A stretch of DNA of 64,000 bases from contig NZ_CP064048.1 in the NCBI RefSeq assembly GCF_020923495.1, positions 2,001,501 through 2,065,500 on the forward strand. The letters run 5' to 3'. Both the position numbers and the translations under genes were made by a program. The DNA comes from Brevibacillus sedimenti (GTDB taxonomy: Bacteria > Bacillota > Bacilli > Brevibacillales > Brevibacillaceae). Shown here piece by piece: positions 1 through 64,000 of the stretch. Each line of letters starts with the position of its first letter. Position 1 is the first letter of the stretch. Below the pieces are notes generated by a model. It did no database searches, had not been told where the DNA came from, and worked only from the letters and a program-made list of their open reading frames with translations.

Positions 1-2
1 AC

Positions 3-740
3 GCGTTTGTAGGCGAAAACCTGGGCAGCCAGGAAGAGCGGAGCGGCTGGTACACGCTGGAGGAGATGGCGGAGGGCACCTTTTCCGACCTGAACGTGGT
101 GATCCTGCGCAGGCGGCGGGAGAGTCCTGTCTGGCCGCTCGGCATCGCCGACGAAGCGTTTGCCCAGCGCAAGCCGGACAAAGGGCTGATTACAAAAAAG
201 GAAGTGCGCATACTCAGCCTGGCGCAGATGCAGCTTCACGTCAAAAGCGTCGTCTGGGACATCGGCACCTGCACCGGTTCGGTGGCGATTGAAGCGGCGC
301 GGATCGCCCGGGAAGGCGAGGTGTACGCGGTGGAAAAAAACGCGGACGATTTGGAAAACTGCCGCCAGAACATGGCCAGGTTCCGCACCGATTTCACCGT
401 CGTGCACGCCAGAGCGCCGGAGGGCCTGGAGCAGTTTCCCGATCCGGACGCGGTTTTTATCGGCGGCAGCGGCGGCGAACTGCGTGAGCTTTTGCGCGTA
501 TGCTGCAGCCGCTTGAGGCCAAACGGCCGGATCGTCGTCAATGCGGCCACGATCGAGACGCTGTACGCGGCGCTGCAGGCGTTTGCGGAGGAACACTTTG
601 AGACGGCGGTGACGCTGACGCAGCTGTCGCGCAGCAAGCCAATCCTGAACATGACCCGGTTCGAGGGGCTCAACCCCGTCTACATCATCACTGCCTGGGC
701 CAAACAGGAGGGGAGACAGAGAGGAGGAGACAGCGCATGA
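3..740 (+). CDS. cbiET: Cobalt-precorrin-6B/7 methylase-decarboxylase CbiET (CobL-like), 5'-truncated
   Basis: The reading frame is open from the first base, so the gene begins upstream of the window. The first codons read as the end of a CbiE methyltransferase domain ([12 protein letters not shown]). They are followed by a CbiT domain with the SAM-binding motif [15 protein letters not shown]. The fused CbiE-CbiT (CobL) enzyme methylates C5 and C15 of the corrin ring and decarboxylates the C12 acetate, in the cytoplasm. The ATG at 66 is internal and not the real start. The stop overlaps the next start (ATGA), so it is translationally coupled to cbiL. Only the 5' end is missing and the reading frame is intact. 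Confidence 0.93.
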
Positions 741-1453
741 GCGGGATTGGAACCCTGTACGGCATCGGCGTCGGCCCCGGCGATCCGGAGCTGATTACGG
801 TCAAGGCATTTCGCCTGCTGCAGCAGGCGCCGGTGGTCGCCTACCCGAAAAAGCGGATGGGCAGCAAAAGCTACGCCCACCAGATTGCAGAGTTGTACGT
901 CAAGCCTTCGGACGGCAAGGAGATGCTCGGACTGGTCTTTCCGATGACCAAGGACAAGGACGTGCTGGAGCGGGAGTGGGCCAACACAGTGAAGATTGTC
1001 TGGGAGCGGCTGCGCCAAGGCAAGGACGTCGCCTTTGTCACCGAGGGCGATCCGCTGTTTTACAGCACGTTTATTCACATGATGCGGGTGATGCAGGCGG
1101 CACATCCCGAGGTGCGGATCGTCTCCGTGCCGGGCGTCTCCTCGTTTCTCGGCGCCGCTTCCCGGCTCGGCCTGCCGCTTGCGGACGGCGATGAGCAGAT
1201 CGGCATCATTCCGGCCACGGACGACCGGGAGGCGATGCGACAGGCGCTGCTTTCGCACGACTGCGTCGTCTTTTTGAAGGTGGCCAAGGTGCTGCCGATG
1301 ATCATCGGGCTGCTGCGCGAGCTGGATCTCGTCGACAAGGCGGCCGTCGCCACGAAAGTGACCTCCGCCGAAGAAATGGTGTGGACGGACGTCCGCGAGC
1401 TGGAGCGGGCAGAGCTTGGTTACCTTACACTGATGGTGGTGAAAAGGACATGA
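737..1453 (+). CDS. cbiL: Precorrin-2 C20-methyltransferase
   Basis: A 238-residue SAM-dependent tetrapyrrole methylase. The N-terminal [16 protein letters not shown] motif is the family hallmark. The second conserved block, [11 protein letters not shown], and the PGVSSF block match CbiL/CobI rather than the shorter CbiF or SUMT types. It adds the C20 methyl group to (cobalt-)precorrin-2 during corrin ring synthesis. It starts inside the end of cbiET (ATGA) and its stop overlaps cbiF by four bases, so it is mid-operon. The length is normal for the family. Whether the substrate carries cobalt depends on the anaerobic route, which the neighbouring cbiG supports. Confidence 0.92.
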
Positions 1454-2232
1454 AACTGTACATCGTGGGAGCGGGTCCTGGCGATCCCGATCTGATTACC
1501 GTAAAAGGGCTGAAACTGCTGCAGCAGGCGGATGTCGTCCTCTACACCGACTCGCTCGTCAGCGGCGAACTGGCGGCTAAGGCCAAGCCGGGCGCGGAAA
1601 TCCTGCAAAGCTCCGGCATGGCACTGGAAGAAATGGTGGACTTGATGGTCGACCGCGTCCGCCAGGGGAAAACAGTGGTCCGGCTGCACACCGGCGACCC
1701 GTCCGTCTACGGCGCGACGATGGAGCAGATCGCTCTCCTGAAACAGGCGGGCATAGACGTGGAGATCGTGCCGGGTGTCAGCTCCGTCTTTGCCGCGGCG
1801 GCGGCGCTGGGGGCGGAATTGACCATCCCCGAGCTGACGCAGACGCTGATCCTCACCAGGGCGGAGGGGCGCACTCCGGTGCCGGAACGGGAAAAGCTGC
1901 GTGCGCTGGCGGAGCATCACTGCACGATCGCCCTGTTTTTGAGCGCCACCCTGACGAAAAAAGTGGTCCGCGAGCTGACGGAAGCTGGCTGGAGCGAAGA
2001 CACGCCGGTGGCGGTGGTGCAGCGGGCAAGCTGGCCGGACCAGGTGATCGTCCGCACCACGCTGAAAGATCTGGACGAAGAGATGGCCAAGCACGGCATC
2101 CGCTCGCACGCGATGATTCTGGCCGGCTGGGCGCTTGACCCGTCGCTACACGAAAAGAGCAGGCAGCACCGCTCCAGGCTGTACGACAAATCCTTTACCC
2201 ATGGGTACAGAAAAGGTGTGACAGAGGGATGA
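1450..2232 (+). CDS. cbiF: Cobalt-precorrin-4 C11-methyltransferase
   Basis: A 260-residue tetrapyrrole methylase that methylates C11 of precorrin-4. Starting at the ATG at 1450 gives the canonical N-terminus [20 protein letters not shown]. The longer upstream reading frame is rejected because the methylase fold begins exactly here and this ATG overlaps the cbiL stop. The motifs RLHTGDPSVYGA and PGVSSVFAAAA fit CbiF/CobM. The C-terminus carries a short basic tail, HGYRKGVTEG, as in other CbiF proteins. Its stop overlaps cbiG by four bases. Confidence 0.92.
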   Translation: MKLYIVGAGPGDPDLITVKGLKLLQQADVVLYTDSLVSGELAAKAKPGAEILQSSGMALEEMVDLMVDRVRQGKTVVRLHTGDPSVYGATMEQIALLKQAGIDVEIVPGVSSVFAAAAALGAELTIPELTQTLILTRAEGRTPVPEREKLRALAEHHCTIALFLSATLTKKVVRELTEAGWSEDTPVAVVQRASWPDQVIVRTTLKDLDEEMAKHGIRSHAMILAGWALDPSLHEKSRQHRSRLYDKSFTHGYRKGVTEG

Positions 2233-3395
2233 TCATCGAATTGACGGAAGGAGAGATTCCCGCCATCCGGCAGAAAGGGGAGTACGCGATCATCGCCATC
2301 ACCAAGCACGGTGTGGAGATGGCGCGCCGGCTCTACGCGTCGTTTCCGGGGACGGATCTCTACTACATGAGCAAGTTTGCCAAGGGCGACGAGGAAGCAA
2401 AGGGCATCCAGCTGTTTTCCGGCAGCGTTCGCCTGCTGTTTCCCGCGCTTTGGCCGGCCTACAAGGGACTGATCGTGATTATCTCGCTCGGTGCCGTCGT
2501 GCGAATGATCGCACCGCTATTGACGGACAAAAAGACCGATCCCGGTGTGGTGGTGATCGACGACAAGGGAGAACATGTGATCAGCGTGCTGTCCGGACAC
2601 CTCGGCGGCGCTAACGAACTGGCGCGGGAAGTGGCTGCGGTGATGGGAGCGCGGCCGGTGATCACGACCGCCTCCGACGTGCAGAAGACGATCCCTGTCG
2701 ACCTGTTTGGCCGCCGTTTTGGCTGGGAGTGGGAGTCCGCAGATAAGCTAACCCCGGTCAGCGCCTCCGTGGTCAATGAGGAACGCGTCGCCGTAGTGCA
2801 GGAGTCGGGGGAGCGGAACTGGTGGATGCACGACACGCCGATGCCCCCCAACATTCGGGTGTACGAGACCATACCGGATGCGCTGGCTGACCGGCCGCAA
2901 GCGGCGCTGGTGGTGACGCACCGTCTGCTTACCCGCGAGGAACAAGCCATTTTGGACAACGGGGTCCTGTACCGGCCCAAGGTGATTGTGCTCGGCATCG
3001 GCTGCAACCGCGGCACGTCGGCGGAAGAGATCGAGGCGGTGATCAAGGAAACGCTGGAGGAGCTGCAATTCTCCGTGAAGAGCGTCAAGGCGGTGGCCAC
3101 GATCGACTTGAAAAAGGATGAAGCAGGTCTGATCGCCGTGTGTGAAAAATACGGCTGGCCGTTTGTCTGGTATGCGCCGGATGAGCTGAACCGCGTGCCG
3201 ATGGAGGAGCCGTCGGACACGGTGTTCAAGTACACCGGCGCGTACGGGGTGAGCGAACCGGCGGCCAAGCTGTACGCGGGCGTGGAGAAACTGGTGCTGA
3301 CCAAGAAAAAATCGGGCAACGTCACCATATCTGTGGGACTGATGCCGTACGGCGAGGAGGGACGTCCATGCGTGCCAACCACCGCCGGATCGTGA
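2229..3395 (+). CDS. cbiG: Cobalt-precorrin-5A hydrolase
   Basis: A 388-residue protein with the central CbiG block SLGAVVRMIAPLLTDKKTDPGVVVID, followed by GHLGGANELA and a C-terminal domain starting near VLGIGCNRGTSAEEIE. CbiG opens the delta-lactone of cobalt-precorrin-5A and releases acetaldehyde, a step specific to the anaerobic (early cobalt insertion) route. The three domains are in the normal order: N-terminal to about residue 120, linker, C-terminal from about 255. The ATG overlaps the cbiF stop. The 3' end overlaps the start of cbiA by 28 bases, which is longer than the other joints in the operon. Confidence 0.9.
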   Translation: MIIELTEGEIPAIRQKGEYAIIAITKHGVEMARRLYASFPGTDLYYMSKFAKGDEEAKGIQLFSGSVRLLFPALWPAYKGLIVIISLGAVVRMIAPLLTDKKTDPGVVVIDDKGEHVISVLSGHLGGANELAREVAAVMGARPVITTASDVQKTIPVDLFGRRFGWEWESADKLTPVSASVVNEERVAVVQESGERNWWMHDTPMPPNIRVYETIPDALADRPQAALVVTHRLLTREEQAILDNGVLYRPKVIVLGIGCNRGTSAEEIEAVIKETLEELQFSVKSVKAVATIDLKKDEAGLIAVCEKYGWPFVWYAPDELNRVPMEEPSDTVFKYTGAYGVSEPAAKLYAGVEKLVLTKKKSGNVTISVGLMPYGEEGRPCVPTTAGS

Positions 3396-4756
3396 TCGCC
3401 GGAACGGGCAGCGGTGCCGGCAAGACGACCGTCACCATCGGCCTGATGGCGGCCTTGAAGAAAAAAGGGTACGTCGTCCAGGGATTCAAGTGCGGCCCGG
3501 ATTACATCGACCCGACCTACCACACGGCAGTGACAGGAAGGGTGTCGCGAAACCTGGACAGTTGGATGCTGCCGCACGACACCGTCCGGGAGATTTTTGC
3601 CCGTGGTTCGGAAGGGGCGGACATCGCCGTGATCGAGGGCGTGATGGGCATGTACGACGGCAAGGAGCCGACCAGCGACCGGGGCAGCACGGCGGAAATC
3701 AGCCTGCTGACGGCATCGCCCGTGCTGCTGGTGGTCAACTGCCAGAGCATGGCCCGCAGCGCGGCAGCCATCGTCAAGGGCTTTCAAATGCTCAACCCGC
3801 AGGTGAAGATCGTCGGCGTGATCGCAAACAAAGCGGGCAGCGAGGGGCACTTTCAGATCATCAAGGCTGCCGTCGAGCAGGAGTGCGGCGTGCCGGTCGT
3901 GGGCTACCTCAGGCGGGAGGACGGCCTGGAAATCCCCGAACGCCATCTCGGCCTGGTGCCGTCGGTGGAACGGGGCGAACTGCAGCCGCTGTTTGACCGT
4001 CTGGCCGAACGGGTGGCGGAGTCTGTGGATGTAGACCGCATCTGGGAGCTGGCGCAGGCAGAACCGTTTTCTGCGGAGCGGAAGCTGTTTGCTCCCGTCC
4101 CCTTAGTTCCCAAAGAGAAGCGGGTGAAGATCGCCGTCGCCAGGGACGCGGCATTCCACTTTTACTATCCGGAAAACCTGGAGCTGCTGGAGGCAAACGG
4201 AGCGGAACTTCTCTCTTTCTCCCCGCTGGCTGGCGAGCCCGTGCCGCAGGAGGCGGACGGCCTCTATATCGGCGGCGGGTTTCCCGAGGAGTTTGCCGCC
4301 GAGCTGTCGCGCAGCCGGACGGTGTTGGAGTCGATCCGCCGGGCTGTGCGCGATGGACTGCCGACGCTGGCGGAGTGCGGCGGATTCATGTACCTGACCG
4401 ATGCGATCGTGACGACGGACGGACACACCTACCCGATGGCCGGAATCATCCCCGGCGCGGTGACGATGCAGAAACGGCTGGCCGCGCTCGGCTACCGGGA
4501 GGTGCAGGGGACAGCGGAAAACTTCCTGATCGGCCCGGACGAACTCGTCCATGGGCACGAGTTTCACTACTCCACGTTTGCGCCTGAACACACGATGCCG
4601 TACGCGTATCAGACAAAGGGACTGCGCGGCACGAAACCGGAGGGGTACGCCCGCGGCAATCTGGTGGCCGGCTACACCCATCTGCACTTCGCTTCCAACC
4701 CCGCCCTGCCCAAGCGCTGGGTGGAGCGGTGTCGGGAGGTGAAGGCGCGTGGCTAA
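3368..4756 (+). CDS. cbiA: Cobyrinic acid a,c-diamide synthase
   Basis: A 462-residue ATP- and glutamine-dependent amidase that amidates the a and c acetate side chains of cobyrinic acid. The P-loop GTGSGAGKTT lies near residues 13-22. The class I glutamine amidotransferase domain fills the C-terminal half, with the nucleophile Cys337 in LAECGGFMYL and the conserved His in GYTHLHF near the end. The start ATG lies 28 bases inside cbiG, preceded by a GGAGGGA ribosome-binding site. It overlaps cbiP by eight bases. Length and motif order are typical. Confidence 0.93.
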   Translation: MRANHRRIVIAGTGSGAGKTTVTIGLMAALKKKGYVVQGFKCGPDYIDPTYHTAVTGRVSRNLDSWMLPHDTVREIFARGSEGADIAVIEGVMGMYDGKEPTSDRGSTAEISLLTASPVLLVVNCQSMARSAAAIVKGFQMLNPQVKIVGVIANKAGSEGHFQIIKAAVEQECGVPVVGYLRREDGLEIPERHLGLVPSVERGELQPLFDRLAERVAESVDVDRIWELAQAEPFSAERKLFAPVPLVPKEKRVKIAVARDAAFHFYYPENLELLEANGAELLSFSPLAGEPVPQEADGLYIGGGFPEEFAAELSRSRTVLESIRRAVRDGLPTLAECGGFMYLTDAIVTTDGHTYPMAGIIPGAVTMQKRLAALGYREVQGTAENFLIGPDELVHGHEFHYSTFAPEHTMPYAYQTKGLRGTKPEGYARGNLVAGYTHLHFASNPALPKRWVERCREVKARG

Positions 4757-6266
4757 GGCATTGCCGCTAATGATTCAGGGAACCAGTTCTGACGCCGGGA
4801 AGAGCGTGCTGGCGACGGCCTTTTGCCGCATCTTTGCCCAGGACGGCTACAAGACAGCTCCTTTCAAATCGCAAAACATGGCGCTCAACTCCTACGTCAC
4901 CCTGGACGGCAAGGAGATCGGACGGGCGCAGGGCGTGCAGGCGGAGGCGGCCGGCATCGTCGCCACCACCGACATGAATCCGATCCTGATCAAGCCGACC
5001 AGGGACGCGGAATCGCAGATTGTGGTCGATGGCGAACCGTACGCCAACATGAAGGCGCTCGCCTACCGCAGCGATTTTTTTGAGGAGGGACTGCGCGTGA
5101 TCCGGGAAGCGTACGGCCGGCTGGCTGCTGCGTACGAGCGGATCGTGATCGAGGGAGCGGGCAGTCCGGCCGAGGTCAACCTGAACGATCGGGAATTGGT
5201 CAACATGCGGGTGGCTCGCCTCGCCAACGCGCCGGTCATCCTGGTGGCCGACATCGAACGGGGCGGCGTCTTCGCCAGCCTGGTAGGTACGCTGCAATTG
5301 CTGGAGCCGCAGGATCGGGAGCGGGTGATCGGCGTGATCATCAACCGGTTTCGCGGCGATTTGTCCCTGCTCAAGCCGGGGCTGGACTGGTTTGAACAGT
5401 ATACGGGCAAACCGGTGCTGGGCGTCGTTCCGTTCATTCCCGACCTGTGGATCGACGCGGAGGATTCGCTCATCCTGCACCGCTACCAGGGGCAAACGGA
5501 AACGGCCCGGGAGATTGATGTCGCCGTGATCCGCTATCCGCGCATTTCCAACTTTACCGACGCCGATCCGTTTTTCGTCGAGCCGGACTGCACCGTGCGC
5601 TATGTCTCCCGGCCGGAAGAGCTGGGGCAGCCCGATCTGATTCTGCTCCCCGGCAGCAAAAACACGCTGGAAGACCTCTTGTTCCTGCGTAAGACGGGTT
5701 TGGAGCGGGCAATTCTCGCGCTGCATGAGGCAGGACGCTCGTATCTGGTCGGCCTGTGCGGCGGCTATCAGATGCTGGGCCGGACGATCAACGACCCGGA
5801 CGGGGTGGAATCCCCGCGTCAATCGGTGGAAGGCATGGGCTTGATCCCGATGACGACCACGCTGGAGCGGCGCAAGATCACCGTTCAGAGCAGCGGCGAA
5901 GCGTCATTTGCAGGCCGGCGGATTCGGCTGGAGGGATACGAAATCCACATGGGGCGTTCCGTATTTGCCGACGGGGCGGCTCCGTTCATCCGGCTTGCCG
6001 ATCGCGCCGAGGGGTTTTATGATCCCAAGCGGCGGGTGCTCGGCACGTATCTGCACGGATTGTTTCACAACGATGAATTCCGCTGGATGCTGCTCGATGA
6101 GCTGCGCGCACGGAAGGGACTGGCGCCGCTTGGCGAACGGCCGTCATTTGTCGCGCTGCGGGAACGCGGCTTCGACCTGCTGGCCGACTGCGTCAGGAGA
6201 CACGTGCGGCTGGATCTGATCGAGGAGCAGATGAGAGCGTTTCAGGAAAATGGGGTGAGAAAATGA
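4749..6266 (+). CDS. cbiP: Cobyric acid synthase
   Basis: A 505-residue enzyme that amidates the b, d, e and g side chains of adenosyl-cobyrinate a,c-diamide. The N-terminal dethiobiotin-synthetase-like domain contains GTSSDAGKSVLATAF. The triad-type amidotransferase domain has the nucleophile Cys337 in GLCGGYQML and a His in GTYLHGLFHN. A GTG start is used because it overlaps the end of cbiA and gives the expected N-terminus AKALPLMIQGTSSD. It overlaps cobT by four bases. CobQ is an alternative gene name for the same enzyme. Confidence 0.93.
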   Translation: MAKALPLMIQGTSSDAGKSVLATAFCRIFAQDGYKTAPFKSQNMALNSYVTLDGKEIGRAQGVQAEAAGIVATTDMNPILIKPTRDAESQIVVDGEPYANMKALAYRSDFFEEGLRVIREAYGRLAAAYERIVIEGAGSPAEVNLNDRELVNMRVARLANAPVILVADIERGGVFASLVGTLQLLEPQDRERVIGVIINRFRGDLSLLKPGLDWFEQYTGKPVLGVVPFIPDLWIDAEDSLILHRYQGQTETAREIDVAVIRYPRISNFTDADPFFVEPDCTVRYVSRPEELGQPDLILLPGSKNTLEDLLFLRKTGLERAILALHEAGRSYLVGLCGGYQMLGRTINDPDGVESPRQSVEGMGLIPMTTTLERRKITVQSSGEASFAGRRIRLEGYEIHMGRSVFADGAAPFIRLADRAEGFYDPKRRVLGTYLHGLFHNDEFRWMLLDELRARKGLAPLGERPSFVALRERGFDLLADCVRRHVRLDLIEEQMRAFQENGVRK

Positions 6267-7315
6267 ACACAAACAGGACACAACCGTATGGAAAAATAGA
6301 ACCGCTGAACGAAGCGGCTGCGATCGAGGCCAGACGCCGCGTGGATCAGCTGACAAAACCGCTGGGCAGCCTGGGCCGGCTGGAAGAGCTGGCTGTCCGG
6401 CTGGCGGCGATGACGGGTAACGCGCTTCCTTCCGTAACGCCGCCCGGCGTGCTGGTCTTTGCCGCCGACCACGGCGTGGCCGCCGAAGGAGTCTCCGCTT
6501 ATCCGCAGGAAGTGACTGTCCAGATGGTCGCCAACTTCGCGGCCGGGGGAGCGGCGATCAACGTCTTTTCCCGCCAGATCGGAGCTCTGCTGCACGTGGT
6601 GGACGTGGGGGTGGCTGCCGATGTGAAAGTGCCTGGGGTGTGGCGAAAAAAAATCAGGCCCGGCACCGGCAACATGCTGCGGGAGGAGGCCATGACCCTG
6701 GATGAGGCGGAGCGTGCCATCCGAGTCGGCCTGGAGAGCGCCGAAGCGATCATCGACGAGGGAGCAAAGCTGTTGATCATCGGTGAGATGGGAATCGGAA
6801 ACACTACGGCCAGCAGCGCCCTGCTGGCGGCGCTTACCGGTGCGCAGCCGGACGAATTGGTGGGCCGTGGGACAGGTGTCGACGACGCGGCCTGGGAGCG
6901 GAAAAAAGCAGTCGTCAAACAGGCCCTCGACCGGCATCGCCCCGACCCGGATCGGCCGCTGGAGGCGCTGGCCAAAGTAGGCGGTCTGGAAATCGGCGCC
7001 ATGGCAGGAGCCGTGCTCGGAGCCGCGGCACGCCGCATCCCCGTGCTGGTGGACGGCTTCATCTCCACGGTGGCGGCACTGCTGGCCGTCCGTCTCAATC
7101 CGGGAGCGGCTGACTACCTGATTGCGGGCCACCGCTCCCAGGAACCGGGTCATCTCCACGCGCTCCGGGCACTGGGCATGGAGCCGCTGATCGACCTGGG
7201 CCTCAGGCTGGGAGAAGGAAGCGGGGCGGCGGTGGCGTTTCCGATCGTGGAGGCGGCCACCCGGATGATTCGGGAGATGGCGACATTTGAGTCGGCAGGG
7301 GTGAGCAATCGATGA
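6263..7315 (+). CDS. cobT: Nicotinate-nucleotide:dimethylbenzimidazole phosphoribosyltransferase
   Basis: A 350-residue enzyme that makes alpha-ribazole phosphate for the lower ligand of cobalamin. Seen motifs are FAADHGVAAEGVSAYPQEVT, the phosphate-binding loop GEMGIGNTTASSAL, and the C-terminal GLRLGEGSGAAVAFPI, which includes the catalytic Glu region. The length is normal. It starts within the cbiP stop (ATGA) and its stop overlaps cobA by four bases. Its presence late in a corrin ring operon suggests that the complete cofactor is assembled, although cobU, cobS and cbiB/cobD are not in the window. Confidence 0.94.
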   Translation: MNTNRTQPYGKIEPLNEAAAIEARRRVDQLTKPLGSLGRLEELAVRLAAMTGNALPSVTPPGVLVFAADHGVAAEGVSAYPQEVTVQMVANFAAGGAAINVFSRQIGALLHVVDVGVAADVKVPGVWRKKIRPGTGNMLREEAMTLDEAERAIRVGLESAEAIIDEGAKLLIIGEMGIGNTTASSALLAALTGAQPDELVGRGTGVDDAAWERKKAVVKQALDRHRPDPDRPLEALAKVGGLEIGAMAGAVLGAAARRIPVLVDGFISTVAALLAVRLNPGAADYLIAGHRSQEPGHLHALRALGMEPLIDLGLRLGEGSGAAVAFPIVEAATRMIREMATFESAGVSNR

Positions 7316-8070
7316 CGCAGCGCGGCAAGGTGTACCTTGTCGGTGCGGGCCCGGGCGATCCCAAGCTGATCACCGTCAAAGGGCTGGAGTGTTTGCGTGC
7401 GGCGGATGTCGTCATCTACGACCGCTTGGCCAATCCGGCGCTGTTGGAGCACGTCCGGGAAGACGCCGAGCGCATCTACTGCGGCAAACTGCCGCACAAC
7501 CACACCATGCGGCAGGAGGCGATCAACGAGCTGCTGGCGGAAAAGGCGTTGGAGGGCAAAACGGTCGTCCGGCTCAAGGGCGGTGATCCGTGCGTGTTTG
7601 GCCGGGTTGGTGAAGAAGCGGAGCATTTGGCGCAAAGGGGCGTTCCGTTTGAAATCGTTCCCGGCGTTACGGCCGGCATCGCCGCTCCCGCCTACGCCGG
7701 CATCCCGGTCACGCATCGGGAGCACGGCTCTTCCTTTGCCATGGTGACCGGGCACTTGAGCGGCGGCAAATCGGCAGAGGAGGAGGAAAGGTGGCGGGCG
7801 CTGGCACGCGGCGTGGACACAGTCGCCTTTTACATGGGGATTGCCAATCTGCCGCTGATTTGTGCCCGGCTCCTGGAACATGGACGCCGGCCGGACACGC
7901 CCGTCGCCGTGATCGCCAGGGGGACGCTGCCGGAGCAGGCGACAGTGACCGGGAGTCTGGCCACCATCGTGGAAACAGTCCAGCGCCACCCTGGCATCTC
8001 CAACCCCGCGATCATTCTGGTCGGAGACGTGGTACAATTGCGGGAGAAGATCAAGTGGTTCGAGGAGTGA
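7312..8070 (+). CDS. cobA: Uroporphyrinogen-III C-methyltransferase
   Basis: A 252-residue SUMT that methylates C2 and C7 of uroporphyrinogen III to give precorrin-2, the branch point to sirohaem and cobalamin. Diagnostic motifs are VGAGPGDPKLITVKG, DVVIYDRLANP, RLKGGDPCVFGRVGEEAE and PGVTAGIAAPAYAGIPVTHR. It lacks a fused HemD or CysG domain. It sits just upstream of the precorrin-2 dehydrogenase, so the two make a mini sirohaem/precorrin-2 module at the end of the cobalamin operon. Confidence 0.94.
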   Translation: MTQRGKVYLVGAGPGDPKLITVKGLECLRAADVVIYDRLANPALLEHVREDAERIYCGKLPHNHTMRQEAINELLAEKALEGKTVVRLKGGDPCVFGRVGEEAEHLAQRGVPFEIVPGVTAGIAAPAYAGIPVTHREHGSSFAMVTGHLSGGKSAEEEERWRALARGVDTVAFYMGIANLPLICARLLEHGRRPDTPVAVIARGTLPEQATVTGSLATIVETVQRHPGISNPAIILVGDVVQLREKIKWFEE

Positions 8071-8076
8071 GGCAGG

Positions 8077-8715
8077 GTGCGGCTCTACCCGATGATGGCG
8101 AATCTGCGGGACAAACAGTGTCTTGTCGTCGGTGGAGGACGTGTGGCGGAGCGAAAGATTGGCGGCCTGCTGAACACAGGAGCCGTCGTCACGGTCGTCA
8201 GTCCCGCCTGCACGCCGACAGTCCAGTCGTGGGCGGAAGCGGGGCGCATTACGCTGCACCGCCGCCGGTTTGACCCTGACGACGTGCGGGACGCGGTCGT
8301 GGTGATCGCAGCCACGGACGATCCCGGCGTCAATCTGGCCGTTCACCGGGCGTGCGGCTCGCACCAGTGGGTCAACATTGTGGACCGCCCCGACTTGTGC
8401 ACGTTTACCGTCCCGTCCGTGGTGGAGCGGGGCGACTTGCAGATCGCCATATCCACGGGCGGACACAACCCCGGTCTGGCAAAAAAACTGCGCCGGCAGT
8501 TGGAGGAGCAGTTCGGTCCGGAGTACGCAGAATACACAGCCTTTTTGGGCGCGATGCGGGACAGGGTGCTCGCGCTCGGACTGGACGAGACACAGCGCCG
8601 GGCCGTTCTGGCCGAACTGCTGGACGACCGCTTCCTGCGGTTGACTGCGGCGGGAGAGACAAAGCGGCGCGATCAGGAAGCGGAGCAGGTGTTCCGAACC
8701 CTGGGGAAACCTTGA
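8077..8715 (+). CDS. sirC: Precorrin-2 dehydrogenase (CysG N-terminal / Met8-like)
   Basis: A 212-residue NAD-dependent dehydrogenase that oxidises precorrin-2 to sirohydrochlorin. The N-terminal Rossmann motif is VVGGGRVAERKIGGLL. The domain continues with AATDDPGVNLAVHRAC, VNIVDRPDLCTFTVPSVV and STGGHNPGLAKKLRRQLE, all typical of CysG/Met8/SirC proteins. A GTG start at 8077 is six bases after the cobA stop. A separate chelatase is not present here. It is the last gene of the operon, followed directly by a terminator hairpin. Confidence 0.9.
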   Translation: MRLYPMMANLRDKQCLVVGGGRVAERKIGGLLNTGAVVTVVSPACTPTVQSWAEAGRITLHRRRFDPDDVRDAVVVIAATDDPGVNLAVHRACGSHQWVNIVDRPDLCTFTVPSVVERGDLQIAISTGGHNPGLAKKLRRQLEEQFGPEYAEYTAFLGAMRDRVLALGLDETQRRAVLAELLDDRFLRLTAAGETKRRDQEAEQVFRTLGKP

Positions 8716-8726
8716 ATGAAATCTCG

Positions 8727-8766
8727 TGAACCGGAAGCCCGGACAACGGGTGTTCCGGTTCTTTTG
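8727..8766 (+). terminator. Rho-independent terminator of the cobalamin operon
   Basis: The arms GAACCGGAA and TTCCGGTTC pair around an inner CCCG/CGGG stem, followed by a T-rich run (CTTTTGCTTTTT). It lies 12 bases after the sirC stop. A longer in-frame extension of the next gene would run across it, which is one reason to reject that extension. Confidence 0.8.
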
Positions 8767-8836
8767 CTTTTTCCGGCCAAAGTTGTATAATTTTAGCGAT
8801 ATCTGTTTCATTTCGCAACATATTGGGGGCAAGAAC

Positions 8837-10645
8837 ATGGCGAAAATCAAGGTAAAAGGCATCGCGCCGTACCCGGGCTTGCGTGATTTGCTGCTGGACA
8901 TTGCAAAAGAAGACGACCGGATCGAGATGGATGTGGAAATCGCCGATCTGGAAGAGGCTCTGCCCATTGTGCTGCAGGCCGAGAAGCAAAGGTATGACGC
9001 GATTGTCAGCCGCGGCGGAACGGCTCAGCTCATCCGCAAGCACGTGTCCATTCCGGTCGTGGACATTCCCGTCTCCGGATACGACATCCTGCGTGTGCTC
9101 ACATTGATCAAGGATTCCAACAGCAAGCCGGCCATCATCGGCTTCCCGGGAATCTGCCAGGGGGCGGCGACGGTCTCCAGCCTGCTCAACCTTGAAATAC
9201 CCGTTTACCCTGTTCACCATGAGTCGGAAGTCAGAGGCGCGCTGGAGCGTGCGACCAATCAGGGCGCGCAAATCGTACTGGGCGATGTCGTCACGGTGAG
9301 GACCGCACAGGAAATGGGTTATCACGGCATCCTCATCACGTCTGGCCGCGAGTCCGTCCAGGAGATGTTGACGGAGCTGGTGTACGTCCACGATATCTAC
9401 ATGAAGGGGCTGGAAAAGGCGCGCTTTTACGAGGAACTCCTGCAGCACGACACGACAGGCGTGCTGGCGGTGCGTGCGAACGGCGACATCCTGTACGCGA
9501 ATCCGGCGGCGCAGGCGTGGCTGGGCAATGCCGACGAGATTCCGCCGGCAGTTGCGTCCCTGCTTTCCGCCGACCAGCCGGACGGCACAACGGTCACAGC
9601 GGAACACGTGGCGATACAAGGCCGTTTGTGCGATATCCGGATTGCTGCCCGCACAAAGGAGGAGCCGTCCGCTTTCATGCTCTACCTGCAGGATAGCAAG
9701 GGCGTGCCGCCACAGCCATTCCGGGAGATACAGACGCCGGAGCGGCTGGCTGCGTTTGCGCAGGTGATCGGGTCCAGCCGGGAGATTGCGAAAACGGTAA
9801 AGCGGGCCCAGACATACGCGCAGACGAACAAAAGCGTCTGGCTCACCGGGGAGATGGGCAGCGGCCGCATGCATTTTGCCCAGGCTATCCACGCAGCGAG
9901 CAGACAAGGCCGGCACCGATTCTATTCCGTCTGCTGTTCATCCGCAGAGGAAGAGAGGCTGGCGGAAGAACTGTTCGGAACGGAAGGAAAACCAGGTTTG
10001 CTTGCAACCGCATCTGGAGGAACCCTGTACCTGGAGGAAGTGGACAAGCTGCCTGTTCGCCTGCAGGATCAGTTGGCGGCCGAGCTGCAAAAAGGGGGGC
10101 GGCTGCGGCTGATTGCCTCCTCCCCCCTGTCGCCCGGACAGGTCGCGAAACGAGGCGGCTTTTCCTCTCATCTGCTCCACCAGCTCGCCGAGTGCCAACT
10201 GCGCATTCCTCCGCTGCGGGAACGCGTAGAGGACATAGGAGAATTGGCGCGTGTGCTCATCGCCCATCACAATTCGGCGTACGGCAAGCACATCGTCGGC
10301 ATCAGGGAAGAGGTAATTGAACGGCTCGCCGAATACGACTGGCCCGGCAACCTGAAAGAATTCCAAAACGTCGTGGAAGAAATGCTGCTGCTGACGGAGG
10401 GCCACTATGTGGGCCTGGAAGAATGGCAGGAAGCGTGGCAGCGGTACAGTGCGGAAACACGGGCCGGAAACGCGGGGCTGCCCCTGGGCGAATTGAATTT
10501 GGAGGGAACTTGGGAAGAGATTGAACGGCAAATTTTGCTGCACGTGCTGAAAGAAGAAGGCATGAATCAATCACGCGCGGCCAAACGATTGGGCATCAAT
10601 CGAACAACGCTGTGGAGAAAATTAGGAGATGTGTTGAAAAAATAA
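8837..10645 (+). CDS. PrpR-like (PrpR_N / PAS / degenerate AAA+ / Fis HTH) transcriptional regulator
   Basis: A 602-residue regulator. The first ~175 residues are a PrpR_N-type ligand domain (SRGGTAQLIRKHVSIPVVDIPVSGYD). A PAS-like segment follows at about 190-290 (TTGVLAVRANGDILYANPAA), then an AAA+ region from about 315 and a Fis-type HTH at the end (NQSRAAKRLGINRTTLWRKL). The AAA+ part is odd. The Walker A lysine is replaced (GEMGSGRMHF), and the GAFTGA sigma-54 contact loop after EELFG is absent. It therefore probably does not remodel sigma-54 holoenzyme. The start at 8837 follows a GGGGGC site; the longer frame crosses a terminator. Its neighbours suggest a threonate/erythronate-type inducer. 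Confidence 0.85.
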   Translation: MAKIKVKGIAPYPGLRDLLLDIAKEDDRIEMDVEIADLEEALPIVLQAEKQRYDAIVSRGGTAQLIRKHVSIPVVDIPVSGYDILRVLTLIKDSNSKPAIIGFPGICQGAATVSSLLNLEIPVYPVHHESEVRGALERATNQGAQIVLGDVVTVRTAQEMGYHGILITSGRESVQEMLTELVYVHDIYMKGLEKARFYEELLQHDTTGVLAVRANGDILYANPAAQAWLGNADEIPPAVASLLSADQPDGTTVTAEHVAIQGRLCDIRIAARTKEEPSAFMLYLQDSKGVPPQPFREIQTPERLAAFAQVIGSSREIAKTVKRAQTYAQTNKSVWLTGEMGSGRMHFAQAIHAASRQGRHRFYSVCCSSAEEERLAEELFGTEGKPGLLATASGGTLYLEEVDKLPVRLQDQLAAELQKGGRLRLIASSPLSPGQVAKRGGFSSHLLHQLAECQLRIPPLRERVEDIGELARVLIAHHNSAYGKHIVGIREEVIERLAEYDWPGNLKEFQNVVEEMLLLTEGHYVGLEEWQEAWQRYSAETRAGNAGLPLGELNLEGTWEEIERQILLHVLKEEGMNQSRAAKRLGINRTTLWRKLGDVLKK

Positions 10646-10683
10646 ACAGTTTGAATATTGAATCTCCCCTTTGATTCGTCTTA

Positions 10684-10718
10684 CAATGACTATTGAAAAC
10701 GATTTCAAATAGTTATTG
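10684..10718 (+). promoter_or_regulatory. 35-bp inverted repeat containing a CcpA cre site
   Basis: The sequence from CAATGACTATT to AATAGTTATTG forms a near-perfect palindrome upstream of the KdgT-type permease. Its centre, TGAAAACGATTTCA (10694-10707), matches the cre consensus fully. No -24/-12 sigma-54 promoter was found here. The outer arms could be the operator of the PrpR-like regulator. A third partial copy, ACAATGACAT, lies at 10731. Confidence 0.65.
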
Positions 10719-10758
10719 TTTCATTTTTAAACAATGACATCAAAGGGGGCACTTGCGC

Positions 10759-11721
10759 ATGAAAATTAAAGCATCCATTGAACGGATTCCGGGCGGGATG
10801 ATGATCATTCCGCTGCTGCTCGGTGCGGTGATCAATACCGTGTTTCCCGAGGCGGCGAAGACGTTTGGTTCGTTTACAGGCGCGCTTTTGACCGGCTCAC
10901 TCCCGATTCTGGCTGTTTTCTATGTGTGCATGGGCGCGACCATCGACTTCAAGGCGACGCCGTATATCGCGAAAAAGGGCGGTGCCCTGCTGGCTGCCAA
11001 AGTGGGGACGGCTGTCGTGCTTGGCTTTATCGCAGCGAAATTTCTCGGCGAAGGCATGATTGAAAGCGGATTCTTTGCCGGAGTGTCCGTATTGGCGATC
11101 GTGGCCGCGATGAACGACACGAATGGCGGCATGTACATGGCCCTGATGGGACAGTTCGGGAAAAAGGAAGACGTCGGGGCGTACTCGATCATGAGTCTGG
11201 AGTCGGGGCCGTTCCTGACGATGGTGACGCTGGGTGTGGCAGGTCTTTCCGCCTTTCCCTGGGAAACGCTGGTCGGCGCCATTTTGCCGCTCGTCGTCGG
11301 CATGATCCTCGGCAACCTCGACAAAGACATGCGCGACTATCTGGGCAAAGCCGTGCCGGTACTGGTGCCGTTCTTCGCCTTTGCGCTCGGCGCAGGTCTG
11401 AATCTTCAGAATGTGTGGAAAGCCGGCCTGCTGGGGGTATTGTTGGGAGTGGCGGTGGTCGCCATCACCGGCATCGTGCTTTTTGCCGCAGACAAATTGA
11501 CCGGCGGCAACGGCATTGCCGGTTTGGCTGCAGCCACCACCGCGGGTAACGCCGTGGGTGTGCCGGCCGCAGTAGCTGCCGCCAATCCCGTGTACGAACC
11601 ATTGGTGCCGTCGGCAACGGCGCTGATCGCTTCCTGCGTGATCGTGACCGCCATTCTGGCACCGATCGTAACGGCTTGGTGGGCGAAGCGGATCGGCGTC
11701 AACAGCAACACGGCTCAATGA
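10759..11721 (+). CDS. 2-keto-3-deoxygluconate permease family (KdgT-like) transporter
   Basis: A 320-residue, highly hydrophobic integral membrane protein with about ten transmembrane segments. The opening [20 protein letters not shown], the block [17 protein letters not shown] and the C-terminal [20 protein letters not shown] are typical of the KdgT family. Starting at ATG 10759 places the AGGGGG site nine bases upstream; an in-frame TTG at 10753 is too close. In this setting, next to a DUF1537 kinase and PdxA2, the substrate is more likely a four-carbon acid sugar such as D-threonate or D-erythronate than 2-keto-3-deoxygluconate. That substrate is an inference. Confidence 0.85.
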
Positions 11722-11908
11722 TGAGCTATCGAGAAGAAGGGAGGGTCCCGCGGCAGGCGGCTCGGGACGCTCCGCTTCGATCGTCAGACGAAAAAGGCTC
11801 CCGGCTGGCTGTCCTGCTATTTCGCTGTGGCTCGGCCGATGATGTGCGGACGGTTTGGCCAGACAGCCCGGGAGGGGAGAAACATGGACAGAAGGCGAGG
11901 CAACAGTC

Positions 11909-13219
11909 ATGAGAAAAATAGGCATCATCGCAGACGATCTGACAGGCGCCTCGGATTCAGGCGTTCAGTTTGCGCGGATGGGCTTGGAGACACGCGTTCT
12001 TTTTGATTGGAAAAACGCAGCTGCGGAGTGCGTCGATGCGGACGTCGCGGTCATGGATACGGACAGCCGCTCCCTCCCGATGTCAGACGCGTACGCCAGG
12101 GTGAGGCAAGCGGCGCAGTATTTTCGTGAACTGGAGTTCCAGCATGTTTACAAAAAACTGGATTCGACGCTGCGCGGCAATCTTGGGGCGGAAATTGACG
12201 CGGTGATGGACACGATTTCGTTTGATTTCGCCGTCGTCGCCCCGGCATATCCCAAAATCGGCCGTGTGACGAGAGGCGGGAGACACTATCTCAACGGGAC
12301 GCCGATCGACCAGACGGAGATGGCCCGCGATCCCAAATGCCCGGTAAGCGAATCGGACATCCTCAAGCTGATCGCCTCTCAATCCAAACGGAAAACGGGA
12401 CTGGTCCCGCTGGCAGTGCTGCGGGAGGGAGAGGAAGCCGTTCGGGCACAGGTGGACAGACTGCGGCAGGACGGCGTGGACGTGATGGTCTTCGACGCCG
12501 AGTCGGACAGCGACATGCAGCGGATTGCGTCAATCATGTCGGGGTACAGGGCACGAATCTTGTGGACCGGCTCTGCGGGATTGGCCGATGCTCTTCCCGT
12601 GACGCTTGGGCTTGCGGGACGCCTCCGGCCGAAGGTGATGATTGCTCCGTCCGGAAAACCGGTGCTGCTGGTTGCGGGAAGCATCTCGCAAACGACACAG
12701 GATCAGGTGAGGCGCGTTTGCGAAGAGCCGCACGTGGCTTGCGTGGAACTGAATCCCCTCGCCCTGCTGGCAGGGGAGGACGAGCAGCAGCGGGAACTAA
12801 AGCGGTGTGTCCATGAGCTGGAGGAAGCGGTCCAGAGCGGACGGAATGCGGCGTTCTATTCCCTTGCCACCTCCGCCCATGTAAAAGGAGCCAAGGCGTT
12901 GGGAGAGGCGCGGGGGATGACGGACACGGACATCTCCAACCGGATCGCGGATGCGCTGGGCACCGCCGCCGCAGCCATTGCCGCCCGGCATGACCTGCAG
13001 GGGTTGATTCTCACCGGAGGAGACACGGCAAAAGCCGTATGCCGCCACTTGGGTGTCAGCGGCATTCAGCTCCTGGACGAGATTGAGCCGGGGATTCCGC
13101 TCAGCCGCATCGTTGGTGCACATCCGCTGTTTGTCGTTACGAAGGCGGGAGCTTTTGGCACCAGGCACACGCTGCTTCATGCGTTACATGTTTTGAAAGG
13201 AGATCGGCAACATGAGTAA
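11909..13219 (+). CDS. Four-carbon acid sugar kinase (DUF1537; D-threonate/D-erythronate kinase-like)
   Basis: A 436-residue kinase with the DUF1537 N-terminal signature GIIADDLTGASDSGVQFA, followed by KKLDSTLRGNLGAEIDA and PAYPKIGRVTRGG. The C-terminal nucleotide-binding block is LTGGDTAKAVCRHLG, ending with VTKAGAFG. Characterised members phosphorylate C4 acid sugars at O4. The product would be oxidised by the PdxA2-type dehydrogenase encoded just downstream. The ATG at 11909 has an AGGCGAGG site eight bases upstream; the longer frame would have no site. The 187-bp gap after the permease holds a GTCCCG/CGGGAC hairpin (about 11743-11770). Exact substrate and stereochemistry cannot be read from sequence. 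Confidence 0.87.
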   Translation: MRKIGIIADDLTGASDSGVQFARMGLETRVLFDWKNAAAECVDADVAVMDTDSRSLPMSDAYARVRQAAQYFRELEFQHVYKKLDSTLRGNLGAEIDAVMDTISFDFAVVAPAYPKIGRVTRGGRHYLNGTPIDQTEMARDPKCPVSESDILKLIASQSKRKTGLVPLAVLREGEEAVRAQVDRLRQDGVDVMVFDAESDSDMQRIASIMSGYRARILWTGSAGLADALPVTLGLAGRLRPKVMIAPSGKPVLLVAGSISQTTQDQVRRVCEEPHVACVELNPLALLAGEDEQQRELKRCVHELEEAVQSGRNAAFYSLATSAHVKGAKALGEARGMTDTDISNRIADALGTAAAAIAARHDLQGLILTGGDTAKAVCRHLGVSGIQLLDEIEPGIPLSRIVGAHPLFVVTKAGAFGTRHTLLHALHVLKGDRQHE

Positions 13220-14206
13220 ACCGATTGTAGGCATTACGATGGGCGATGCCGCCGGGATCGGTCCGGAAATTATTGTAAAGGCACTGGCAGATCCGGCTGT
13301 CTATCAGATGTGCCGGCCGCTTGTCATCGGCGACGCGAAAATGTTGGAGCGCGCCAACCGCATCACGGGAGCCGGGTTGTCCGTGAGCCGGGTCAGTGAT
13401 GCGGGCACGGCGAAGTACGAACACGGCGTGATCGACTGCCTCGACCTTGACCTGCTGCCGGAAGACCTGCCGTTTGGACAGGTATCCGCCCAGGCCGGGG
13501 ACGCCGCGTTTCGCTTCCTGGAAAAGGCGATCGACCTGGCGAAATCCGGGGAGATCGACGCCATCTGCACGGCGCCGCTCAACAAGGAAGCGCTGCACAA
13601 GGGCGGGCACATCTACCCGGGTCACACGGAAATACTTGCGGAGCTGACCAATACCAAGGATGTGTCCATGATGCTGTCCGCTCCCAAACTGAGAGTGATC
13701 CATGTGACGACCCACGTGGGGCTGATCGATGCGGTGAACATGATTACGCCGGAGCGGGTCTACAAAGTCATCGTCATGGCTCATGAGACCTTGAAGAAGG
13801 CGGGGATCTCCCCCCGAAGATAGCCGTTTGCGGAATCAACCCGCACGCGGGCGAAAACGGGTTGTTCGGATACGGTGAAGAAGAGGAAAAAGTGGTGCCC
13901 GCGGTGCGGCAGGCGCAGCAGGAGGGCATTGACGTGGTGGGACCGCTCCCGGCTGACACCCTCTTTTTCCGCGCGACGCGGGGAGACTTCGACATTGTCG
14001 TCGCGATGTATCACGATCAGGGACACGGCCCTGTCAAGGTGCTCGGCCTGGAAGCCGGGGTGAACATTACCGTCGGACTTCCGATTATCCGCACCAGTGT
14101 CGATCACGGCACAGCGTTCGATATTGCCGGAAAAGGCGTGGCTGACGAGCTGAGCATGAAAGAGGCGATCCGTCAGGCGGTCGAACTGGCGCCGAAACGG
14201 GCGTAA
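13212..14206 (+). pseudogene. pdxA2: 4-phospho-D-threonate/D-erythronate dehydrogenase PdxA2-type, frameshifted at a C tract
   Basis: The first frame (13212-13823) encodes the N-terminal two thirds of a PdxA-type dehydrogenase: GITMGDAAGIGPEI, ICTAPLNKEALHKGGH, GHTEILAELT. It ends with a TAG just after a run of six C at 13810-13815. The rest ([44 protein letters not shown]) continues in another frame to 14206. One additional C would restore [16 protein letters not shown] and a 331-residue protein, the normal PdxA length. It is therefore either a one-base sequencing or assembly error in a homopolymer or a very recent inactivation. The ATG overlaps the kinase stop. Expected role: oxidative decarboxylation of the kinase product to dihydroxyacetone phosphate. 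Confidence 0.85.
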
Positions 14207-14300
14207 CGCCCGTTCGCGGTGTCGGCTCTGCTGTAGAAGCATGGTCTGGCCTGAACCGAGGCAACACTCGCAGACTGTCATCAGGCTACGGAACGGAGGG

Positions 14301-14338
14301 AAACGTCCGGGAGATTTGATATCTCCCGGACGTTTTTG
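14301..14338 (+). terminator. Rho-independent terminator after pdxA2
   Basis: Perfect stem ACGTCCGGGAGAT / ATCTCCCGGACGT with a short loop, followed by TTTTT. It closes the KdgT-kinase-PdxA2 unit. Confidence 0.88.
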
Positions 14339-14369
14339 AAAATAATCAAAATAGATAGACAATTAAAAA

Positions 14370-14383
14370 TGGATACAATATCC
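14370..14383 (+). promoter_or_regulatory. Putative GntR-family operator overlapping the DASS gene promoter
   Basis: TGGATACAATATCC matches the core seen upstream of the MaoC gene and of the ligase operon (GGATCCAATATCC) at all but one base. It overlaps a possible promoter with TAGACA at 14356-14361 and TATCCT at 14379-14384, spaced by 17 bases. Binding here would block transcription of the transporter at 14419. Confidence 0.55.
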
Positions 14384-14418
14384 TAAAAGAAAAATCCTTT
14401 TCGTACGAGGGAAAACCT

Positions 14419-15888
14419 ATGTCCACCATTAATCCACAAACAGAAAAGGAACGTGTCGCGGTTCAGCAGAAGAAAAAAGGGATGTGGCTCGTGCTGAAAA
14501 AGCCGCTCTGGTTCGCACTTTCGGCACTGGCCTTCCTCCTCGTGTACGTTGGCCTATGGGACTACATGGAGTACGCGCCGCGGGTGACGCTGGCGATTAC
14601 GCTCGCGGTCATCGTCTTGTGGGTGCTGGAGCCGATTCCGTTTTCCATGACGGCCGTGATCGTCTTATTTGCTTTGCCCATGGCGGGGGCGGTTTCCACC
14701 GATTTGATCCTGTCCGGCTTCGCCTCGCCGGCCATATTCCTCATCGTGGCGGGCATGATGATCGCCAGCGCGGTGGAGCAGACCCCGCTTGGCAAGCGGT
14801 TGGCGTTCCAGCTGCTGTATTGGTTCGGGGAAAAGAAGGGCGGTGTCCTCGCCGGCATCATCCTCATCCCGCAGGTGATGGCCTTCTTCATCCCGGCGGC
14901 TGCGGTTCGCACCGCCATGCTGCTGCCGATCGTGTTTTCAATCACTTCCATCCTGGGCGTGAAGGCGGGCGATGTGCAGGGGAAAACATGGATGATGGGC
15001 GTGGTGGTCGGCTGCGGCATCAGCGGAACCGCCGTGCTGCCGGCGGCGATCGGCAACGTCATCACCGTTGATTTGATCAACACCTACCTGCAGCAGCGCG
15101 TCACCTACCTGGACTGGCTGCTGCTGGCGCTGCCGATGTGGCTGATCCTGGTTCCCGTCTCCTGGTGGGTGCTGTACCGCTGTTTTCCCGAGAAAGACGG
15201 AATCCCCACAGGGCTCAAGGCAAAAATGAAGGAGATGATCGCGGAGCTCGGGCCGATGACTGCGCGGGAAAAACGGCTCCTGGCCATTCTCTGCGCCGTC
15301 TGCGCAATGTGGGCGCTGGAAGGCATCCACGGTTGGCCTCCTGTGATTCCGGCACTGATCGGTGCCGTGCTGATGGCCTGGCCCGGCATCAAGGTGGCCG
15401 ACTGGGACAAAATTCTCGACATCCAATTTGCCCCCTTGATCATGCTGGGAGTTACGCTTTCGCTGGGCAGGGCGCTCTACGAGACGGGGGTGACGGACTA
15501 CTTGTCCAGATGGATGGAGAACGACCTCACGCTGTACCTCTTTTCCAATCCGGCGTTGGCGGTCCTGACGGTGACGATTCTGACCCAGCTGATTCACAAG
15601 GTGACGTCCAACGTGTCCACGGCTGTCATCGCGACGGTTCCGGTGGTGATGGCGCTGTCCGTTCAGGCGCAGAGTGCGCCCGCCCTGCTGCTGGCGTTTG
15701 TCGCGGGGCTGACGTGTCTGTTCGGCTTCATCCTGGTGGTGGAGACGATCCCGGGCGTGATGGTGCACGGGACCGGCTGGGTGACGCAGCAGGATTTCTT
15801 CAAGCCCGGTTTCTGGCTGACGCTGGCGACGACGGCGATCACCTATCTGATGGCCGTAACCTGGTGGTCCTGGCTTGGCTACATGTAG
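14419..15888 (+). CDS. DASS/SLC13-family anion (dicarboxylate):sodium symporter
   Basis: A 489-residue membrane protein with 11 or more predicted hydrophobic segments. Family features are LEPIPFSMTAVIVLFALPMAGAVS, the FASPAIFLIVAGMMIASAVE segment, and a second-half repeat with HKVTSNVSTAVIATVPVVMAL, which resembles the SNT carboxylate-binding motif. It would import di- or tricarboxylates with Na+. An operator-like site shared with the downstream catabolic operons overlaps its promoter. It is therefore probably part of the same regulon, giving a second uptake route beside the TRAP system. Confidence 0.82.
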   Translation: MSTINPQTEKERVAVQQKKKGMWLVLKKPLWFALSALAFLLVYVGLWDYMEYAPRVTLAITLAVIVLWVLEPIPFSMTAVIVLFALPMAGAVSTDLILSGFASPAIFLIVAGMMIASAVEQTPLGKRLAFQLLYWFGEKKGGVLAGIILIPQVMAFFIPAAAVRTAMLLPIVFSITSILGVKAGDVQGKTWMMGVVVGCGISGTAVLPAAIGNVITVDLINTYLQQRVTYLDWLLLALPMWLILVPVSWWVLYRCFPEKDGIPTGLKAKMKEMIAELGPMTAREKRLLAILCAVCAMWALEGIHGWPPVIPALIGAVLMAWPGIKVADWDKILDIQFAPLIMLGVTLSLGRALYETGVTDYLSRWMENDLTLYLFSNPALAVLTVTILTQLIHKVTSNVSTAVIATVPVVMALSVQAQSAPALLLAFVAGLTCLFGFILVVETIPGVMVHGTGWVTQQDFFKPGFWLTLATTAITYLMAVTWWSWLGYM

Positions 15889-15899
15889 CCGTTTTTTAA

Positions 15900-15978
15900 T
15901 GAAAGCGCTTTAATAAAAGGATTGACAAGGGTTTGATGGGAATACTATCATGATCATAAGAATTGGATCCAATATCCA
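15900..15978 (+). promoter_or_regulatory. Promoter region of the MaoC-dctPQM unit: cre-like site, -35/-10 and GntR-type operator
   Basis: TGAAAGCGCTTTAA (15900-15913) is cre-like, with one mismatch near its end. TTGACA (15922-15927) and TATCAT (15946-15951) form a promoter with an 18-base spacer. The palindromic ATTGGATCCAATATCCA (15962-15978) lies immediately downstream, well placed for repression. The same operator sequence recurs at 20361. Confidence 0.65.
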
Positions 15979-16002
15979 TTAAGTCTGGAGAGAGGAGGAG
16001 CC

Positions 16003-16530
16003 ATGAGCATACAGGAAGGATGGACAGGGCGGTTTTACGAGGATTTCGAGGTGGGGGACGTGTATCCCCATCCGCTCGGCCGGACCGTGACGCAGACGGA
16101 CAACATCTGGTTCACCCTGCTGACACAGAACACCAATCCCATCCACTTTGACGCCGAGTACGCGGCCAGGACCGATTTTGGGCGGCCGCTGGTGGACTCC
16201 ACGTTTACGCTGGCGCTGGTCACCGGCCAATCGGTGGCGGACGTCTCGCAGAACGTGATGGCCAATCTCGGCTGGGACGACGTGCGGCTTCCCGCCCCCG
16301 TCTTTGAAGGTGACACCATCTACTCGTACAGCGAGGTGTTGGAGAAGCGGGAGTCCAAGTCCCGCCCCCACGTCGGCATCGTCAAGGTGAAAACGGTTGG
16401 CTACAACCAGCGCGACGAGGTGGTCATCCAGTTTACCCGCACCTTCATGGTGTACAAGCGCGGTCACGGTCCCGAATCGGTCAGCGAACGGGTCCGGCGC
16501 GTGCGGAATCAGGTGTTGAAGCAGGAGTAG
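16003..16530 (+). CDS. MaoC-family (hot-dog) enoyl-CoA-type hydratase
   Basis: A 175-residue single hot-dog protein. The start FEVGDVYPHPLGRTVTQTDN and the hydratase motif TNPIHFDAEYAARTDFGRPLV (Asp and His of the catalytic pair) are seen. Relatives of this size are usually assigned to C5-acyl-CoA hydration or dehydration, for example mesaconyl-CoA or itaconyl-CoA. A (R)-enoyl-CoA hydratase role is also possible. It leads the TRAP transporter genes and shares their operator. With a CoA ligase and a CitE-like lyase in the same regulon, hydration of an unsaturated C5-CoA to citramalyl-CoA is a reasonable inference, not a demonstrated one. Confidence 0.8.
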   Translation: MSIQEGWTGRFYEDFEVGDVYPHPLGRTVTQTDNIWFTLLTQNTNPIHFDAEYAARTDFGRPLVDSTFTLALVTGQSVADVSQNVMANLGWDDVRLPAPVFEGDTIYSYSEVLEKRESKSRPHVGIVKVKTVGYNQRDEVVIQFTRTFMVYKRGHGPESVSERVRRVRNQVLKQE

Positions 16531-16671
16531 CCTTGGCGCAAATCGTGATGGTTCGCAGGAGACAGCGGATACATCGGGGAAAGCAGGTCGTCCGCGAAAA
16601 TTTTTCGGAATTTTCAGTATTAACGAACGTCAGGTTGGAAAGCGATCCATACCAAAAAAGGGGGTCTTCGC

Positions 16672-17694
16672 ATGAAAAGAGGTTGGCACGCATGGATGGC
16701 AGGCTGTCTCGCTGCACTGCTGCTGACAGCGGCGGGATGCGGCGGTTCCAAGCCGCAGGACAGTAACGCCTACACGAAAGAGAATCCGCTGATCGTCAAG
16801 TTCTCTCACGTCACCACGGCTGATAGTCCAAAGGGCAAGGCCGCGAACAGGTTCGCCGAACTGCTGGCGGAAAAGACCGGCGGCAGGGTAAAGGTGGAAG
16901 TATATCCGTCTTCCCAACTGTACGGCGACAAGGACGAACTGGAAGCGCTGCAGGCGGGGAACGTCCATGTCATCGCTCCTTCGGCGACGAAGCTGGTCGG
17001 CTTCAACCCTTCCTTCCAGATTGTCGACATGCCGTTCCTCTTTAAAAACCACGAGGCGGTCATCAAATTCTGGGACGGGGAGCTGGGCAAAAAGCTGATG
17101 AATTCCCTGGAAAGCAAAAATCTGCAGGGGCTGGCCATGTGGGAAAACGGGTTTAAAGTGTTCACCTCCACCAAACCGATTGCCAAGCCGGAAGATTTCA
17201 ACGGGCAAAAATTCCGCACGCAGGCGGGCAAGGTGCTGGAAGCGCAGTTCAAGGCGCTGGGAGCGGGGGCCGCAACCATTCCGTTCGGGGAAACCTACAC
17301 CGCCCTGCAGCAGGGAACGGTGGACGGCCAGGAAAACACCTGGAACAACATCGACACGCAGAAGTACGAGGAAGTGCAAAAGTACCTGCTGGTGTCCAAC
17401 CACGGGCGGATCGACTACATCGTCCTGACCAACAAGCAGTGGTACAGCGCCCTGCCCGAAGACATCCGCAAGGCCTTCGACGAATCGATGGCGGAAGCGA
17501 CCGCATACGAGCGGGAGCTGGCCGTCCAGTTGGACAAAGGCTCCGAAGAGAAGCTGCGCGGCTCCGGTAAAATGCAGGTGATCGATCTCAGCGAAGCGGA
17601 ACGGGAAAACTTCGTCAAAGCAATGGAAGCGCTCTACAGCGAGTTTGAAAAGACGATCGGCAAGGAGTTTATCGACGGCGCCCGTCAGCTGTAA
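16672..17694 (+). CDS. dctP: TRAP transporter substrate-binding lipoprotein, DctP family
   Basis: A 340-residue extracytoplasmic binding protein. The signal peptide ends in a lipobox LTAAGC with the lipidated Cys23. The DctP core includes IVKFSHVTTADSPKGKAA, the MPFLFKN segment and GQKFRTQ, whose Arg normally pairs with the substrate carboxylate. It should deliver a carboxylate to the DctQ-DctM permease encoded next. The ATG follows an AAAAGGGGG site. A different DctP-type protein (35808-36857) is encoded beside a two-component system and has no QM partner. Confidence 0.92.
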   Translation: MKRGWHAWMAGCLAALLLTAAGCGGSKPQDSNAYTKENPLIVKFSHVTTADSPKGKAANRFAELLAEKTGGRVKVEVYPSSQLYGDKDELEALQAGNVHVIAPSATKLVGFNPSFQIVDMPFLFKNHEAVIKFWDGELGKKLMNSLESKNLQGLAMWENGFKVFTSTKPIAKPEDFNGQKFRTQAGKVLEAQFKALGAGAATIPFGETYTALQQGTVDGQENTWNNIDTQKYEEVQKYLLVSNHGRIDYIVLTNKQWYSALPEDIRKAFDESMAEATAYERELAVQLDKGSEEKLRGSGKMQVIDLSEAERENFVKAMEALYSEFEKTIGKEFIDGARQL

Positions 17695-17789
17695 CGACCG
17701 CGGGCGGCTTTCAAGAAACAGACGGGGCACCGTTTCCGCCGGGGACCGGTGCCTTGGGGGAACCAACCAAACCGGGGAGGTTGAAAGTG

Positions 17790-18281
17790 ATGTCCAAATG
17801 GCGGGAACGGTATGCCGCTTTTGAAGATTGTCTCGCCGGCTCGCTGATCGTGATCGGCGTTGCCTTGATTTTCTATGGAGTGGTGTGCCGCTACTTGTTT
17901 AACAGCCCGAAAGCGTGGGTCGACGAAATTTCCACCTACTTCGTCGTCTGGGGAACGCTGATCGGCTCGGCGGTTGCCTTGAGGGAAGGGCATCACATCC
18001 AGGTGGACGTCCTGTACGACCGCCTGCCTTCCTCCCTCCAGAAGGCGTGCAACGTGTTTGCCAATGCGCTTGGCGTTCTCTTCTGCCTCTGTTTCATCTT
18101 TTTCGGCGGCAAACTGCTGGCGCTCTACTGGAAGACGCAGCAGCAGTCCACCGATGTGGGGATTTTCCTCTGGATCGTCTATCTGGTGATCCCGCTCAGC
18201 GGACTGATGCTGGGCTACCGATTCCTTGACAACCTGCTGGCCAGCCTGAAACAAGAGGTGAAGATCGAGTGGAATGGATAG
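17790..18281 (+). CDS. dctQ: TRAP transporter small permease, DctQ family
   Basis: A 163-residue membrane protein with four hydrophobic helices. The family motif KAWVDEISTYFVVWGTLIGSAVALREGHHI is present. The start at ATG 17790 (or GTG 17787) follows GGGGAGG; the longer frame from 17754 runs through this site and is rejected. The stop overlaps dctM by 13 bases, indicating coupled translation. The protein forms the small membrane subunit of the Na+-driven TRAP complex. Confidence 0.9.
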   Translation: MSKWRERYAAFEDCLAGSLIVIGVALIFYGVVCRYLFNSPKAWVDEISTYFVVWGTLIGSAVALREGHHIQVDVLYDRLPSSLQKACNVFANALGVLFCLCFIFFGGKLLALYWKTQQQSTDVGIFLWIVYLVIPLSGLMLGYRFLDNLLASLKQEVKIEWNG

Positions 18282-19543
18282 TGTTTCTCGTCTTTTTTCT
18301 GCTGCTGCTCCTGCGGGTTCCGGTGGCGGTCTCGCTGGTGGTGTCGGCCGCGCTCGCGCTCATGGACAGCGGGTTCAACCTGGACGTGCTGCCGCAAAAA
18401 ATCTTTTCGTCGCTCAACGTTTCCACGCTGATGGCCATCCCCGGCTTTATTCTCGCCGGCGTCCTGATGGCGCGCGGCGGCATCTCCAAAGCGCTGATCG
18501 ACGCGCTCAGGGCGTGGGTGGGCCATTTTTCCGGCGGGCTGTCCGTCGTCACCGTTCTCGCCTGTGCGGTCTTTGCCGCCATCTCCGGTTCCAGTCCGGC
18601 GACCGCCGCCGCCATCGGAGCGATCATGATCCCGGGAATGGTGGAGGCCGGGTACAGCAAGCGATACGCGATGGGCCTCGTGGCCGCCTCCGGCACGCTG
18701 GGGATTCTCATCCCGCCGTCCATTCCGCTGATCGTGTACGGAACGGTGGCCGAGGAGTCCATCGGCAAGCTGTTTATGGCCGGGTTTTTGCCGGGACTGT
18801 TTCTGACTGCCGTCCTCGTGGTGGTGGCCATCGTGTACGCCCGCTGGAAAAACTTCGGCCGCCTGCCGAAAGCGAGCTGGCACGACCGCTTCGTCTTGAG
18901 TGTCAGGGCACTTCCCGCCGCACTGCTGCCGCTCTTGATCCTCGGCTCCATCTACAAGGGGATCGCGACGCCGACGGAAGCCTCCGTGGTCGCCTGCGTC
19001 TACTCCCTGCTCGTCGCCGTGTTCGTCTACCGCCAGATCACGTGGAAGGACGCGCGGACGATCCTGCGGGAGACGGTCAACACCAGTTCGATGGTGTTCT
19101 TCATCATCGCCGGCGCCACCGTCTTCGGCCTGTACCTGACCAATGAGCAGGTTCCGCAAAACATCGCCGCCTGGATCATGGAAGGCGACATCAACAAATG
19201 GACGTTTTTGATCGCGTGCAACATCCTGTTCTTCATCATGGGCATGTTCCTGGAGCCGACCTCCATCATCCTGATCACCCTGCCGATCTTCCTGCCGATT
19301 TTGAAGCTGCTGGGGATCGACGTCATTCACTTTGCAATCATCATGACCGTAAACATGGAATTGGGGATGGTGACGCCTCCTGTCGGCCTGAACCTGTTTG
19401 TGGTCAGCGGCATCGCCAGGGCCAAGCTGGAAGAGGTGGTCAGGGGGATCATGCCGTTTATCGCCCTGATGATCCTCGTCCTGGTCGTCATTGTCGTCTG
19501 GCCGCAGCTCTCGCTCTGGCTGCCGGTGCAGATGGCCAACTGA
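18269..19543 (+). CDS. dctM: TRAP transporter large permease, DctM family
   Basis: A 424-residue transport subunit with about 12 membrane segments. The blocks ALRAWVGHFSGGLSVVTVLACAVFAAISGSSPATAAAIGAIM and ASGTLGILIPPSIPLIVYG are characteristic, as is VTPPVGLNLFVVSGIA near the C-terminus. It starts with GTG inside the end of dctQ. Together with DctP and DctQ it makes a complete TRAP system, probably for the substrate degraded by the downstream operon. Confidence 0.93.
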   Translation: MEWIVFLVFFLLLLLRVPVAVSLVVSAALALMDSGFNLDVLPQKIFSSLNVSTLMAIPGFILAGVLMARGGISKALIDALRAWVGHFSGGLSVVTVLACAVFAAISGSSPATAAAIGAIMIPGMVEAGYSKRYAMGLVAASGTLGILIPPSIPLIVYGTVAEESIGKLFMAGFLPGLFLTAVLVVVAIVYARWKNFGRLPKASWHDRFVLSVRALPAALLPLLILGSIYKGIATPTEASVVACVYSLLVAVFVYRQITWKDARTILRETVNTSSMVFFIIAGATVFGLYLTNEQVPQNIAAWIMEGDINKWTFLIACNILFFIMGMFLEPTSIILITLPIFLPILKLLGIDVIHFAIIMTVNMELGMVTPPVGLNLFVVSGIARAKLEEVVRGIMPFIALMILVLVVIVVWPQLSLWLPVQMAN

Positions 19544-19639
19544 GCGGGAATTGACTGGAAGCGGCCGATTCTGTAAAAATGGGAGATAGTTGCCAACAGG
19601 CGTACGGGAAAAGCACACGATTGTCAGGAGGATACACCC

Positions 19640-20305
19640 ATGAAGCGAAGCCACTTGCGATTACATGACCGTTCCACGCTGCTTGAGCGGGTCGTCTCCC
19701 GTCTAAGGGAAGCGATTCTCAGGCGGGAGTTTCAGCCGGGGGAACGGCTCGTGCAGGAGGAGCTGGCCGAAGCCATGGGCGTCAGCCGGATGCCGGTCCG
19801 GGAGGCGCTGCGCCAACTGGAAAAAGAGGGGCTGGTCACGCTGGAGCCGCACAAGGGAGCCATCGTGACACCGGTGACATCCGATGACATCGAAGAGATT
19901 TACTATCTGCGCTCGGTGTTGGAAGCGATCGCGGTGGAACGCTCCCTGCCCCATCTGACCGATGACGACAAACGGATGCTTGGGCAGTTGGTCGAAGAGA
20001 TGGAGCAGGCCGTCAAACGGGAGGACGCTGAGCAGTTCATCGCGAAAAACGCCGAATTTCACCGTTTGATCCGCAAGGGATGTCGCTGGCGCAGGGCGCA
20101 CATGATCCTGGAGATGCTGTGGCACGGCTTTCCGCCGCACACGCCCGGCATGCTGCCGGGGCAGATGGAGCGGTCGCAGGCCGAGCACAAGGAGATGCTG
20201 GAGCTGATCGAATCAGGTGATGCCAAGCGGCTGTCCGAAGTGATCCGCAAACACATCTTGCGTACGGGGGAAGCGTTTAAGGAACACCTGGCGCAGGACA
20301 AGTAA
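19640..20305 (+). CDS. GntR-family transcriptional regulator, FCD subfamily
   Basis: A 221-residue regulator. The winged HTH is at about residues 12-75 (LVQEELAEAMGVSRMPVREALRQLEKEGLV), followed by an all-helical FCD ligand domain (DIEEIYYLRSVLEAIAVERS). FCD proteins usually bind a carboxylate and release DNA. It lies between two transcription units that both carry the palindrome ATTGGATCCAATATCCA, so it is the best candidate for their repressor. No copy of the palindrome was found directly upstream of its own start; an AGGAGGATACACCC site precedes the ATG. Confidence 0.9.
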   Translation: MKRSHLRLHDRSTLLERVVSRLREAILRREFQPGERLVQEELAEAMGVSRMPVREALRQLEKEGLVTLEPHKGAIVTPVTSDDIEEIYYLRSVLEAIAVERSLPHLTDDDKRMLGQLVEEMEQAVKREDAEQFIAKNAEFHRLIRKGCRWRRAHMILEMLWHGFPPHTPGMLPGQMERSQAEHKEMLELIESGDAKRLSEVIRKHILRTGEAFKEHLAQDK

Positions 20306-20360
20306 CCGAGCGATACATGTGTGGGGATTGTTTTTTCAATCCTTCACAATTTTTCTTTGC

Positions 20361-20383
20361 ATTGGATCCAATATCCAATATCC
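20361..20383 (+). promoter_or_regulatory. Putative GntR-type operator upstream of the ligase-SDH-fumarase-lyase operon
   Basis: ATTGGATCCAATATCCA, identical to the 15962 site, plus a further overlapping repeat AATATCC. It lies 27 bases before the ATG at 20410. The recurrence upstream of two separate units is the strongest evidence for a local regulon. Confidence 0.7.
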
Positions 20384-20409
20384 GAGTTGAGCCAGAGGAG
20401 GAGCTTGTA

Positions 20410-21630
20410 ATGGGAAAGGTTTTGGAACATCACAGCAAACGGTTGATTCGTCAGGTTGGCGTCCCGACGCCGGAACACTGGGTGGCGGACACCGCCGCGG
20501 AGGCGGAAGCAATCGCCAAACGATTCGGCAAGCCGGTGGTGCTGAAAGCGCTGGTCCCGGTCGGGAAGCGGGGCAAGGCGGGGGCCGTCACCTTTGCAAA
20601 GACGCCGGAAGAAGCGAGAGAGCGGGCCCGGGAACTCTTGGGCATGACGGTCAGCCACTTTCCGGTCGACAAGATCCTGGTCGAGGAAATGCTGGAGATT
20701 GCCAAGGAACTGTACGTCTCCATCACCATTGACAAGCAGAAACAACTGCCGGTGATCATCGCCTCGACCGAAGGGGGCGTGGAGGTGGAAGAGCTGGTGG
20801 CCGAGCATCCCGACAAGGTGGTGATCGAGCACGTCGATCCGCTGACGGGGCTGGCCGACTACAAGACGAGAGAGGTGTGGAGCCGCCTCGGCTTAAACGG
20901 CAGGGAACTGCTGCAGGCGAGCGACGTCCTCGCCAGGCTGTACGCCGCTTTTCTCCGCTACGACTGCCAACTGCTGGAGATCAATCCGCTCGCCGTCACC
21001 GCACAGGGCTCGCTGGTGGCCGCCGCATCGGTGATGGCCGTCGACGACGCCGCGATGTTTCGGCAGAAGGGGCTGGAGGGGCTGGTCGAAGTGGGCGGCG
21101 AACGGGCGTGGCGTCCGCTGACGGAGCTGGAAAAGCGAATGATCGCCGTGAATGACGCCGATTACCGGGGGACCGCCCGCTACACGGAGATGGACGGCGG
21201 GGATATCGGCTTCATGTGCGGCGGCGGCGGGGGCAGCCTGCTCAGCTTTGACGCGCTGGTCGACCTGGGCGGCCGGCCGGCCAACTACTCGGAAACGGGT
21301 GGCAATCCCCCGGAAGAAAAAGTGTACGGCCTGACCAGAGGAATCCTCTCCAAGCCCGGCGTCAAAGGGCTGTTTGTCGCCCACAACATCACCAACAACA
21401 CGCAGATCGACGTAATGGCCCGGGGGATCGTACGCGCGTTGGCCGACATGGGCATCGATCCCCGGACGTTTCCCGTCGTCGTGCGGGAAGCGGGCGTCAA
21501 CGACGCGCTGGGCAGACAGATATTTACCGAGGCGGGCGTGGAGTACTACGGCGAAGAGGTGACGATTTGCGAAGCGGCAGCTGCGATGATCGCGCGTATG
21601 CAGTCCGCCTATCCGGACTTGTACGCGTAA
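20410..21630 (+). CDS. Acyl-CoA ligase beta subunit (SucC/MtkA-like, ATP-grasp)
   Basis: A 406-residue ATP-grasp protein. The N-terminus starts with KVLEHHSKRLIRQVGVPTPEHW, followed by the nucleotide-binding KPVVLKALVPVGKRGKAGAV block. The C-terminal ligase-CoA domain includes NYSETGGNPPEEKVYGLTRGIL. The ATG at 20410 has an AGAGGAGGAGC site; the longer frame crosses the operator. It pairs with the next gene as succinyl-CoA synthetase or malate-CoA ligase. Because it sits with a CitE-like lyase and not with 2-oxoglutarate dehydrogenase, a malate-, citramalate- or itaconate-CoA ligase is more likely than the housekeeping enzyme. The substrate cannot be read from sequence. Confidence 0.85.
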   Translation: MGKVLEHHSKRLIRQVGVPTPEHWVADTAAEAEAIAKRFGKPVVLKALVPVGKRGKAGAVTFAKTPEEARERARELLGMTVSHFPVDKILVEEMLEIAKELYVSITIDKQKQLPVIIASTEGGVEVEELVAEHPDKVVIEHVDPLTGLADYKTREVWSRLGLNGRELLQASDVLARLYAAFLRYDCQLLEINPLAVTAQGSLVAAASVMAVDDAAMFRQKGLEGLVEVGGERAWRPLTELEKRMIAVNDADYRGTARYTEMDGGDIGFMCGGGGGSLLSFDALVDLGGRPANYSETGGNPPEEKVYGLTRGILSKPGVKGLFVAHNITNNTQIDVMARGIVRALADMGIDPRTFPVVVREAGVNDALGRQIFTEAGVEYYGEEVTICEAAAAMIARMQSAYPDLYA

Positions 21631-21655
21631 AACGGGAAAACGAGGAGGAGAGAGT

Positions 21656-22567
21656 ATGGCCATTTTGATAGACAAGCGCACGCGCATTGTCATCCAGGGA
21701 ATCACCGGGCGGGAAGCGACGATGGTGACCCGCCACACGCTCGATTACGGCACCAACGTTGTGGCCGGGGTGACGCCGGGGAAAAAGGGGCAGCACGTGC
21801 ACGGGGTTCCCGTGTACAACACGGTGCGGGAAGCGGTTGACGCCCATCAGGCGGACACCAGCCTGGTTGTCGTGCCGCCCGCCTTTGCGCTGGATGCCGT
21901 GCGGGAAGCGATCGACAACGGCATCAAGGTGATCGTGGTGACGACGGAGAACATTCCGCAGCTGGACACGGTCAAGATGCTTCACCTCGCCAGGCAGAAC
22001 GGCGTCCGGATCATCGGCCCCAACACGGTGGGCATGATCAACCCGAAAGACCGGGTGAAGCTGGGCTCGATCGGCGGCGACAACCCCGACCGCTGCTTCG
22101 TGCCGGGGCATGTCGGCGTGATCTCCCGCAGCGGCGGGATGACGGCGGAAACGTCGTGGATGGTAAAGCGGGCCGGATTTGGCGTCAGCACCAGCGTGGG
22201 CATCGGCGGCGACGCGCTGATCGGCACGACGATCCGCGACCTGCTGGAATTGTTCGAACGAGACCCGGATACGCATGCGGTCGTGACGTTTTCCGAACCG
22301 GGCACGACGTTTGAGGAAGAGGCGGCCGAGTTCGTCAAAAGCGGCGGCTTTCGCAAACCGCTGATTTCCTTCATCGCCGGGCGGTTTACAGAGCGGATGC
22401 CGGAGGGAACGGTGTTCGGCCATGCCGGGGCACTGATCTCCGGCAAAGTGGGACGCCCGTCCGGCAAGGCGCAAAAGTTGCGGGAGGCGGGGGCCCACGT
22501 GGTGGAGCGATACGATGATTTGATCGAGGTCCTGCAATCCGTATTGGCGGCAAAGGAGGCGAAGTAA
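21656..22567 (+). CDS. Acyl-CoA ligase alpha subunit (SucD/MtkB-like)
   Basis: A 303-residue subunit with an N-terminal CoA-binding fold (IVIQGITGREATMVTRHTLDYGTNVVAGVTPGKKG). The phosphohistidine loop is FGHAGALISG, and GPNTVGMINP is also present. It forms the ADP-forming ligase with the preceding beta subunit, 25 bases upstream. Compared with housekeeping SucD, the neighbourhood points to a dedicated dicarboxylate activator. Translation is served by an AGGAGGAGAG site. The stop is followed directly by the next ATG. Confidence 0.87.
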   Translation: MAILIDKRTRIVIQGITGREATMVTRHTLDYGTNVVAGVTPGKKGQHVHGVPVYNTVREAVDAHQADTSLVVVPPAFALDAVREAIDNGIKVIVVTTENIPQLDTVKMLHLARQNGVRIIGPNTVGMINPKDRVKLGSIGGDNPDRCFVPGHVGVISRSGGMTAETSWMVKRAGFGVSTSVGIGGDALIGTTIRDLLELFERDPDTHAVVTFSEPGTTFEEEAAEFVKSGGFRKPLISFIAGRFTERMPEGTVFGHAGALISGKVGRPSGKAQKLREAGAHVVERYDDLIEVLQSVLAAKEAK

Positions 22568-23920
22568 ATGTCACTGAGCAGACAACTGGCCGGTTTTATC
22601 GCCTGGACCCGCTATGAAGACCTGCCGGCGGAGACGGTGGCGTTCACCAAACTGTGCATCCTGGACTGGCTCGGCTCCGCGCTGGCCGGCGCGGCCAAAC
22701 CGCCGGTGCGGATGATTGACGAGCTGGCGAGGGAGTTGGGGGGGAGCGGACAGGCGACGTTGGTCACCGGCGGCAGGTCGTCGGTCGCCAACGCGGCACT
22801 GGTCAACGGAGCCGCCTCTCACGTCGTTGAACTGGACGACATCCACAAGCAGTCGATCATTCACGCCGCCACCGTCGTCATCCCGGCGGCGCTGGCCGTT
22901 GCCGAGTGGCTGAACAGAAGCGGCAAAGAACTGATCGCGGCGGTCGCGGTCGGCTACGACGTCTGTTTCCGCGTCGGCGAGGCGGTCAGCCCGTCCCACT
23001 ACCGTTTCTGGCACAACACCGCCACCTGCGGCACGTTTGGCGCAGCAGCGGCAGCGGCCTCCCTGCTTCGACTGGACGAGGAGCAGATCGTCCACGCGCT
23101 GGGCAATGCGGGGACGCAGGCGGCGGGACTGTGGGAGTTTATCGTCGACGGTGCGATGTCCAAACAGCTTCACACCGGCAAAGCGGCGATGAACGGGCTT
23201 TTGGCCGCCCTGTTGGCGCAAAAAGGGTTTACCGGCCCCTCCCGCATCCTCGAAGGGGAGCGCGGCTTTTTCCGGGCGATGGCGGAAACCGTTGACGAGT
23301 CGCGGATTACCGACCGGCTGGGGGAGCATTTCAAAATTACAGAAAATTCATTCAAGATTCACGCTTCCTGCCGCCATACCCATCCCGCCGTCGATCTCGC
23401 CCTCAAGCTGCGTCAACAGTCCGGCATCCGTACGGAGGAGTTGCGCCGAATCCGGGTGGGCGGCTATCGGTCGGTGCTGGCGATCACCGACAATCCCGAC
23501 CCGCAGACCGTGTACGCGGCCAAGTTCAGCCTGCAGTTCTGCGTCGCGCTCGCCCTCGTCAAGGGCAGGGCGGGACTGGCCGACTTCAGCGGGGAGACGC
23601 TGCACGATCCGGCAGTCCGCTCACTGATGGAGCGGGTGGAGCTGACGCTTGACCCCGACGTGGATGCCGCTTATCCGGAGCGGTGGGGATCCAGCATGGA
23701 AGCGGAGACAGTGGCGGGAGAAGTGCTGCGCCTCGTGGCTGATTACCCGAAGGGGGACCCGGAAAACCCGGTGACGGCTGCGGAATTGACGGATAAGTTC
23801 CACGACCTGGCCGCCCATTTGCCCGAGGACACAAGGCGAAGCTACCTGGAGACGATCCTGCACCTGGAAACGATCGCGGACGTCGGCCGATTTTGGGACG
23901 AAAGGAGCCGCGTGTCGTGA
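22568..23920 (+). CDS. MmgE/PrpD family protein
   Basis: A 450-residue member of the family that includes 2-methylcitrate dehydratase and cis-aconitate decarboxylase. Seen features are the N-terminal LSRQLAGFIAWTRYEDLPAETV, the block LVNGAASHVVELDDIHKQSIIHAATVVIPAALAVAE, and HASCRHTHPAVDLAL. No residue pattern seen here distinguishes dehydratase from decarboxylase. A housekeeping propionate role is not supported, as no methylcitrate synthase or lyase is nearby. Within a C4/C5-dicarboxylate operon, dehydration of a hydroxy-tricarboxylate or formation of itaconate are both open options. The stop overlaps sdhC by four bases. Confidence 0.83.
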   Translation: MSLSRQLAGFIAWTRYEDLPAETVAFTKLCILDWLGSALAGAAKPPVRMIDELARELGGSGQATLVTGGRSSVANAALVNGAASHVVELDDIHKQSIIHAATVVIPAALAVAEWLNRSGKELIAAVAVGYDVCFRVGEAVSPSHYRFWHNTATCGTFGAAAAAASLLRLDEEQIVHALGNAGTQAAGLWEFIVDGAMSKQLHTGKAAMNGLLAALLAQKGFTGPSRILEGERGFFRAMAETVDESRITDRLGEHFKITENSFKIHASCRHTHPAVDLALKLRQQSGIRTEELRRIRVGGYRSVLAITDNPDPQTVYAAKFSLQFCVALALVKGRAGLADFSGETLHDPAVRSLMERVELTLDPDVDAAYPERWGSSMEAETVAGEVLRLVADYPKGDPENPVTAAELTDKFHDLAAHLPEDTRRSYLETILHLETIADVGRFWDERSRVS

Positions 23921-24534
23921 ACGAACTGTCCACCCGCCGCTTCCTTCTCGCCCGGCTGCACTCCCTGACCGGACTTGTGCCGCTCGGCCTGTTTTTGCTG
24001 GAACACCTCTACTCCAACGCCATCGCCTTGATGGGACAGGAGGCGTACGACCGGCATGTCCAGACGTTGTCGGGCATCCCCTTTCTGCCGGTCGTCGAGG
24101 TGCTGTTCATCGCGCTGCCGCTCTTGTATCACGCGGTGTACGGCATCTACATCGGGATGATGGCGAAAGTCAATCCGTACCGCTATGCCTACCGGCAGAA
24201 CTGGCTGTTCGTCGCGCAGCGGGTGAGCGGGGGGATCACGCTGGTGTTTGTGCTCTACCACATTTGGGCGTTTCGCCTCTCCAGCCTGCTGTTTGATGCG
24301 CCCGTCAACTACGAGGCTGTCCAGGCCCATCTGCAAAACCCGTTCATTTTTGCCTTTTACGTGCTGGGTGTGGTCGCCACCACGTTTCACTTTTCCAACG
24401 GATTGTGGACCGGTTTGATTACCTGGGGAATCACCGTCGGCCCGCGGGGGCAGCGGATTTCCTCGGTCCTGCGTACGCTCTTGTTCGCCGGCCTGTGCGG
24501 CGTCGGGGTGGGGGCGCTGATCGCATTTTGGTAA
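23917..24534 (+). CDS. sdhC: Succinate dehydrogenase cytochrome b558 subunit (Bacillus type)
   Basis: A 205-residue membrane anchor with five hydrophobic helices and several conserved histidines (RLHSLTG, EHLYSN, LYHAVYG, FHFSNGLW) suited to two b haems. It matches the single-anchor Bacillus type, which has no separate sdhD. The GTG at 23917 follows AAAGGAGC and overlaps the MmgE/PrpD stop; the longer frame lies inside that gene. It would link the flavoprotein to the menaquinone pool. Its place inside a catabolic operon suggests a paralogue of the housekeeping SDH. Confidence 0.9.
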   Translation: MNELSTRRFLLARLHSLTGLVPLGLFLLEHLYSNAIALMGQEAYDRHVQTLSGIPFLPVVEVLFIALPLLYHAVYGIYIGMMAKVNPYRYAYRQNWLFVAQRVSGGITLVFVLYHIWAFRLSSLLFDAPVNYEAVQAHLQNPFIFAFYVLGVVATTFHFSNGLWTGLITWGITVGPRGQRISSVLRTLLFAGLCGVGVGALIAFW

Positions 24535-24550
24535 GAAGGGAGGATGTGTC

Positions 24551-26347
24551 ATGAACGAAAGCATCATCGTCGTCGGCGGCGGACTGGCCGGCCTGATGAG
24601 CGTGATCAAGATTGCGGAAGCGGGAGGAACGGTCAAGCTCTTTTCTGTCGTGCCGGTCCGCCGCTCCCACTCCGTCTGCGCGCAGGGGGGCATCAACGGC
24701 GCGGTGAATACGAAAGGGGAAGGCGACTCCGCCTGGGAACACTTTGACGACACGATTTACGGGGGAGACTTTTTGGCCCATCAGCCGCCGGTTAAAGCGA
24801 TGTGCGAGGCGGCACCGGAGATCATCTACCTCTTGGACCGGATGGGTGTGCCATTCAACCGCACGCCGGAAGGGCTGATCGACTTCCGCCGGCTCGGCGG
24901 GGCCAAGTATTCCCGCACCGCCTTTGCCGGCGCCACCACCGGCCAGCAGATTCTCTACGCCCTGGATGAGCAGGTGCGCCGCTTCGAATCGGAAGGGCGG
25001 GTGGAAAAGTTTGAATATTGGGAAATGCTTTCCCTCATCCTCGATGACGAAGGGGTCTGTCGAGGCATCGTCGCTCAGGATCTCAAGTCGATGGAGATCA
25101 AGGAGTTCCCCGCCGATGCGGTAATCCTGGCGACCGGCGGCATCGGTATGATTTTCCGGAAGAGCACCAACTCGCTGATCAACACCGGCAGTGCCCACAG
25201 CATCGCCTACCAGCAGGGGGTGCATTACGCCAACGGCGAGTTCATCCAGATTCATCCGACCGCCATCCCCGGCGACGACAAGCTGCGGCTGATGTCGGAA
25301 TCGGCGCGCGGGGAGGGAGGGCGCATCTGGGTCTACAAAGACGGCAAGCCGTGGTACTTTCTGGAGGAAAAGTACCCGGCATACGGCAACCTGGTGCCGC
25401 GGGACATCGCCACGCGGGAGATTTTCCACGTCTGCGTCGACCTGAAACTGGGCATCAACGGAGAGAACATGGTCTACCTCGACGTGTCCCACCTGCCAAA
25501 GCGGCAGTTGGAGCAGAAGCTGGGCGGCATTCTCAGCATCTACGAGAAGTTTGTCGGCGACGATCCGCGCAAGGTGCCGATGAAGATTTTCCCCGCGATG
25601 CACTACTCCATGGGCGGTCTGTGGGTGGATTACAACCAGATGACCAACATCCCCGGCCTGTTCGCCTGCGGCGAGTGCGAATTTCAATACCACGGCGCCA
25701 ACCGGCTGGGGGCCAATTCGCTGGTGTCGGCGATCTACGGCGGGATGGTGGCGGGGCCGAAAGCGGTCGAGTACGTCCGCGGCCTGAAGAAGTCGGCCCA
25801 GGACCTGTCGCCCAACCTGTTCGCCGCCGAGCGCAGGCGGCAGGAAGCGTACATGGAGCGCATCTGCCGGATGGACGGCTACGAGAACCCGTACCAGCTC
25901 TATGTGGAGATGAGCGACTGGATGGTGGACAACGTAACCGTGGTCCGCTACAACGACCGCCTGCAAAAAACGGACGAGAAGCTGCAGGAGCTGCTGGAGC
26001 GCTGGCAGAAGATCGGCGTGGACGATACCTCCGACTGGTACAACCGGACGGTGACGTTTGTCCGCCAGTTGTGGAACATGCTGCAGTTGGCCCGGGTGAT
26101 CACGCTGGGAGCGCTCCACCGCAACGAGAGCAGGGGCGCTCATTACAAGCCGGAGTTTCCCGAGCGCGACGACGCCAACTGGCTGAAGACAACGCTCGCC
26201 ATCTACACGCCGGAGGGGCCGCTTTTCCGCTACGAACCGGTCGATCTCGCCTACATCCAGCCGCGCCCCCGGCGCTATGACATCGTGAAGGAAGCGGCGG
26301 ACCGGGCATCCGACCGGGGCTCCGCGGCCGCCCGTCAACAGGCTTAG
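24551..26347 (+). CDS. sdhA: Succinate dehydrogenase / fumarate reductase flavoprotein subunit
   Basis: A 598-residue flavoprotein. FAD-binding GGGLAGLMSVIKIAEAGG opens the protein. The covalent-flavin region includes RRSHSVCAQGGINGAVNTKGEGDSAWEHFDDT, with the catalytic-site blocks HPTAIPGDDKL, SARGEGGRIW and HYSMGGLWVD. The length and the ALDEQVRRFE region agree with Bacillus SdhA. It could oxidise succinate or, if specialised, methylsuccinate to mesaconate. It lies 16 bases after sdhC with a GGGAGG site. Confidence 0.93.
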   Translation: MNESIIVVGGGLAGLMSVIKIAEAGGTVKLFSVVPVRRSHSVCAQGGINGAVNTKGEGDSAWEHFDDTIYGGDFLAHQPPVKAMCEAAPEIIYLLDRMGVPFNRTPEGLIDFRRLGGAKYSRTAFAGATTGQQILYALDEQVRRFESEGRVEKFEYWEMLSLILDDEGVCRGIVAQDLKSMEIKEFPADAVILATGGIGMIFRKSTNSLINTGSAHSIAYQQGVHYANGEFIQIHPTAIPGDDKLRLMSESARGEGGRIWVYKDGKPWYFLEEKYPAYGNLVPRDIATREIFHVCVDLKLGINGENMVYLDVSHLPKRQLEQKLGGILSIYEKFVGDDPRKVPMKIFPAMHYSMGGLWVDYNQMTNIPGLFACGECEFQYHGANRLGANSLVSAIYGGMVAGPKAVEYVRGLKKSAQDLSPNLFAAERRRQEAYMERICRMDGYENPYQLYVEMSDWMVDNVTVVRYNDRLQKTDEKLQELLERWQKIGVDDTSDWYNRTVTFVRQLWNMLQLARVITLGALHRNESRGAHYKPEFPERDDANWLKTTLAIYTPEGPLFRYEPVDLAYIQPRPRRYDIVKEAADRASDRGSAAARQQA

Positions 26348-26363
26348 AGAGGAGGGTGCCGGG

Positions 26364-27107
26364 ATGAACACGGTGCAGATGAAGGTAAAGCGGCAGGACC
26401 AGCCGGACGGCGAACCGTACTGGGAGGAGTTTGTCGTCCCGTACCGGCCGAACATGAACGTGATCGCCGCGTTGATGGAGATTCAAAAGAACCCGGTGAA
26501 TGCGGCGGGCCGACAAGTGAGGGCCGTCGTCTGGGAGTCCAACTGTCTGGAAGAGGTGTGCGGAGCGTGCAGCATGGTGATCAACGGCAGGGTCAGGCAG
26601 GCGTGCTCCGCTTTGGTCGACAAGCTGGAACAGCCGATCTGCCTGGAGCCGATGGCCACGTTTCCCGTCGAAAAAGACCTGGCGGTGAACCGCAAGCGAA
26701 TGTTTGACGCGCTGCAGAGCATCAAGGGCTGGATCGCAATCGACGGCACCCACGCCCTGGGCCCGGGACCGCGTGTCTCGCAGGAGCAACAGCAGGAGCT
26801 GTACGCGTATGCCACCTGCATGACCTGCGGCTGCTGTCTGGAGGCTTGTCCGAACGTCAACGACCGCTCCCCCTATCTCGGGCCGCAGGCGATGGCGCAG
26901 ATCCGCTATTTCAACGCCCATCCCACCGGGGCGATGATGAAGGAACAGCGCCTGGACGCAGCGATCAGCGACGGGGGGATCGCCAACTGCGGCCAATCGC
27001 AAAACTGCGTCCAGGTCTGCCCCAAAGGGATTCCGCTGACCACGGCCCTGGCTGAAGTAAATCGGGATGCCAACCGGCATGCCTGGAAGAGGTGGTTTTT
27101 CTCATGA
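26364..27107 (+). CDS. sdhB: Succinate dehydrogenase / fumarate reductase iron-sulfur subunit
   Basis: A 247-residue Fe-S subunit. The N-terminal ferredoxin-like domain has CLEEVCGACSMVINGRVRQAC for the [2Fe-2S] centre. The C-terminal domain has CMTCGCCLEACP and CGQSQNCVQVCPKGIP for the [4Fe-4S] and [3Fe-4S]-type centres. It transfers electrons from SdhA to the haem anchor. Seventeen bases separate it from sdhA. Its TGA overlaps the ATG of the next gene (ATGA), which ties the SDH genes to the fumarase genes in one operon. Confidence 0.93.
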   Translation: MNTVQMKVKRQDQPDGEPYWEEFVVPYRPNMNVIAALMEIQKNPVNAAGRQVRAVVWESNCLEEVCGACSMVINGRVRQACSALVDKLEQPICLEPMATFPVEKDLAVNRKRMFDALQSIKGWIAIDGTHALGPGPRVSQEQQQELYAYATCMTCGCCLEACPNVNDRSPYLGPQAMAQIRYFNAHPTGAMMKEQRLDAAISDGGIANCGQSQNCVQVCPKGIPLTTALAEVNRDANRHAWKRWFFS

Positions 27108-27946
27108 GAGAAATCAAGTATGACGCCATTGTGGAGGCAGTGGCTGACATGTGCCAGCGGGCCAACTACGACCTCGGCGCGGATGTCGTCCAGGCGTTCC
27201 GGCAGGCGCTTCGTTCGGAAGTGTCGGAGACAGGCCGGGACGTGCTGTCACAGTTGATGGAAAACGCACAGATCGCCGCCCGGGAACGGGTGCCGATGTG
27301 CCAGGATACCGGCGTTGCCGTCTTTCTCGTGGAAGTGGGGCAGGACTGCCGGATCGTCGGCGGCAGCCTGTACGACGCGATCAACGACGGGGTGCGCAAG
27401 GGATACAGAGAGGGGTATCTGCGCAGTTCCATCGTCGGTCACCCGCTGGAACGGGTCAATACAGGAGACAACGCTCCCGCCGTCACGCACGTGGAACTGG
27501 TGCCGGGCGACAAACTGACCATCCACTTCTCCGCCAAGGGCGGCGGCAGCGAAAACATGAGCGCGCTCAAAATGCTGAAGCCGTCCGATGGGGTGGAGGG
27601 GGTCAAAGCGTTTGTACTGGAGACGGCGCGGAACGCGGGTCCCAACGCCTGCCCGCCGATGGTCGTCGGCGTGGGCATCGGCGGAACATTTGAAAAGGCG
27701 GCCTACCTGGCGAAGAAGTCTCTGTTTCGGCCCATCGGCGAGCGCAGCCCCCGGCCGGAAATCGCCGTACTGGAGGAGGAACTGGTGGAGATGTGCAACA
27801 AACTGGGAATCGGCCCGCAGGGAATGGGCGGCCGGACGACGGTACTGGACGTCAAGATCGAGATTTACCCCTGTCACATCGCCTCCCTGCCCGTTGCCGT
27901 CAACATCAACTGCCACGCCAGCCGGCACAAGGAAGCCGTACTGTGA
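27104..27946 (+). CDS. Class I fumarase/tartrate-type hydro-lyase, alpha subunit
   Basis: A 280-residue Fe-S hydro-lyase subunit. Cys66 (PMCQDTG), Cys183 (NACPP) and Cys257 (YPCH) are placed as the three ligands of a [4Fe-4S] cluster. The block SAKGGGSENMSALKMLKPSDG and GIGGTFEKAAYLAKK are typical. The ATG at 27104 overlaps the sdhB stop; the upstream GTG in the same frame is rejected. Enzymes of this type hydrate fumarate, mesaconate or dehydrate tartrate. The neighbouring SDH and CoA ligase fit fumarate to malate or mesaconate to citramalate. Confidence 0.88.
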   Translation: MREIKYDAIVEAVADMCQRANYDLGADVVQAFRQALRSEVSETGRDVLSQLMENAQIAARERVPMCQDTGVAVFLVEVGQDCRIVGGSLYDAINDGVRKGYREGYLRSSIVGHPLERVNTGDNAPAVTHVELVPGDKLTIHFSAKGGGSENMSALKMLKPSDGVEGVKAFVLETARNAGPNACPPMVVGVGIGGTFEKAAYLAKKSLFRPIGERSPRPEIAVLEEELVEMCNKLGIGPQGMGGRTTVLDVKIEIYPCHIASLPVAVNINCHASRHKEAVL

Positions 27947-27985
27947 AACGGAGCAAGATAGCCAACCGGGAGGAGGAGCAACACG

Positions 27986-28558
27986 ATGGCAGTCAAACAC
28001 ATTACTGCCCCGTTGACGGATGAGGCGGTGGCCAGCCTGCGGGCGGGCGACCGGGTGCTGATCAGCGGCGTGGTCTACGCGGCGCGGGACGCCGCCCACA
28101 AGCGCATGATCGAAGCGTTGGATCGCGGAGAGCCGCTCCCGTTTGACGTCAGCGGGCAGGTGATCTACTACGTCGGTCCAACTCCGGCCAAACCGGGGCA
28201 GGTGGTCGGCTCGGCCGGCCCGACGACGAGCGGCCGCATGGACAAATACGCGCCCAGGCTGCTCGCGCTGGGGTTAAAAGGGATGATCGGCAAAGGCTAT
28301 CGCAATCAGGAAGTAAAAGAGGCGATGGCGAAACACAAGGCGGTTTACTTTGCGGCGGTAGGCGGCGCGGGCGCGCTGCTGGCGAAAGCAATCAAGGTGC
28401 AGGAGCTGGTGGCCTACGAAGACCTCGGCCCGGAAGCGGTGCGCAAGCTGGTGATCGAGCAGTTTCCGGCCGTGGTGATCAACGATATGTACGGCAATGA
28501 CCTGTACCGGCAGGGCGTGGAACAGTACCGGGAAGAGTGGGGAGGGGGCGGAAGATGA
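27986..28558 (+). CDS. Class I fumarase/tartrate-type hydro-lyase, beta subunit
   Basis: A 190-residue protein corresponding to the C-terminal swivelling domain of class I fumarases. The motif AARDAAHKRMIEAL and the substrate-binding YYVGPTPAKPGQVVGSAGPTTSGRMD are seen, followed by GLKGMIGKGYRN. It must combine with the alpha subunit to be active. An unusually good GGGAGGAGGAGC site precedes the ATG. Its stop overlaps the CitE-like gene (ATGA). Confidence 0.88.
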   Translation: MAVKHITAPLTDEAVASLRAGDRVLISGVVYAARDAAHKRMIEALDRGEPLPFDVSGQVIYYVGPTPAKPGQVVGSAGPTTSGRMDKYAPRLLALGLKGMIGKGYRNQEVKEAMAKHKAVYFAAVGGAGALLAKAIKVQELVAYEDLGPEAVRKLVIEQFPAVVINDMYGNDLYRQGVEQYREEWGGGGR

Positions 28559-29430
28559 CGCTGGTTCGTTCGTGGATGTTTGTGCCGGGCAACAACCGGC
28601 GGCGGCTGGAAAAGGTGAGGGAGCTGGCGGCTGACGTGATCATTTACGATTTGGAAGACGCCGTGCCGCTTCAGGAAAAAGCGAGCGCACGGGACATGGT
28701 GCGCCAGGCGGTACAAGAAAACGGCAGCCGTCCCCAATACGTGCGGGTGAATGACCCGACCACGCCGTTTTACCTGGACGACCTATACGGCATGATCGGG
28801 CACGGACTGACGGGAATCGTTTTGCCAAAAGCGGCAAACCGTCAGCAGATTCTGGCTGTGGAAGCCCACCTGACGCAGCTGGAGAATCACGGGAATCTGC
28901 CGTGCGGCTCGATGGAGATCGTCCCCCTGATTGAAACGGCGTCTGGTCTCTACCACGCCTATGACATCGCCTCGGCTAGCGCCAGGGTGAAGCGGCTGGC
29001 GTTCGGTTCGGTCGACTTTGCCCTCGATATCGGCGCCCGGCTGACGCGGGAAGGAACGGAACTTTTGTTTGCCCGCTCCCAGTTGGTGGTGATCTCCCGG
29101 GCAGCCGGCATCGAACCGCCGATTGACGCCGTTTTCGTGGACGTCAAAGATGCGGAGGGACTGCAAAATGATGCCCGCCTTGCGAGACAGCTCGGTTTTC
29201 AGGGCAAGCTGGTGATCCATCCCGACCAGATCCCGATTGTCCATGACGCGTTTTCCCCGACGGCGGAGGAAATAGCGGAGGCGAAAGCGGTCGCCGCCGC
29301 CTTTGACGAAGCGCTCGCTTCCGGCAGCGCCGCCATTTCTGTCAACGGAAAACTGGTCGACTACCCCGTGGCGGAGCGGGCCAAGCGGATCCTCCGGCAG
29401 GCGGAAGCGCTCCAGCACCTCCGCACTTGA
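28555..29430 (+). CDS. CitE/HpcH-family acyl-CoA lyase (malyl-CoA / citramalyl-CoA lyase-like)
   Basis: A 291-residue TIM-barrel lyase. Family motifs are SWMFVPGNNRRRLEK, IIYDLEDAVPLQEK, YVRVNDP, IVLPKAA, the metal-ligand Glu in LIETASGLYHAYDI, GSVDFALDIGARL and GKLVIHPDQIPIVHDAFSPT. It lacks other citrate lyase subunits nearby, so a free-standing acyl-CoA lyase is expected. Cleavage of malyl-CoA would give glyoxylate plus acetyl-CoA; cleavage of citramalyl-CoA would give pyruvate plus acetyl-CoA. The ATG overlaps the previous stop. It is the last gene of the nine-gene operon. Confidence 0.88.
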   Translation: MTLVRSWMFVPGNNRRRLEKVRELAADVIIYDLEDAVPLQEKASARDMVRQAVQENGSRPQYVRVNDPTTPFYLDDLYGMIGHGLTGIVLPKAANRQQILAVEAHLTQLENHGNLPCGSMEIVPLIETASGLYHAYDIASASARVKRLAFGSVDFALDIGARLTREGTELLFARSQLVVISRAAGIEPPIDAVFVDVKDAEGLQNDARLARQLGFQGKLVIHPDQIPIVHDAFSPTAEEIAEAKAVAAAFDEALASGSAAISVNGKLVDYPVAERAKRILRQAEALQHLRT

Positions 29431-29479
29431 CCCCGCGGCCCCGATGTGATACAGTACGACCAAATGGAATAGCACTTGT

Positions 29480-29572
29480 TTTCTAGGGTTCCGCAGCGTT
29501 GGCTGGCCTGGTCCGAGAGAAAACACACAGCCGCATTGGCTGTGACACGGAGGGATAAAAGCCCGGGAGATA
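29480..29572 (+). promoter_or_regulatory. Guanidine-I (ykkC) riboswitch
   Basis: The conserved ykkC elements are present in order: TTCTAGGGTTCCG, then GGTCCGAGAGA, then ACACGGAGGGATAAAAGC followed by CCGGGAGA. The 3' end overlaps a terminator hairpin, so guanidine binding should allow read-through. The aptamer lies upstream of two SMR exporter genes, the expected partners. The strength of the match comes from memory of the consensus, not from a covariance search. Confidence 0.92.
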
Positions 29573-29603
29573 TCGTTGTGCTGGCGATACCCCCGGGTTT
29601 TTT
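29562..29603 (+). terminator. Riboswitch-controlled terminator
   Basis: CCCGGG (29562-29567) pairs with CCCGGG (29592-29597), extended by GATATCG/CGATA, followed by TTTTTT. The 5' arm is shared with the riboswitch 3' end, consistent with transcriptional control of the SMR pair. Confidence 0.85.
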
Positions 29604-29642
29604 GCTGCGCTGGAAAAAACGAGAGGATAGGAGGAGAGAGAC

Positions 29643-29993
29643 GTGAACAGAGAATGGGCCATGGTGTTCATTGCGGCTGTGTTTGAAGTGCTGTGGGTGA
29701 TCGGGTTGAAACACGCGTACGATCTTTGGACGTGGCTGGGAACGGCAGCGGCCATTGGCGTCAGCTTTTTCCTGATGATCAGGGCTGGTCAGACGCTGCC
29801 GGTGGGCACCGTATACGCCGTCTTTGTCGGCATGGGCACGGCCGGCACGGTATTGGCCGACATCGTCTTTTTCGGCGAGCCGTTTCAGTGGTTGAAAGTG
29901 CTCCTGATCATGCTGCTGCTGGGGGGCGTCGTCGGATTGAAGCTGGTGACCCATGAGAAACCGGCAGAGAACGTGAAAGGAGGGGAGACATAA
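29643..29993 (+). CDS. SMR family guanidinium exporter subunit (Gdx/YkkC-D type)
   Basis: A 116-residue, four-helix membrane protein. The first helix carries [11 protein letters not shown], a Gdx-type signature with the central Glu. [20 protein letters not shown] follows in helix 3. It has a short hydrophilic C-terminal tail. It is preceded by the guanidine riboswitch and overlaps the next SMR gene by one base (TAATG), so the pair probably forms a heterodimer that exports guanidinium in exchange for protons. A GGAGGAGAG site precedes the start. Confidence 0.9.
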
Positions 29994-30307
29994 TGGCCTG
30001 GTTCTGTCTAATCGCCGCTGGCATTTTCGAGATGACGGGTGTCGCGATGATCAACAAATGGAACCTCGATCGGACCTGGCTGACGCTGATCCTGCTGCTC
30101 GCCAGTTTCGGAGCCAGCTTTTTGTTCCTTTCCCTCGCGATGAAAACCCTGCCGATGGGGACGGCCTATGCGGTCTGGACCGGCATCGGCACGGCAGGCG
30201 GCGCCATTTTGGGCATGGTCCTGTACGGCGAGTCTGCCGATTGGCGTCGGGTGCTGTGTATTGGCGTCATCCTTGCCGCTGCGGTCGGATTGAAGCTGAT
30301 CTCCTGA
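29993..30307 (+). CDS. SMR family guanidinium exporter subunit, second partner
   Basis: A 104-residue four-helix SMR protein. Helix 1 is divergent (IFEMTGVAMINKW) but keeps the essential Glu; helix 3 has LPMGTAYAVWTGIGTAGGAILG. Two adjacent, dissimilar SMR genes are the arrangement of heterodimeric exporters such as YkkCD. Compared with its partner it lacks the LWVIGLK motif, so it may serve as the structural half. It is translated from an ATG inside the previous stop. Confidence 0.89.
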   Translation: MAWFCLIAAGIFEMTGVAMINKWNLDRTWLTLILLLASFGASFLFLSLAMKTLPMGTAYAVWTGIGTAGGAILGMVLYGESADWRRVLCIGVILAAAVGLKLIS

Positions 30308-30324
30308 CCGCCCCCATCTGTCTG

Positions 30325-30353
30325 TTGACATTCAACATGGCGCCGGTGATAAT
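30325..30353 (+). promoter_or_regulatory. Putative sigma-A promoter with long leader before lplA
   Basis: TTGACA (30325-30330) and GATAAT (30348-30353) have a 17-base spacer. If used, it would give a leader of almost 200 bases before the lipoate ligase start at 30552. No known riboswitch family was recognised in that leader. Confidence 0.5.
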
Positions 30354-30551
30354 GGCGTCCGACACACCGGGTGCCTGCATTATGGCTGCCGTCATCGCTG
30401 TAACTGCGACGTCCACCGCCAGATTGATGCCGCCAGCACGACAACCCACAACCAAAAGGGGGCTGGGGGATGTGTTGTGCGGCAAGTGGACGTTTGTCAT
30501 ACTGTTGCTCGGACAAGCTGACAGTCATCAGTCCGCAAAGGAGGAACGCAC

Positions 30552-31538
30552 ATGAAATTCATCGACAATCGAGGAATCACCGATCCCCGCATCAACCTGG
30601 CAATCGAGGAATACGCCTTAAAGCACCTGCCTGCCGATGAAGATTACCTGTTGTTTTACATCAACGAACCGTCCATCATCATTGGGAAAAACCAGAATAC
30701 GATCGAAGAGATCAATGCCGACTACGTCAACGAACACGGGATTCACGTGGTGCGCCGGCTGTCGGGAGGCGGCGCCGTCTATCACGACCTCGGCAACCTC
30801 AACTTCAGTTTTATTACCAATGACGACGGGGAGTCCTTTCACAACTTCCGCAAGTTTACCGATCCGGTCGTTCGCGCTCTGCGCCAGATGGGCGTCGACG
30901 CGGAGCTGACGGGCCGCAACGACATCCAGGTGGGCGAGCGGAAAATTTCCGGCAACGCCCAGTACGCCGCCAAAGGACGCATGTTCAGCCACGGCACGCT
31001 GCTGTTTGACTCCGACCTGGAGCGTGTCGTCTCCGCGCTGAACGTGAATCCCCTAAAAATCCAGTCAAAAGGGATCAAGTCGATTCGCAGCCGGGTCGCC
31101 AACATTTCGGAATTTCTGCCCAGCCCGATGACGATCGAAGAGTTCAAGAAGGAGCTGCTCGTCTTTATCTTCGACGGCAAACCGGTGGAGGAATATCCGC
31201 TCACCGACGAGGATTGGGCGAACATCCACGAGCTGTCCCGTTCCCGCTACCAGAGCTGGGAGTGGAATTACGGAAAATCGCCGAAAAGCAACTTCCGGCA
31301 GTCCCGCCGGTTTGACATCGGGACGGTGGAGGTGCGGTTGGAGATCGAGAAGGGGCGCATCAAGGAAGCCAAAATCTACGGGGACTTCTTCGGAATGAGG
31401 GACGTGTCGGAAATCGAGGCCGTGCTTCGCGGCGTGCCATACGACAAGCAAGCGGTGGCGGATGTGCTTGCTGGCATCGACATCGAGCCGTTTTTCGGAA
31501 AATGGTCGCGTGAGGAACTGCTGTCGCTGCTGTTCTGA
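30552..31538 (+). CDS. lplA: Lipoate-protein ligase A
   Basis: A 328-residue ligase that activates lipoate with ATP and attaches it to lipoyl domains of 2-oxoacid dehydrogenases or GcvH. The lipoate-binding motif RRLSGGGAVYHDLGNLNFSFI and the catalytic Lys in GERKISGNAQY are present, with GTLLFDSDLERV. The C-terminal accessory domain is complete (to IEPFFGKWSREELL). The length fits LplJ/LplA rather than the shorter LipM/LipL transferases. A strong AAAGGAGG site lies before the ATG. Confidence 0.93.
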   Translation: MKFIDNRGITDPRINLAIEEYALKHLPADEDYLLFYINEPSIIIGKNQNTIEEINADYVNEHGIHVVRRLSGGGAVYHDLGNLNFSFITNDDGESFHNFRKFTDPVVRALRQMGVDAELTGRNDIQVGERKISGNAQYAAKGRMFSHGTLLFDSDLERVVSALNVNPLKIQSKGIKSIRSRVANISEFLPSPMTIEEFKKELLVFIFDGKPVEEYPLTDEDWANIHELSRSRYQSWEWNYGKSPKSNFRQSRRFDIGTVEVRLEIEKGRIKEAKIYGDFFGMRDVSEIEAVLRGVPYDKQAVADVLAGIDIEPFFGKWSREELLSLLF

Positions 31539-31632
31539 CGAATACGCCTTTGACCACTCGTCCGCAGCGCATGAGAGATCGGGACCGCTCGCTCGCTTGA
31601 CGCCCAGCACAGAAGCGGATGAAGTCGGCTCC

Positions 31633-31721
31633 AAAACGAGACGCGGGCAGGGGACAAACATCTGGGTATTTCGAGGAAGTGAGACTTGTGTCCCCTGTTG
31701 ATTCCCGCGTCTTCGTTTTTT
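31633..31721 (+). terminator. Long hairpin with terminator tail downstream of lplA
   Basis: AAACGAGACGCGGG pairs with CCCGCGTCTTCGTTT, and an inner GGGGACA/TGTCCCC stem follows; the outer arm ends in TTTTTT. The arms enclose about 40 bases, so this is larger than an ordinary terminator. It lies in the 386-bp gap between lplA and dctA (31539-31924), which otherwise holds no supported gene. Confidence 0.6.
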
Positions 31722-31870
31722 CACTGAGTCGGTCGTCAAAGGAGCTCGCTTGGCCCATCCCGCCATGCGATGCCCATTGTCTTTTCGCTTTGGTTGATGA
31801 ATAGGCACGCCTTTCGGCCTGGAAATCATTTTTTGTGGACGCTAACTCAATGAACCGTTTGTCTTCAGTC

Positions 31871-31898
31871 TGAAACCTCCCGAAAACGGGAGGTTTCA
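31871..31898 (-). terminator. Perfect hairpin downstream of dctA
   Basis: TGAAACCTCCCG/CGGGAGGTTTCA with a four-base loop. There is no long T run on either side, but the position 27 bases after the dctA stop suggests 3'-end formation for the minus-strand gene. Confidence 0.5.
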
Positions 31899-31924
31899 GT
31901 GCTGATTGAACGCAGTGGCGCCCG

Positions 31925-33181
31925 TTATGCCGAAATGGCCGGCGATTTTTCGTCCGACAGGGCAGGCGGATGAAACTCGTTCTCGTGCTTGGCGATGACC
32001 ACCGCAGCCACGCCGTTGCCGATCAGGTTGGTGATGGCACGGGCTTCCGACATAAAGCGGTCGACACCGAGCAGGAGCGCGATGCCCTCGACCGGGATCA
32101 TCGGGAACGCGGCCAGCGTTGCCGCCAGGGTGATGAAACCGGAGCCGGTGACGCCGGCTGCCCCTTTGGACGTGAGCATCAAAATGCCGAGCAGGGTCAG
32201 CTGCTGCCAGACGGACAGGTCGACGCCGTATGCCTGCGCGATGAACAGAGCGGCCATGGAGAGGTAAATGGACGTGCCGTCCAGGTTGAACGAATATCCG
32301 GTGGGCACGACCAGACCGACAACCGATTTGGAACAGCCGTATTTTTCCAGACGCTCCATCATGCGGGGCAGCGCCGATTCGGACGACGAAGTGCCCAACA
32401 CCAGCAGGATTTCTTCGCGAATGTATTTGATAAACGAGAAAATGTTAAAGTTGAAGAAGCGGGCAATCAGCCCCAGCACCACGACGATGAACAAAAACAT
32501 CGTGATGTAGACCGACCCCATCAAGAGGCCCAGTCGTTTCAGGGAGTCGAGGCCAAAGGTGCCGATGGTGTAGGCCATCGCTCCGAATGCCGCGAGCGGG
32601 GAGACTCTCATGATCATGTTGACGACGCCGAAGAATCCGTGCGCCAGCTTGTCAAACAGGTTGATCACCGGCTGGGCGGCGGAGCCCATGGCTGCGAGCG
32701 ACAGGCCGAACAGGACGGCGAAGAACAGGATGGGCAGCAGTTCGCCTTTGGCCATGGCGTTGACCACGTTGTCCGGAATGATTCCGACGAGGAAGTCGAT
32801 AAAGCCGTGGCTGGTCTCCTCAGCCGCTTTCGTGTACTTGGAGATGTCAGCGCCGCTAAGGCCGGTCTTGTCAAAGCCGACGCCCGGCTTGATGATGTTG
32901 ACCACGACCAGGCCGATGGCCAGCGCGATTGTGGTAACGATTTCAAAATAAATCAGCGCCTTGCCGCCGATTTTTCCCACCTTCTTCATGTCGCCCATGC
33001 CGGCGATGCCGTTGACGACGGTGAAGAAGACGATCGGCGGGATGACCATTTTGATCAACTTGACGAATACGTCTGCCAACACTTTCAGTTCAGCCCCGAA
33101 CTTGGGCGCAAACTGGCCGACGAGAATACCGAGGATAATGGCGATCACGACCTGCACGGTCAGGTTTTTAAAAATACGCAT
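31925..33181 (-). CDS. dctA: C4-dicarboxylate/cation symporter DctA (DAACS family)
   Basis: A 418-residue transporter with eight membrane helices and two re-entrant loops. Diagnostic motifs are [21 protein letters not shown] (serine-rich hairpin), [23 protein letters not shown] and [24 protein letters not shown]. These support DctA/GltP-type Na+- or H+-coupled uptake of succinate, fumarate or malate. The start is the ATG at 33181, with AAGGGGAGGGGAC just upstream; the longer frame adds eight unlikely residues. A cre-like site lies before it. The dctSR genes nearby are its likely regulators. Confidence 0.9.
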
Positions 33182-33204
33182 AAGTCCCCTCCCCTTTACG
33201 CACA

Positions 33205-33221
33205 ATGAAAGCGCTTTACAT
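33205..33221 (-). promoter_or_regulatory. cre-like palindrome upstream of dctA
   Basis: ATGAAAGCGCTTTACAT on the plus strand, a CcpA-type site with one mismatch to the consensus. It is centred about 30 bases upstream of the dctA start and would subject C4-dicarboxylate uptake to glucose repression. Confidence 0.55.
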
Positions 33222-33394
33222 TCTCTGTACTTGCATTCTAAAGAATTGCTGGAATATTGGAAATGATACGGTCATATTGGTTGTTTTGGTCTTTTTGGTC
33301 ACAGAGCTTGCGGGGAGCGGAGACAAGCAAAATACCCTTGACCCGCCAATCCGGCAAGCCAAGGGCTGTATGGGTGCGGGGAATTTTTTCGACA

Positions 33395-34462
33395 TCAGGT
33401 GCCGATATGGCCTGCATCGCGAGCGGAAGCGGCGGGTGCTGCGGATGGTGCGGCTGCATCCAGCCACTGTCTGTACCGGTCCCAAGCCTCTCGGGAATCT
33501 AGCGCCTGGCGGGCCGCGGCCACACCTTCATCCAAGTTCGGGACGCGCCCGGTGATCCACAGCCGCAGGGCACTGTTTAGGAGCACCATGTTGCGGTAGG
33601 CAGGTTCGGCTGTTCCGTTCAGCACCGCTTCCGCCGTCTGCCGCTGCAGTTCCGGCGTCCAGTCGGTATCCGGCGCTTCCGCCTGCAAGCCGAGCGAGGC
33701 CGGATCGACGACGAAGGGACGACAGCTGCCGTTTTCCACGATCAAGGCGCGGCTCGGTTTGGCGGCGGACACGTCTTCGGAGCCTTCCATGCCCTGCACG
33801 ACGATTCCCCGTTCCACTCCGAGACGGAGCAGCAGTTCCGCCACTTTTTCAAATACCGTGCCGTGGAAGATGCCGATGGCCATGGACGGAGAGTCGGCTG
33901 GCCGCAGCAGCTTTTCCACCGTGTTGAACAGGGTGCGGACGCCGAGCTCCAGCCGCAGGGGGCGCAGCTTGTGCAGCGCGGGACACCACGTTTCCGTGGG
34001 GACAATCAGGACGCCGCTGCGCTCGGCAGCCGACAAAAGCGCCTGCCTGTCGGCGGCATCCACGGATACGCCTGCGGTCTTTAACACGTCCGTCAGCGTG
34101 ATGCCCCACTTGGGCGGCAGCGATGGACTGCCGTGCAGAGTGACCCGCTGCCCGCAAGCGGCCAGTACAAAGGCGGCAGGCAGCGTGGCCATAAACGATT
34201 TTCGCCGCCCGTCGTAGGGGCCGGCGCAATCGAGACTGTCCGGAAACGAGACGGGCGACATGGTCCGGCGTAACACCTCCACAAACGCCGCCAATTCGTC
34301 AAGCGACTCCGATTTGATCCGCTCCGCCATCAGAAACGCGCCCATCTGTGCGGGTGTCGCGCTGCCGTTGAGAAACATCTCTGCCGCTATCGTTGCCTGT
34401 TCGTACGTCAGGTCTTTTGCGCCGCGTTTGCCGCGTCCCACTTCTTTTAACAGTTCATACAT
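33395..34462 (-). CDS. Anthranilate phosphoribosyltransferase-like protein (TrpD/TrpD2 family), orphan
   Basis: A 355-residue protein of the class III nucleoside phosphorylase / TrpD fold. The N-terminal helical domain is evident (LTYEQATIAAEMFLNGSATPAQMGAFLMAERIKSES). The phosphoribosyl-binding GTGG-type loop is not recognisable (CAGPYDGRRKSFMAT) and the later motif is VVQGMEGSEDVS rather than VHG-DG-DE. It is not with trp genes. A TrpD2/YbiB-like role or another ribosyltransferase is possible. ATG 34462 with GAGAGGTG upstream was preferred over GTG 34498. The 394-bp gap to the next gene holds a promoter and operator for that gene. Confidence 0.7.
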   Translation of the reverse strand: MYELLKEVGRGKRGAKDLTYEQATIAAEMFLNGSATPAQMGAFLMAERIKSESLDELAAFVEVLRRTMSPVSFPDSLDCAGPYDGRRKSFMATLPAAFVLAACGQRVTLHGSPSLPPKWGITLTDVLKTAGVSVDAADRQALLSAAERSGVLIVPTETWCPALHKLRPLRLELGVRTLFNTVEKLLRPADSPSMAIGIFHGTVFEKVAELLLRLGVERGIVVQGMEGSEDVSAAKPSRALIVENGSCRPFVVDPASLGLQAEAPDTDWTPELQRQTAEAVLNGTAEPAYRNMVLLNSALRLWITGRVPNLDEGVAAARQALDSREAWDRYRQWLDAAAPSAAPAASARDAGHIGT

Positions 34463-34730
34463 CGTGGCTGTCACCTCTCTCAAAATTGCGTCATTCACCG
34501 ACCATTAACAATCGGGCCGCGTCCAACATATATACGATTAAGTATACAGGAATACTATGATTTTTGAGAAGTCGTACAACTAGGTGGACTGGTCGCTGCA
34601 GAGCGTCTCTTTTGCTCTACTGAACTCCGGGCCGCTGCGCTGTCGAATCGGGGACTGTAAAAGCGGGGGAACGAGCAAGATATAAGTGAACGGGGCGAAA
34701 CAACCAATCGGAGCCATCTCGGTCCTATGA

Positions 34731-34784
34731 TTGACATGAAACCAAAAGGTGTCATAAAATCAAAAAAGGAAACCATTTGGTTTC
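34731..34784 (+). promoter_or_regulatory. Promoter and palindromic operator of the AHSA1-ArsR unit
   Basis: TTGACA (34731-34736) and TAAAAT (34755-34760) have an 18-base spacer. Immediately downstream is a perfect palindrome GAAACCA-TT-TGGTTTC (34769-34784). The spacer also contains a weaker related repeat (AAACCAAAAGGTGT). The palindrome is the probable binding site of the ArsR protein encoded at the end of the unit. Confidence 0.65.
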
Positions 34785-34856
34785 GTATTGCGTACAAGAG
34801 TTCCGCTCGGGTTTGCCCCAGGAAAAAGGGAAGCACACATATCAGGAGGTACGACG

Positions 34857-35282
34857 ATGGAGAACAAAACCCCGCAAACCATTCCGGACATTCGACACAC
34901 CCAGGTGTTCCATGCACCGATCCAGAAAGTGTGGGAAGCCGTTGCCACGGCGGAAGGTCTCGCCGCATGGTTCATGCCAAACGACTTTCAACCAGTGGTC
35001 GGTCACGAGTTTCACATAAATGCCGGTCCGTTCGGCATGTCCCCCTGCAAGGTGACGGAAGTGGACCCTCCCAACCGTCTGTCGTTTCACTGGGGGAAAG
35101 ACTGGATCATTACGTTTGAACTGATAGACCTCGGCGGGAAAACGGAGTTTACGCTGATCCACTCCGGCTGGAATCCCGATACTGTCACGGAATTCGGCGA
35201 ACCGCACACGATCGTGCGCGACCGCATGAATCAGGGCTGGACCGGCATTATCCAAAAACTGGGTAAGTATGTCGAGGGCTGA
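34857..35282 (+). CDS. SRPBCC / AHSA1-domain protein
   Basis: A 141-residue START-like protein. The opening RHTQVFHAPIQKVWEAVATAEGLAAWFMPNDFQPVVGHEF and the ending GEPHTIVRDRMNQGWTGIIQKLGKYV are typical of the Aha1 C-terminal-like family found beside ArsR regulators. It probably binds a small hydrophobic molecule; the role is not known. The start at 34857 follows AGGAGG. The gene overlaps the ArsR gene by 14 bases. Confidence 0.85.
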   Translation: MENKTPQTIPDIRHTQVFHAPIQKVWEAVATAEGLAAWFMPNDFQPVVGHEFHINAGPFGMSPCKVTEVDPPNRLSFHWGKDWIITFELIDLGGKTEFTLIHSGWNPDTVTEFGEPHTIVRDRMNQGWTGIIQKLGKYVEG

Positions 35283-35664
35283 CATGGCTGCGGCGCCGTC
35301 CAGACATGACGTCTTTCAGGCAATTGCCGATCCCACGCGCCGCCAGCTGCTGAAATTGCTGGGGGATCAGGAATTGCCGGTCACCGTGATCAGCGGACAC
35401 TTTCCGATGAGCCGGACGGCCGTTTCCAAACACCTGCGCATTTTGGCCGAAGCCGGCCTGGTCAAAGGGAGGAAAGTCGGCAGGGAGACGCGCTACCGGC
35501 TTGATCCGGAACCGCTGCTCGCAGTGAAGCAGTGGCTTGCGTATTACGAGCGGTTTTGGGAGAACAAGCTGGCGATGCTCAAACACTACGTGGAGTCCGG
35601 CGAAACGGACGGCGTCGAGCCTGTCGCCCCGCGAACAGCGGTCCAGCCGACGAAACAGGAATAA
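35269..35664 (+). CDS. ArsR-family transcriptional regulator
   Basis: A 131-residue winged-helix repressor. The conserved core is VFQAIADPTRRQLLKLLGDQELPVTVISGHFPMSRTAVSKHLRILAEAGLVKGRKVGRETRYRLD. No metal-binding Cys cluster is present, which matches the SdpR-like ArsR group paired with SRPBCC proteins. It overlaps the AHSA1 gene. An alternative ATG at 35284 would give a protein shorter by five residues. It likely represses its own unit through the GAAACCA-TT-TGGTTTC palindrome. Confidence 0.87.
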   Translation: MSRADMAAAPSRHDVFQAIADPTRRQLLKLLGDQELPVTVISGHFPMSRTAVSKHLRILAEAGLVKGRKVGRETRYRLDPEPLLAVKQWLAYYERFWENKLAMLKHYVESGETDGVEPVAPRTAVQPTKQE

Positions 35665-35711
35665 CCGCGCAGCCAGCTGCCGCCTGGCCTGACGCTGTGA
35701 AGAGAGTGCAT

Positions 35712-35758
35712 GAAGACAGTCCAAGACGGTGCTTTCCCCGTTTTGGCCTGTCTTTTTT
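35712..35758 (+). terminator. Terminator of the AHSA1-ArsR unit
   Basis: AAGACAGTCCAAGACGG pairs imperfectly with CCGTTTTGGCCTGTCTT, followed by TTTT. It lies 48 bases after the ArsR stop and before the convergent dctB gene. Confidence 0.7.
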
Positions 35759-35807
35759 GTCGGGGAAGACGCATTTCCTCGGGGCCAGGGAGAGGGAACG
35801 CACGTGT

Positions 35808-36857
35808 TTACTGCTGCCTGTGCAGTTTGCTGATCTCGTCCATTAACGCCGAACCGATCATCGGGGCAAATGATTTGTACACCGGCTGCAGCGCCTCCCT
35901 CCAGACGGCCTGCTCCTGTGGTGTCAGCACGTGGATTTCCATGCTGCTCTCTTTGGTCAACTGCTTCCACTGCTGCTCGTTCATGGAGACGGCGATTTGG
36001 TCGCTGTAGGCCGTCGCCTCCTCCAACGCCTCGGTCAGCACGCGCTGTACGTCGGGGGGAAGCTTCTCCCAGAACGATTTGTTGATGATCACGGCATATC
36101 CCAGATAGCCGTGGTTGCTGACCGTCATGTATTTCTGCACCTGGTAGAGACGCTTGCTGTAGATGTTGGAGATGGTGTTTTCCTGGCCGTCCACCTCGTT
36201 GTTCGCCAGCTTGCGGTAGACGTCATTGAACGGAGCCCCCTGGGCTGTCGCCCCCAGCGTGCGAAACTGCGCTTCCAGCACGGGGCTTTGAATGATCCGG
36301 AAGCGCTGGCCGGCGAAGTCCTGCGGCGTGCGAATCGGTTTGTTGCTGGTCATCTGCTTGAAGCCGTTGCTCCAAAAGGCCAGTCCCTTCATGTTCAGCG
36401 GCTCCAGCGTCTCAAACAGCATCCCGCCGATCTTCCCGTGAAAGGCCTGCTCAACATCCTGCTGATCGCGAAACACGTAGGGCAGGTCCAGCACCGACCA
36501 CGCCGGAATCCGGTTGGCCAGATTGGAAAAGGCGGGAGCAATCATCTGGATGTCGCCGCGCCGCAGCGCATCCATCTCCGTCTGGTCGGAGTGGAGGATA
36601 CCGTTGGGAAATACCTGCACTTCCACCCGGCCATTGGACTTATCCTTGACCAGTTGGGAAAAACGATCCACGGCCAGACCCTTGGGCGTATTTTCCGCTA
36701 CCACATGGCTGAACTTGATGATAATGCGCTCGCTCAGCCCTTCCTGCTCCTCGTCGTATCCCAGCGATGCAAACGGCAGGTCGCTGCGAAAGCCGATAAT
36801 CACGGCGCTGAGCAGGCCCAACAGGACGAACGCGACAATGCTTGCGATTGATCTCAC
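35808..36857 (-). CDS. dctB: DctB-type C4-dicarboxylate-binding protein (DctP/TRAP fold) for sensing
   Basis: A 349-residue DctP-family protein with an N-terminal signal anchor (IASIVAFVLLGLLSAVIIGF) and no lipobox Cys. Core motifs are IIIKFSHVVAENTPKGLAVDR, LDLPYVFRD, GQRFRII (substrate Arg) and EVDGQENTISNIYSKRLYQVQKYM. It has no DctQ/DctM neighbours and is divergent from dctSR. This is the arrangement in which DctB assists the sensor kinase rather than transport. The start is a GTG at 36857 preceded by GCAGGTG. Confidence 0.85.
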   Translation of the reverse strand: MRSIASIVAFVLLGLLSAVIIGFRSDLPFASLGYDEEQEGLSERIIIKFSHVVAENTPKGLAVDRFSQLVKDKSNGRVEVQVFPNGILHSDQTEMDALRRGDIQMIAPAFSNLANRIPAWSVLDLPYVFRDQQDVEQAFHGKIGGMLFETLEPLNMKGLAFWSNGFKQMTSNKPIRTPQDFAGQRFRIIQSPVLEAQFRTLGATAQGAPFNDVYRKLANNEVDGQENTISNIYSKRLYQVQKYMTVSNHGYLGYAVIINKSFWEKLPPDVQRVLTEALEEATAYSDQIAVSMNEQQWKQLTKESSMEIHVLTPQEQAVWREALQPVYKSFAPMIGSALMDEISKLHRQQ

Positions 36858-36951
36858 GGGCTGACACCTGCTTTACCATCGGTTGATTTGCTTCACGTAC
36901 TGTACCAAAATATATGGTAGCAGGCAAACCTACCGGAAAGGAAGAACACTC

Positions 36952-38544
36952 CTGTTCAAGCGTCTGAAAATTAAGTGGAAAATCATGCTGCTGTCAGTCG
37001 GCATCGTGCTTTTTTCCCTCTTGATCGGCGGCATCATCATCGTGGGCAGCATCATTCGCCTGACCGAGGCGGAGTTGGGACAGCGGCTGATGACCACGGC
37101 GCGGACAGTGGCGGAAATCCCGCTCATCCAGAAAAGCATCCGGGAACCGGACGGCTGGCGGACCATCGCTCCGACCGCACGGCGGATTCGCATCGTCAAC
37201 GACGTGACGTACGTGGTGGTCATGGACATGAACAGGGTCCGCTATTCCGATCCGCTGGACGAGCGCATCGGCACCGTCTTTCTCGGCAAAGACGCGGAGG
37301 AGGCGTTTGCCGAGCACACCTACATCCGCAAGGTGCGGGGGGAGCTGGGAACGGCGCTGCGGGCCTACGTGCCGATCATGAACACCGATCACCAGCAGGT
37401 GGGCGTGGTCATGGTGGGCCATCTGCTGCCGAGCATCCCGCAGATCCTCTACGACCAGCGGGAAAACATCGCGATCACGTTTTTTCTCTCCCTGCTGTTT
37501 GGCATCTGGGGTTCGTACCGGCTCGCCCGTCACATGAAACGGCAGATGCTCAACCTGGAGCCGGAAGAACTGGCCCGCATGCTGGTGGAGCGCACCGCCA
37601 CGTTTCACGCCATGCGCGAGGGCGTGATCGCGATCGACACGCAGGAGCGGATCACGATCGTCAACGACAAGGCCAAACAGATTTTCAACATCGAAGACGA
37701 CGTGCTGGGCAGACCGATCCGCGAGGTGATTCCCGATACCGCGCTGCCGGAAGTGCTGGAGAAGCAGCAAAACTTTTACGACCACGAACTGCACGTCGGA
37801 GGGGCGCTGATCTGGTCCAACCGCTTTCTGATCAGGACCGACGGGAAAGTCGTCGGAGCGCTGGCCATTTTCCAGGACCGGACCGAAGTGGCACGGATGG
37901 CGGAAGAGCTGACCGGCGTAAAGGCATTCGTCGACGCGCTCCGCGTGCAAAACCACGAGTACATGAACAAGCTGCACACAATCGCAGGACTTTTGCAGTT
38001 GAATCAAAAAGAGAAGGCGCTGCAGTACCTGTTTGAAATCAGCGAACAGCAGGAAGAGCTGACTGCATTTCTCTCGGCCAAAATCACGGATGAAAGCGTT
38101 TCCGGCCTGCTTTTGGGCAAGGTGAGCAGGGGCAAGGAACTGGGCATTCGCCTCGTCATCGACCGGCGCAGCAATCTGGAGCGCTTCCCGCCGTACATGG
38201 ATCACCACAATTTCGTGCTGATCCTCGGCAATCTGATCGAAAACGCGTTTGACGCTCTGGAGCAGACGGACAAACACGACAAGGAAGTCTACGTCAGCAT
38301 CGAACAGGATGATGACATCTGCTCCATCCTGGTGGAAGACAACGGCATCGGCATGGATGACGAGACACGGCGGCGGATGCTGGAGCGCGGCTTCTCCACC
38401 AAGGCGGGGAAGAACCGCGGCCTGGGCCTCTACCTGGTGCAGCAGCTGGTGGCGAAGGGGCGGGGCGAACTGAGCTGCCAGTCGCAGCCAGGCGAAGGCA
38501 CGAGCTTTTTGATTACCTTTCCGATGAAGGAGGCGGAAGCGTAG
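36952..38544 (+). CDS. dctS: DctS-type sensor histidine kinase (CitA/DcuS family)
   Basis: About 530 residues. N-terminal membrane helix, extracytoplasmic Cache/PDC sensor domain, second helix (IAITFFLSLLFGIWGSYRL), cytoplasmic PAS domain (AMREGVIAIDTQERITIVNDKAKQIFNIEDD), then the phospho-acceptor His335 in QNHEYMNKLHT, and the ATPase motif NLIENAFDAL with DNGIGMD. No ATG fits the start. A CTG at 36952 has AAAGGAAG at proper distance and gives MFKRLKIKWKI; a TTG lies at 36883 and an ATG at 36985. It would sense C4-dicarboxylates and phosphorylate DctR. Confidence 0.88.
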   Translation: MFKRLKIKWKIMLLSVGIVLFSLLIGGIIIVGSIIRLTEAELGQRLMTTARTVAEIPLIQKSIREPDGWRTIAPTARRIRIVNDVTYVVVMDMNRVRYSDPLDERIGTVFLGKDAEEAFAEHTYIRKVRGELGTALRAYVPIMNTDHQQVGVVMVGHLLPSIPQILYDQRENIAITFFLSLLFGIWGSYRLARHMKRQMLNLEPEELARMLVERTATFHAMREGVIAIDTQERITIVNDKAKQIFNIEDDVLGRPIREVIPDTALPEVLEKQQNFYDHELHVGGALIWSNRFLIRTDGKVVGALAIFQDRTEVARMAEELTGVKAFVDALRVQNHEYMNKLHTIAGLLQLNQKEKALQYLFEISEQQEELTAFLSAKITDESVSGLLLGKVSRGKELGIRLVIDRRSNLERFPPYMDHHNFVLILGNLIENAFDALEQTDKHDKEVYVSIEQDDDICSILVEDNGIGMDDETRRRMLERGFSTKAGKNRGLGLYLVQQLVAKGRGELSCQSQPGEGTSFLITFPMKEAEA

Positions 38545-39231
38545 ATGGGCGACCCATTTCGCGTGGTCGTCATCGAGGACGACCCGATGGTGCAGGAAGT
38601 GAACAGGCAGTTTATCGAACGGGTGCCGTCTTTCCGCGTGGTCGGCGCGGCCTCCAACGGAGCGGAAGGACTCGCCTTGGTGGAACAATTGAAGCCTGAC
38701 CTGGTGATCATGGACATTTTCATGCCTGTGCTGGACGGCGTGCGCACCCTGCAGAAACTGCGCACAGCCAATCAGGCGGTGGACGTGATCGTGATCACGG
38801 CGGCCAAGGACAAACCGACGATCCAGGCGATGCTCCGCAACGGCGTGATGGATTACATCATCAAGCCGTTCAAGTTTGAGCGCATTCAGCAGGCGTTGGA
38901 AAACTACCGGGCGTTTCGCCAGCAGTTGGAGCAGGAGGGCACCGTCTCCCAGGCGGAGGTGGACCAGCTGTTGTTCCGCTCCGCCGCGAAAAGCCCCCGG
39001 GAGCTGGAGACGCTGCCGAAAGGGCTGCACATGCACACGCTGGAGCAGATTGTCCGCCATCTGCGCCAGGAAAAGCAGCCGCTGTCGGCGGAAGAGGTGG
39101 CAGAGCGGGTCGGTATCGCCCGCGTGACGGCGCGCCGCTACCTTGAATACCTGGAAAAGAGCGGACGGGTGAAACGGGACGTGGCATACGGCGGCGTCGG
39201 CCGGCCGACCAACCGGTACGTGCTGGTGTGA
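38545..39231 (+). CDS. dctR: DctR-type response regulator
   Basis: A 228-residue regulator. The receiver domain has the acidic pair in VIEDDPMVQ, the phospho-acceptor Asp57 in IMDIFMP and the switch Lys in IKPFKFERI. The C-terminal DNA-binding domain contains SAEEVAERVGIARVTARRYLEYLEKSGRV, typical of the CitB/DcuR/DctR group. It follows dctS with no gap. dctA, 5.4 kb away, is the natural target; the divergent dctB may also be controlled. Confidence 0.9.
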   Translation: MGDPFRVVVIEDDPMVQEVNRQFIERVPSFRVVGAASNGAEGLALVEQLKPDLVIMDIFMPVLDGVRTLQKLRTANQAVDVIVITAAKDKPTIQAMLRNGVMDYIIKPFKFERIQQALENYRAFRQQLEQEGTVSQAEVDQLLFRSAAKSPRELETLPKGLHMHTLEQIVRHLRQEKQPLSAEEVAERVGIARVTARRYLEYLEKSGRVKRDVAYGGVGRPTNRYVLV

Positions 39232-39306
39232 CGCACTTTTCAAAAAATGGCGGTCAGGGGTACGGCAGGGCGGACCAAAAGTATCAATCAGTGAGGAGAA
39301 TTCCGG

Positions 39307-40239
39307 ATGAACAAGGGACACGCACTGAAACCAGGGGATACGATCGGGATCATCGCCCCGGCAAGTCCTCCGAAAACAATCGACAGCGTACACAAGGCCA
39401 AAGCTGAGCTGGAAGCGTTGGGATTCAAGGTGGTACTGGGAAGAACCTGCTATGAAAGCTATGGCGGCTATCTGGCGGGAACGCCCGAACAACGGGCAGC
39501 CGAACTGAACGAGATGTTTGCCGATCCCGACGTCGACGCCGTGATGGCTTTGCGCGGTGGCTACGGTTCGCCGCAAATCCTGCATCTTCTCGATTACGAC
39601 ATGATTGCGCAAAACCCGAAACTGTTCATCGGGTACAGCGACATCACCGCGCTGCACACGGCGCTCCGGCAGGAGGCGGGATTGGCGACTCTGCACGGTC
39701 CCAACGCATCGCCCGGACTGCTCAGCGGGACCAACGCGTATACGCGGGAATGTCTGCTGCGCGCCATGACCAGCACCGAGCCGCTGGGCGAGATCGTCAA
39801 CCCGCCGGGGGAGGAGATCGTCTGCCTGGTGGAAGGAGAAGCGTGCGGCGAGATCGTCGGCGGCAATCTCTCGCTGGTGGCGGCGCTGGCGGGCACGCCC
39901 TACCAGGTGGATGCAAAAGGCAAGCTGCTCTTCCTGGAGGATGTGGACGAGGAGCCGTACCGGGTGGACCGCATGCTGACCCAGTTGGCGCTGGTCGGCA
40001 CGTTTGCGGAGTGCGCCGGGATCATCCTCGGCACGTGGAACAACTGCACGTCGAAAAAACAGGACAGCTTCACCGTCCTCGACGTCATTTCCAACATGAT
40101 CGCGCCGTATCAAAAGCCGATGATCTGGAACCTGCAGGCGGGCCACGGCGAAAACAACGCCGCCCTGCCGTTTGGCGTGCAGGCGTATCTTGACGCGACA
40201 GGCTGCCGGCTGATCGTCGAAGAGGCGGTCGTCCGGTAA
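39307..40239 (+). CDS. S66-family LD-carboxypeptidase (LdcA/MccF-like)
   Basis: A 310-residue serine peptidase. The N-terminal half has PGDTIGIIAPASPP and ALRGGYGSPQIL; the nucleophile Ser lies in FIGYSDITALH. The C-terminal domain carries NLSLVAALAGTP, LFLEDVDEEPYRVDRML (Glu) and the catalytic His in LQAGHGENN. Relatives trim D-Ala from murein tetrapeptides in the cytoplasm or inactivate microcin C-like peptides. It appears to be transcribed alone. An AGTGAGGAG site precedes the ATG. Confidence 0.88.
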   Translation: MNKGHALKPGDTIGIIAPASPPKTIDSVHKAKAELEALGFKVVLGRTCYESYGGYLAGTPEQRAAELNEMFADPDVDAVMALRGGYGSPQILHLLDYDMIAQNPKLFIGYSDITALHTALRQEAGLATLHGPNASPGLLSGTNAYTRECLLRAMTSTEPLGEIVNPPGEEIVCLVEGEACGEIVGGNLSLVAALAGTPYQVDAKGKLLFLEDVDEEPYRVDRMLTQLALVGTFAECAGIILGTWNNCTSKKQDSFTVLDVISNMIAPYQKPMIWNLQAGHGENNAALPFGVQAYLDATGCRLIVEEAVVR

Positions 40240-40406
40240 AGGGGCCAATCAGGCGTACTTGCGGAAGGCCGGATTGCTGTCAGGGACGGGGAGATGTTGG
40301 CGGCGTCAGGCCGCAGCATCACCGGCGGAATAAACAGCAGTTCCCAGCGTAATACTAACATCGTTCTGTAGCATCTTCATGCGAGGAAAGGATGAAGTGA
40401 CGCCGA

Positions 40407-40877
40407 ATGAGCACTGCTGTGACAGGAGTGAAAAGCCCTTCCCTGACGGACGTGTTGAACAAACAGGTTGCCAACTGGAGCGTCCTGTACATAAAATTGC
40501 ACCACTACCACTGGTATGTGACAGGACCCCACTTTTACACGCTCCACCAAAAGTTTGAGGAACTGTACAACGAGGCGGCCGGCTACGTGGATGAACTGGC
40601 GGAACGGCTGCTGGCAATCGGCGGACAGCCGGTCTCGACGATGAAAGCCTGTCTGGAGCAGTCGACCCTGCGCGAAGCGGCGGGAGGGGAGACTGCGGAA
40701 CAAATGGTTCAGGCGGTAGTCGCCGACTTCCGGCAGCTCATCCGCGAGTTGGAGGAGGGCATGTCCATCGCCGAACAGGCAAATGACCAGGCGACCAGCG
40801 ACATGTTCCTTGAGATCAGCACCAGCCTGCAAAAACACGTCTGGATGCTGCAGGCGTTTCTCGGCAGGCGGCCGTGA
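40407..40877 (+). CDS. dps: Dps-family DNA-binding ferritin (MrgA-like)
   Basis: A 156-residue four-helix protein. The ferroxidase-site helix pair is seen in [49 protein letters not shown], with the intersubunit His and Glu ligands. Dodecamers store iron and protect DNA from peroxide. The ribosome site is weak: AGGAAAGG lies about 17 bases before the ATG. No clear PerR box was identified upstream. Confidence 0.9.
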
Positions 40878-40922
40878 AAAATCCCCCCTCGGCTCTGATA
40901 AGGCCAAAGGGGGGATTTTTTT
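40878..40922 (+). terminator. Terminator of dps
   Basis: AAATCCCCCC pairs with GGGGGGATTT, with an inner GGC/GCC stem, followed by TTTTT. It begins directly after the dps stop codon. Confidence 0.88.
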
Positions 40923-41092
40923 CGCCAAACAAATGGTGACGCCCATGCTCTCCATGCTGATCGTGCAGGCCAGGAATGGTATGCACCTTTCTTGCCGGAG
41001 ACGCACCTCACGTGTTCCCAAAAAGCGGCCGCAGGTGGTACACTATTGTGGAACATCTAATGGACAAGAACGAGAAAGGATGTACGGTTCCC

Positions 41093-42028
41093 ATGGCATC
41101 TCCTTACATCACATTCAGTCGCGAGCAGTGGAGAGGACTGCGGGCTTCCACGCCGCTTACCATATCAGACGAAGAATTGGCCTGTCTGCAGGGGTTGAAC
41201 GAAAAGCTCTCCCTGTCGGAAGTGGCGGACATCTACCTGCCGCTCTCCCGGCTGTTGAACCTGTATGTGGGGGCCACCCAGGAACTGTATCATGCAACGC
41301 ATACATTCCTCGGCAATCAGGACAAAAAGGTTCCGTTTATCATCGGCATCGCCGGCAGCGTCGCAGTCGGCAAGAGCACAACCGCCCGCATTTTGCAAAC
41401 GCTTTTATCCCGTTGGCCCAATCATCCCAAAGTGGACCTGGTGACCACGGACGGTTTTCTCTACCCCAACCGCGTCCTCGAAGAGCGCGGCCTGATGAAG
41501 CGCAAAGGGTTTCCGGAAAGCTACAACACGAAGCGGCTGGTGTCGTTTCTGTCCGACGTCAAGTCCGGCGTGCCGGAAGTGGCTGCCCCTGTCTACTCCC
41601 ATCTGGTGTACGACATCGTGCCCGGCGAGTGGCAAGTGGTCCGCGAACCGGATATCTTGATCGTGGAGGGGCTAAATGTCCTGCAGACGCCGATCGACGA
41701 AAAGCAGCGCCGCGTCACGGAAGTCTTCGTCTCCGACTTTTTCGACTTCTCCATTTACGTCGACGCGCGTGAAGAGGACATTATGAAGTGGTACGTGGAG
41801 CGGTTCAAGCTGCTGCGCGAGACGGCCTTCTCCAACCCGGCCTCCTACTTCCGCCGCTATGCCAGCCTGACCGACGAAGAGGCGACAGAGGTGGCCACGA
41901 GCATCTGGATGGAGATCAACGGCATCAACCTGCGGAAAAACATCCTGCCGACGCGGGGACGCGCCCGACTGATCTTGGAAAAAGGGGCGGATCACATGGT
42001 CCAGAGCGTCAAGCTGCGCCGGCTGTAA
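41093..42028 (+). CDS. coaA: Type I pantothenate kinase
   Basis: A 311-residue kinase that catalyses the first step of coenzyme A synthesis. The Walker A motif [14 protein letters not shown], then [32 protein letters not shown] and [17 protein letters not shown] are diagnostic for prokaryotic type I (CoaA). The ATG at 41093 gives the usual N-terminus [15 protein letters not shown]; an in-frame ATG at 41060 would add eleven residues and has no ribosome site. An AAAGGA site lies 12 bases upstream. Confidence 0.93.
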
Positions 42029-42126
42029 TCCGGTGAATCCCCAATCGCAAAAGGCCGATTCGGCCTGGAGGATGTTTGCGGTGTGGACAACCCTGGTCCC
42101 TGGTACCGAAATGAGGAAAGGAACTG

Positions 42127-42576
42127 GTGACAGTGAAAATCGTCAGTGCCTGTCTGATTGGCTGTCAGTGCCGATATGACCAGCGCGCCTGTCTGGACGC
42201 GGAAACCGAGACGCTGTTCAAGGAAGGAAAGGCCATTCCCGTCTGTCCCGAGCAGATGGGCGGTCTGCCGACGCCGCGCACGCCGGCGGAGATCGTCGGC
42301 GGCGACGGTTTTGACGTCCTGGACGGGAAGGCCCGGGTAATCGACCGGAACGGCCGCGACGTGACGGACGCGTTTCTCGCCGGGGCCAGGCAGGCGCTCA
42401 AACTGGCGCAGGCGGTGGGGGCCACGTCCGCCGTGCTGAAGGAAAACAGTCCCTCCTGCGGCAGTTCGTTTGTCTATGACGGGACGTTCTCCGGCAATAA
42501 AAAGGCCGGAGTGGGCGTGACGGCCGCGCTGCTGATCCGCAACGGCATCGCGGTCCAATCGGAGCAGAAGAAATAA
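42127..42576 (+). CDS. DUF523 family protein (YbbK-like)
   Basis: A 149-residue protein. Conserved Cys residues appear in VSACLIGCQCRYDQRA, PVCPEQMGGLPTPR and KENSPSCGSS, followed by GVGVTAALL. The pattern suggests a metal or Fe-S site; no biochemical role is established for this family as far as recalled. The start is a GTG at 42127 or 42133 behind AGGAAAGGAA. Confidence 0.85.
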   Translation: MTVKIVSACLIGCQCRYDQRACLDAETETLFKEGKAIPVCPEQMGGLPTPRTPAEIVGGDGFDVLDGKARVIDRNGRDVTDAFLAGARQALKLAQAVGATSAVLKENSPSCGSSFVYDGTFSGNKKAGVGVTAALLIRNGIAVQSEQKK

Positions 42577-42700
42577 ACGGAAAAAACGGTGAGCGTTCTC
42601 TCCCTGATGCGCTGGCTGACCTGATCAAGCCGCCCAATGCGCGAACGAAAAAAAGGGCGGGGAAAAGAGAACATAAGGCCAGCCGGCGAAACCATGCAAA

Positions 42701-42727
42701 CAGGCCCGAGGTGCTACCTCGGGCCTG
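42701..42727 (-). terminator. Bidirectional-type hairpin between DUF523 gene and gnd
   Basis: Perfect CAGGCCCGAGG/CCTCGGGCCTG stem with a five-base loop. On the minus strand it is followed by TTTGC, on the plus strand by GCTGTTTTC. It lies nine bases after the gnd stop. Confidence 0.8.
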
Positions 42728-42735
42728 GCTGTTTT

Positions 42736-43632
42736 CTATTTCGTTTCTACGGCGTGTCCGCCAAATTCGTTTCGCAGGGCAGCCACCACTTTGCCGTGGA
42801 AGGTGTCTTCCTCCAGCGAGCGGTAGCGCATCAAGAGGGACATCGCGATCACTGGCGTTGCCACTTGCAGGTCCAGTGCCGTCTCCAGCGTCCATTTGCC
42901 TTCGCCGGAGGAGTGCATGACGCCGCGAATGCTGTCCAGCTTCGCGTCTTTGCGGAAGGCCCGCTCGGTCAGATCCATCAGCCAGCCGCGGATGACGGAG
43001 CCGTTTGCCCAGACGCGCGCCACTTCGGCGTAGTCAAACGTGTAGCCGCTCTTCTCCAGCACCTCAAAGCCTTCGCCGATCGCCTGCATCATGCCGTACT
43101 CGATGCCGTTGTGCACCATTTTCAGGAAGTGTCCGCTGCCTGCTTCCCCTGCGTACAGGTAGCCGTTTTCAACAGTGATATCCTTTACCATCGGTTCGAT
43201 ATGGGCAAACGCCTCCTTGTCCCCGCCGATCATCATGCAGGCGCCGTGCCGCGCCCCTTCCATGCCGCCGCTTGTGCCGACGTCGAGGAAGTGGATGTCC
43301 TTTTGCTTAAGCTTGTGATAACGCTCAACCGACTGCTTGTAGTTGGAATTTCCGCCGTCAATCACGATGTCGCCGGGGGACAGCAGGCCGGACAGTTGGT
43401 CAATCAGCTTGTCCACGATGTCTCCTGCGGGCACCATCAGCCACACGACACGCGGCGCAGACAGTTTCGCGACCGCCTCTTCGACCGAAGCGGCCGGAAT
43501 CGCTCCGTGCTTGCTCAGTTCAGCGGCAGGTGCGGGGTCGACGTCATAGGCGACGACCTCATGCCCGTGCGAGAGCAAGTTCAGGGTGAGATTGTATCCC
43601 ATTTTGCCTAATCCAATCATCGCTAATTGCAT
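42736..43632 (-). CDS. gnd: 6-phosphogluconate dehydrogenase, short (YqeC/GndA) type
   Basis: A 298-residue dehydrogenase that decarboxylates 6-phosphogluconate to ribulose-5-phosphate. The N-terminal MQLAMIGLGKMGYNLTLNLLSHG binds NAD(P); VIDGGNSNYKQS, DVGTSGGMEGARHGACMMIGG and KMVHNGIEYGMMQ carry substrate residues. It belongs to the ~300-residue group, shorter than classical 470-residue enzymes. The ATG at 43632 is preceded by AAGGAGTG; the longer frame is rejected. It is divergent from the RpiR-type regulator and gluconate genes. Confidence 0.92.
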   Translation of the reverse strand: MQLAMIGLGKMGYNLTLNLLSHGHEVVAYDVDPAPAAELSKHGAIPAASVEEAVAKLSAPRVVWLMVPAGDIVDKLIDQLSGLLSPGDIVIDGGNSNYKQSVERYHKLKQKDIHFLDVGTSGGMEGARHGACMMIGGDKEAFAHIEPMVKDITVENGYLYAGEAGSGHFLKMVHNGIEYGMMQAIGEGFEVLEKSGYTFDYAEVARVWANGSVIRGWLMDLTERAFRKDAKLDSIRGVMHSSGEGKWTLETALDLQVATPVIAMSLLMRYRSLEEDTFHGKVVAALRNEFGGHAVETK

Positions 43633-43741
43633 TGTGATCGAAACACTCCTTATCCAGGTTCTCCAGGTGTCCAGGTTGTCAAACATGCAGAATCTGACCT
43701 AGCTGTATTATATGACAAAAATATTCACGTTTCATCATAAA

Positions 43742-43790
43742 TGAAGAAAATTTTTTTCAAAATGACTTCGACCCGGACATTGCCTATAAT
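43742..43790 (+). promoter_or_regulatory. A/T palindrome and promoter upstream of the RpiR-type regulator
   Basis: TGAAGAAAATTTTTTTCA (43742-43759) is a near-palindrome closely similar to the sites before gntK. It precedes TATAAT (43785-43790), with a poor -35 (ATGACT) 17 bases upstream. It lies in the divergent gnd/rpiR region and may serve both directions. Confidence 0.5.
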
Positions 43791-43836
43791 GTGAACGAGA
43801 ATGTTAGTGAACCAGAAAGGCACGATTGGGAGGTGC

Positions 43837-44712
43837 ATGTCGTTGCCTGATTCCACACCGCGTGTTTCTGAAAGCGTGCTCGCCAAACTGCGTGCCGTTT
43901 ATTCGCAGCTCAGCAGCAAAGAACAGCAGGTGGCCCGCTACATCCTGGAGCATGCGAGCGACATTGTCCATTTGTCAATTACCGAGTTGTCCGAGCTGTG
44001 CGAATGCGCTGATGCGACTGTTTTTCGCCTCTGCCGGCGATTGGGCTTTCGCGGATTCCAGGCGTTCAAGATTGCGCTGGCTAGCGAAGTAACCAACCCC
44101 AAGCAGGTGATTTACCAGGAAATCAACCTGGACGATGAAGACGTGCTGTCGATTGCCGGCAACATTTTTGCCGCAAACATGGAGACGCTGCGCGATACGC
44201 TGCACATACTCAACCGCGACGTACTGTCCACTATTATTGACTGGCTGGCGGGTGCCAAACGCATTGAATTCTACGGATCTGGCGGATCGGCTGCCATCGC
44301 CCAGGACGCCTATCACAAGTTCATGCGCACCGGGATTCCCTGTATTCATCACTCCGATGCACACTACCAGGTGATGTCGGCTTCCCTCCTGCGGGAAGGG
44401 GATGTGGCGGTGGGGATTTCCCACTCCGGTTCGAACAAGGACATTTTGAAAGCGCTGCACGTGGCCAAGGACGCGGGAGCGAAAACGATCGGCATCACCA
44501 GTTACGGAAAATCGCCGTTGGTAAAACTGGCGGACTGCTGTCTGTATACAACTTCGCGGGAAACGTTGTTCCGCACGGAAGCGCTCTCCGCCCGCCTGGC
44601 CCAGCTTTTCCTGATCGACCTGTTGTACGTGGCGGTCTCGCTTCGCCGGGAAGCGCAAACGATCGAGAACATCCAGCATATACGGGAAGCCATTTCCTTA
44701 AAACGCCTTTGA
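43837..44712 (+). CDS. RpiR-family transcriptional regulator (SIS domain)
   Basis: A 291-residue regulator. The N-terminal HTH_6 domain shows VARYILEHASDIVHLSITELSELCECADATVFRLCRRLGFRGFQAFKIALA. A SIS sugar-phosphate domain follows from about residue 130 (IEFYGSGGSAAIAQDAYHKF, GISHSGSNKDILKALHVAKDAGA). It probably senses 6-phosphogluconate or a related ester and controls gntKP and gnd. The start is ATG 43837 or TTG 43843; the GGGAGG site is better spaced for the TTG. Confidence 0.88.
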   Translation: MSLPDSTPRVSESVLAKLRAVYSQLSSKEQQVARYILEHASDIVHLSITELSELCECADATVFRLCRRLGFRGFQAFKIALASEVTNPKQVIYQEINLDDEDVLSIAGNIFAANMETLRDTLHILNRDVLSTIIDWLAGAKRIEFYGSGGSAAIAQDAYHKFMRTGIPCIHHSDAHYQVMSASLLREGDVAVGISHSGSNKDILKALHVAKDAGAKTIGITSYGKSPLVKLADCCLYTTSRETLFRTEALSARLAQLFLIDLLYVAVSLRREAQTIENIQHIREAISLKRL

Positions 44713-44772
44713 CCGCGGGCGTTTTTTTTATTGGAAATAATACTGGTTGCGGAGCACATCACGAGCACTTTT

Positions 44773-44852
44773 TGAAATAAATTTTTTTCTCATGTATTAA
44801 CAAAAGAAAAAAATTTCGATATAATCACTTTGACATCTTGAAAGCGGATACA
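44773..44852 (+). promoter_or_regulatory. gntK promoter with two palindromic sites and a cre site
   Basis: TGAAATAAATTTTTTTC (44773-44789) and AGAAAAAAATTTC (44805-44817) are related A/T palindromes. The promoter TTAACA (44797-44802) / TATAAT (44820-44825) has a 17-base spacer, and the second palindrome sits inside the spacer. TTGAAAGCGGATACA (44838-44852) matches the cre consensus fully and lies downstream of the promoter, suited to block elongation. Confidence 0.7.
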
Positions 44853-44871
44853 CATGAAGGGTGAGACGATA

Positions 44872-46428
44872 ATGAACGAGACGTATTTTATCGGACTGGA
44901 CATCGGCACCACCAGCACAAAGGCGATTGTGTTCACACGCTCCGGTTCGATCAAGGGAACGGGGAATGTCGATTATCCCCTGCTCGTTCCGCAGCCTTCT
45001 TGGGCGGAACAGGAGCCGGACGCGATTTTTAACGCGGTCATTCAGGCACTCCGCCAGGCGATTGCCCAGGCCGGGGCAAAACAGTCGGACATCGCCGGCA
45101 TCGGGTTCAGCACGGCCATGCACAGCCTGATCGCCGTAGACGACAGCGGCAATCCGCTGACCAATGTCATCATCTGGGCGGACAACCGCAGTGTGGAGCA
45201 GACGGAGCGCTTGAAACAGGACGGCACCGGTCACCGGATATACCTGGCCACCGGGACGCCGATCCATCCGATGTCTCCGCTGACCAAACTGATCTGGATG
45301 AGGGAGAAGGACCCCGATACGTTCCGCAAGGCGGCCAAGTTTCTCTCGATCAAGGAGTACGTGATTTATCGGCTCTTTGGCCAATACGTGGTCGATTATT
45401 CCATCGCGTCGGCCACGGGGCTGTTCAATCTGAAGCGGCTTGACTGGGACGAGGAGGCGCTGCATGTCGCCGGCATCTCTGCGCAGCAGTTGAGCGAGCC
45501 TGTTCCGACCACACACGTGCTGCGCGGCCTGGACAAGCGCTACGCGGACGAAATCGGCATCGATCCCGATACGCCGTTTGTCGTAGGGGCAAGTGACGGG
45601 GTGCTGGCCAACCTGGGTGTCGGCGCGATCGAGCCGGGTCAGGTGGCGATCACCATCGGCACGAGCGGCGCTGTGCGGACCGTTGTGCCGGAGCCGATTA
45701 CGGATCAGAAGGGACGAACGTTTTGTTACGTCTTGACGGACAAGCACTGGGTAATCGGCGGTCCGACCAACAACGGGGGATTGATGCTGCGCTGGTTCCG
45801 CGATGAGTTTAGCTGGCCCGAAGTGGAAAAGGCCAAGGAATTGGGTGTCGATCCGTACGACGTGATGATTCAGGCGGCCAAGGACGTACCGGCCGGAGCG
45901 GAAGGCCTGCTGTTCCTGCCGTTTTTGTCCGGGGAGCGGGCGCCCTGGTGGAATCCGCAGGCGCGCGGGTCGTTTTTCGGCATCGGCCTGCACCACAAGC
46001 GGCAGCACTTTATCCGCGCCGTGCTGGAAGGGATTTTGTTCAGCGTGTACAGCGTGGGGATTGCCCTTCGCGACTTGGCCGGAGGTGCGCGGGAGATTCG
46101 CGCGTCCGGCGGCTTTGCCCGCTCCAAGGAGTGGCGGCAAATCATGGCGGACATGTTTGGGTATGAGGTATTGATTCCGGGAACCCACGAAAGTTCCAGT
46201 CTGGGGGCGGCCGTGCTGGCGATGCATGCTGTCGGTGCCATCCGCGACCTGTCCGAGGTAAACGATCTGCTGCGCATTGTTCACCGCCACGAGCCGGATC
46301 TGGAGCGCTCCGGCACCTATCTGGAGTTGTTTTACATTTACGAGCGGGTTTATCTCAACCTGCTTGAGGAATACAAGCTCATCGCCGACTTTCAACAACG
46401 GTCGAGAGCATCGCTTAACACTCGATAA
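44872..46428 (+). CDS. gntK: Gluconokinase (FGGY family)
   Basis: A 518-residue sugar kinase. The N-terminal YFIGLDIGTTSTKAIVF binds phosphate; GIGFSTAMHSLIAVD, GASDGVLANLGVGAI, GTSGAVRTVV and PFLSGERAPWWNP follow. The GGFARSKEWRQIMADMFG block is the FGGY C-terminal signature. The gntP permease directly downstream and gnd nearby make gluconate the likely substrate. The ATG at 44872 has AAGGGTGAG eight bases upstream; an in-frame ATG at 44854 lacks a site. Confidence 0.92.
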   Translation: MNETYFIGLDIGTTSTKAIVFTRSGSIKGTGNVDYPLLVPQPSWAEQEPDAIFNAVIQALRQAIAQAGAKQSDIAGIGFSTAMHSLIAVDDSGNPLTNVIIWADNRSVEQTERLKQDGTGHRIYLATGTPIHPMSPLTKLIWMREKDPDTFRKAAKFLSIKEYVIYRLFGQYVVDYSIASATGLFNLKRLDWDEEALHVAGISAQQLSEPVPTTHVLRGLDKRYADEIGIDPDTPFVVGASDGVLANLGVGAIEPGQVAITIGTSGAVRTVVPEPITDQKGRTFCYVLTDKHWVIGGPTNNGGLMLRWFRDEFSWPEVEKAKELGVDPYDVMIQAAKDVPAGAEGLLFLPFLSGERAPWWNPQARGSFFGIGLHHKRQHFIRAVLEGILFSVYSVGIALRDLAGGAREIRASGGFARSKEWRQIMADMFGYEVLIPGTHESSSLGAAVLAMHAVGAIRDLSEVNDLLRIVHRHEPDLERSGTYLELFYIYERVYLNLLEEYKLIADFQQRSRASLNTR

Positions 46429-46440
46429 AAAGGAGGGGTC

Positions 46441-47772
46441 ATGATGCCGTTGGTCATCACCTTGCTGGCTATTCTCATCCTGCTTATTCTGATCACTCGA
46501 TTCAAGGTAAACCCGTTCATTACCCTGTTGATCGTTTCCGGCTTTGTCGGGATCGCTTCGGGGATGCCGCTCGACAAAATCGTCGATTCCATCAAGGAAG
46601 GGATGGGCGGCACGCTTGGATTTATCGCTATCGTACTCGCACTGGGAACCATGCTGGGGAAAATGATGGCGGAGTCCGGCGGTGCAGAGCGGATCGCCCG
46701 TACGCTGATCAACCTGTTTGGCGAAAAGAACGTCCACTGGGCGATGATGTTCGTGGCGTTCATCGTTGGGATTCCTGTTTTCTTCCAGGTAGGCTTTGTG
46801 CTGTTGATTCCGCTGGTCTTCACCATCGCCCGTCAAACGGGCATGTCCCTGCTGAAGATTGGCATCCCGCTGATTGCCGGGCTGTCCATCGTGCACGGGA
46901 TTGTTCCGCCCCATCCGGCGGCGATGGCGGCCGTCGATATTTTTCAAGCGGACGTGGGCAAAACGATTGTGTACTCCATTCTGGTTGGCCTCCCGTCGGC
47001 GATCGTCGCCGGGCCTCTCTACGGAAGCTGGATCAGCAAACGGATCAAGACCAGCATCTCCTCGGAGCTGGCGGCACAGTTGGCGGAACCGAAGCAGGAC
47101 CGCGAACTTCCCGGGTTTGGCATTACCGTCTTTACGATTTTGCTTCCGGTCATCCTGATGCTGGGGGCGACCATCGCAGACGTTACGCTGCCGAAGGAAC
47201 ACGCGGTGCGCGTGTGGGCTGACTTCATCGGCAACCCGATCACGTCCCTGCTGATTGCAACCGTGATCTCGTTCTGGACGCTGGGCTTTGCCCGCGGATT
47301 TAACAAGGATGACATTCTGAAGTTCACCAACGACTGCCTGGCACCGACGGCCACCATTCTGCTGGTGATCGGGGCAGGCGGCGCGTTCAACAAAGTGCTG
47401 CTCAACAGCGGAGTGGGCGATTACATTGCCGATCTGGCCACGGCGTCGGCCATCTCCCCGATCTTCCTCGGATGGCTGATCGCGGCGCTGATCCGCGTTG
47501 CCACCGGTTCGGCGACGGTGTCCATGATGACCGCTGCGGGCATTGTCGCCCCGATTGCGCAGCAAATGCCCGGAGTCAGTCCGGAGCTGCTGGTGCTGGC
47601 TACCGGCGCGGGATCGCTCATCCTGTCTCACGTAAACGATTCCGGTTTCTGGCTGATCAAGGAATACTTCAACATGAGCGTTCAGGATACGTTGAAGTCC
47701 TGGACAGTCATGGAAACCATCCTGTCTGTCACGGCCATCATCCTGATCATGGGCTTGTCCCTGATTATCTGA
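46441..47772 (+). CDS. gntP: Gluconate permease (GntP family)
   Basis: A 443-residue membrane protein with 12-14 hydrophobic segments. GntP motifs are FIALVLALGTMLGKMMAESGGAERIA, HGIVPPHPAAMAA, and VIGAGGAFNKVLLNSGVGDYI, ending with ATGSATVSMMTAAGIVAP and LSHVNDSGFWLIKEYF. It would import gluconate with protons. An AGGAGGGG site lies just before the double ATG. It is co-transcribed with gntK (12-base gap) and followed by a terminator. Confidence 0.93.
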   Translation: MMPLVITLLAILILLILITRFKVNPFITLLIVSGFVGIASGMPLDKIVDSIKEGMGGTLGFIAIVLALGTMLGKMMAESGGAERIARTLINLFGEKNVHWAMMFVAFIVGIPVFFQVGFVLLIPLVFTIARQTGMSLLKIGIPLIAGLSIVHGIVPPHPAAMAAVDIFQADVGKTIVYSILVGLPSAIVAGPLYGSWISKRIKTSISSELAAQLAEPKQDRELPGFGITVFTILLPVILMLGATIADVTLPKEHAVRVWADFIGNPITSLLIATVISFWTLGFARGFNKDDILKFTNDCLAPTATILLVIGAGGAFNKVLLNSGVGDYIADLATASAISPIFLGWLIAALIRVATGSATVSMMTAAGIVAPIAQQMPGVSPELLVLATGAGSLILSHVNDSGFWLIKEYFNMSVQDTLKSWTVMETILSVTAIILIMGLSLII

Positions 47773-47815
47773 GATATCAGGCGGTGCTATTCTGGAAACA
47801 GGAAGCACCGTGCGC

Positions 47816-47848
47816 CATCCCCCACTGCGCGTGGGGGATGTTTTTTTT
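47816..47848 (+). terminator. Terminator of gntKP
   Basis: Perfect CATCCCCCAC/GTGGGGGATG stem, five-base loop, then eight T. Confidence 0.93.
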
Positions 47849-47869
47849 GTGGTCTGTGCATGACGCGGC

Positions 47870-48754
47870 CTACACGTCGGCTGTGGGGGCAAACATCCGG
47901 ATGAATCGGCGGGCTGCCTTGGACAGATGGCGGCCGGTCTGCCAGACGACGGCAGCGGAGGAGGAAATGGAGGTGCCGGTAATCTCCAGACAGTCAAGCG
48001 TATCGCTGGCCTGGGTCTCCCAGGCGGAGCGGGGCACGATCGACGCTGCCACTCCGGCTCTCACCATGCTGACGATCAGCGAGATGTCAGGACATTCACA
48101 GATGACGTGTGGATTTACGCCCAGTCGGGAAAACTCCCGGACCAGCATCTCGTAGATACCCAGCCCCGGCGCGCTGGGCATGATCAGCGGATGATCGGCG
48201 ATGTCCCGCATGTGGATCCGGCCGGTGCCGGCCAGCGGGGAGGAGTCGGGAACGATCAGCACGAACGGCTCCTCGTCCAGCGGGATGGTGGTGCAGCCGG
48301 ACAGCGAATGAGGCAGGCGGACGATGGCGACTTCGATCGTCCGCCGCTCCAGCCACTGGCTCAGCAACTGCGTATCTCCTTTCCACACCTTGTAGATGAT
48401 CAGCGGATACTGCTGCTGAAACCGGCGGATTTGTTCCGGCAGCCCGTAGGAGGAGAGAGCGCTTACGCCGATTGACAGCGTGCCGCGGATGCCGGCCCCG
48501 GTTTCCTGTACCTCTGCGATCGCTTCCTCCATCTGGTGCACGATGTTGAGCGCCTGCCGGTAGAGTGTGACGCCCGCCTCCGTCAGCTCGATTCGTTTTC
48601 CCACACGTTCCACCAGCGCGACGCCCAGTTCTTCTTCCATTTGCTTCAACTGCTGGCTGAGGGGCGGCTGGGCCATGCGCAATCGCTTGGCGGCCCCGGT
48701 AATCTGCCCTTCTTCGGCAATGGCGATAAAATAGCGCAACTGACGAATGTCCAC
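47870..48754 (-). CDS. LysR-family transcriptional regulator
   Basis: A 294-residue regulator. The HTH begins at the start: DIRQLRYFIAIAEEGQITGAAKRLRMAQPPLSQQLKQMEEELGVALVER. The effector domain starts near RGTLSIGVSALSSYGLPEQI. The GTG at 48754 follows ACGGAGG at the right distance; the longer frame would run 39 residues upstream through the divergent promoter. It is divergent from an AzgA-type permease gene and probably controls it. The ligand is unknown. Confidence 0.9.
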   Translation of the reverse strand: MDIRQLRYFIAIAEEGQITGAAKRLRMAQPPLSQQLKQMEEELGVALVERVGKRIELTEAGVTLYRQALNIVHQMEEAIAEVQETGAGIRGTLSIGVSALSSYGLPEQIRRFQQQYPLIIYKVWKGDTQLLSQWLERRTIEVAIVRLPHSLSGCTTIPLDEEPFVLIVPDSSPLAGTGRIHMRDIADHPLIMPSAPGLGIYEMLVREFSRLGVNPHVICECPDISLIVSMVRAGVAASIVPRSAWETQASDTLDCLEITGTSISSSAAVVWQTGRHLSKAARRFIRMFAPTADV

Positions 48755-48776
48755 CGCGCAAGCCTCCGTTTCTTCC

Positions 48777-48822
48777 ATATTGTTTTCATATGGATATGAG
48801 ATTGAATCAATATTTTTCATAT
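48777..48822. promoter_or_regulatory. Two direct repeats between LysR gene and azgA-type gene
   Basis: ATATTGTTTTCATAT (48777-48791) and ATATTTTTCATAT (48810-48822) start 33 bases apart, about three DNA turns. The A+T-rich repeats lie in the divergent intergenic region and are candidate LysR-type binding sites. Confidence 0.45.
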
Positions 48823-48896
48823 CATACGAGCTATGATAGCATATGTCTCGGCAACAAAACATGAGAAGCAAGCGAAAAAAAGAAGGGACATGTAAA

Positions 48897-50195
48897 ATGC
48901 GTACATGGTTGGATCACATCTTTCGTTTGCGTGCTTTTGACACGACCGTCCAACGGGAAATCACGGCCGGATGCATCGGCTTTGTCACAATCGTCTATAT
49001 CGTCGCCGTCAACGCTTCGATCTTGCAGGACGCCGGGATTCCTCTGGAAGCCGGTATCCTGGCGACGGTGCTGACTGCGTTTGCCGGTTCGCTGCTGATG
49101 GCGTTCTGGGCCAACGCACCGATGATTCTGGTGCCGGGAATGGGCATCAACGCGCTGTTTACCTATACGCTGTGCCAGACGATGGGACTGCCCTGGCAGC
49201 AGGCGCTGGCCGCCGTCTTCCTCGCCGGGCTCCTGTTTTCCATCATCGCTTTCACACGGGCGGCGACTCTGCTGTCGGAGGCGATCCCCGTCTCTCTCAA
49301 AGAGGCGATCACGGTGGGGATCGGCTTGTTTCTCACCTTTATCGGGCTGCAGAAAGGGGGCTTGATCGTCACCAATCCCTCCACGTTTGTCGCCTTGGGC
49401 AATTTGGCCAGCCCGCAGGTGATCGTCACGCTGGCGACACTTGTCCTGACGCTGGTTTTGTTCATCCGAAACGTGCCGGGAAACTTTCTGATCGGGATTG
49501 CTGCCGGGACGGTGATGGGGATGCTGGCGGGGTTGGTACAGCCGGAAACAGGCGGACTGGCCTCCTTGTCGCTGCACGAATACGGCCGGGTGTTCGCCGG
49601 CTTGTCCTTCTCCGGGGTGTGGACGCTGACGTTCTGGGCCGCTGTGTTTTCGATGGCGATGGTGATCGTCTTTGAAAATATCGGCCTGCTGCACGGCCAT
49701 ACCGGCATGCTGGGCCAGCCGCAGAAGTTTCAACGCTCCCTGCAGGCGACTGCCGTGTCCACCGCCCTGAGCGGCATGCTGGGCACCAGCCCCACGGTGG
49801 CTTCGGTGGAATCGGCCGCCAGTATTGCCGCCGGAGGGAGAACCGGCCTTACCTCGCTGGTCACCGGCGTGCTCTTCCTGCTGACGCTGGTGTTCCTGCC
49901 GCTGGTCAAGCTGATTCCCGACAGCGCGATTGCGCCGGTGTTGATCATCATCGGCGGGCTGATGCTGCAACACGTGCAGAACATCAACCTGCGTGATTTC
50001 ACGGAAGGTTTTCCATCCTTCCTGATCATCGCCCTGATTCCGCTGTCCTACAGCATCGTGGACGGGATCGCCTTTGGCTTCGTCGCCTATCCGCTGCTGA
50101 AGCTCGCCCTTGGCAAACGCCGGGAGGTGCCGGCGCTGCTCTACGTGATCGCTGGGCTGTTCCTGCTGAACATGGTGCTGCCCTTTGTAGCGTAG
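48897..50195 (+). CDS. NCS2-type purine permease, AzgA/PbuG-like
   Basis: A 432-residue transporter with about 12-14 membrane segments. AzgA family features are REITAGCIGFVTIVYIVAVNASIL, ANAPMILVPGMGINALFTYTL and GLFLTFIGLQKGGLIV, followed by GTSPTVASVESAASIAAGGRTGLTSLVTGVLF. Members take up hypoxanthine, guanine or adenine. The start at 48897 follows AGAAGGGA; the upstream frame extension lies in the promoter region. No purine riboswitch was recognised in front of it, so the divergent LysR regulator may control it. Confidence 0.87.
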   Translation: MRTWLDHIFRLRAFDTTVQREITAGCIGFVTIVYIVAVNASILQDAGIPLEAGILATVLTAFAGSLLMAFWANAPMILVPGMGINALFTYTLCQTMGLPWQQALAAVFLAGLLFSIIAFTRAATLLSEAIPVSLKEAITVGIGLFLTFIGLQKGGLIVTNPSTFVALGNLASPQVIVTLATLVLTLVLFIRNVPGNFLIGIAAGTVMGMLAGLVQPETGGLASLSLHEYGRVFAGLSFSGVWTLTFWAAVFSMAMVIVFENIGLLHGHTGMLGQPQKFQRSLQATAVSTALSGMLGTSPTVASVESAASIAAGGRTGLTSLVTGVLFLLTLVFLPLVKLIPDSAIAPVLIIIGGLMLQHVQNINLRDFTEGFPSFLIIALIPLSYSIVDGIAFGFVAYPLLKLALGKRREVPALLYVIAGLFLLNMVLPFVA

Positions 50196-50397
50196 TGCAA
50201 TCCGCCAGCCGCGGCGAATCGTGTGACAGGCCAATCCGCACGTCTCTTTTCGTCGACAGCCGTCTTTCGCCAGCTGTGCGCGGGGCGGCTGTTCGTCGTG
50301 ACAACCTGCTTTTGCCGTGTTCGGCAATTTCCATGCTCCTCTTGCCAGGCGGGCGCATATCTTGTAGGTGAATCACGACAAAGGAGACCAGATCGAG

Positions 50398-50886
50398 ATG
50401 AGCGGATACTGGTATGGACCTTTTCAGTACACTTCTTACTTGCCCGTGCGGCTCGCCGCGCTGGAGGGGTACGATGAGCGGATGAAGGTCGTCCTCCGGA
50501 TGTTGCAGGAAGGCATTGCGGGAGAGCGGCGGGATGAGCTGTTATACGACTTTCTGATCGAGCAAGCACCGACCGAGCAGGAAAAACAGGTGATTGCCGG
50601 CATCCGCGATGACGAGCGGAGACACCGCCGGCTGTTTCTCCAGATCTACGGCCAGTTGACCGGACAGCGTCCTGCGGCACACTATGAGATCGAGGCGCTG
50701 CAGCCTCCGGTGAGCTATCTGGACGGGATTGAGCAGGCCCTGTTTGGCGAATTGAAAACGTTCGAACGTTACCGCACGATCTATAAATACATGCTGCTGC
50801 AGTATCGGGATACCGTGTTTGAAATCATGACCGATGAGCTGAAGCATGCCAGCTATTACAACTGGCTGTACGCCAGAAACAGGTGA
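50398..50886 (+). CDS. Ferritin-like di-iron domain protein
   Basis: A 162-residue, mostly helical protein. Putative iron ligands are spread over four helices: EGIAGERRDELL (Glu), DDERRHRRLF (ExxH), EQALFGELKTFERY (Glu), and TDELKHASYYNWL (ExxH). This is the spacing of ferritin-like/rubrerythrin-type carboxylate bridges. The C-terminus YYNWLYARNR resembles small proteins seen in spore-forming Bacillota. ATG 50398 follows AAGGAG at 12 bases; a GTG at 50368 is less likely. The biological role is unknown. Confidence 0.78.
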   Translation: MSGYWYGPFQYTSYLPVRLAALEGYDERMKVVLRMLQEGIAGERRDELLYDFLIEQAPTEQEKQVIAGIRDDERRHRRLFLQIYGQLTGQRPAAHYEIEALQPPVSYLDGIEQALFGELKTFERYRTIYKYMLLQYRDTVFEIMTDELKHASYYNWLYARNR

Positions 50887-50952
50887 CACAGCCGATGGCC
50901 GCCTCTGTTGGTTGGGAGCGGCTGACAATCCATACTGATGCGAAATAGCAAG

Positions 50953-50983
50953 CAAAACCGCCCGAAAACGGAGCGGTTTTTTT
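50953..50983 (+). terminator. Terminator after the ferritin-like gene
   Basis: AAAACCGC pairs with GCGGTTTT, with a CGAAAACG-type loop and a T run following. Confidence 0.87.
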
Positions 50984-51121
50984 GCTTCCGGTGATGGCAC
51001 GACGTACTCGCCGCACAGCAAGACCGGTTTTTCCGAATAGCATCGGTCAAAGTGCGTCTGCCCATCGTGCATATTCGACTGTTGTAGGGCCCAGCAGCAT
51101 GTAGTACAATACCCATGAATA

Positions 51122-51136
51122 TGATAACAATTATCA
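51122..51136 (+). promoter_or_regulatory. Fur box upstream of the FhuF-like gene
   Basis: TGATAACAATTATCA matches the 7-1-7 Fur consensus TGATAATnATTATCA with one mismatch. A second partial half (CTATCAATTA) follows. A possible -10 TACAAT lies at 51105-51110, so iron-bound Fur could cover the start of transcription. Confidence 0.78.
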
Positions 51137-51183
51137 CTATCAATTATTGAACAGAAAATATGCCTGAACCGGAGATGATGAGC

Positions 51184-51993
51184 ATGCAGCAAAGTGACTG
51201 TGACAAACTGGAACGGCACTTTTTTGTCAGCAGACGCGAGATGGACAATGCTGTCTGGTCCGGCCCCGCGTCCGAACTGTTGGAAACAGCACAAATGTCC
51301 AGCCTGATCAGTGTGTACGCCCGACTGCTCAAAGCAGCGGATCTGGCTCCTGCCGCCACCTTTTTCAGCGGGTGGCTGAGCGGACCGGCCCTGGCCGTCC
51401 AGTACGCGATGTCCGTCTGGAACAAGACGTTTGACCTGTCGCTGAACAACCTTAGCGTGCAGTTGTACAACCAGGACGGCTATTACCGGTTCTCGTTCAT
51501 GCTCAACCGCTGGGCGGAGGAGGACGGGCCGGCCGATGAGGCAGCGAGAACAGAGTGGCGCAGCAGTGTGCTTCAAGATGTGTATGGAAACACGCTCAGG
51601 CCGCTTTTGGAGGCTGTTGCTGCTGCATCCGGGGTGCATGTCGGCCAATTATGGGGACAGCTTCCGGCCCGATATCATTACGAACGGAACGAATGGCTCA
51701 AGGCGGCGGAGCATGAGCTGTTGCGCCGCCGGATCGCTGACGACTTCCGTTTTTTGACCGAGCAGCTTGACCCGCAGGTGTTCGGCCAAGCGAAAAATCT
51801 GTTGGGGGTGAAGCTGCGGCTGATCGAAGACCTGTGCGATTCCGAGCGGCACGTCAGCATAAAAAGCGCCTGCTGTCTCTACTACCGCACGGAGGGTGGC
51901 CGTTACTGCTACACCTGTCCGCGTCTGAAAGAAGCAAAGCGGGCGGAGATGAGAGCCAGCATGAGAGCGGAGGCGGCTCAGACGAAGGCCTAA
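51184..51993 (+). CDS. FhuF-like siderophore-iron reductase
   Basis: A 269-residue protein. The C-terminal Cys pattern CC-x10-C-x2-C (Cys230, 231, 242, 245) matches the unusual [2Fe-2S] site of FhuF-type ferric-siderophore reductases. The N-terminal domain includes LISVYARLLKAADLAPAATFFSGWLSGPALAVQYAMSVWNK. A Fur box precedes it, as expected for iron acquisition. The ATG at 51184 has a GGAG site ten bases away; a frame from 51160 is longer. It stands alone without transporter genes nearby. Confidence 0.83.
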   Translation: MQQSDCDKLERHFFVSRREMDNAVWSGPASELLETAQMSSLISVYARLLKAADLAPAATFFSGWLSGPALAVQYAMSVWNKTFDLSLNNLSVQLYNQDGYYRFSFMLNRWAEEDGPADEAARTEWRSSVLQDVYGNTLRPLLEAVAAASGVHVGQLWGQLPARYHYERNEWLKAAEHELLRRRIADDFRFLTEQLDPQVFGQAKNLLGVKLRLIEDLCDSERHVSIKSACCLYYRTEGGRYCYTCPRLKEAKRAEMRASMRAEAAQTKA

Positions 51994-52157
51994 CGCCATT
52001 GACAGACGGCTGTCATCCGCGAAAGAGTCGCCACTGCATCGGCCGTCTTTTCCTTGCGGGTGCAAAACGGGTATTTTTTCCTGAAACGATGCGCTGCGGA
52101 CGCCGTCTAACCTTATAAAGAAAATGTAAACAGCCCACCATGAATCGAGGGGATACC

Positions 52158-52568
52158 ATGCGCGCGTTGCTTGTGCTCTGCCTGCTGGTCGGGCTGCTCC
52201 TTGGCTGCACGGCGTCGAAAGAGAAGCCGAACGACCAGGCCCAACCCGGCAGGGAGCCCATTACGGCACCATCGGATCAACCGCCCGCCACGGCTCCGTC
52301 CGACCAGCCAAACGATGCCGTTCCTGCACAGCCGGATGACGGACAAACACAATACGAAAATGACCGGTTTCAAGGCGTAACGGTGAAAACGACAAACGAA
52401 CATACGTATGAAGTAAAAGGAAAAGCGCGTGTATTTGAGGGCGTCGTTCACTACGTCGTCGAGGACGGTCACAATGAACTGGCGGCGGGGGTGACTCAGG
52501 CGTCCGCCGGGGCGCCGGAGTGGGGAGAGTTTCACTTTACGCTTTCCGTGAAGAAGGAGAATCCCTGA
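52158..52568 (+). CDS. Gmad2-domain lipoprotein (spore germination/sporulation type)
   Basis: A 136-residue lipoprotein. The signal peptide ends in the lipobox LLLGC with Cys17. A Pro- and Asp-rich linker (about 20-75) follows. The C-terminal domain (VTVKTTNEHTYEVKGKARVFEGVVHYVVEDGHNELAAGVTQASAGAPEWGEFHF) matches the Gmad2 immunoglobulin-like fold, often joined to GerM domains. Here no GerM domain is present. It is probably anchored outside the membrane. The ATG at 52158 follows GAGGGGA. Confidence 0.83.
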   Translation: MRALLVLCLLVGLLLGCTASKEKPNDQAQPGREPITAPSDQPPATAPSDQPNDAVPAQPDDGQTQYENDRFQGVTVKTTNEHTYEVKGKARVFEGVVHYVVEDGHNELAAGVTQASAGAPEWGEFHFTLSVKKENP

Positions 52569-52723
52569 TGTCTATGTGGCAGATGACACGTGCGCACCGC
52601 ACGGGTCTCAGTGTGCAGACCAAGTGGCCGGTTTCGAGGAGAACACGTTTCCGTCATCCTCGTGTCAGCAGGTCGATGCAAAGCCCCGTTCACAGCGATA
52701 CGGGCCTTTCGGATGCCAGAAAC

Positions 52724-52756
52724 GTCACCCCCACCGGGAAGCTCCGGTGTGGGTGA
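52724..52756 (-). terminator. Hairpin between lipoprotein gene and tandem-domain gene
   Basis: GTCACCCCCACCGG / CCGGTGTGGGTGAC pair at 13 of 14 positions. It lies 20 bases beyond the stop of the minus-strand gene; the T run is weak (GTTTC). Confidence 0.6.
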
Positions 52757-52776
52757 CTGTGTTAGCGGACAGCCGC

Positions 52777-54468
52777 TTAGTCCTTGGCTGTCTTCCAGTA
52801 TTCGTATGCGTGGACGGCATTCCCCTTGTACGACGGGTGCTCTGCCAAGAGATTGGGCAGTTTTTCGAGCTGACGCATCATTTCCGCTTTCCCTTCCTCG
52901 TGGAACGTGATGTGTTCTCCTTCTCCGCTTTCCTTCATTTCCACGGCGATGATCAGCTTCTTGTTCAACTCGTCGGCAAATCTCAATTCATCCTTGGACA
53001 CGGCGGCGATGCCACCCGGTCCTTCGGCGTAGTCGCGAAAAGCCATCAGCGTCACATGGTCCAGCCGGGCGATTACCCATTTGCTGAAAGGGGTTCCGGG
53101 GTCGTCCGGGACGTCAAACTGATCCAGCCAGACGGCCAGGTCGCAGCTTGTCTCCAGGTTGGAATCCCGTTTCGTCTCTTCCACGAACGCGTCGAGATTG
53201 CTCATCCACTGCCGCAGCACCTCGTCTCTGTCCTCCCGCCAGACGGGCATGACGTAGGGCTCAATGTCCAGATGGATGCCGCGGAACTTCTGATTGGGAG
53301 CGACATTTTGATTGTAGCCTTTCACGTAGCGGACCAACTTCAGCATCCGCTCCCGGTACTGCTCCAGGGCCCAGATCGGGTGTCCGCCCATCGCGTGCAC
53401 CTCGATTCCAGCTTCCGTTGCCTTTTCCACAAAATCGGCGTACGCCTCGTAGGGCTGCTCCAGGTCCAGCCGCACGTACAGCAAATTGATTCCCTGCTCT
53501 TTGGAAAAGGCGAGAATCTCGTCCCCTTCGGTAATCGCGTGCTCGGCGTGCCATATGTACGTGCCGAGCAGCGGCTTCGTCGTCGAGTCCGTATGCTTGA
53601 TCATGTTTCGCCAGTAGCGGTAATCGTGAACCGCGACGCCGGTGAAAGACGAATGTCTGCCCAGCCGCGATGTCACTTCGGCGAGCTGAGCGTCCATCTC
53701 TTCCGCGCCCACCCCAAAAAACGTCGTGTGCGGCTCATGCGGCATCTCTTTTGTGTTGACGGCAATGATCACCTGTTTGCCGAGGGCGTCCGCCGCCTCC
53801 ATCTCGTTCTTGACGATCGCTTCGATGCCATTGGAGCCGTCCACCTTGTTGCGGTACGCCATCAGGGTGACGTGGTCAAATGTGTCGATCATCCATGTGC
53901 TGAACGGCATATCGGCTGTTCCCGGCACCGGAAATTGATCGAACCAGGCGGCCATGTCGGTGCCCACTTCCAGACCGTTCTCCTCTCGGGCTGCGGTCAC
54001 AAACGCTTCGATGTTTCCCATCCATTGTTTCAGTACGGCGGGTTGATCGTCGTACCACTCGTCAAGCAGGTACGGCTCGATGTCCAGGTGCACCCCCCGG
54101 ATGCGTTCCACCTGGTCCACTGTGCGGTTGTATCGTTTTACCCAGTCCACGAGGCCGAGCATTCGCTCCCGGTCGACAGTAAGCGCCCAGCGCGGATGTC
54201 CGCCCAAGGCGTGCACGTCGATACCGGCCAACTGAGCCTCCCGGATGAACGGACGGTAGTAGTCAAAGGGCTTGTCCCTGTCGATGCGCAGATAGATCAG
54301 ATTGATCCCTTGGTTTTTGGCAAAGTCAAGAATTTTTTGGCGTTGGGTGTCGATCAGCTCTGCCTGCCAGATCCAGGTTGCTTTTTTCCCCTTGTCGGGC
54401 GACGAAAAGCCGACCAGAAAACCGGCAGCCAGACAGAGTAACAGGTAGAGAAAACGAGCTGGTTGCAT
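52777..54468 (-). CDS. Secreted protein with two tandem TIM-barrel-like domains, function unknown
   Basis: A 563-residue exported protein. After a signal sequence (FLYLLLCLAAGFLVGF), two homologous halves begin at about residues 28 and 301. Each contains I(W)xAE, INLxYxRxD, GIxVHAxGGHPxWAL, the acidic motif GxHLDIEPY, and DHVTLMAxRD/N. The repeated LDIEPY and the alternation of strand and helix suggest a glycosidase-type TIM barrel with paired carboxylates. This is not a family confidently recognised. The two copies differ, so the duplication is old. It ends as a single transcription unit. A carbohydrate- or cell-wall-directed role is only a guess. Confidence 0.75.
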   Translation of the reverse strand: MQPARFLYLLLCLAAGFLVGFSSPDKGKKATWIWQAELIDTQRQKILDFAKNQGINLIYLRIDRDKPFDYYRPFIREAQLAGIDVHALGGHPRWALTVDRERMLGLVDWVKRYNRTVDQVERIRGVHLDIEPYLLDEWYDDQPAVLKQWMGNIEAFVTAAREENGLEVGTDMAAWFDQFPVPGTADMPFSTWMIDTFDHVTLMAYRNKVDGSNGIEAIVKNEMEAADALGKQVIIAVNTKEMPHEPHTTFFGVGAEEMDAQLAEVTSRLGRHSSFTGVAVHDYRYWRNMIKHTDSTTKPLLGTYIWHAEHAITEGDEILAFSKEQGINLLYVRLDLEQPYEAYADFVEKATEAGIEVHAMGGHPIWALEQYRERMLKLVRYVKGYNQNVAPNQKFRGIHLDIEPYVMPVWREDRDEVLRQWMSNLDAFVEETKRDSNLETSCDLAVWLDQFDVPDDPGTPFSKWVIARLDHVTLMAFRDYAEGPGGIAAVSKDELRFADELNKKLIIAVEMKESGEGEHITFHEEGKAEMMRQLEKLPNLLAEHPSYKGNAVHAYEYWKTAKD

Positions 54469-54627
54469 GGCAAGATCCTCCGTTGAGTAGTTGGTGCGTA
54501 CAGGCCACTTGTCAAGCGAAAGAACTGCTATCGCTCGGGGGGATTTACACTTTTCCCATCTTATTACAAGGGAAAAAGCAGCTACAAGTGAACATTAGCC
54601 TACTTTCGGGTATGAAAAAACGAACAT

Positions 54628-54660
54628 AAAAAAACAGGCTGTCCCGAAAGACAGCCTTTT
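54628..54660 (-). terminator. Terminator of trpS
   Basis: On the minus strand, AAAAGGCTGTCTTTCGGGACAGCCTGTTTTTTTA: stem GGCTGTC/GACAGCC followed by seven T. Confidence 0.9.
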
Positions 54661-54691
54661 GGCAGGGGAGTGTTCCCCGCATCCAATTTGT

Positions 54692-56040
<1,349 letters not shown>

Positions 56041-56166
56041 TTTTACCGATTGCCCGGCAAAAAATCAAGGGAGATCCCTTTTGGATCGACGAAAAGGGCG
56101 GTTGGGTTGGTTCGGTTCGGTTGGCCGGGAATTGCTCTTGGGGGCTGACGAAATGAACAAAAAACG

Positions 56167-56460
56167 GTGATTTTCGCATTGCTCGGCCTGTTCCTCTTGT
56201 CTTCTCCATTTATATATGTAAAAGGAACGTTGGTAAGTTTGGAGAAAAAGGTACGCCACTATCTCATTACCGAGAGAAATATTGATGAGAAGCTGATCGT
56301 TCGCATCGATGGCGTATTCGGGAAGCTTCCGGTCTTCGGTGCAGAGGTGGTTTTTGCAGATGAACCTGATGTAAGATACTATTACACGGAAAGAAACGGG
56401 AAAATAATCCCTTTACAGCCATCGTTTAAACACAGAGGATATAAATACAAACACAAATAA
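56167..56460 (+). CDS. DUF3139-type small membrane/exported protein
   Basis: A 97-residue protein. One N-terminal hydrophobic helix (MIFALLGLFLLSSPFIYV) is followed by a soluble domain with ITERNIDEKLIVRIDGVFGKLPVFGAEVVFADEPDVRYYY, typical of DUF3139. The reading frame starts at GTG 56167. An ATG at 56153 just upstream is one base out of frame; one more A in the six-A run would join them as MNKKTVIFALLG. Either the GTG is used or a base is missing in the run. Function unknown. Confidence 0.75.
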   Translation: MIFALLGLFLLSSPFIYVKGTLVSLEKKVRHYLITERNIDEKLIVRIDGVFGKLPVFGAEVVFADEPDVRYYYTERNGKIIPLQPSFKHRGYKYKHK

Positions 56461-56704
56461 GTCCCCAGGCGCTGGCTGGTACTATCCCATCTTCGCTCAA
56501 TGGTTCTAGACGGCCTCGCCCTGACACCACGACTGCATGCAGCTGTATACCAGCAAAGAGGAATGCGGATACGGCGCCAACGCGCTGTACCGAACCGTAC
56601 TGTCACCGAGTGAATTGACATAATTATTGAAAAATACGGAATGTGAGCTCCCTTGACCAGCGCAAGCCGTCTGCAAGGGGGGCGCACATCACAAGGAGGC
56701 ATGA

Positions 56705-57886
56705 ATGATGACGACAACAGCGACGTTAAACGACGCGGTGGAACAAATCAAGGAGCAGGTGATCGCGTGGAGGCGCTATCTGCACCAGTATCCGGAGCTG
56801 TCTTTCCACGAGGAACAGACGGCCCAATTCGTATACGATACACTCCTGTCGTTTGGCAACCTGGAGGTGCATCGTCCGACGAAGACCAGCGTCATGGCAC
56901 GGCTGATCGGCTCCCAGCCGGGGCGGGTCCTGGCGATGCGGGCGGACATGGATGCCCTGCCGATTACTGAAGAAAACACGTTTGATTTTGCCTCGAAAAA
57001 TCCGGGCGTCATGCACGCCTGCGGACACGACGGCCACACGGCGATGCTGCTTGGGACAGCCAAGATTTTGTCGGGGATGAAAGACCGGATCAAAGGCGAG
57101 GTGCGTTTTCTGTTCCAGCACGCAGAAGAACTGTACCCCGGCGGAGCGGAAGAAATGGTGCAGGCGGGCGTGATGGACGGCGTCGACGTAGTGATCGGCA
57201 CGCACTTGTGGTCGCCGCTGGAGTATGGCAAAGTCGGCATTTGTCCCGGGCCGATGATGGCTGCACCGGACACGTTCTGGATCACGGTCCTGGGTAAAGG
57301 GGGCCACGCTGCTCTGCCCCACCAGACCGTCGACAGCATCGCGATTGCCGCACAGGTGGTGACCAACCTGCAGCACATCGTCTCCCGCAATACCGATCCG
57401 CTGGACAACCTGGTCGTTTCCGTCACCCAGTTTGTCGGCGGCACCATGCACAACGTAATTCCGGGATCGGTCAGCATCTGCGGTACGGTGCGCAGCTTCG
57501 ACCAGAAACTGCGCGAGTCTGTCCCGGCCCTGATGGAGCGGGTGGTTAAAGGGATTACGGAAGCGCACGGCGCCTCGTACGAGTTCAAGTACGAGTTTGG
57601 CTACCGTCCGGTCATCAACGACGCCGACGTGACCAGGCTGATGGAGGAAGTGGTGGTGGAGACGCTGGGTCCCCAATGGGTGGAGCATATCAAGCCAAAC
57701 ATGGGCGGCGAGGATTTCTCCGCCTTCCAGCAAAAAGCGCCGGGCTGCTTCTTCTACGTGGGTGCCGGCAACAAGGAGAAAGGCATTATCTACCCGCATC
57801 ACCATCCGCGCTTTACCGTGGACGAGGATGCGCTGCAGGTGGGCGTGAAGTTGTTTGTCAACGCTGCCCGCAAAATCGTGATGTGA
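56705..57886 (+). CDS. M20-family metallo-amidohydrolase (amino-acyl/hippurate hydrolase type)
   Basis: A 393-residue zinc or manganese hydrolase. Metal-binding features are ACGHDGHTAMLLGTAKIL, QHAEELYPGGAEEMVQAG, and the dimerisation domain with GKGGHAALPHQTVDSI. The C-terminal MGGEDFSAFQQKAPGCFFYVG is complete. The enzymes remove acyl groups from N-acyl amino acids; the specific substrate is not evident. The start is ATG 56705 (or 56708) after AAGGAGG. A DUF3311-SSS symporter pair follows and may import its substrate or products. Confidence 0.9.
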   Translation: MMTTTATLNDAVEQIKEQVIAWRRYLHQYPELSFHEEQTAQFVYDTLLSFGNLEVHRPTKTSVMARLIGSQPGRVLAMRADMDALPITEENTFDFASKNPGVMHACGHDGHTAMLLGTAKILSGMKDRIKGEVRFLFQHAEELYPGGAEEMVQAGVMDGVDVVIGTHLWSPLEYGKVGICPGPMMAAPDTFWITVLGKGGHAALPHQTVDSIAIAAQVVTNLQHIVSRNTDPLDNLVVSVTQFVGGTMHNVIPGSVSICGTVRSFDQKLRESVPALMERVVKGITEAHGASYEFKYEFGYRPVINDADVTRLMEEVVVETLGPQWVEHIKPNMGGEDFSAFQQKAPGCFFYVGAGNKEKGIIYPHHHPRFTVDEDALQVGVKLFVNAARKIVM

Positions 57887-58026
57887 CCGTTCCCTGGCGA
57901 TGGCTTGCTTGTCCGCCGCTCCGCCAGGCGGCGGCAGCACCTCTTGACGGGAACACCCATGCGCAGATTGACACAGTCTGAATCGCACAGGTTCGAACAG
58001 AAACGGAAGGGAGAGGTAAGGGTCCC

Positions 58027-58227
58027 ATGAAGGTGATTCATGTATTGGCGTTGCTGCCGTTTATCGGCATTCTCGCCTGCATCCCGCTGGTTAACCGCGT
58101 CACCCCATACGTGTTCGGTCTGCCGTTTCTCCTCTTTTGGGTCGTCATGTGGGTCGTGCTCACATCGGTGATCATGGCAGTCGTGTACAAACTGGACCCG
58201 GCGAACAGGGAGGAGGATGCAAAATGA
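58027..58227 (+). CDS. DUF3311 small membrane protein
   Basis: A 66-residue protein with two hydrophobic helices (VIHVLALLPFIGILACIPLVN; FGLPFLLFWVVMWVVLTSVIMAVVYKLD). DUF3311 proteins usually precede sodium:solute symporters, as here, where the stop overlaps the next ATG. It may be a small accessory subunit. An AGGGAGAGG site precedes the start. Confidence 0.88.
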   Translation: MKVIHVLALLPFIGILACIPLVNRVTPYVFGLPFLLFWVVMWVVLTSVIMAVVYKLDPANREEDAK

Positions 58228-59699
58228 ACGCCGCGCTGCTGGTCATTTTCGCCTTTCTGGCGCTTTCTCTCTACCTCGGCATCCGGGCGCGCAAAGGCAA
58301 GGACATGAATCTGGAGCAGTGGACAGTGGGGGGGCGCGGCTTCGGCACCATTTTGGTCTTTCTCCTGATGGCGGGGGAAATCTACACCACGTTTACATTC
58401 CTCGGCGGCAGCGGCTGGGCCTACAGCAAGGGCGGACCGACGTTCTACATCATCGCGTACGGCGCGCTGGCCTACGTTCTCTCCTACTGGCTGCTCCCCG
58501 CCATCTGGCGCTATGCCAAGGAGCACAAGCTGGTCTCCCAGTCGGACTTTTTCGTCAGCAAGTACAACAGCCCGTATCTGGGCATCCTGGTCTCGCTCGT
58601 CGGCGTGGCGGCGATGATTCCCTATCTGGTGCTGCAGCTCCAGGGCCTGGGGATCATCGTGTCGGAAGCGTCGTACGGCAGTATCTCCCGTCAGGCGGCC
58701 ATCTGGATCGGGACCATCGCCGTCACCTTGTACGTCATGGTCTCGGGCATTCACGGCTCCGCCTGGACAGCGATGCTCAAGGACATCATGATTCTGTTTG
58801 TCGTCGTCTTTCTCGGTCTCTATCTGCCATTCCACTACTACGGCGGCATTCAGCCGATGTTTGAAGCGGTGGAAGCGGCGATGCCCGGATTTCTCGCCCT
58901 GCCGGAGAGCGGCATGAGCCCCTCCTGGTTTATCTCCACGGTGCTTCTGACCGTGCTGGGCTTCTACATGTGGCCGCACACGTTCGGTTCCTCCTACTCG
59001 GCGGAAAACGAGCGGGTGTTCCGAAAAAATGCGATCATCATGCCGCTCTACTCGCTGGTGCTGCTGTTTGTGTTTTTTGTAGGGTTTGCCGCCATTCTGC
59101 AGGTGCCCGGTCTGAAGGGGGCGGACGGCGACCTGTCGCTCCTGCGCCTGTCCATCCAGACGTTTGACCCGTGGTTTGTCGGCGTGATCGGGGCAGCGGG
59201 CCTGCTGACCGCCATCGTGCCAGGGTCGATGATCCTGATGGCCGCCTCCACGCTGCTGGCGAAAAACGTGTACAAGGTGTTCGCCCCGCAGGCGAGCGAC
59301 GCGCAGATTTCCAAGCTGGCCAAGTACCTGGTGCCGGTGGTGGCGCTCATCTCCCTCTACTTTACGTTTGAAGGCGGCAGTGCAATTGTCGCGCTGCTCT
59401 TGATGGGGTACAGCCTGGTGACGCAGCTGTTTCCCGCTCTCTTGTTCAGTCTGATGAAGCGCAATGTGGTGACCAAACACGGGGCAGCGGCCGGCATTAT
59501 CGCCGGGGTGGCCACGGTGGCTGCCATTACGCTGAGCGAGACCACGGTCGGCAGCCTGTTTCCCTTTTTGCCGCAGGCGATTCAGGATCTGAACGTCGGC
59601 ATCGTCGCGCTGATCGTCAACGTCGTGGTGATGGTGGCAGTCAGCCTAGTGATGCGAAGCAGGAGCGCGATCGGCGACAAAAACGCGCATGCCGCGTAA
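58224..59699 (+). CDS. Sodium:solute symporter (SSS family)
   Basis: A 491-residue transporter with about 13 membrane helices. Characteristic blocks are EIYTTFTFLGGSGWAYSKGGPTFYIIAYG, FYMWPHTFGSSYSAENERVFRKNAIIMPLYSLVLLFVFFVGFAA and GLLTAIVPGSMILMAASTLLAKNVYK. The substrate is unknown; the M20 hydrolase upstream suggests amino acids or acyl derivatives. The ATG at 58224 overlaps the DUF3311 stop; the longer frame lies inside that gene. Confidence 0.9.
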   Translation: MNAALLVIFAFLALSLYLGIRARKGKDMNLEQWTVGGRGFGTILVFLLMAGEIYTTFTFLGGSGWAYSKGGPTFYIIAYGALAYVLSYWLLPAIWRYAKEHKLVSQSDFFVSKYNSPYLGILVSLVGVAAMIPYLVLQLQGLGIIVSEASYGSISRQAAIWIGTIAVTLYVMVSGIHGSAWTAMLKDIMILFVVVFLGLYLPFHYYGGIQPMFEAVEAAMPGFLALPESGMSPSWFISTVLLTVLGFYMWPHTFGSSYSAENERVFRKNAIIMPLYSLVLLFVFFVGFAAILQVPGLKGADGDLSLLRLSIQTFDPWFVGVIGAAGLLTAIVPGSMILMAASTLLAKNVYKVFAPQASDAQISKLAKYLVPVVALISLYFTFEGGSAIVALLLMGYSLVTQLFPALLFSLMKRNVVTKHGAAAGIIAGVATVAAITLSETTVGSLFPFLPQAIQDLNVGIVALIVNVVVMVAVSLVMRSRSAIGDKNAHAA

Positions 59700-59778
59700 G
59701 CGATTTGACATGGCTTTCATTCCCTTCTATCATCAGAGGGAAAGCAAGATCATTGTTGAGGGAAGGTAGGGAGATCAC

Positions 59779-60471
59779 ATGTTGGATATCCGGTATCACG
59801 GCCACTCCTGCGTACAGTTGACGAGTGGGGAACATTCGATCATCGTGGACCCGTTCATCTCCGGCAATCCGCTGGCGACGACCGCGCTGTCCGACATTCG
59901 CGTGCAGTACATCCTGCTGACGCACGGCCACCAGGATCACATCCTCGACGCCGTGGAGCTGGCCAAGCAGAACGATGCGACGATTATCGCCACTTTTGAA
60001 CTGGCCAACTACCTGGCCTGGCAGGGCGCGAAGACGATGGCGCTCAATCTGGGCGGGTCGGCAGCGTTCCCGTTTGGCCGCGTAAAAATGACCCAGGCGT
60101 TCCACAGCTCCGGCATGGTCTACGACGAGGAGCAGCGGATCGTCTACCTGGGCATGCCCGGCGGGTTCATCGTGAACATCGGCGGCAAGACCGTGTACCA
60201 CGCCGGAGATACCGGCCTGTTCGGCGACATGAAGCTGCTTGGGGAGCGCCACGACATCGACGTTGCCTTCCTGCCGATCGGGGATGTCTTCACGATGGGA
60301 CCGGAAGACGCGGAAACGGCCGCCGAGTGGCTCAAGGCCAAGTTCGTCGTGCCCATTCACTACAATACGTTCCCGCCGATCCAGCAGGACGGAGAGGCGT
60401 TCATCGCCCGGCTGAAGGAAAAACGGATCGATGGACAGGCGCTGAAGCCGGGAGAAAGCATCCAATTGTAA
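59779..60471 (+). CDS. UPF0173 metal-dependent hydrolase (YtkL-like)
   Basis: A 230-residue metallo-beta-lactamase-fold protein. Metal ligands are visible in [50 protein letters not shown] and [16 protein letters not shown]. Members are of general UPF0173 type with no fixed substrate. An AGGTAGGGAG site precedes the ATG. Transcribed alone and followed by a terminator. Confidence 0.92.
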
Positions 60472-60540
60472 ACGCTTTGTGCAGACAAAAGCGGGCAGTG
60501 CGAACGAATGTGAAGTACGTCCAGTCAAACAGGCAGACAC

Positions 60541-60579
60541 AGCCGTTCCTCCCTTTCAAACCGGGAGGGCGGCTTTTTT
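60541..60579 (+). terminator. Terminator after the UPF0173 gene
   Basis: AGCCG and CCTCCC pair with GGGAGG and CGGCT, followed by TTTTTG. Confidence 0.8.
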
Positions 60580-60711
60580 GTTTGTACCAATAGCAGGCGC
60601 AGCGGCATATGTGGCGTTATTTTCATGACATGTGCTGCTTTACATCGCTCATATCTAAATGATATACTTATGATATCACTTTAAAATCATTATAAAAAGG
60701 GGCGTGCGGAA

Positions 60712-61554
60712 ATGACGGAAAAACGGACGTGGGCGCTGAATGGGTTTATCGGTTTGCTGCTGGAAGTCGTTCTTTTTGCATTGGGACTGTATTTCCTCAG
60801 CGAGGGCAGTCTGATCGGCGTCCTCTTTCTGCTGCTTGCCGCTGTGGGTATCTCGGGGTTCTTCATCGTACAGCCCAATGAAGCAAAGGTGCTCATCTTC
60901 TTCGGTCAATACTTGGGCAGCGTGCGCCGGAGCGGCTTTTGGTGGGGAACGCCGTTTACGATTCGTAAAAAGGTGTCGCTGCGCGTTCGCAACTTCAACA
61001 GCTCTAAGCTGAAGGTCAACGATGTGGAAGGAAATCCGATCGAGATTGCGGCCGTCGTCGTGTTTCGCGTGGTTGATTCCGCCAAAGCCTTGTTTGACGT
61101 AGACAATTACGAGACATTTGTGGAAATCCAAAGCGAAACGGCACTCCGACACATTGCCAGCAGCTATCCCTACGATACGTTTGAAGACATCAATGCCAGC
61201 TCACTGCGCGGCAATGCGGATGAGGTCGCGGCGGAACTGGCCCGCGAACTGCAGCAGCGGCTGCAGGTTGCCGGGGTTGAGGTGTTGGAGGCGCGCCTGA
61301 CCCATCTGGCCTATGCGACGGAGATTGCGGGAGCGATGCTGCAGCGGCAGCAGGCAGCCGCGATCATTGCCGCTCGGCAGAAGATCGTGGAAGGGGCTGT
61401 CGGCATGGTTCAAATGGCCGTCAACAAGCTCAAGGAAGACGGCGTGATCGACCTGGACGAAGAACGAAAGGCAGCCATGGTCAACAATCTGATGGTAGCC
61501 ATTGTATCCGAACGGGAAGCTCATCCGGTCATCAATACGGGCACGATCTACTAG
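60712..61554 (+). CDS. SPFH (band 7)-domain membrane protein
   Basis: A 280-residue protein with two N-terminal hydrophobic helices, then an SPFH domain from about residue 65 ([78 protein letters not shown]). The C-terminal part is helical ([27 protein letters not shown]). It belongs to the slipin-like/YdjI-type group that organises membrane domains. It is followed 21 bases later by a ribbon-helix-helix protein. An AAAAAGGGG site precedes the ATG. Confidence 0.9.
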
Positions 61555-61575
61555 AGCAGATGCTGGTACAGGGAT

Positions 61576-61776
61576 ATGGCCAAAAAGAAGCAGTTTCCCT
61601 TGCGAATTGACATGCATCTGTACGAGGTGCTGGAACGGTGGGCGGCCGATGAATTCCGCAGCGTCAATGCCCATATTGAATTTCTGCTTCGTGAGTCCGC
61701 CAGACGCGCCGGCCGCCTCTCTTCTGGCGGCAAGGAACAGAAACATCCGGATGAGAACGACCAGGAACATGACTGA
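61576..61776 (+). CDS. Arc-like ribbon-helix-helix protein
   Basis: A 66-residue protein. Residues 5-45 ([43 protein letters not shown]) fit an Arc/MetJ ribbon-helix-helix fold. The tail is hydrophilic. It follows the SPFH gene and probably belongs to the same unit. Such small RHH proteins commonly accompany SPFH genes in Bacillus relatives. No toxin partner was seen. Confidence 0.8.
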
Positions 61777-61844
61777 TGCTTCCTGCCATGCGATCACGGC
61801 GGGCGTACCTGTACCCGCTCAGAAGTGTGTGGCACATACGAAAC

Positions 61845-61884
61845 ACAAGCCGTGCTCCCAATGGGGAACACGGCTTGTATTTTT
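61845..61884 (+). terminator. Terminator of the SPFH-RHH unit
   Basis: ACAAGCCGTG pairs with CACGGCTTGT, with an inner TCCC/GGGA stem, then ATTTTT. It also lies just after the convergent mtaD stop and may act on both strands. Confidence 0.85.
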
Positions 61885-61900
61885 GCGTCCGTGCGTTTCG

Positions 61901-63193
61901 TCACAACCCCTGGACCAGTCTCGCCGCCCGCTTGGCCGCCTGTTTTTTGATCTTTTCCCAGGAGAGGGTAAGGAGTTCACGCCGCCGCATCAGCATGCGG
62001 CCGTTGACGAATACGGTGTCGACGTCTCCGCCCTGGGCGCCGTAGGCGATCAGCGAGGCGATGTTGTGGACAGGCTGCAGGTGAGGCTTGTCGAGGTCGA
62101 TCAGAATGAGGTCTGCCTTTTTGCCCGTTTCCAGAGTCCCTACCTCGTGGTCGATGCCCAGCAGTTTGGCGCTTTCGATCGTCGCCATGCGCAGCACCTG
62201 TTCGGCCGGCAGCCGGGTCGGGTCGCCGTAATCCAGCTTCTGCAGCCAGGTGGCGGCTTTGATCTCCGCAAACATGTCCAGCGTGGTGGCGCTGCCGGCG
62301 CCGTCCGTACCAAGGCCGACGGTGATGCCTTGCGCCAGCAGATCGGTCACCGGCGCAATACCGCAGCCCAGCTTTAGGTTGCTGACGGGATTGTGGGCGA
62401 CGCCGCCGCGCATGCCGCGCAGGTAGCCGATGTCTCGGCGCGTCAGGTGGACGGCGTGGGCCAAGAGGACATGATGGTGGTCGAACAGGCCGAGCTGGTA
62501 CAGGTATTCGGTCGGGGTCTGTCCGTACTTGTCGCGGAGCTTGACCGTCTCCTCGATCGTTTCCGCCAGGTGGATGTGGATGGGCACGCGCCGCTCCCGA
62601 GCCAGTGCGATCACCTCCCGCAGCGGTTCGGGCGGGCAGGTATAGGGGGCGTGCGGGCCAAACATCGTGGTGATGCGTCCATCGCCAGCACCAGACCACT
62701 TTTCCACCAGGTCGATCCCTTCCTGCATCCGCTTGCCTCCGTCATCCTGGAGAAAGACCAGACCCCGGGTGAGCGAGGACCGCATCCCGCTGTCCAGCAC
62801 CGCCTGTCCCACCGCGTCCATGCAGACATACATGTCGGCAAACGCGGTCGTGCCGGAGCGGATCATCTCCGCTGCGGCGAGCAGCGTGCCCCAGTAGATG
62901 TCCTCTTCCGTCATCCGCGCTTCAGCGGGCAGCATCTTTTTCTCCAGCCAGTCCATCAGCTTCAGGTCGTCGGAAAAGCCGCGCATCAGGCACATGGCGG
63001 CGTGGTTGTGGGCGTTGATCAGGCCGGGCATCGCCGCCATTCCCCTGGCGTCAATCACCTCGTCTGCCTCACGGTCGATGACAGGGGCGACGCCGGCGAT
63101 CCGCTCGCCCTCGATCAGGATGTCCCCCGCAAACGGCTGCTCTCCCTCCCGCATCGTCAGAATCGTGCAGCCTTTGAGCAGTGTCGTCTTCAT
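61901..63193 (-). CDS. mtaD: 5'-methylthioadenosine/S-adenosylhomocysteine deaminase-type amidohydrolase
   Basis: A 430-residue metallo-hydrolase. Metal and substrate residues are in NAHNHAAMCLMRGFSDDLKLMDWLEKKMLPAE, IHIHLAETIEE, LAHAVHL, and GLGTDGAGSATTLDMFAE. The motif set fits MtaD rather than guanine deaminase. The product would be S-inosyl-homocysteine or methylthioinosine in sulfur salvage. The start is ATG 63193 behind AGGGGAG. Length is typical. No methionine-salvage genes are next to it, so related deamination of another purine cannot be excluded. Confidence 0.87.
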   Translation of the reverse strand: MKTTLLKGCTILTMREGEQPFAGDILIEGERIAGVAPVIDREADEVIDARGMAAMPGLINAHNHAAMCLMRGFSDDLKLMDWLEKKMLPAEARMTEEDIYWGTLLAAAEMIRSGTTAFADMYVCMDAVGQAVLDSGMRSSLTRGLVFLQDDGGKRMQEGIDLVEKWSGAGDGRITTMFGPHAPYTCPPEPLREVIALARERRVPIHIHLAETIEETVKLRDKYGQTPTEYLYQLGLFDHHHVLLAHAVHLTRRDIGYLRGMRGGVAHNPVSNLKLGCGIAPVTDLLAQGITVGLGTDGAGSATTLDMFAEIKAATWLQKLDYGDPTRLPAEQVLRMATIESAKLLGIDHEVGTLETGKKADLILIDLDKPHLQPVHNIASLIAYGAQGGDVDTVFVNGRMLMRRRELLTLSWEKIKKQAAKRAARLVQGL

Positions 63194-63391
63194 CTGGACT
63201 CCCCTCCACGTAATGATGATGGTGTCGCTTTGAGCGTAAGGGTTGCCGTTGCGGAAAGGTCAAGAGGCGGAGAAAACTCATCGTATGATATCCCTTTTGT
63301 TACTGTCCCGAAAATTTTCATGGAGGATTGTCTACTTATGTACCCTGCTAAAAATGCAATTCATGGAATGATTTCCTGAGGTTTTACAAAC

Positions 63392-63598
63392 ATGACTGAT
63401 GCGGATTCGCGAGATAGGCATTTCAGTGCTGGGGATGGTATAAAAGCATATGTGGTGAAGCGTTTGCTTGCAGCGGATATGCTCACACTGGAGGCAGGAT
63501 TGGAAATGATGCAACGCATAGGGGACTTGAGGAACGGTAGATTCACGGCATCACGGGCTATATTTAGAGTCTATAAACTATTTTGTGTAAACTCCTAA
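63392..63598 (+). pseudogene. Small ORF interrupted by an IS256-family element
   Basis: A 68-codon frame of which the first ~58 codons (to 63565) are host sequence; the last ten come from the left end of the insertion sequence. The host part is MTDADSRDRHFSAGDGIKAY followed by a helical stretch (VVKRLLAADMLTLEAGLEMMQRI). The protein it belonged to is not recognised; an HTH-like beginning is possible. Its remainder would lie beyond the element, outside the window. Confidence 0.5.
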
Positions 63599-64000
63599 CC
63601 TTCAAAATAGAGTACAATGAATTCTAAGAAAGGTTGGGAGAGCCCATGAGCCTGATGACCAAAGAGCAACTCAAGCAGTGGATCAAGGAAAAGAACATGC
63701 AATCGGTGGAAGACGTCCAATCGGCCCTGAAGGAGTTGTTTGCCGACACCCTTCAAGAGATGCTGGAAGCCGAACTGGAGACATCTCTTGGCTACGCCAA
63801 GCACGACACGAAAAACAAGAAAACCACCAACAGCCGGAACGGCTACAGCAAGAAAAAGGTGCGTTCCGAGTACGGCGATGTGGACATTCAGGTTCCGCGT
63901 GACCGGGCCGGTGAGTTTGAGCCGACCATCGTCAAAAAGAACCAAACGAACGTGACGGGTATCGAAGACCAAATCATTGCCATGTATGCCAAGGGTGTTT
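63566..64000 (+). mobile_element. IS256-family insertion sequence, left end (continues beyond window)
   Basis: The left inverted repeat appears to begin at AGAGTCTATAAACTATTTTG (63566) and runs to TGTGTAAACTCC. A promoter-like TACAAT lies at 63613-63618. The transposase begins at 63646. Right end, inverted-repeat match and target duplication lie outside the window. Base composition is lower in G+C than the host. Confidence 0.82.
63646..64000 (+). CDS. IS256-family transposase, 3'-truncated by the window
   Basis: The N-terminal 118 residues of a Mutator/IS256-type transposase. Typical features are QEMLEAELETSLGYAKHDTKNKKTTNSRNGYSKKKVRSEYGDVDIQVPRDRAGEFEPTIVKKNQ and TGIEDQIIAMYAKGV. The DDE catalytic residues lie in the missing part. 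The ATG at 63646 follows TTGGGAGAG. The frame is open to the last base. Confidence 0.95.
   Translation, partial: MSLMTKEQLKQWIKEKNMQSVEDVQSALKELFADTLQEMLEAELETSLGYAKHDTKNKKTTNSRNGYSKKKVRSEYGDVDIQVPRDRAGEFEPTIVKKNQTNVTGIEDQIIAMYAKGV

Follow-up and report, generated by a model that had tools for sequence, protein, structure and literature searches.

What is a complete membrane-bound succinate dehydrogenase (SDH) doing in one run of genes with a CoA ligase, a fumarase and a CitE-like lyase, downstream of a TRAP transporter, in Brevibacillus sedimenti? The original prediction had placed here nine adjacent genes from position 20410 plus a MaoC-TRAP unit, and all of them are present in the window (the whole 64,000-nucleotide stretch of DNA that was analysed) as open frames on the + strand within 16003-29430. 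The nine genes are packed, with intergenic gaps of at most 39 bases or overlaps (starts marked ~ were chosen among in-frame starts):

15922..15951, +, promoter-like site TTGACA-18-TATCAT, 5' of the MaoC gene (pattern match only, agreeing with the consensus in 11 of 12 letters)
16003..16530, +, MaoC-type hydratase, RipB/Ich-like, candidate itaconyl-CoA / mesaconyl-C4-CoA hydratase
16672..17694, +, TRAP solute-binding protein DctP (PF03480, 345 bits)
17754..18281, +, TRAP small permease DctQ (PF04290)
18269..19543, +, TRAP large permease DctM (PF06808; TIGR00786 above cut-off)
19640..20305, +, GntR/FCD transcription regulator (PF00392 and PF07729)
~20410..21630, +, ligase beta subunit (ATP-grasp), proposed (S)-citramalate-CoA ligase (SucC/malate-CoA ligase models, below cut-off)
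21656..22567, +, ligase alpha subunit (CoA-binding; SucD model below cut-off, GHAGA His kept)
22568..23920, +, MmgE/PrpD protein, proposed (S)-(R)-methylsuccinate isomerase (likeness to PA0881-type protein)
~23917..24534, +, SdhC, b558-type membrane anchor (TIGR02046, 137.9 bits against a cut-off of 96)
24551..26347, +, SdhA flavoprotein, proposed methylsuccinate dehydrogenase subunit (NF006392, 1073.1 against 855; clade and motif)
26364..27107, +, SdhB iron-sulfur subunit (NF006391, 403.8 against 244)
~27104..27946, +, class I fumarase alpha subunit, proposed mesaconase (PF05681; NF004885, 422.9 against 276)
27986..28558, +, class I fumarase beta subunit (PF05683; NF005310, 286.8 against 238)
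~28555..29430, +, CitE/HpcH-family lyase, proposed (S)-citramalyl-CoA lyase (PF03328)

For the ligase beta subunit, alignments with most relatives begin at 20410, and the mechanical open reading frame start at 20317 probably lies too far upstream. The window has 10 promoter-like sites of the kind listed; shuffled sequences average 3.5. Comparison across genomes recovered the full gene order in Brevibacillus massiliensis (L007) and partial or variant orders across Bacillota, so that the arrangement is not a matter of chance; a GntR homologue adjoins many of the related clusters. The set had been predicted to be dedicated, an idea that would fail if the genome held no other sdh and suc genes. 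Elsewhere in the host genome lie a second full sdhCAB (74%, 67% and 45% identity to the operon SdhA, SdhB and SdhC, respectively), a second sucCD (SucC and SucD 35% and 41% identical to the operon ligase subunits) and a class I fumarase in fused form (29% and 36% identical to the operon subunits); the operon set is thus additional.

We consider the locus likely to be a private catabolic operon for methylsuccinate, probably also serving mesaconate and citramalate and perhaps itaconate. The TRAP transporter would take the acid in, and the MmgE/PrpD protein would interconvert (S)- and (R)-methylsuccinate, allowing both enantiomers to reach a stereoselective dehydrogenase. This would be the dedicated complex II (sdhCAB), oxidizing free methylsuccinate to mesaconate and passing the electrons to quinone. 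Hydration of mesaconate by the class I fumarase would give (S)-citramalate, which the two-subunit ligase would convert with ATP into (S)-citramalyl-CoA, and the CitE-like lyase would cleave this thioester into pyruvate and acetyl-CoA. MaoC could channel itaconyl-CoA or mesaconyl-C4-CoA in at the level of citramalyl-CoA; this entry of itaconate, like every substrate, direction and stereochemistry of the route, is what we infer, alongside the observed gene content, extra copies, conservation, swaps, clade and motif. The original prediction had claimed genes for a full set of steps and offered both this C5 route and a C4 route. The genes are there, but MmgE/PrpD, the most informative of the nine, had been given no role. 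The C5 route is favoured because, among the characterised relatives compared, MmgE/PrpD is nearest to PA0881 and because homologues of C5 enzymes are swapped into sister clusters; the C4 route is disfavoured. The literature searched yielded no assays on the operon enzymes or close relatives.

The prediction named no known assembly of this kind with an SDH. A related itaconate/methylsuccinate cluster has in fact been published for pseudomonads, although one without SDH in the available text of the source (PMC12290011), and no description of an SDH-bearing version of the pathway was found in the literature searched. According to the accessible parts of the published accounts, the cluster of Pseudomonas aeruginosa (PA0878-PA0886) and Cupriavidus necator comprises Ich, Mcd, Msi, Ict and Ccl, with a TRAP transporter in P. 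aeruginosa. It has in common with the operon the MmgE/PrpD isomerase, the MaoC-family hydratase, the CitE-type lyase, the proposed end products and, in P. aeruginosa, the TRAP transporter. PA0884-PA0886 are reported, in the portion of PMC9875883 available, as a likely branched C5-dicarboxylate transporter, and the operon DctP shares 38.6% identity with its counterpart in the P. aeruginosa cluster. As far as those accounts go, a CoA-transferase activates methylsuccinate first in P. aeruginosa and C. necator and an acyl-CoA dehydrogenase oxidizes the CoA ester, whereas in the operon the free acid would be oxidized by the proposed complex II, a fumarase lies within the operon and an ATP-dependent ligase replaces the transferase. 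At E 1e-8 the window contains no match to Mcd (PA0879) or Ict (PA0882), for which the best whole-genome matches are 36% and 30% identical, respectively. The Arcobacter butzleri citramalate cluster is also without SDH in the available text (PMC2147049). Judging from its genes, we propose the operon as a new version of the known itaconate/methylsuccinate pathway, with complex II acting on the free acid.

PA0881 of P. aeruginosa has been assayed as an (S)-(R)-methylsuccinate isomerase (Msi), with no activity detected towards cis- or trans-aconitate, in the available text of PMC12290011. Published Msi, in what is accessible of its description, occur nearly all in Pseudomonadota, always with Mcd adjacent, and membership in the published HMM is set at a score of 550 or more. 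Among the characterised relatives compared, PA0881, represented by the L081 copy that was equated with it through gene neighbourhood, scored best against the operon MmgE/PrpD (48.7% identity, 369 bits), followed by iminodisuccinate epimerase (160 bits), Bacillus subtilis IRG1 (136) and cis-aconitate decarboxylase (100). The operon protein and the L081 copy carry the same catalytic-site letters, HEHYHKK (His, Glu, His, Tyr, His, Lys, Lys), the Glu of which is Asp in the other three. These letters are also found in some proteins from other contexts, and the Glu/Asp letter was rejected as sole proof of Msi, Glu being present in L087 and L088 from such contexts. In a tree of 46 rows, from which near-duplicates had been left out beforehand, the operon MmgE was not nested within the clade of assayed Msi (PA0881); the operon and PA0881 types form separate branches of a wider clade (35/46 rows, support 100/98) that includes other-context proteins, one of them beside tricarballylate-type genes. 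At a threshold of E 0.001 the operon gene is the sole match to its product in the whole host genome; it adjoins sdhC, not Mcd. We propose, from this likeness, that it encodes an (S)-(R)-methylsuccinate isomerase.

Judged by homology, sister clusters replace single steps with counterparts of proven C5 enzymes. All three family genomes with an SDH cluster on a long contig and without the cluster-type ligase (G007, G008 and G009) carry a class III CoA-transferase 55-57% identical to PA0882 (Ict), followed by CitE-MmgE-SdhCAB-fumarase, and in two Bacilli clusters (L156 and L157) an MmgE that shares 66-67% identity with the window protein is accompanied by genes resembling Ich, Mcd, Ict and CitE. 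Among 39 ligase loci with MmgE (identity 42% or more; L054, with an MmgE of the Asp-type clade and no SdhA, is included), SdhA-type genes were present in 29, none of which had an Mcd homologue of at least 55% identity, whereas 3 of the 10 without SdhA had one at 61%. The class sample held 17 genomes with this MmgE: six with cluster SdhA (one, L163, gave no SdhB or SdhC match), seven with Mcd at 60-70%, none with both, and four with neither in the stretch read, which in one case begins at a contig end. Fisher tests gave P-values of 0.013 (39 loci) and 0.035 (17 genomes) but overstate the significance, as related genomes are treated as independent; the samples also overlap (L060 and G084 are one genome, as are L007 and G031). 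SDH occurred together with a close Mcd homologue in no cluster read; L041, with a distant SdhA and a 33% Mcd-like match not counted as a homologue, would be the sole locus with both if counted.

That the oxidizing enzyme Mcd takes the place of SDH where the latter is missing argues against a complex II operating in reverse, as a mesaconate (or itaconate) reductase in a cluster that makes or respires methylsuccinate under anoxia. Related clusters do occur in Desulfosporosinus, Desulfovirgula and Carboxydocella, genera known as anaerobes. A gut bacterium, moreover, is reported in the available text of PMC12290011 to reduce itaconate to methylsuccinate. Nevertheless, the downstream CoA ligase and lyase form a catabolic outlet and SdhA exceeds the succinate dehydrogenase model cut-off (NF006392), the SdhC model fitting both directions, so that we regard the reductase as unlikely.

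The operon SdhA, SdhB and SdhC all exceed curated cut-offs (NF006392, TIGR01811, NF006391, TIGR02046) and share the SdhC-SdhA-SdhB order and families of Bacillus-type succinate dehydrogenase (TIGR01811, b558 SdhC), from which the operon enzyme differs as an additional copy, in a separate clade, with RRLGG. In a tree of 61 rows (after removal of redundant, identical SdhA sequences and of L001, which duplicates the window SdhA), the SdhA of Bacilli clusters form their own clade of 23 rows with support 100/100. In housekeeping SdhA (31/31) and in Escherichia coli FrdA, the RRFGG motif carries a Phe that we take to be SdhA F119/FrdA F116 and that presumably contacts the substrate. In the operon SdhA this Phe is replaced by Leu115, as in the Bacilli cluster SdhA (one cluster SdhA, L049/L145, has Ala), and Ala118, Tyr120 and Ser121 (window numbering) stand where Bacillus-type SDH has Thr, His and His. 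The distant SdhA of Desulfovirgula-type clusters have RSLGG in 7/7 loci, and Leu also occurs in an unlinked SdhA (L141) from a genome in which the methylsuccinate-type cluster (L020) is without SDH. No usable paper on the role of F119/F116 was found in the literature searched; PMC10739449 was discarded, the Phe119 in its available text belonging to another protein. Cluster-type SdhA is carried by 7 and housekeeping SdhA by all of the 39 family genomes, and 17 of the 18 genomes with an SDH cluster have a second high-scoring SdhA. The operon SDH seems, from its sequence, to be a respiratory enzyme retooled for the bulkier acid methylsuccinate.

Curated family cut-offs, none of which ligase or lyase reaches, did not decide the identity of ligase, lyase or MaoC. 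Ligase beta scores 284 with SucC TIGR01016 (cut-off 375.55) and 207.4 with malate-CoA ligase NF010647 (604), and ligase alpha 305.8 with SucD TIGR01019 (353.2). The best PDB matches of ligase beta are succinyl-CoA synthetase beta (3ufx) and the large subunit of citryl-CoA synthetase (6hxq), and its identity is 63-93% across the best 120 database matches listed. Like succinyl-CoA synthetase, malate-CoA ligase and citryl-CoA synthetase, the operon ligase is a two-subunit ATP-grasp enzyme with the GHAGA motif, the His of which, the phosphorylated residue in succinyl-CoA synthetase, is kept in an alignment with host SucD. The lyase scores 239.8 with CitE TIGR01588 (443.4) and 180.8 with RipC/Ccl NF038242 (375), a cut-off that does not decide, since the P. 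aeruginosa lyase itself reaches only 157.7. For MaoC, the best NCBIfam model is NF038241 RipB_Ich (214.6 bits, cut-off 340), the P. aeruginosa protein matching no NCBIfam model; the operon MaoC shares 77-81% identity with its counterparts in two Bacilli clusters, in which homologues of Mcd, CoA-transferase and CitE are likewise present. The fumarase subunits pass curated cut-offs (NF004885 and TIGR00722 for alpha, NF005310 and TIGR00723 for beta). Class I fumarase, of the Fe-S hydro-lyase class, is reported to convert mesaconate to (S)-citramalate in the available text of PMC12290011; the operon fumarase, which differs in its two-subunit form and in being operon-borne, is a putative mesaconase.

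Every one of these families can use C4 acids, SDH and fumarase exceed their family cut-offs, and, among CitE-type lyases of known structure, the lyase scores about alike with malyl-CoA lyases and with the others, all of which would suit a shortcut from succinate through fumarate, malate and malyl-CoA to glyoxylate and acetyl-CoA, serving cells that grow on succinate or fumarate. We set this very unlikely route aside because an epimerase-type MmgE/PrpD would be useless with symmetric succinate, sdhCAB, sucCD and fumarase are already present in the host, and C5-enzyme homologues are swapped in by sister clusters; the altered RRFGG motif of the cluster SdhA and a ligase far under the malate-CoA ligase cut-off also speak against it. 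The chances seem slimmer still that the same chemistry serves another 2-substituted succinate (e.g. 2-ethylsuccinate), giving a longer 2-oxo acid and acetyl-CoA: the steps are generic and the Ala of L049/L145 has an even smaller side chain than Leu, but the swapped-in proteins resemble enzymes proven on methylsuccinate and itaconate. Least probable of all, an MmgE/PrpD acting as cis-aconitate decarboxylase or another lyase, in an operon that both produces itaconate, from citrate-derived acids, and subsequently consumes it, would fit the protein family and the tricarballylate-cluster MmgE within the same larger clade, but the decarboxylase identity was rejected on its lowest score among the characterised relatives compared, the site letters equal those of PA0881, itself without detected aconitate activity in the available text, and SDH and fumarase would be left idle.

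Returning to the methylsuccinate operon, we lean slightly towards the view that complex II became a dedicated methylsuccinate dehydrogenase more than once (Bacillus-type and Desulfovirgula-type), with Leu, once Ala, in place of Phe making room for the methyl group, and that the resulting free-acid, respiration-coupled pathway is evolutionarily interchangeable with the CoA-ester route. In annotation, additional copies of sdhCAB and sucCD are readily taken for succinate enzymes; RRLGG together with MmgE/PrpD and CitE neighbours would tell a methylsuccinate enzyme from one of the TCA cycle. If true, the finding would extend methylsuccinate use, the isomerase for which is published nearly only from Pseudomonadota, to Bacillota; it would also supply a citramalate-CoA ligase and reveal that complex II has changed its specificity.

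The original prediction read the sequence correctly: fourteen plus-strand genes, whose families are assigned here by profile matches, run from the MaoC hydratase (16003) to the CitE-like lyase (29430), and nine of them, starting at ~20410, are closely packed. Among these nine is an MmgE/PrpD protein (22568-23920), to which no role had been assigned. The DASS transporter gene ends with a terminator-like site (pattern match only), followed by a promoter-like site:

14419-15888, DASS-family anion symporter gene, directly upstream of the cluster
15922-15951, promoter-like site preceding the MaoC gene (pattern match only, 11 of 12 letters)

The symporter gene, which has an 87% counterpart in B. massiliensis, possibly encodes a second importer. 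At 13212-13823 and 13862-14206, a pdxA-like gene is broken across two frames, which cover positions 1-164 and 184-286 of Pfam PdxA; it is adjoined by a four-carbon acid sugar kinase (11855-13219).

According to PMC12290011, the purified P. aeruginosa MmgE/PrpD protein PA0881 is an (S)-(R)-methylsuccinate isomerase; none of the further acids assayed gave detectable activity. A P. aeruginosa plasmid cluster (L081) encoding MaoC, acyl-CoA dehydrogenase, VOC, MmgE/PrpD, CaiB, lyase and TRAP proteins was taken for PA0878-PA0886 from gene order and names. Its MmgE/PrpD is 48.7% identical to the window protein over 417 positions and has the top bit score among the 40 listed from 738 matching plasmid records. 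Its BLAST score is 369 bits, ahead of iminodisuccinate epimerase (160), B. subtilis IRG1 (136) and cis-aconitate decarboxylase (100). All seven catalytic-site letters (HEHYHKK) are identical in the window and L081 proteins; the second letter is Asp in the epimerase, in IRG1 and in the decarboxylase. In the MmgE tree, these three and a second Bacillaceae MmgE fall outside a clade (35 of 46 rows, 100/98) that holds the window and PA0881 types. The two types form separate branches and share their clade with proteins of other contexts. The window protein is therefore a likely (S)-(R)-methylsuccinate isomerase. In L013 (4795-9203) and kin, including Cytobacillus and Fictibacillus loci, a second unit upstream of the ligase combines GntR and a DASS transporter with CitE (about 43%) and an MmgE of the Asp type (about 33%), and could represent a second pathway.

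Judged by gene content, swaps of CoA activation and dehydrogenase in sister clusters appear to name the pathway (identities of MmgE, SdhA and MaoC are to the window's proteins, those of Mcd, the pseudomonad methylsuccinyl-CoA dehydrogenase, to PA0879). Three genomes (G007, G008 and G009) have the cluster-type SdhA and lack the cluster-type ligase; their clusters carry a class III CoA-transferase 55-57% identical to PA0882, the itaconate CoA-transferase Ict, followed in all three by CitE, MmgE (63-64%), SdhC, SdhA, SdhB and fumarase. In a fourth genome, G033, CitE-MmgE-Sdh-Fum lies on a short contig, the end of which removes what stood before CitE.

We sampled 69 ligase-beta loci in named genomes, reading neighbours within about 10 kb on contigs that were often short. 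The alpha subunit was found near 67 of them, an MmgE of at least 42% identity near 39, a CitE homologue near 51 and fumarase alpha near 31. Ligase pairs without MmgE occur in several phyla. Ten stretches with same-family pairs contain neither MmgE nor SDH (L039, L043, L046-L048, L059, L061, L065, L066 and L069, from Acetothermia, Bipolaricaulota, Clostridia, Planctomycetes-type, Chloroflexi and Thermomicrobia records), some with CitE only; such pairs perhaps serve other hydroxy acids.

SdhA is present in 29 of the 39 ligase loci with MmgE (22 close-type and 7 distant), and none of these 29 has an Mcd homologue of at least 55% identity (L041 has one of 33%). Among the ten loci without SdhA, three (L016, L028 and L029) carry Mcd at 61% together with a CoA-transferase match of 35-58%, and seven carry neither. 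L031, with Mcd at 61%, no SDH and MmgE at the end of its stretch, was left out of the count. In the class sample, an MmgE of the window type (E 1e-120 or better) occurs in 17 of 299 genomes; the stretches of 14 were read, and the other three (G000, G010 and G031) are those of the window, L123 and L122, where SDH is present and Mcd and Ict matches are absent. Cluster SdhA was found in six of the 17 (window, L122, L123, L154, L158, which is from the same genome as L060, and L163, whose stretch lacks SdhB and SdhC matches), Mcd at 60-70% in seven (L156, L157, L160, L161, L164, L165 and L167), neither in the stretches of four (L155, L159, which begins at a contig end, L162 and L166), and both together in none. 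Fisher values for SdhA versus Mcd, 0.013 for the 39 loci and 0.035 for the 17 class genomes, serve as a guide only, given the relatedness among genomes and the overlap between the two samples. L156 and L157 unite MaoC, Mcd, CoA-transferase (in two pieces in L157), CitE, MmgE and fumarase, with MmgE 66-67% and MaoC 77-81% identical to those of the window.

Other arrangements were also observed. Four stretches with window-type MmgE (L160, L161, L165 and L166) have neither cluster-type ligase nor a CitE homologue; the remaining steps may be encoded elsewhere, or these stretches may belong to a different route. Cytobacillus sp. NCCP-133 (L032:13576-14755) has cluster sdhC and sdhB matches without sdhA between them, and a Desulfovirgula cluster (L010:13500-17074) has an FrhB/FdhB-like protein and distant SdhAB instead of sdhCAB, with a sigma-54 activator nearby. 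A further fumarate-reductase-like flavoprotein (~25% identical to SdhA, motif GHSxPRR) occurs in many Bacillaceae clusters (L013:16669-18216, L154, L155, L158 and L163), often beside fumarase and also in SDH-less clusters; at L163:4809-9008 it adjoins the cluster-type SdhA (81%, RRLGG).

In the SdhA tree (61 rows), Bacilli cluster copies fall into a single clade (23 rows, 100/100), whether a ligase or a CoA-transferase accompanies them; four rows from Desulfosporosinus and kin have their own (100/100) and 31 housekeeping rows a third (99/96), with cluster rows L136 (Carboxydocella) and L145 (Clostridia MAG) and the unlinked row L141 on long branches elsewhere. The Bacilli cluster clade is set apart from housekeeping SdhA by 21 positions, four of them close together (L115, A118, Y120 and S121 in window numbering, in place of F, T, H and H, respectively). 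At position 115, 23/23 Bacilli cluster rows, 4/4 rows of Desulfosporosinus and kin and L136 have Leu, L145 has Ala, and 31/31 housekeeping rows have Phe, as do E. coli FrdA and chain 9lay at the matching position. This Phe presumably lines the dicarboxylate site (FrdA F116, SdhA F119); no paper confirming that role was found in open-licence PMC full text. The cluster SdhAs of L154, L158 and L163 read RRLGG (3/3), and the distant SdhAs (34-38% identical) of Desulfovirgula-type loci RSLGG (7/7). L141, whose SdhA has Leu, is an sdhCAB without adjoining MmgE, ligase or CitE in a genome with an SDH-less methylsuccinate-type cluster (L020); it could be either the enzyme missing there or a counter-example.

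The window ligase falls below the cut-offs for SucC, SucD and malate-CoA ligase and retains the GHAGA motif. Among PDB matches of the ligase beta subunit, the large subunit of citryl-CoA synthetase ranks second, which fits citramalate as substrate, since citrate and citramalate both have a tertiary alcohol next to the activated CH2-carboxylate. The lyase is close to CitE, malyl-CoA lyase and RipC, reaching no cut-off. The fumarase, with two subunits, belongs to class I, which is reported to form (S)-citramalate from mesaconate (PMC12290011).

The housekeeping sdhCAB and sucCD whose presence the original prediction had left to be checked are indeed found elsewhere in the host's single-contig 3.93-Mb genome (L002, where sdhCAB is complete, and L005, respectively), as is a fused class I fumarase (L077); the cluster enzyme set is additional to the host's own. 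The window's MmgE/PrpD is the single match in this genome, and the sole other match to the lyase family is partial. No close copy of Mcd or Ict was found there (best matches 36% and 30% identical, respectively). Within the family, housekeeping SdhA, 71-75% identical to cluster SdhA, occurs in 39/39 genomes and the cluster type in seven, namely the window's and six at 81-91%. In 18 of the 26 genomes reached via related loci, an SdhA of at least 60% identity lies inside the cluster, and 17 of these 18 (all except the genome of L049) have a second high-scoring SdhA (>900 bits).

In the proposed route, the acid would be imported, the methylsuccinate enantiomers interconverted, and the free acid oxidised by complex II to mesaconate, which would be hydrated to (S)-citramalate, ligated to CoA at the expense of ATP and cleaved to pyruvate and acetyl-CoA. 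A stereoselective SDH would explain why an isomerase is needed. Open-licence PMC full text yielded the pseudomonad work and, among the papers listed, no methylsuccinate pathway based on SDH; the main text of PMC12290011 contains none of the terms 'succinate dehydrogenase', 'Firmicutes' and 'Bacillota'. Unlike the pseudomonad pathway, the route proposed for the window would oxidise its substrate before CoA activation and pass the electrons directly to quinone.
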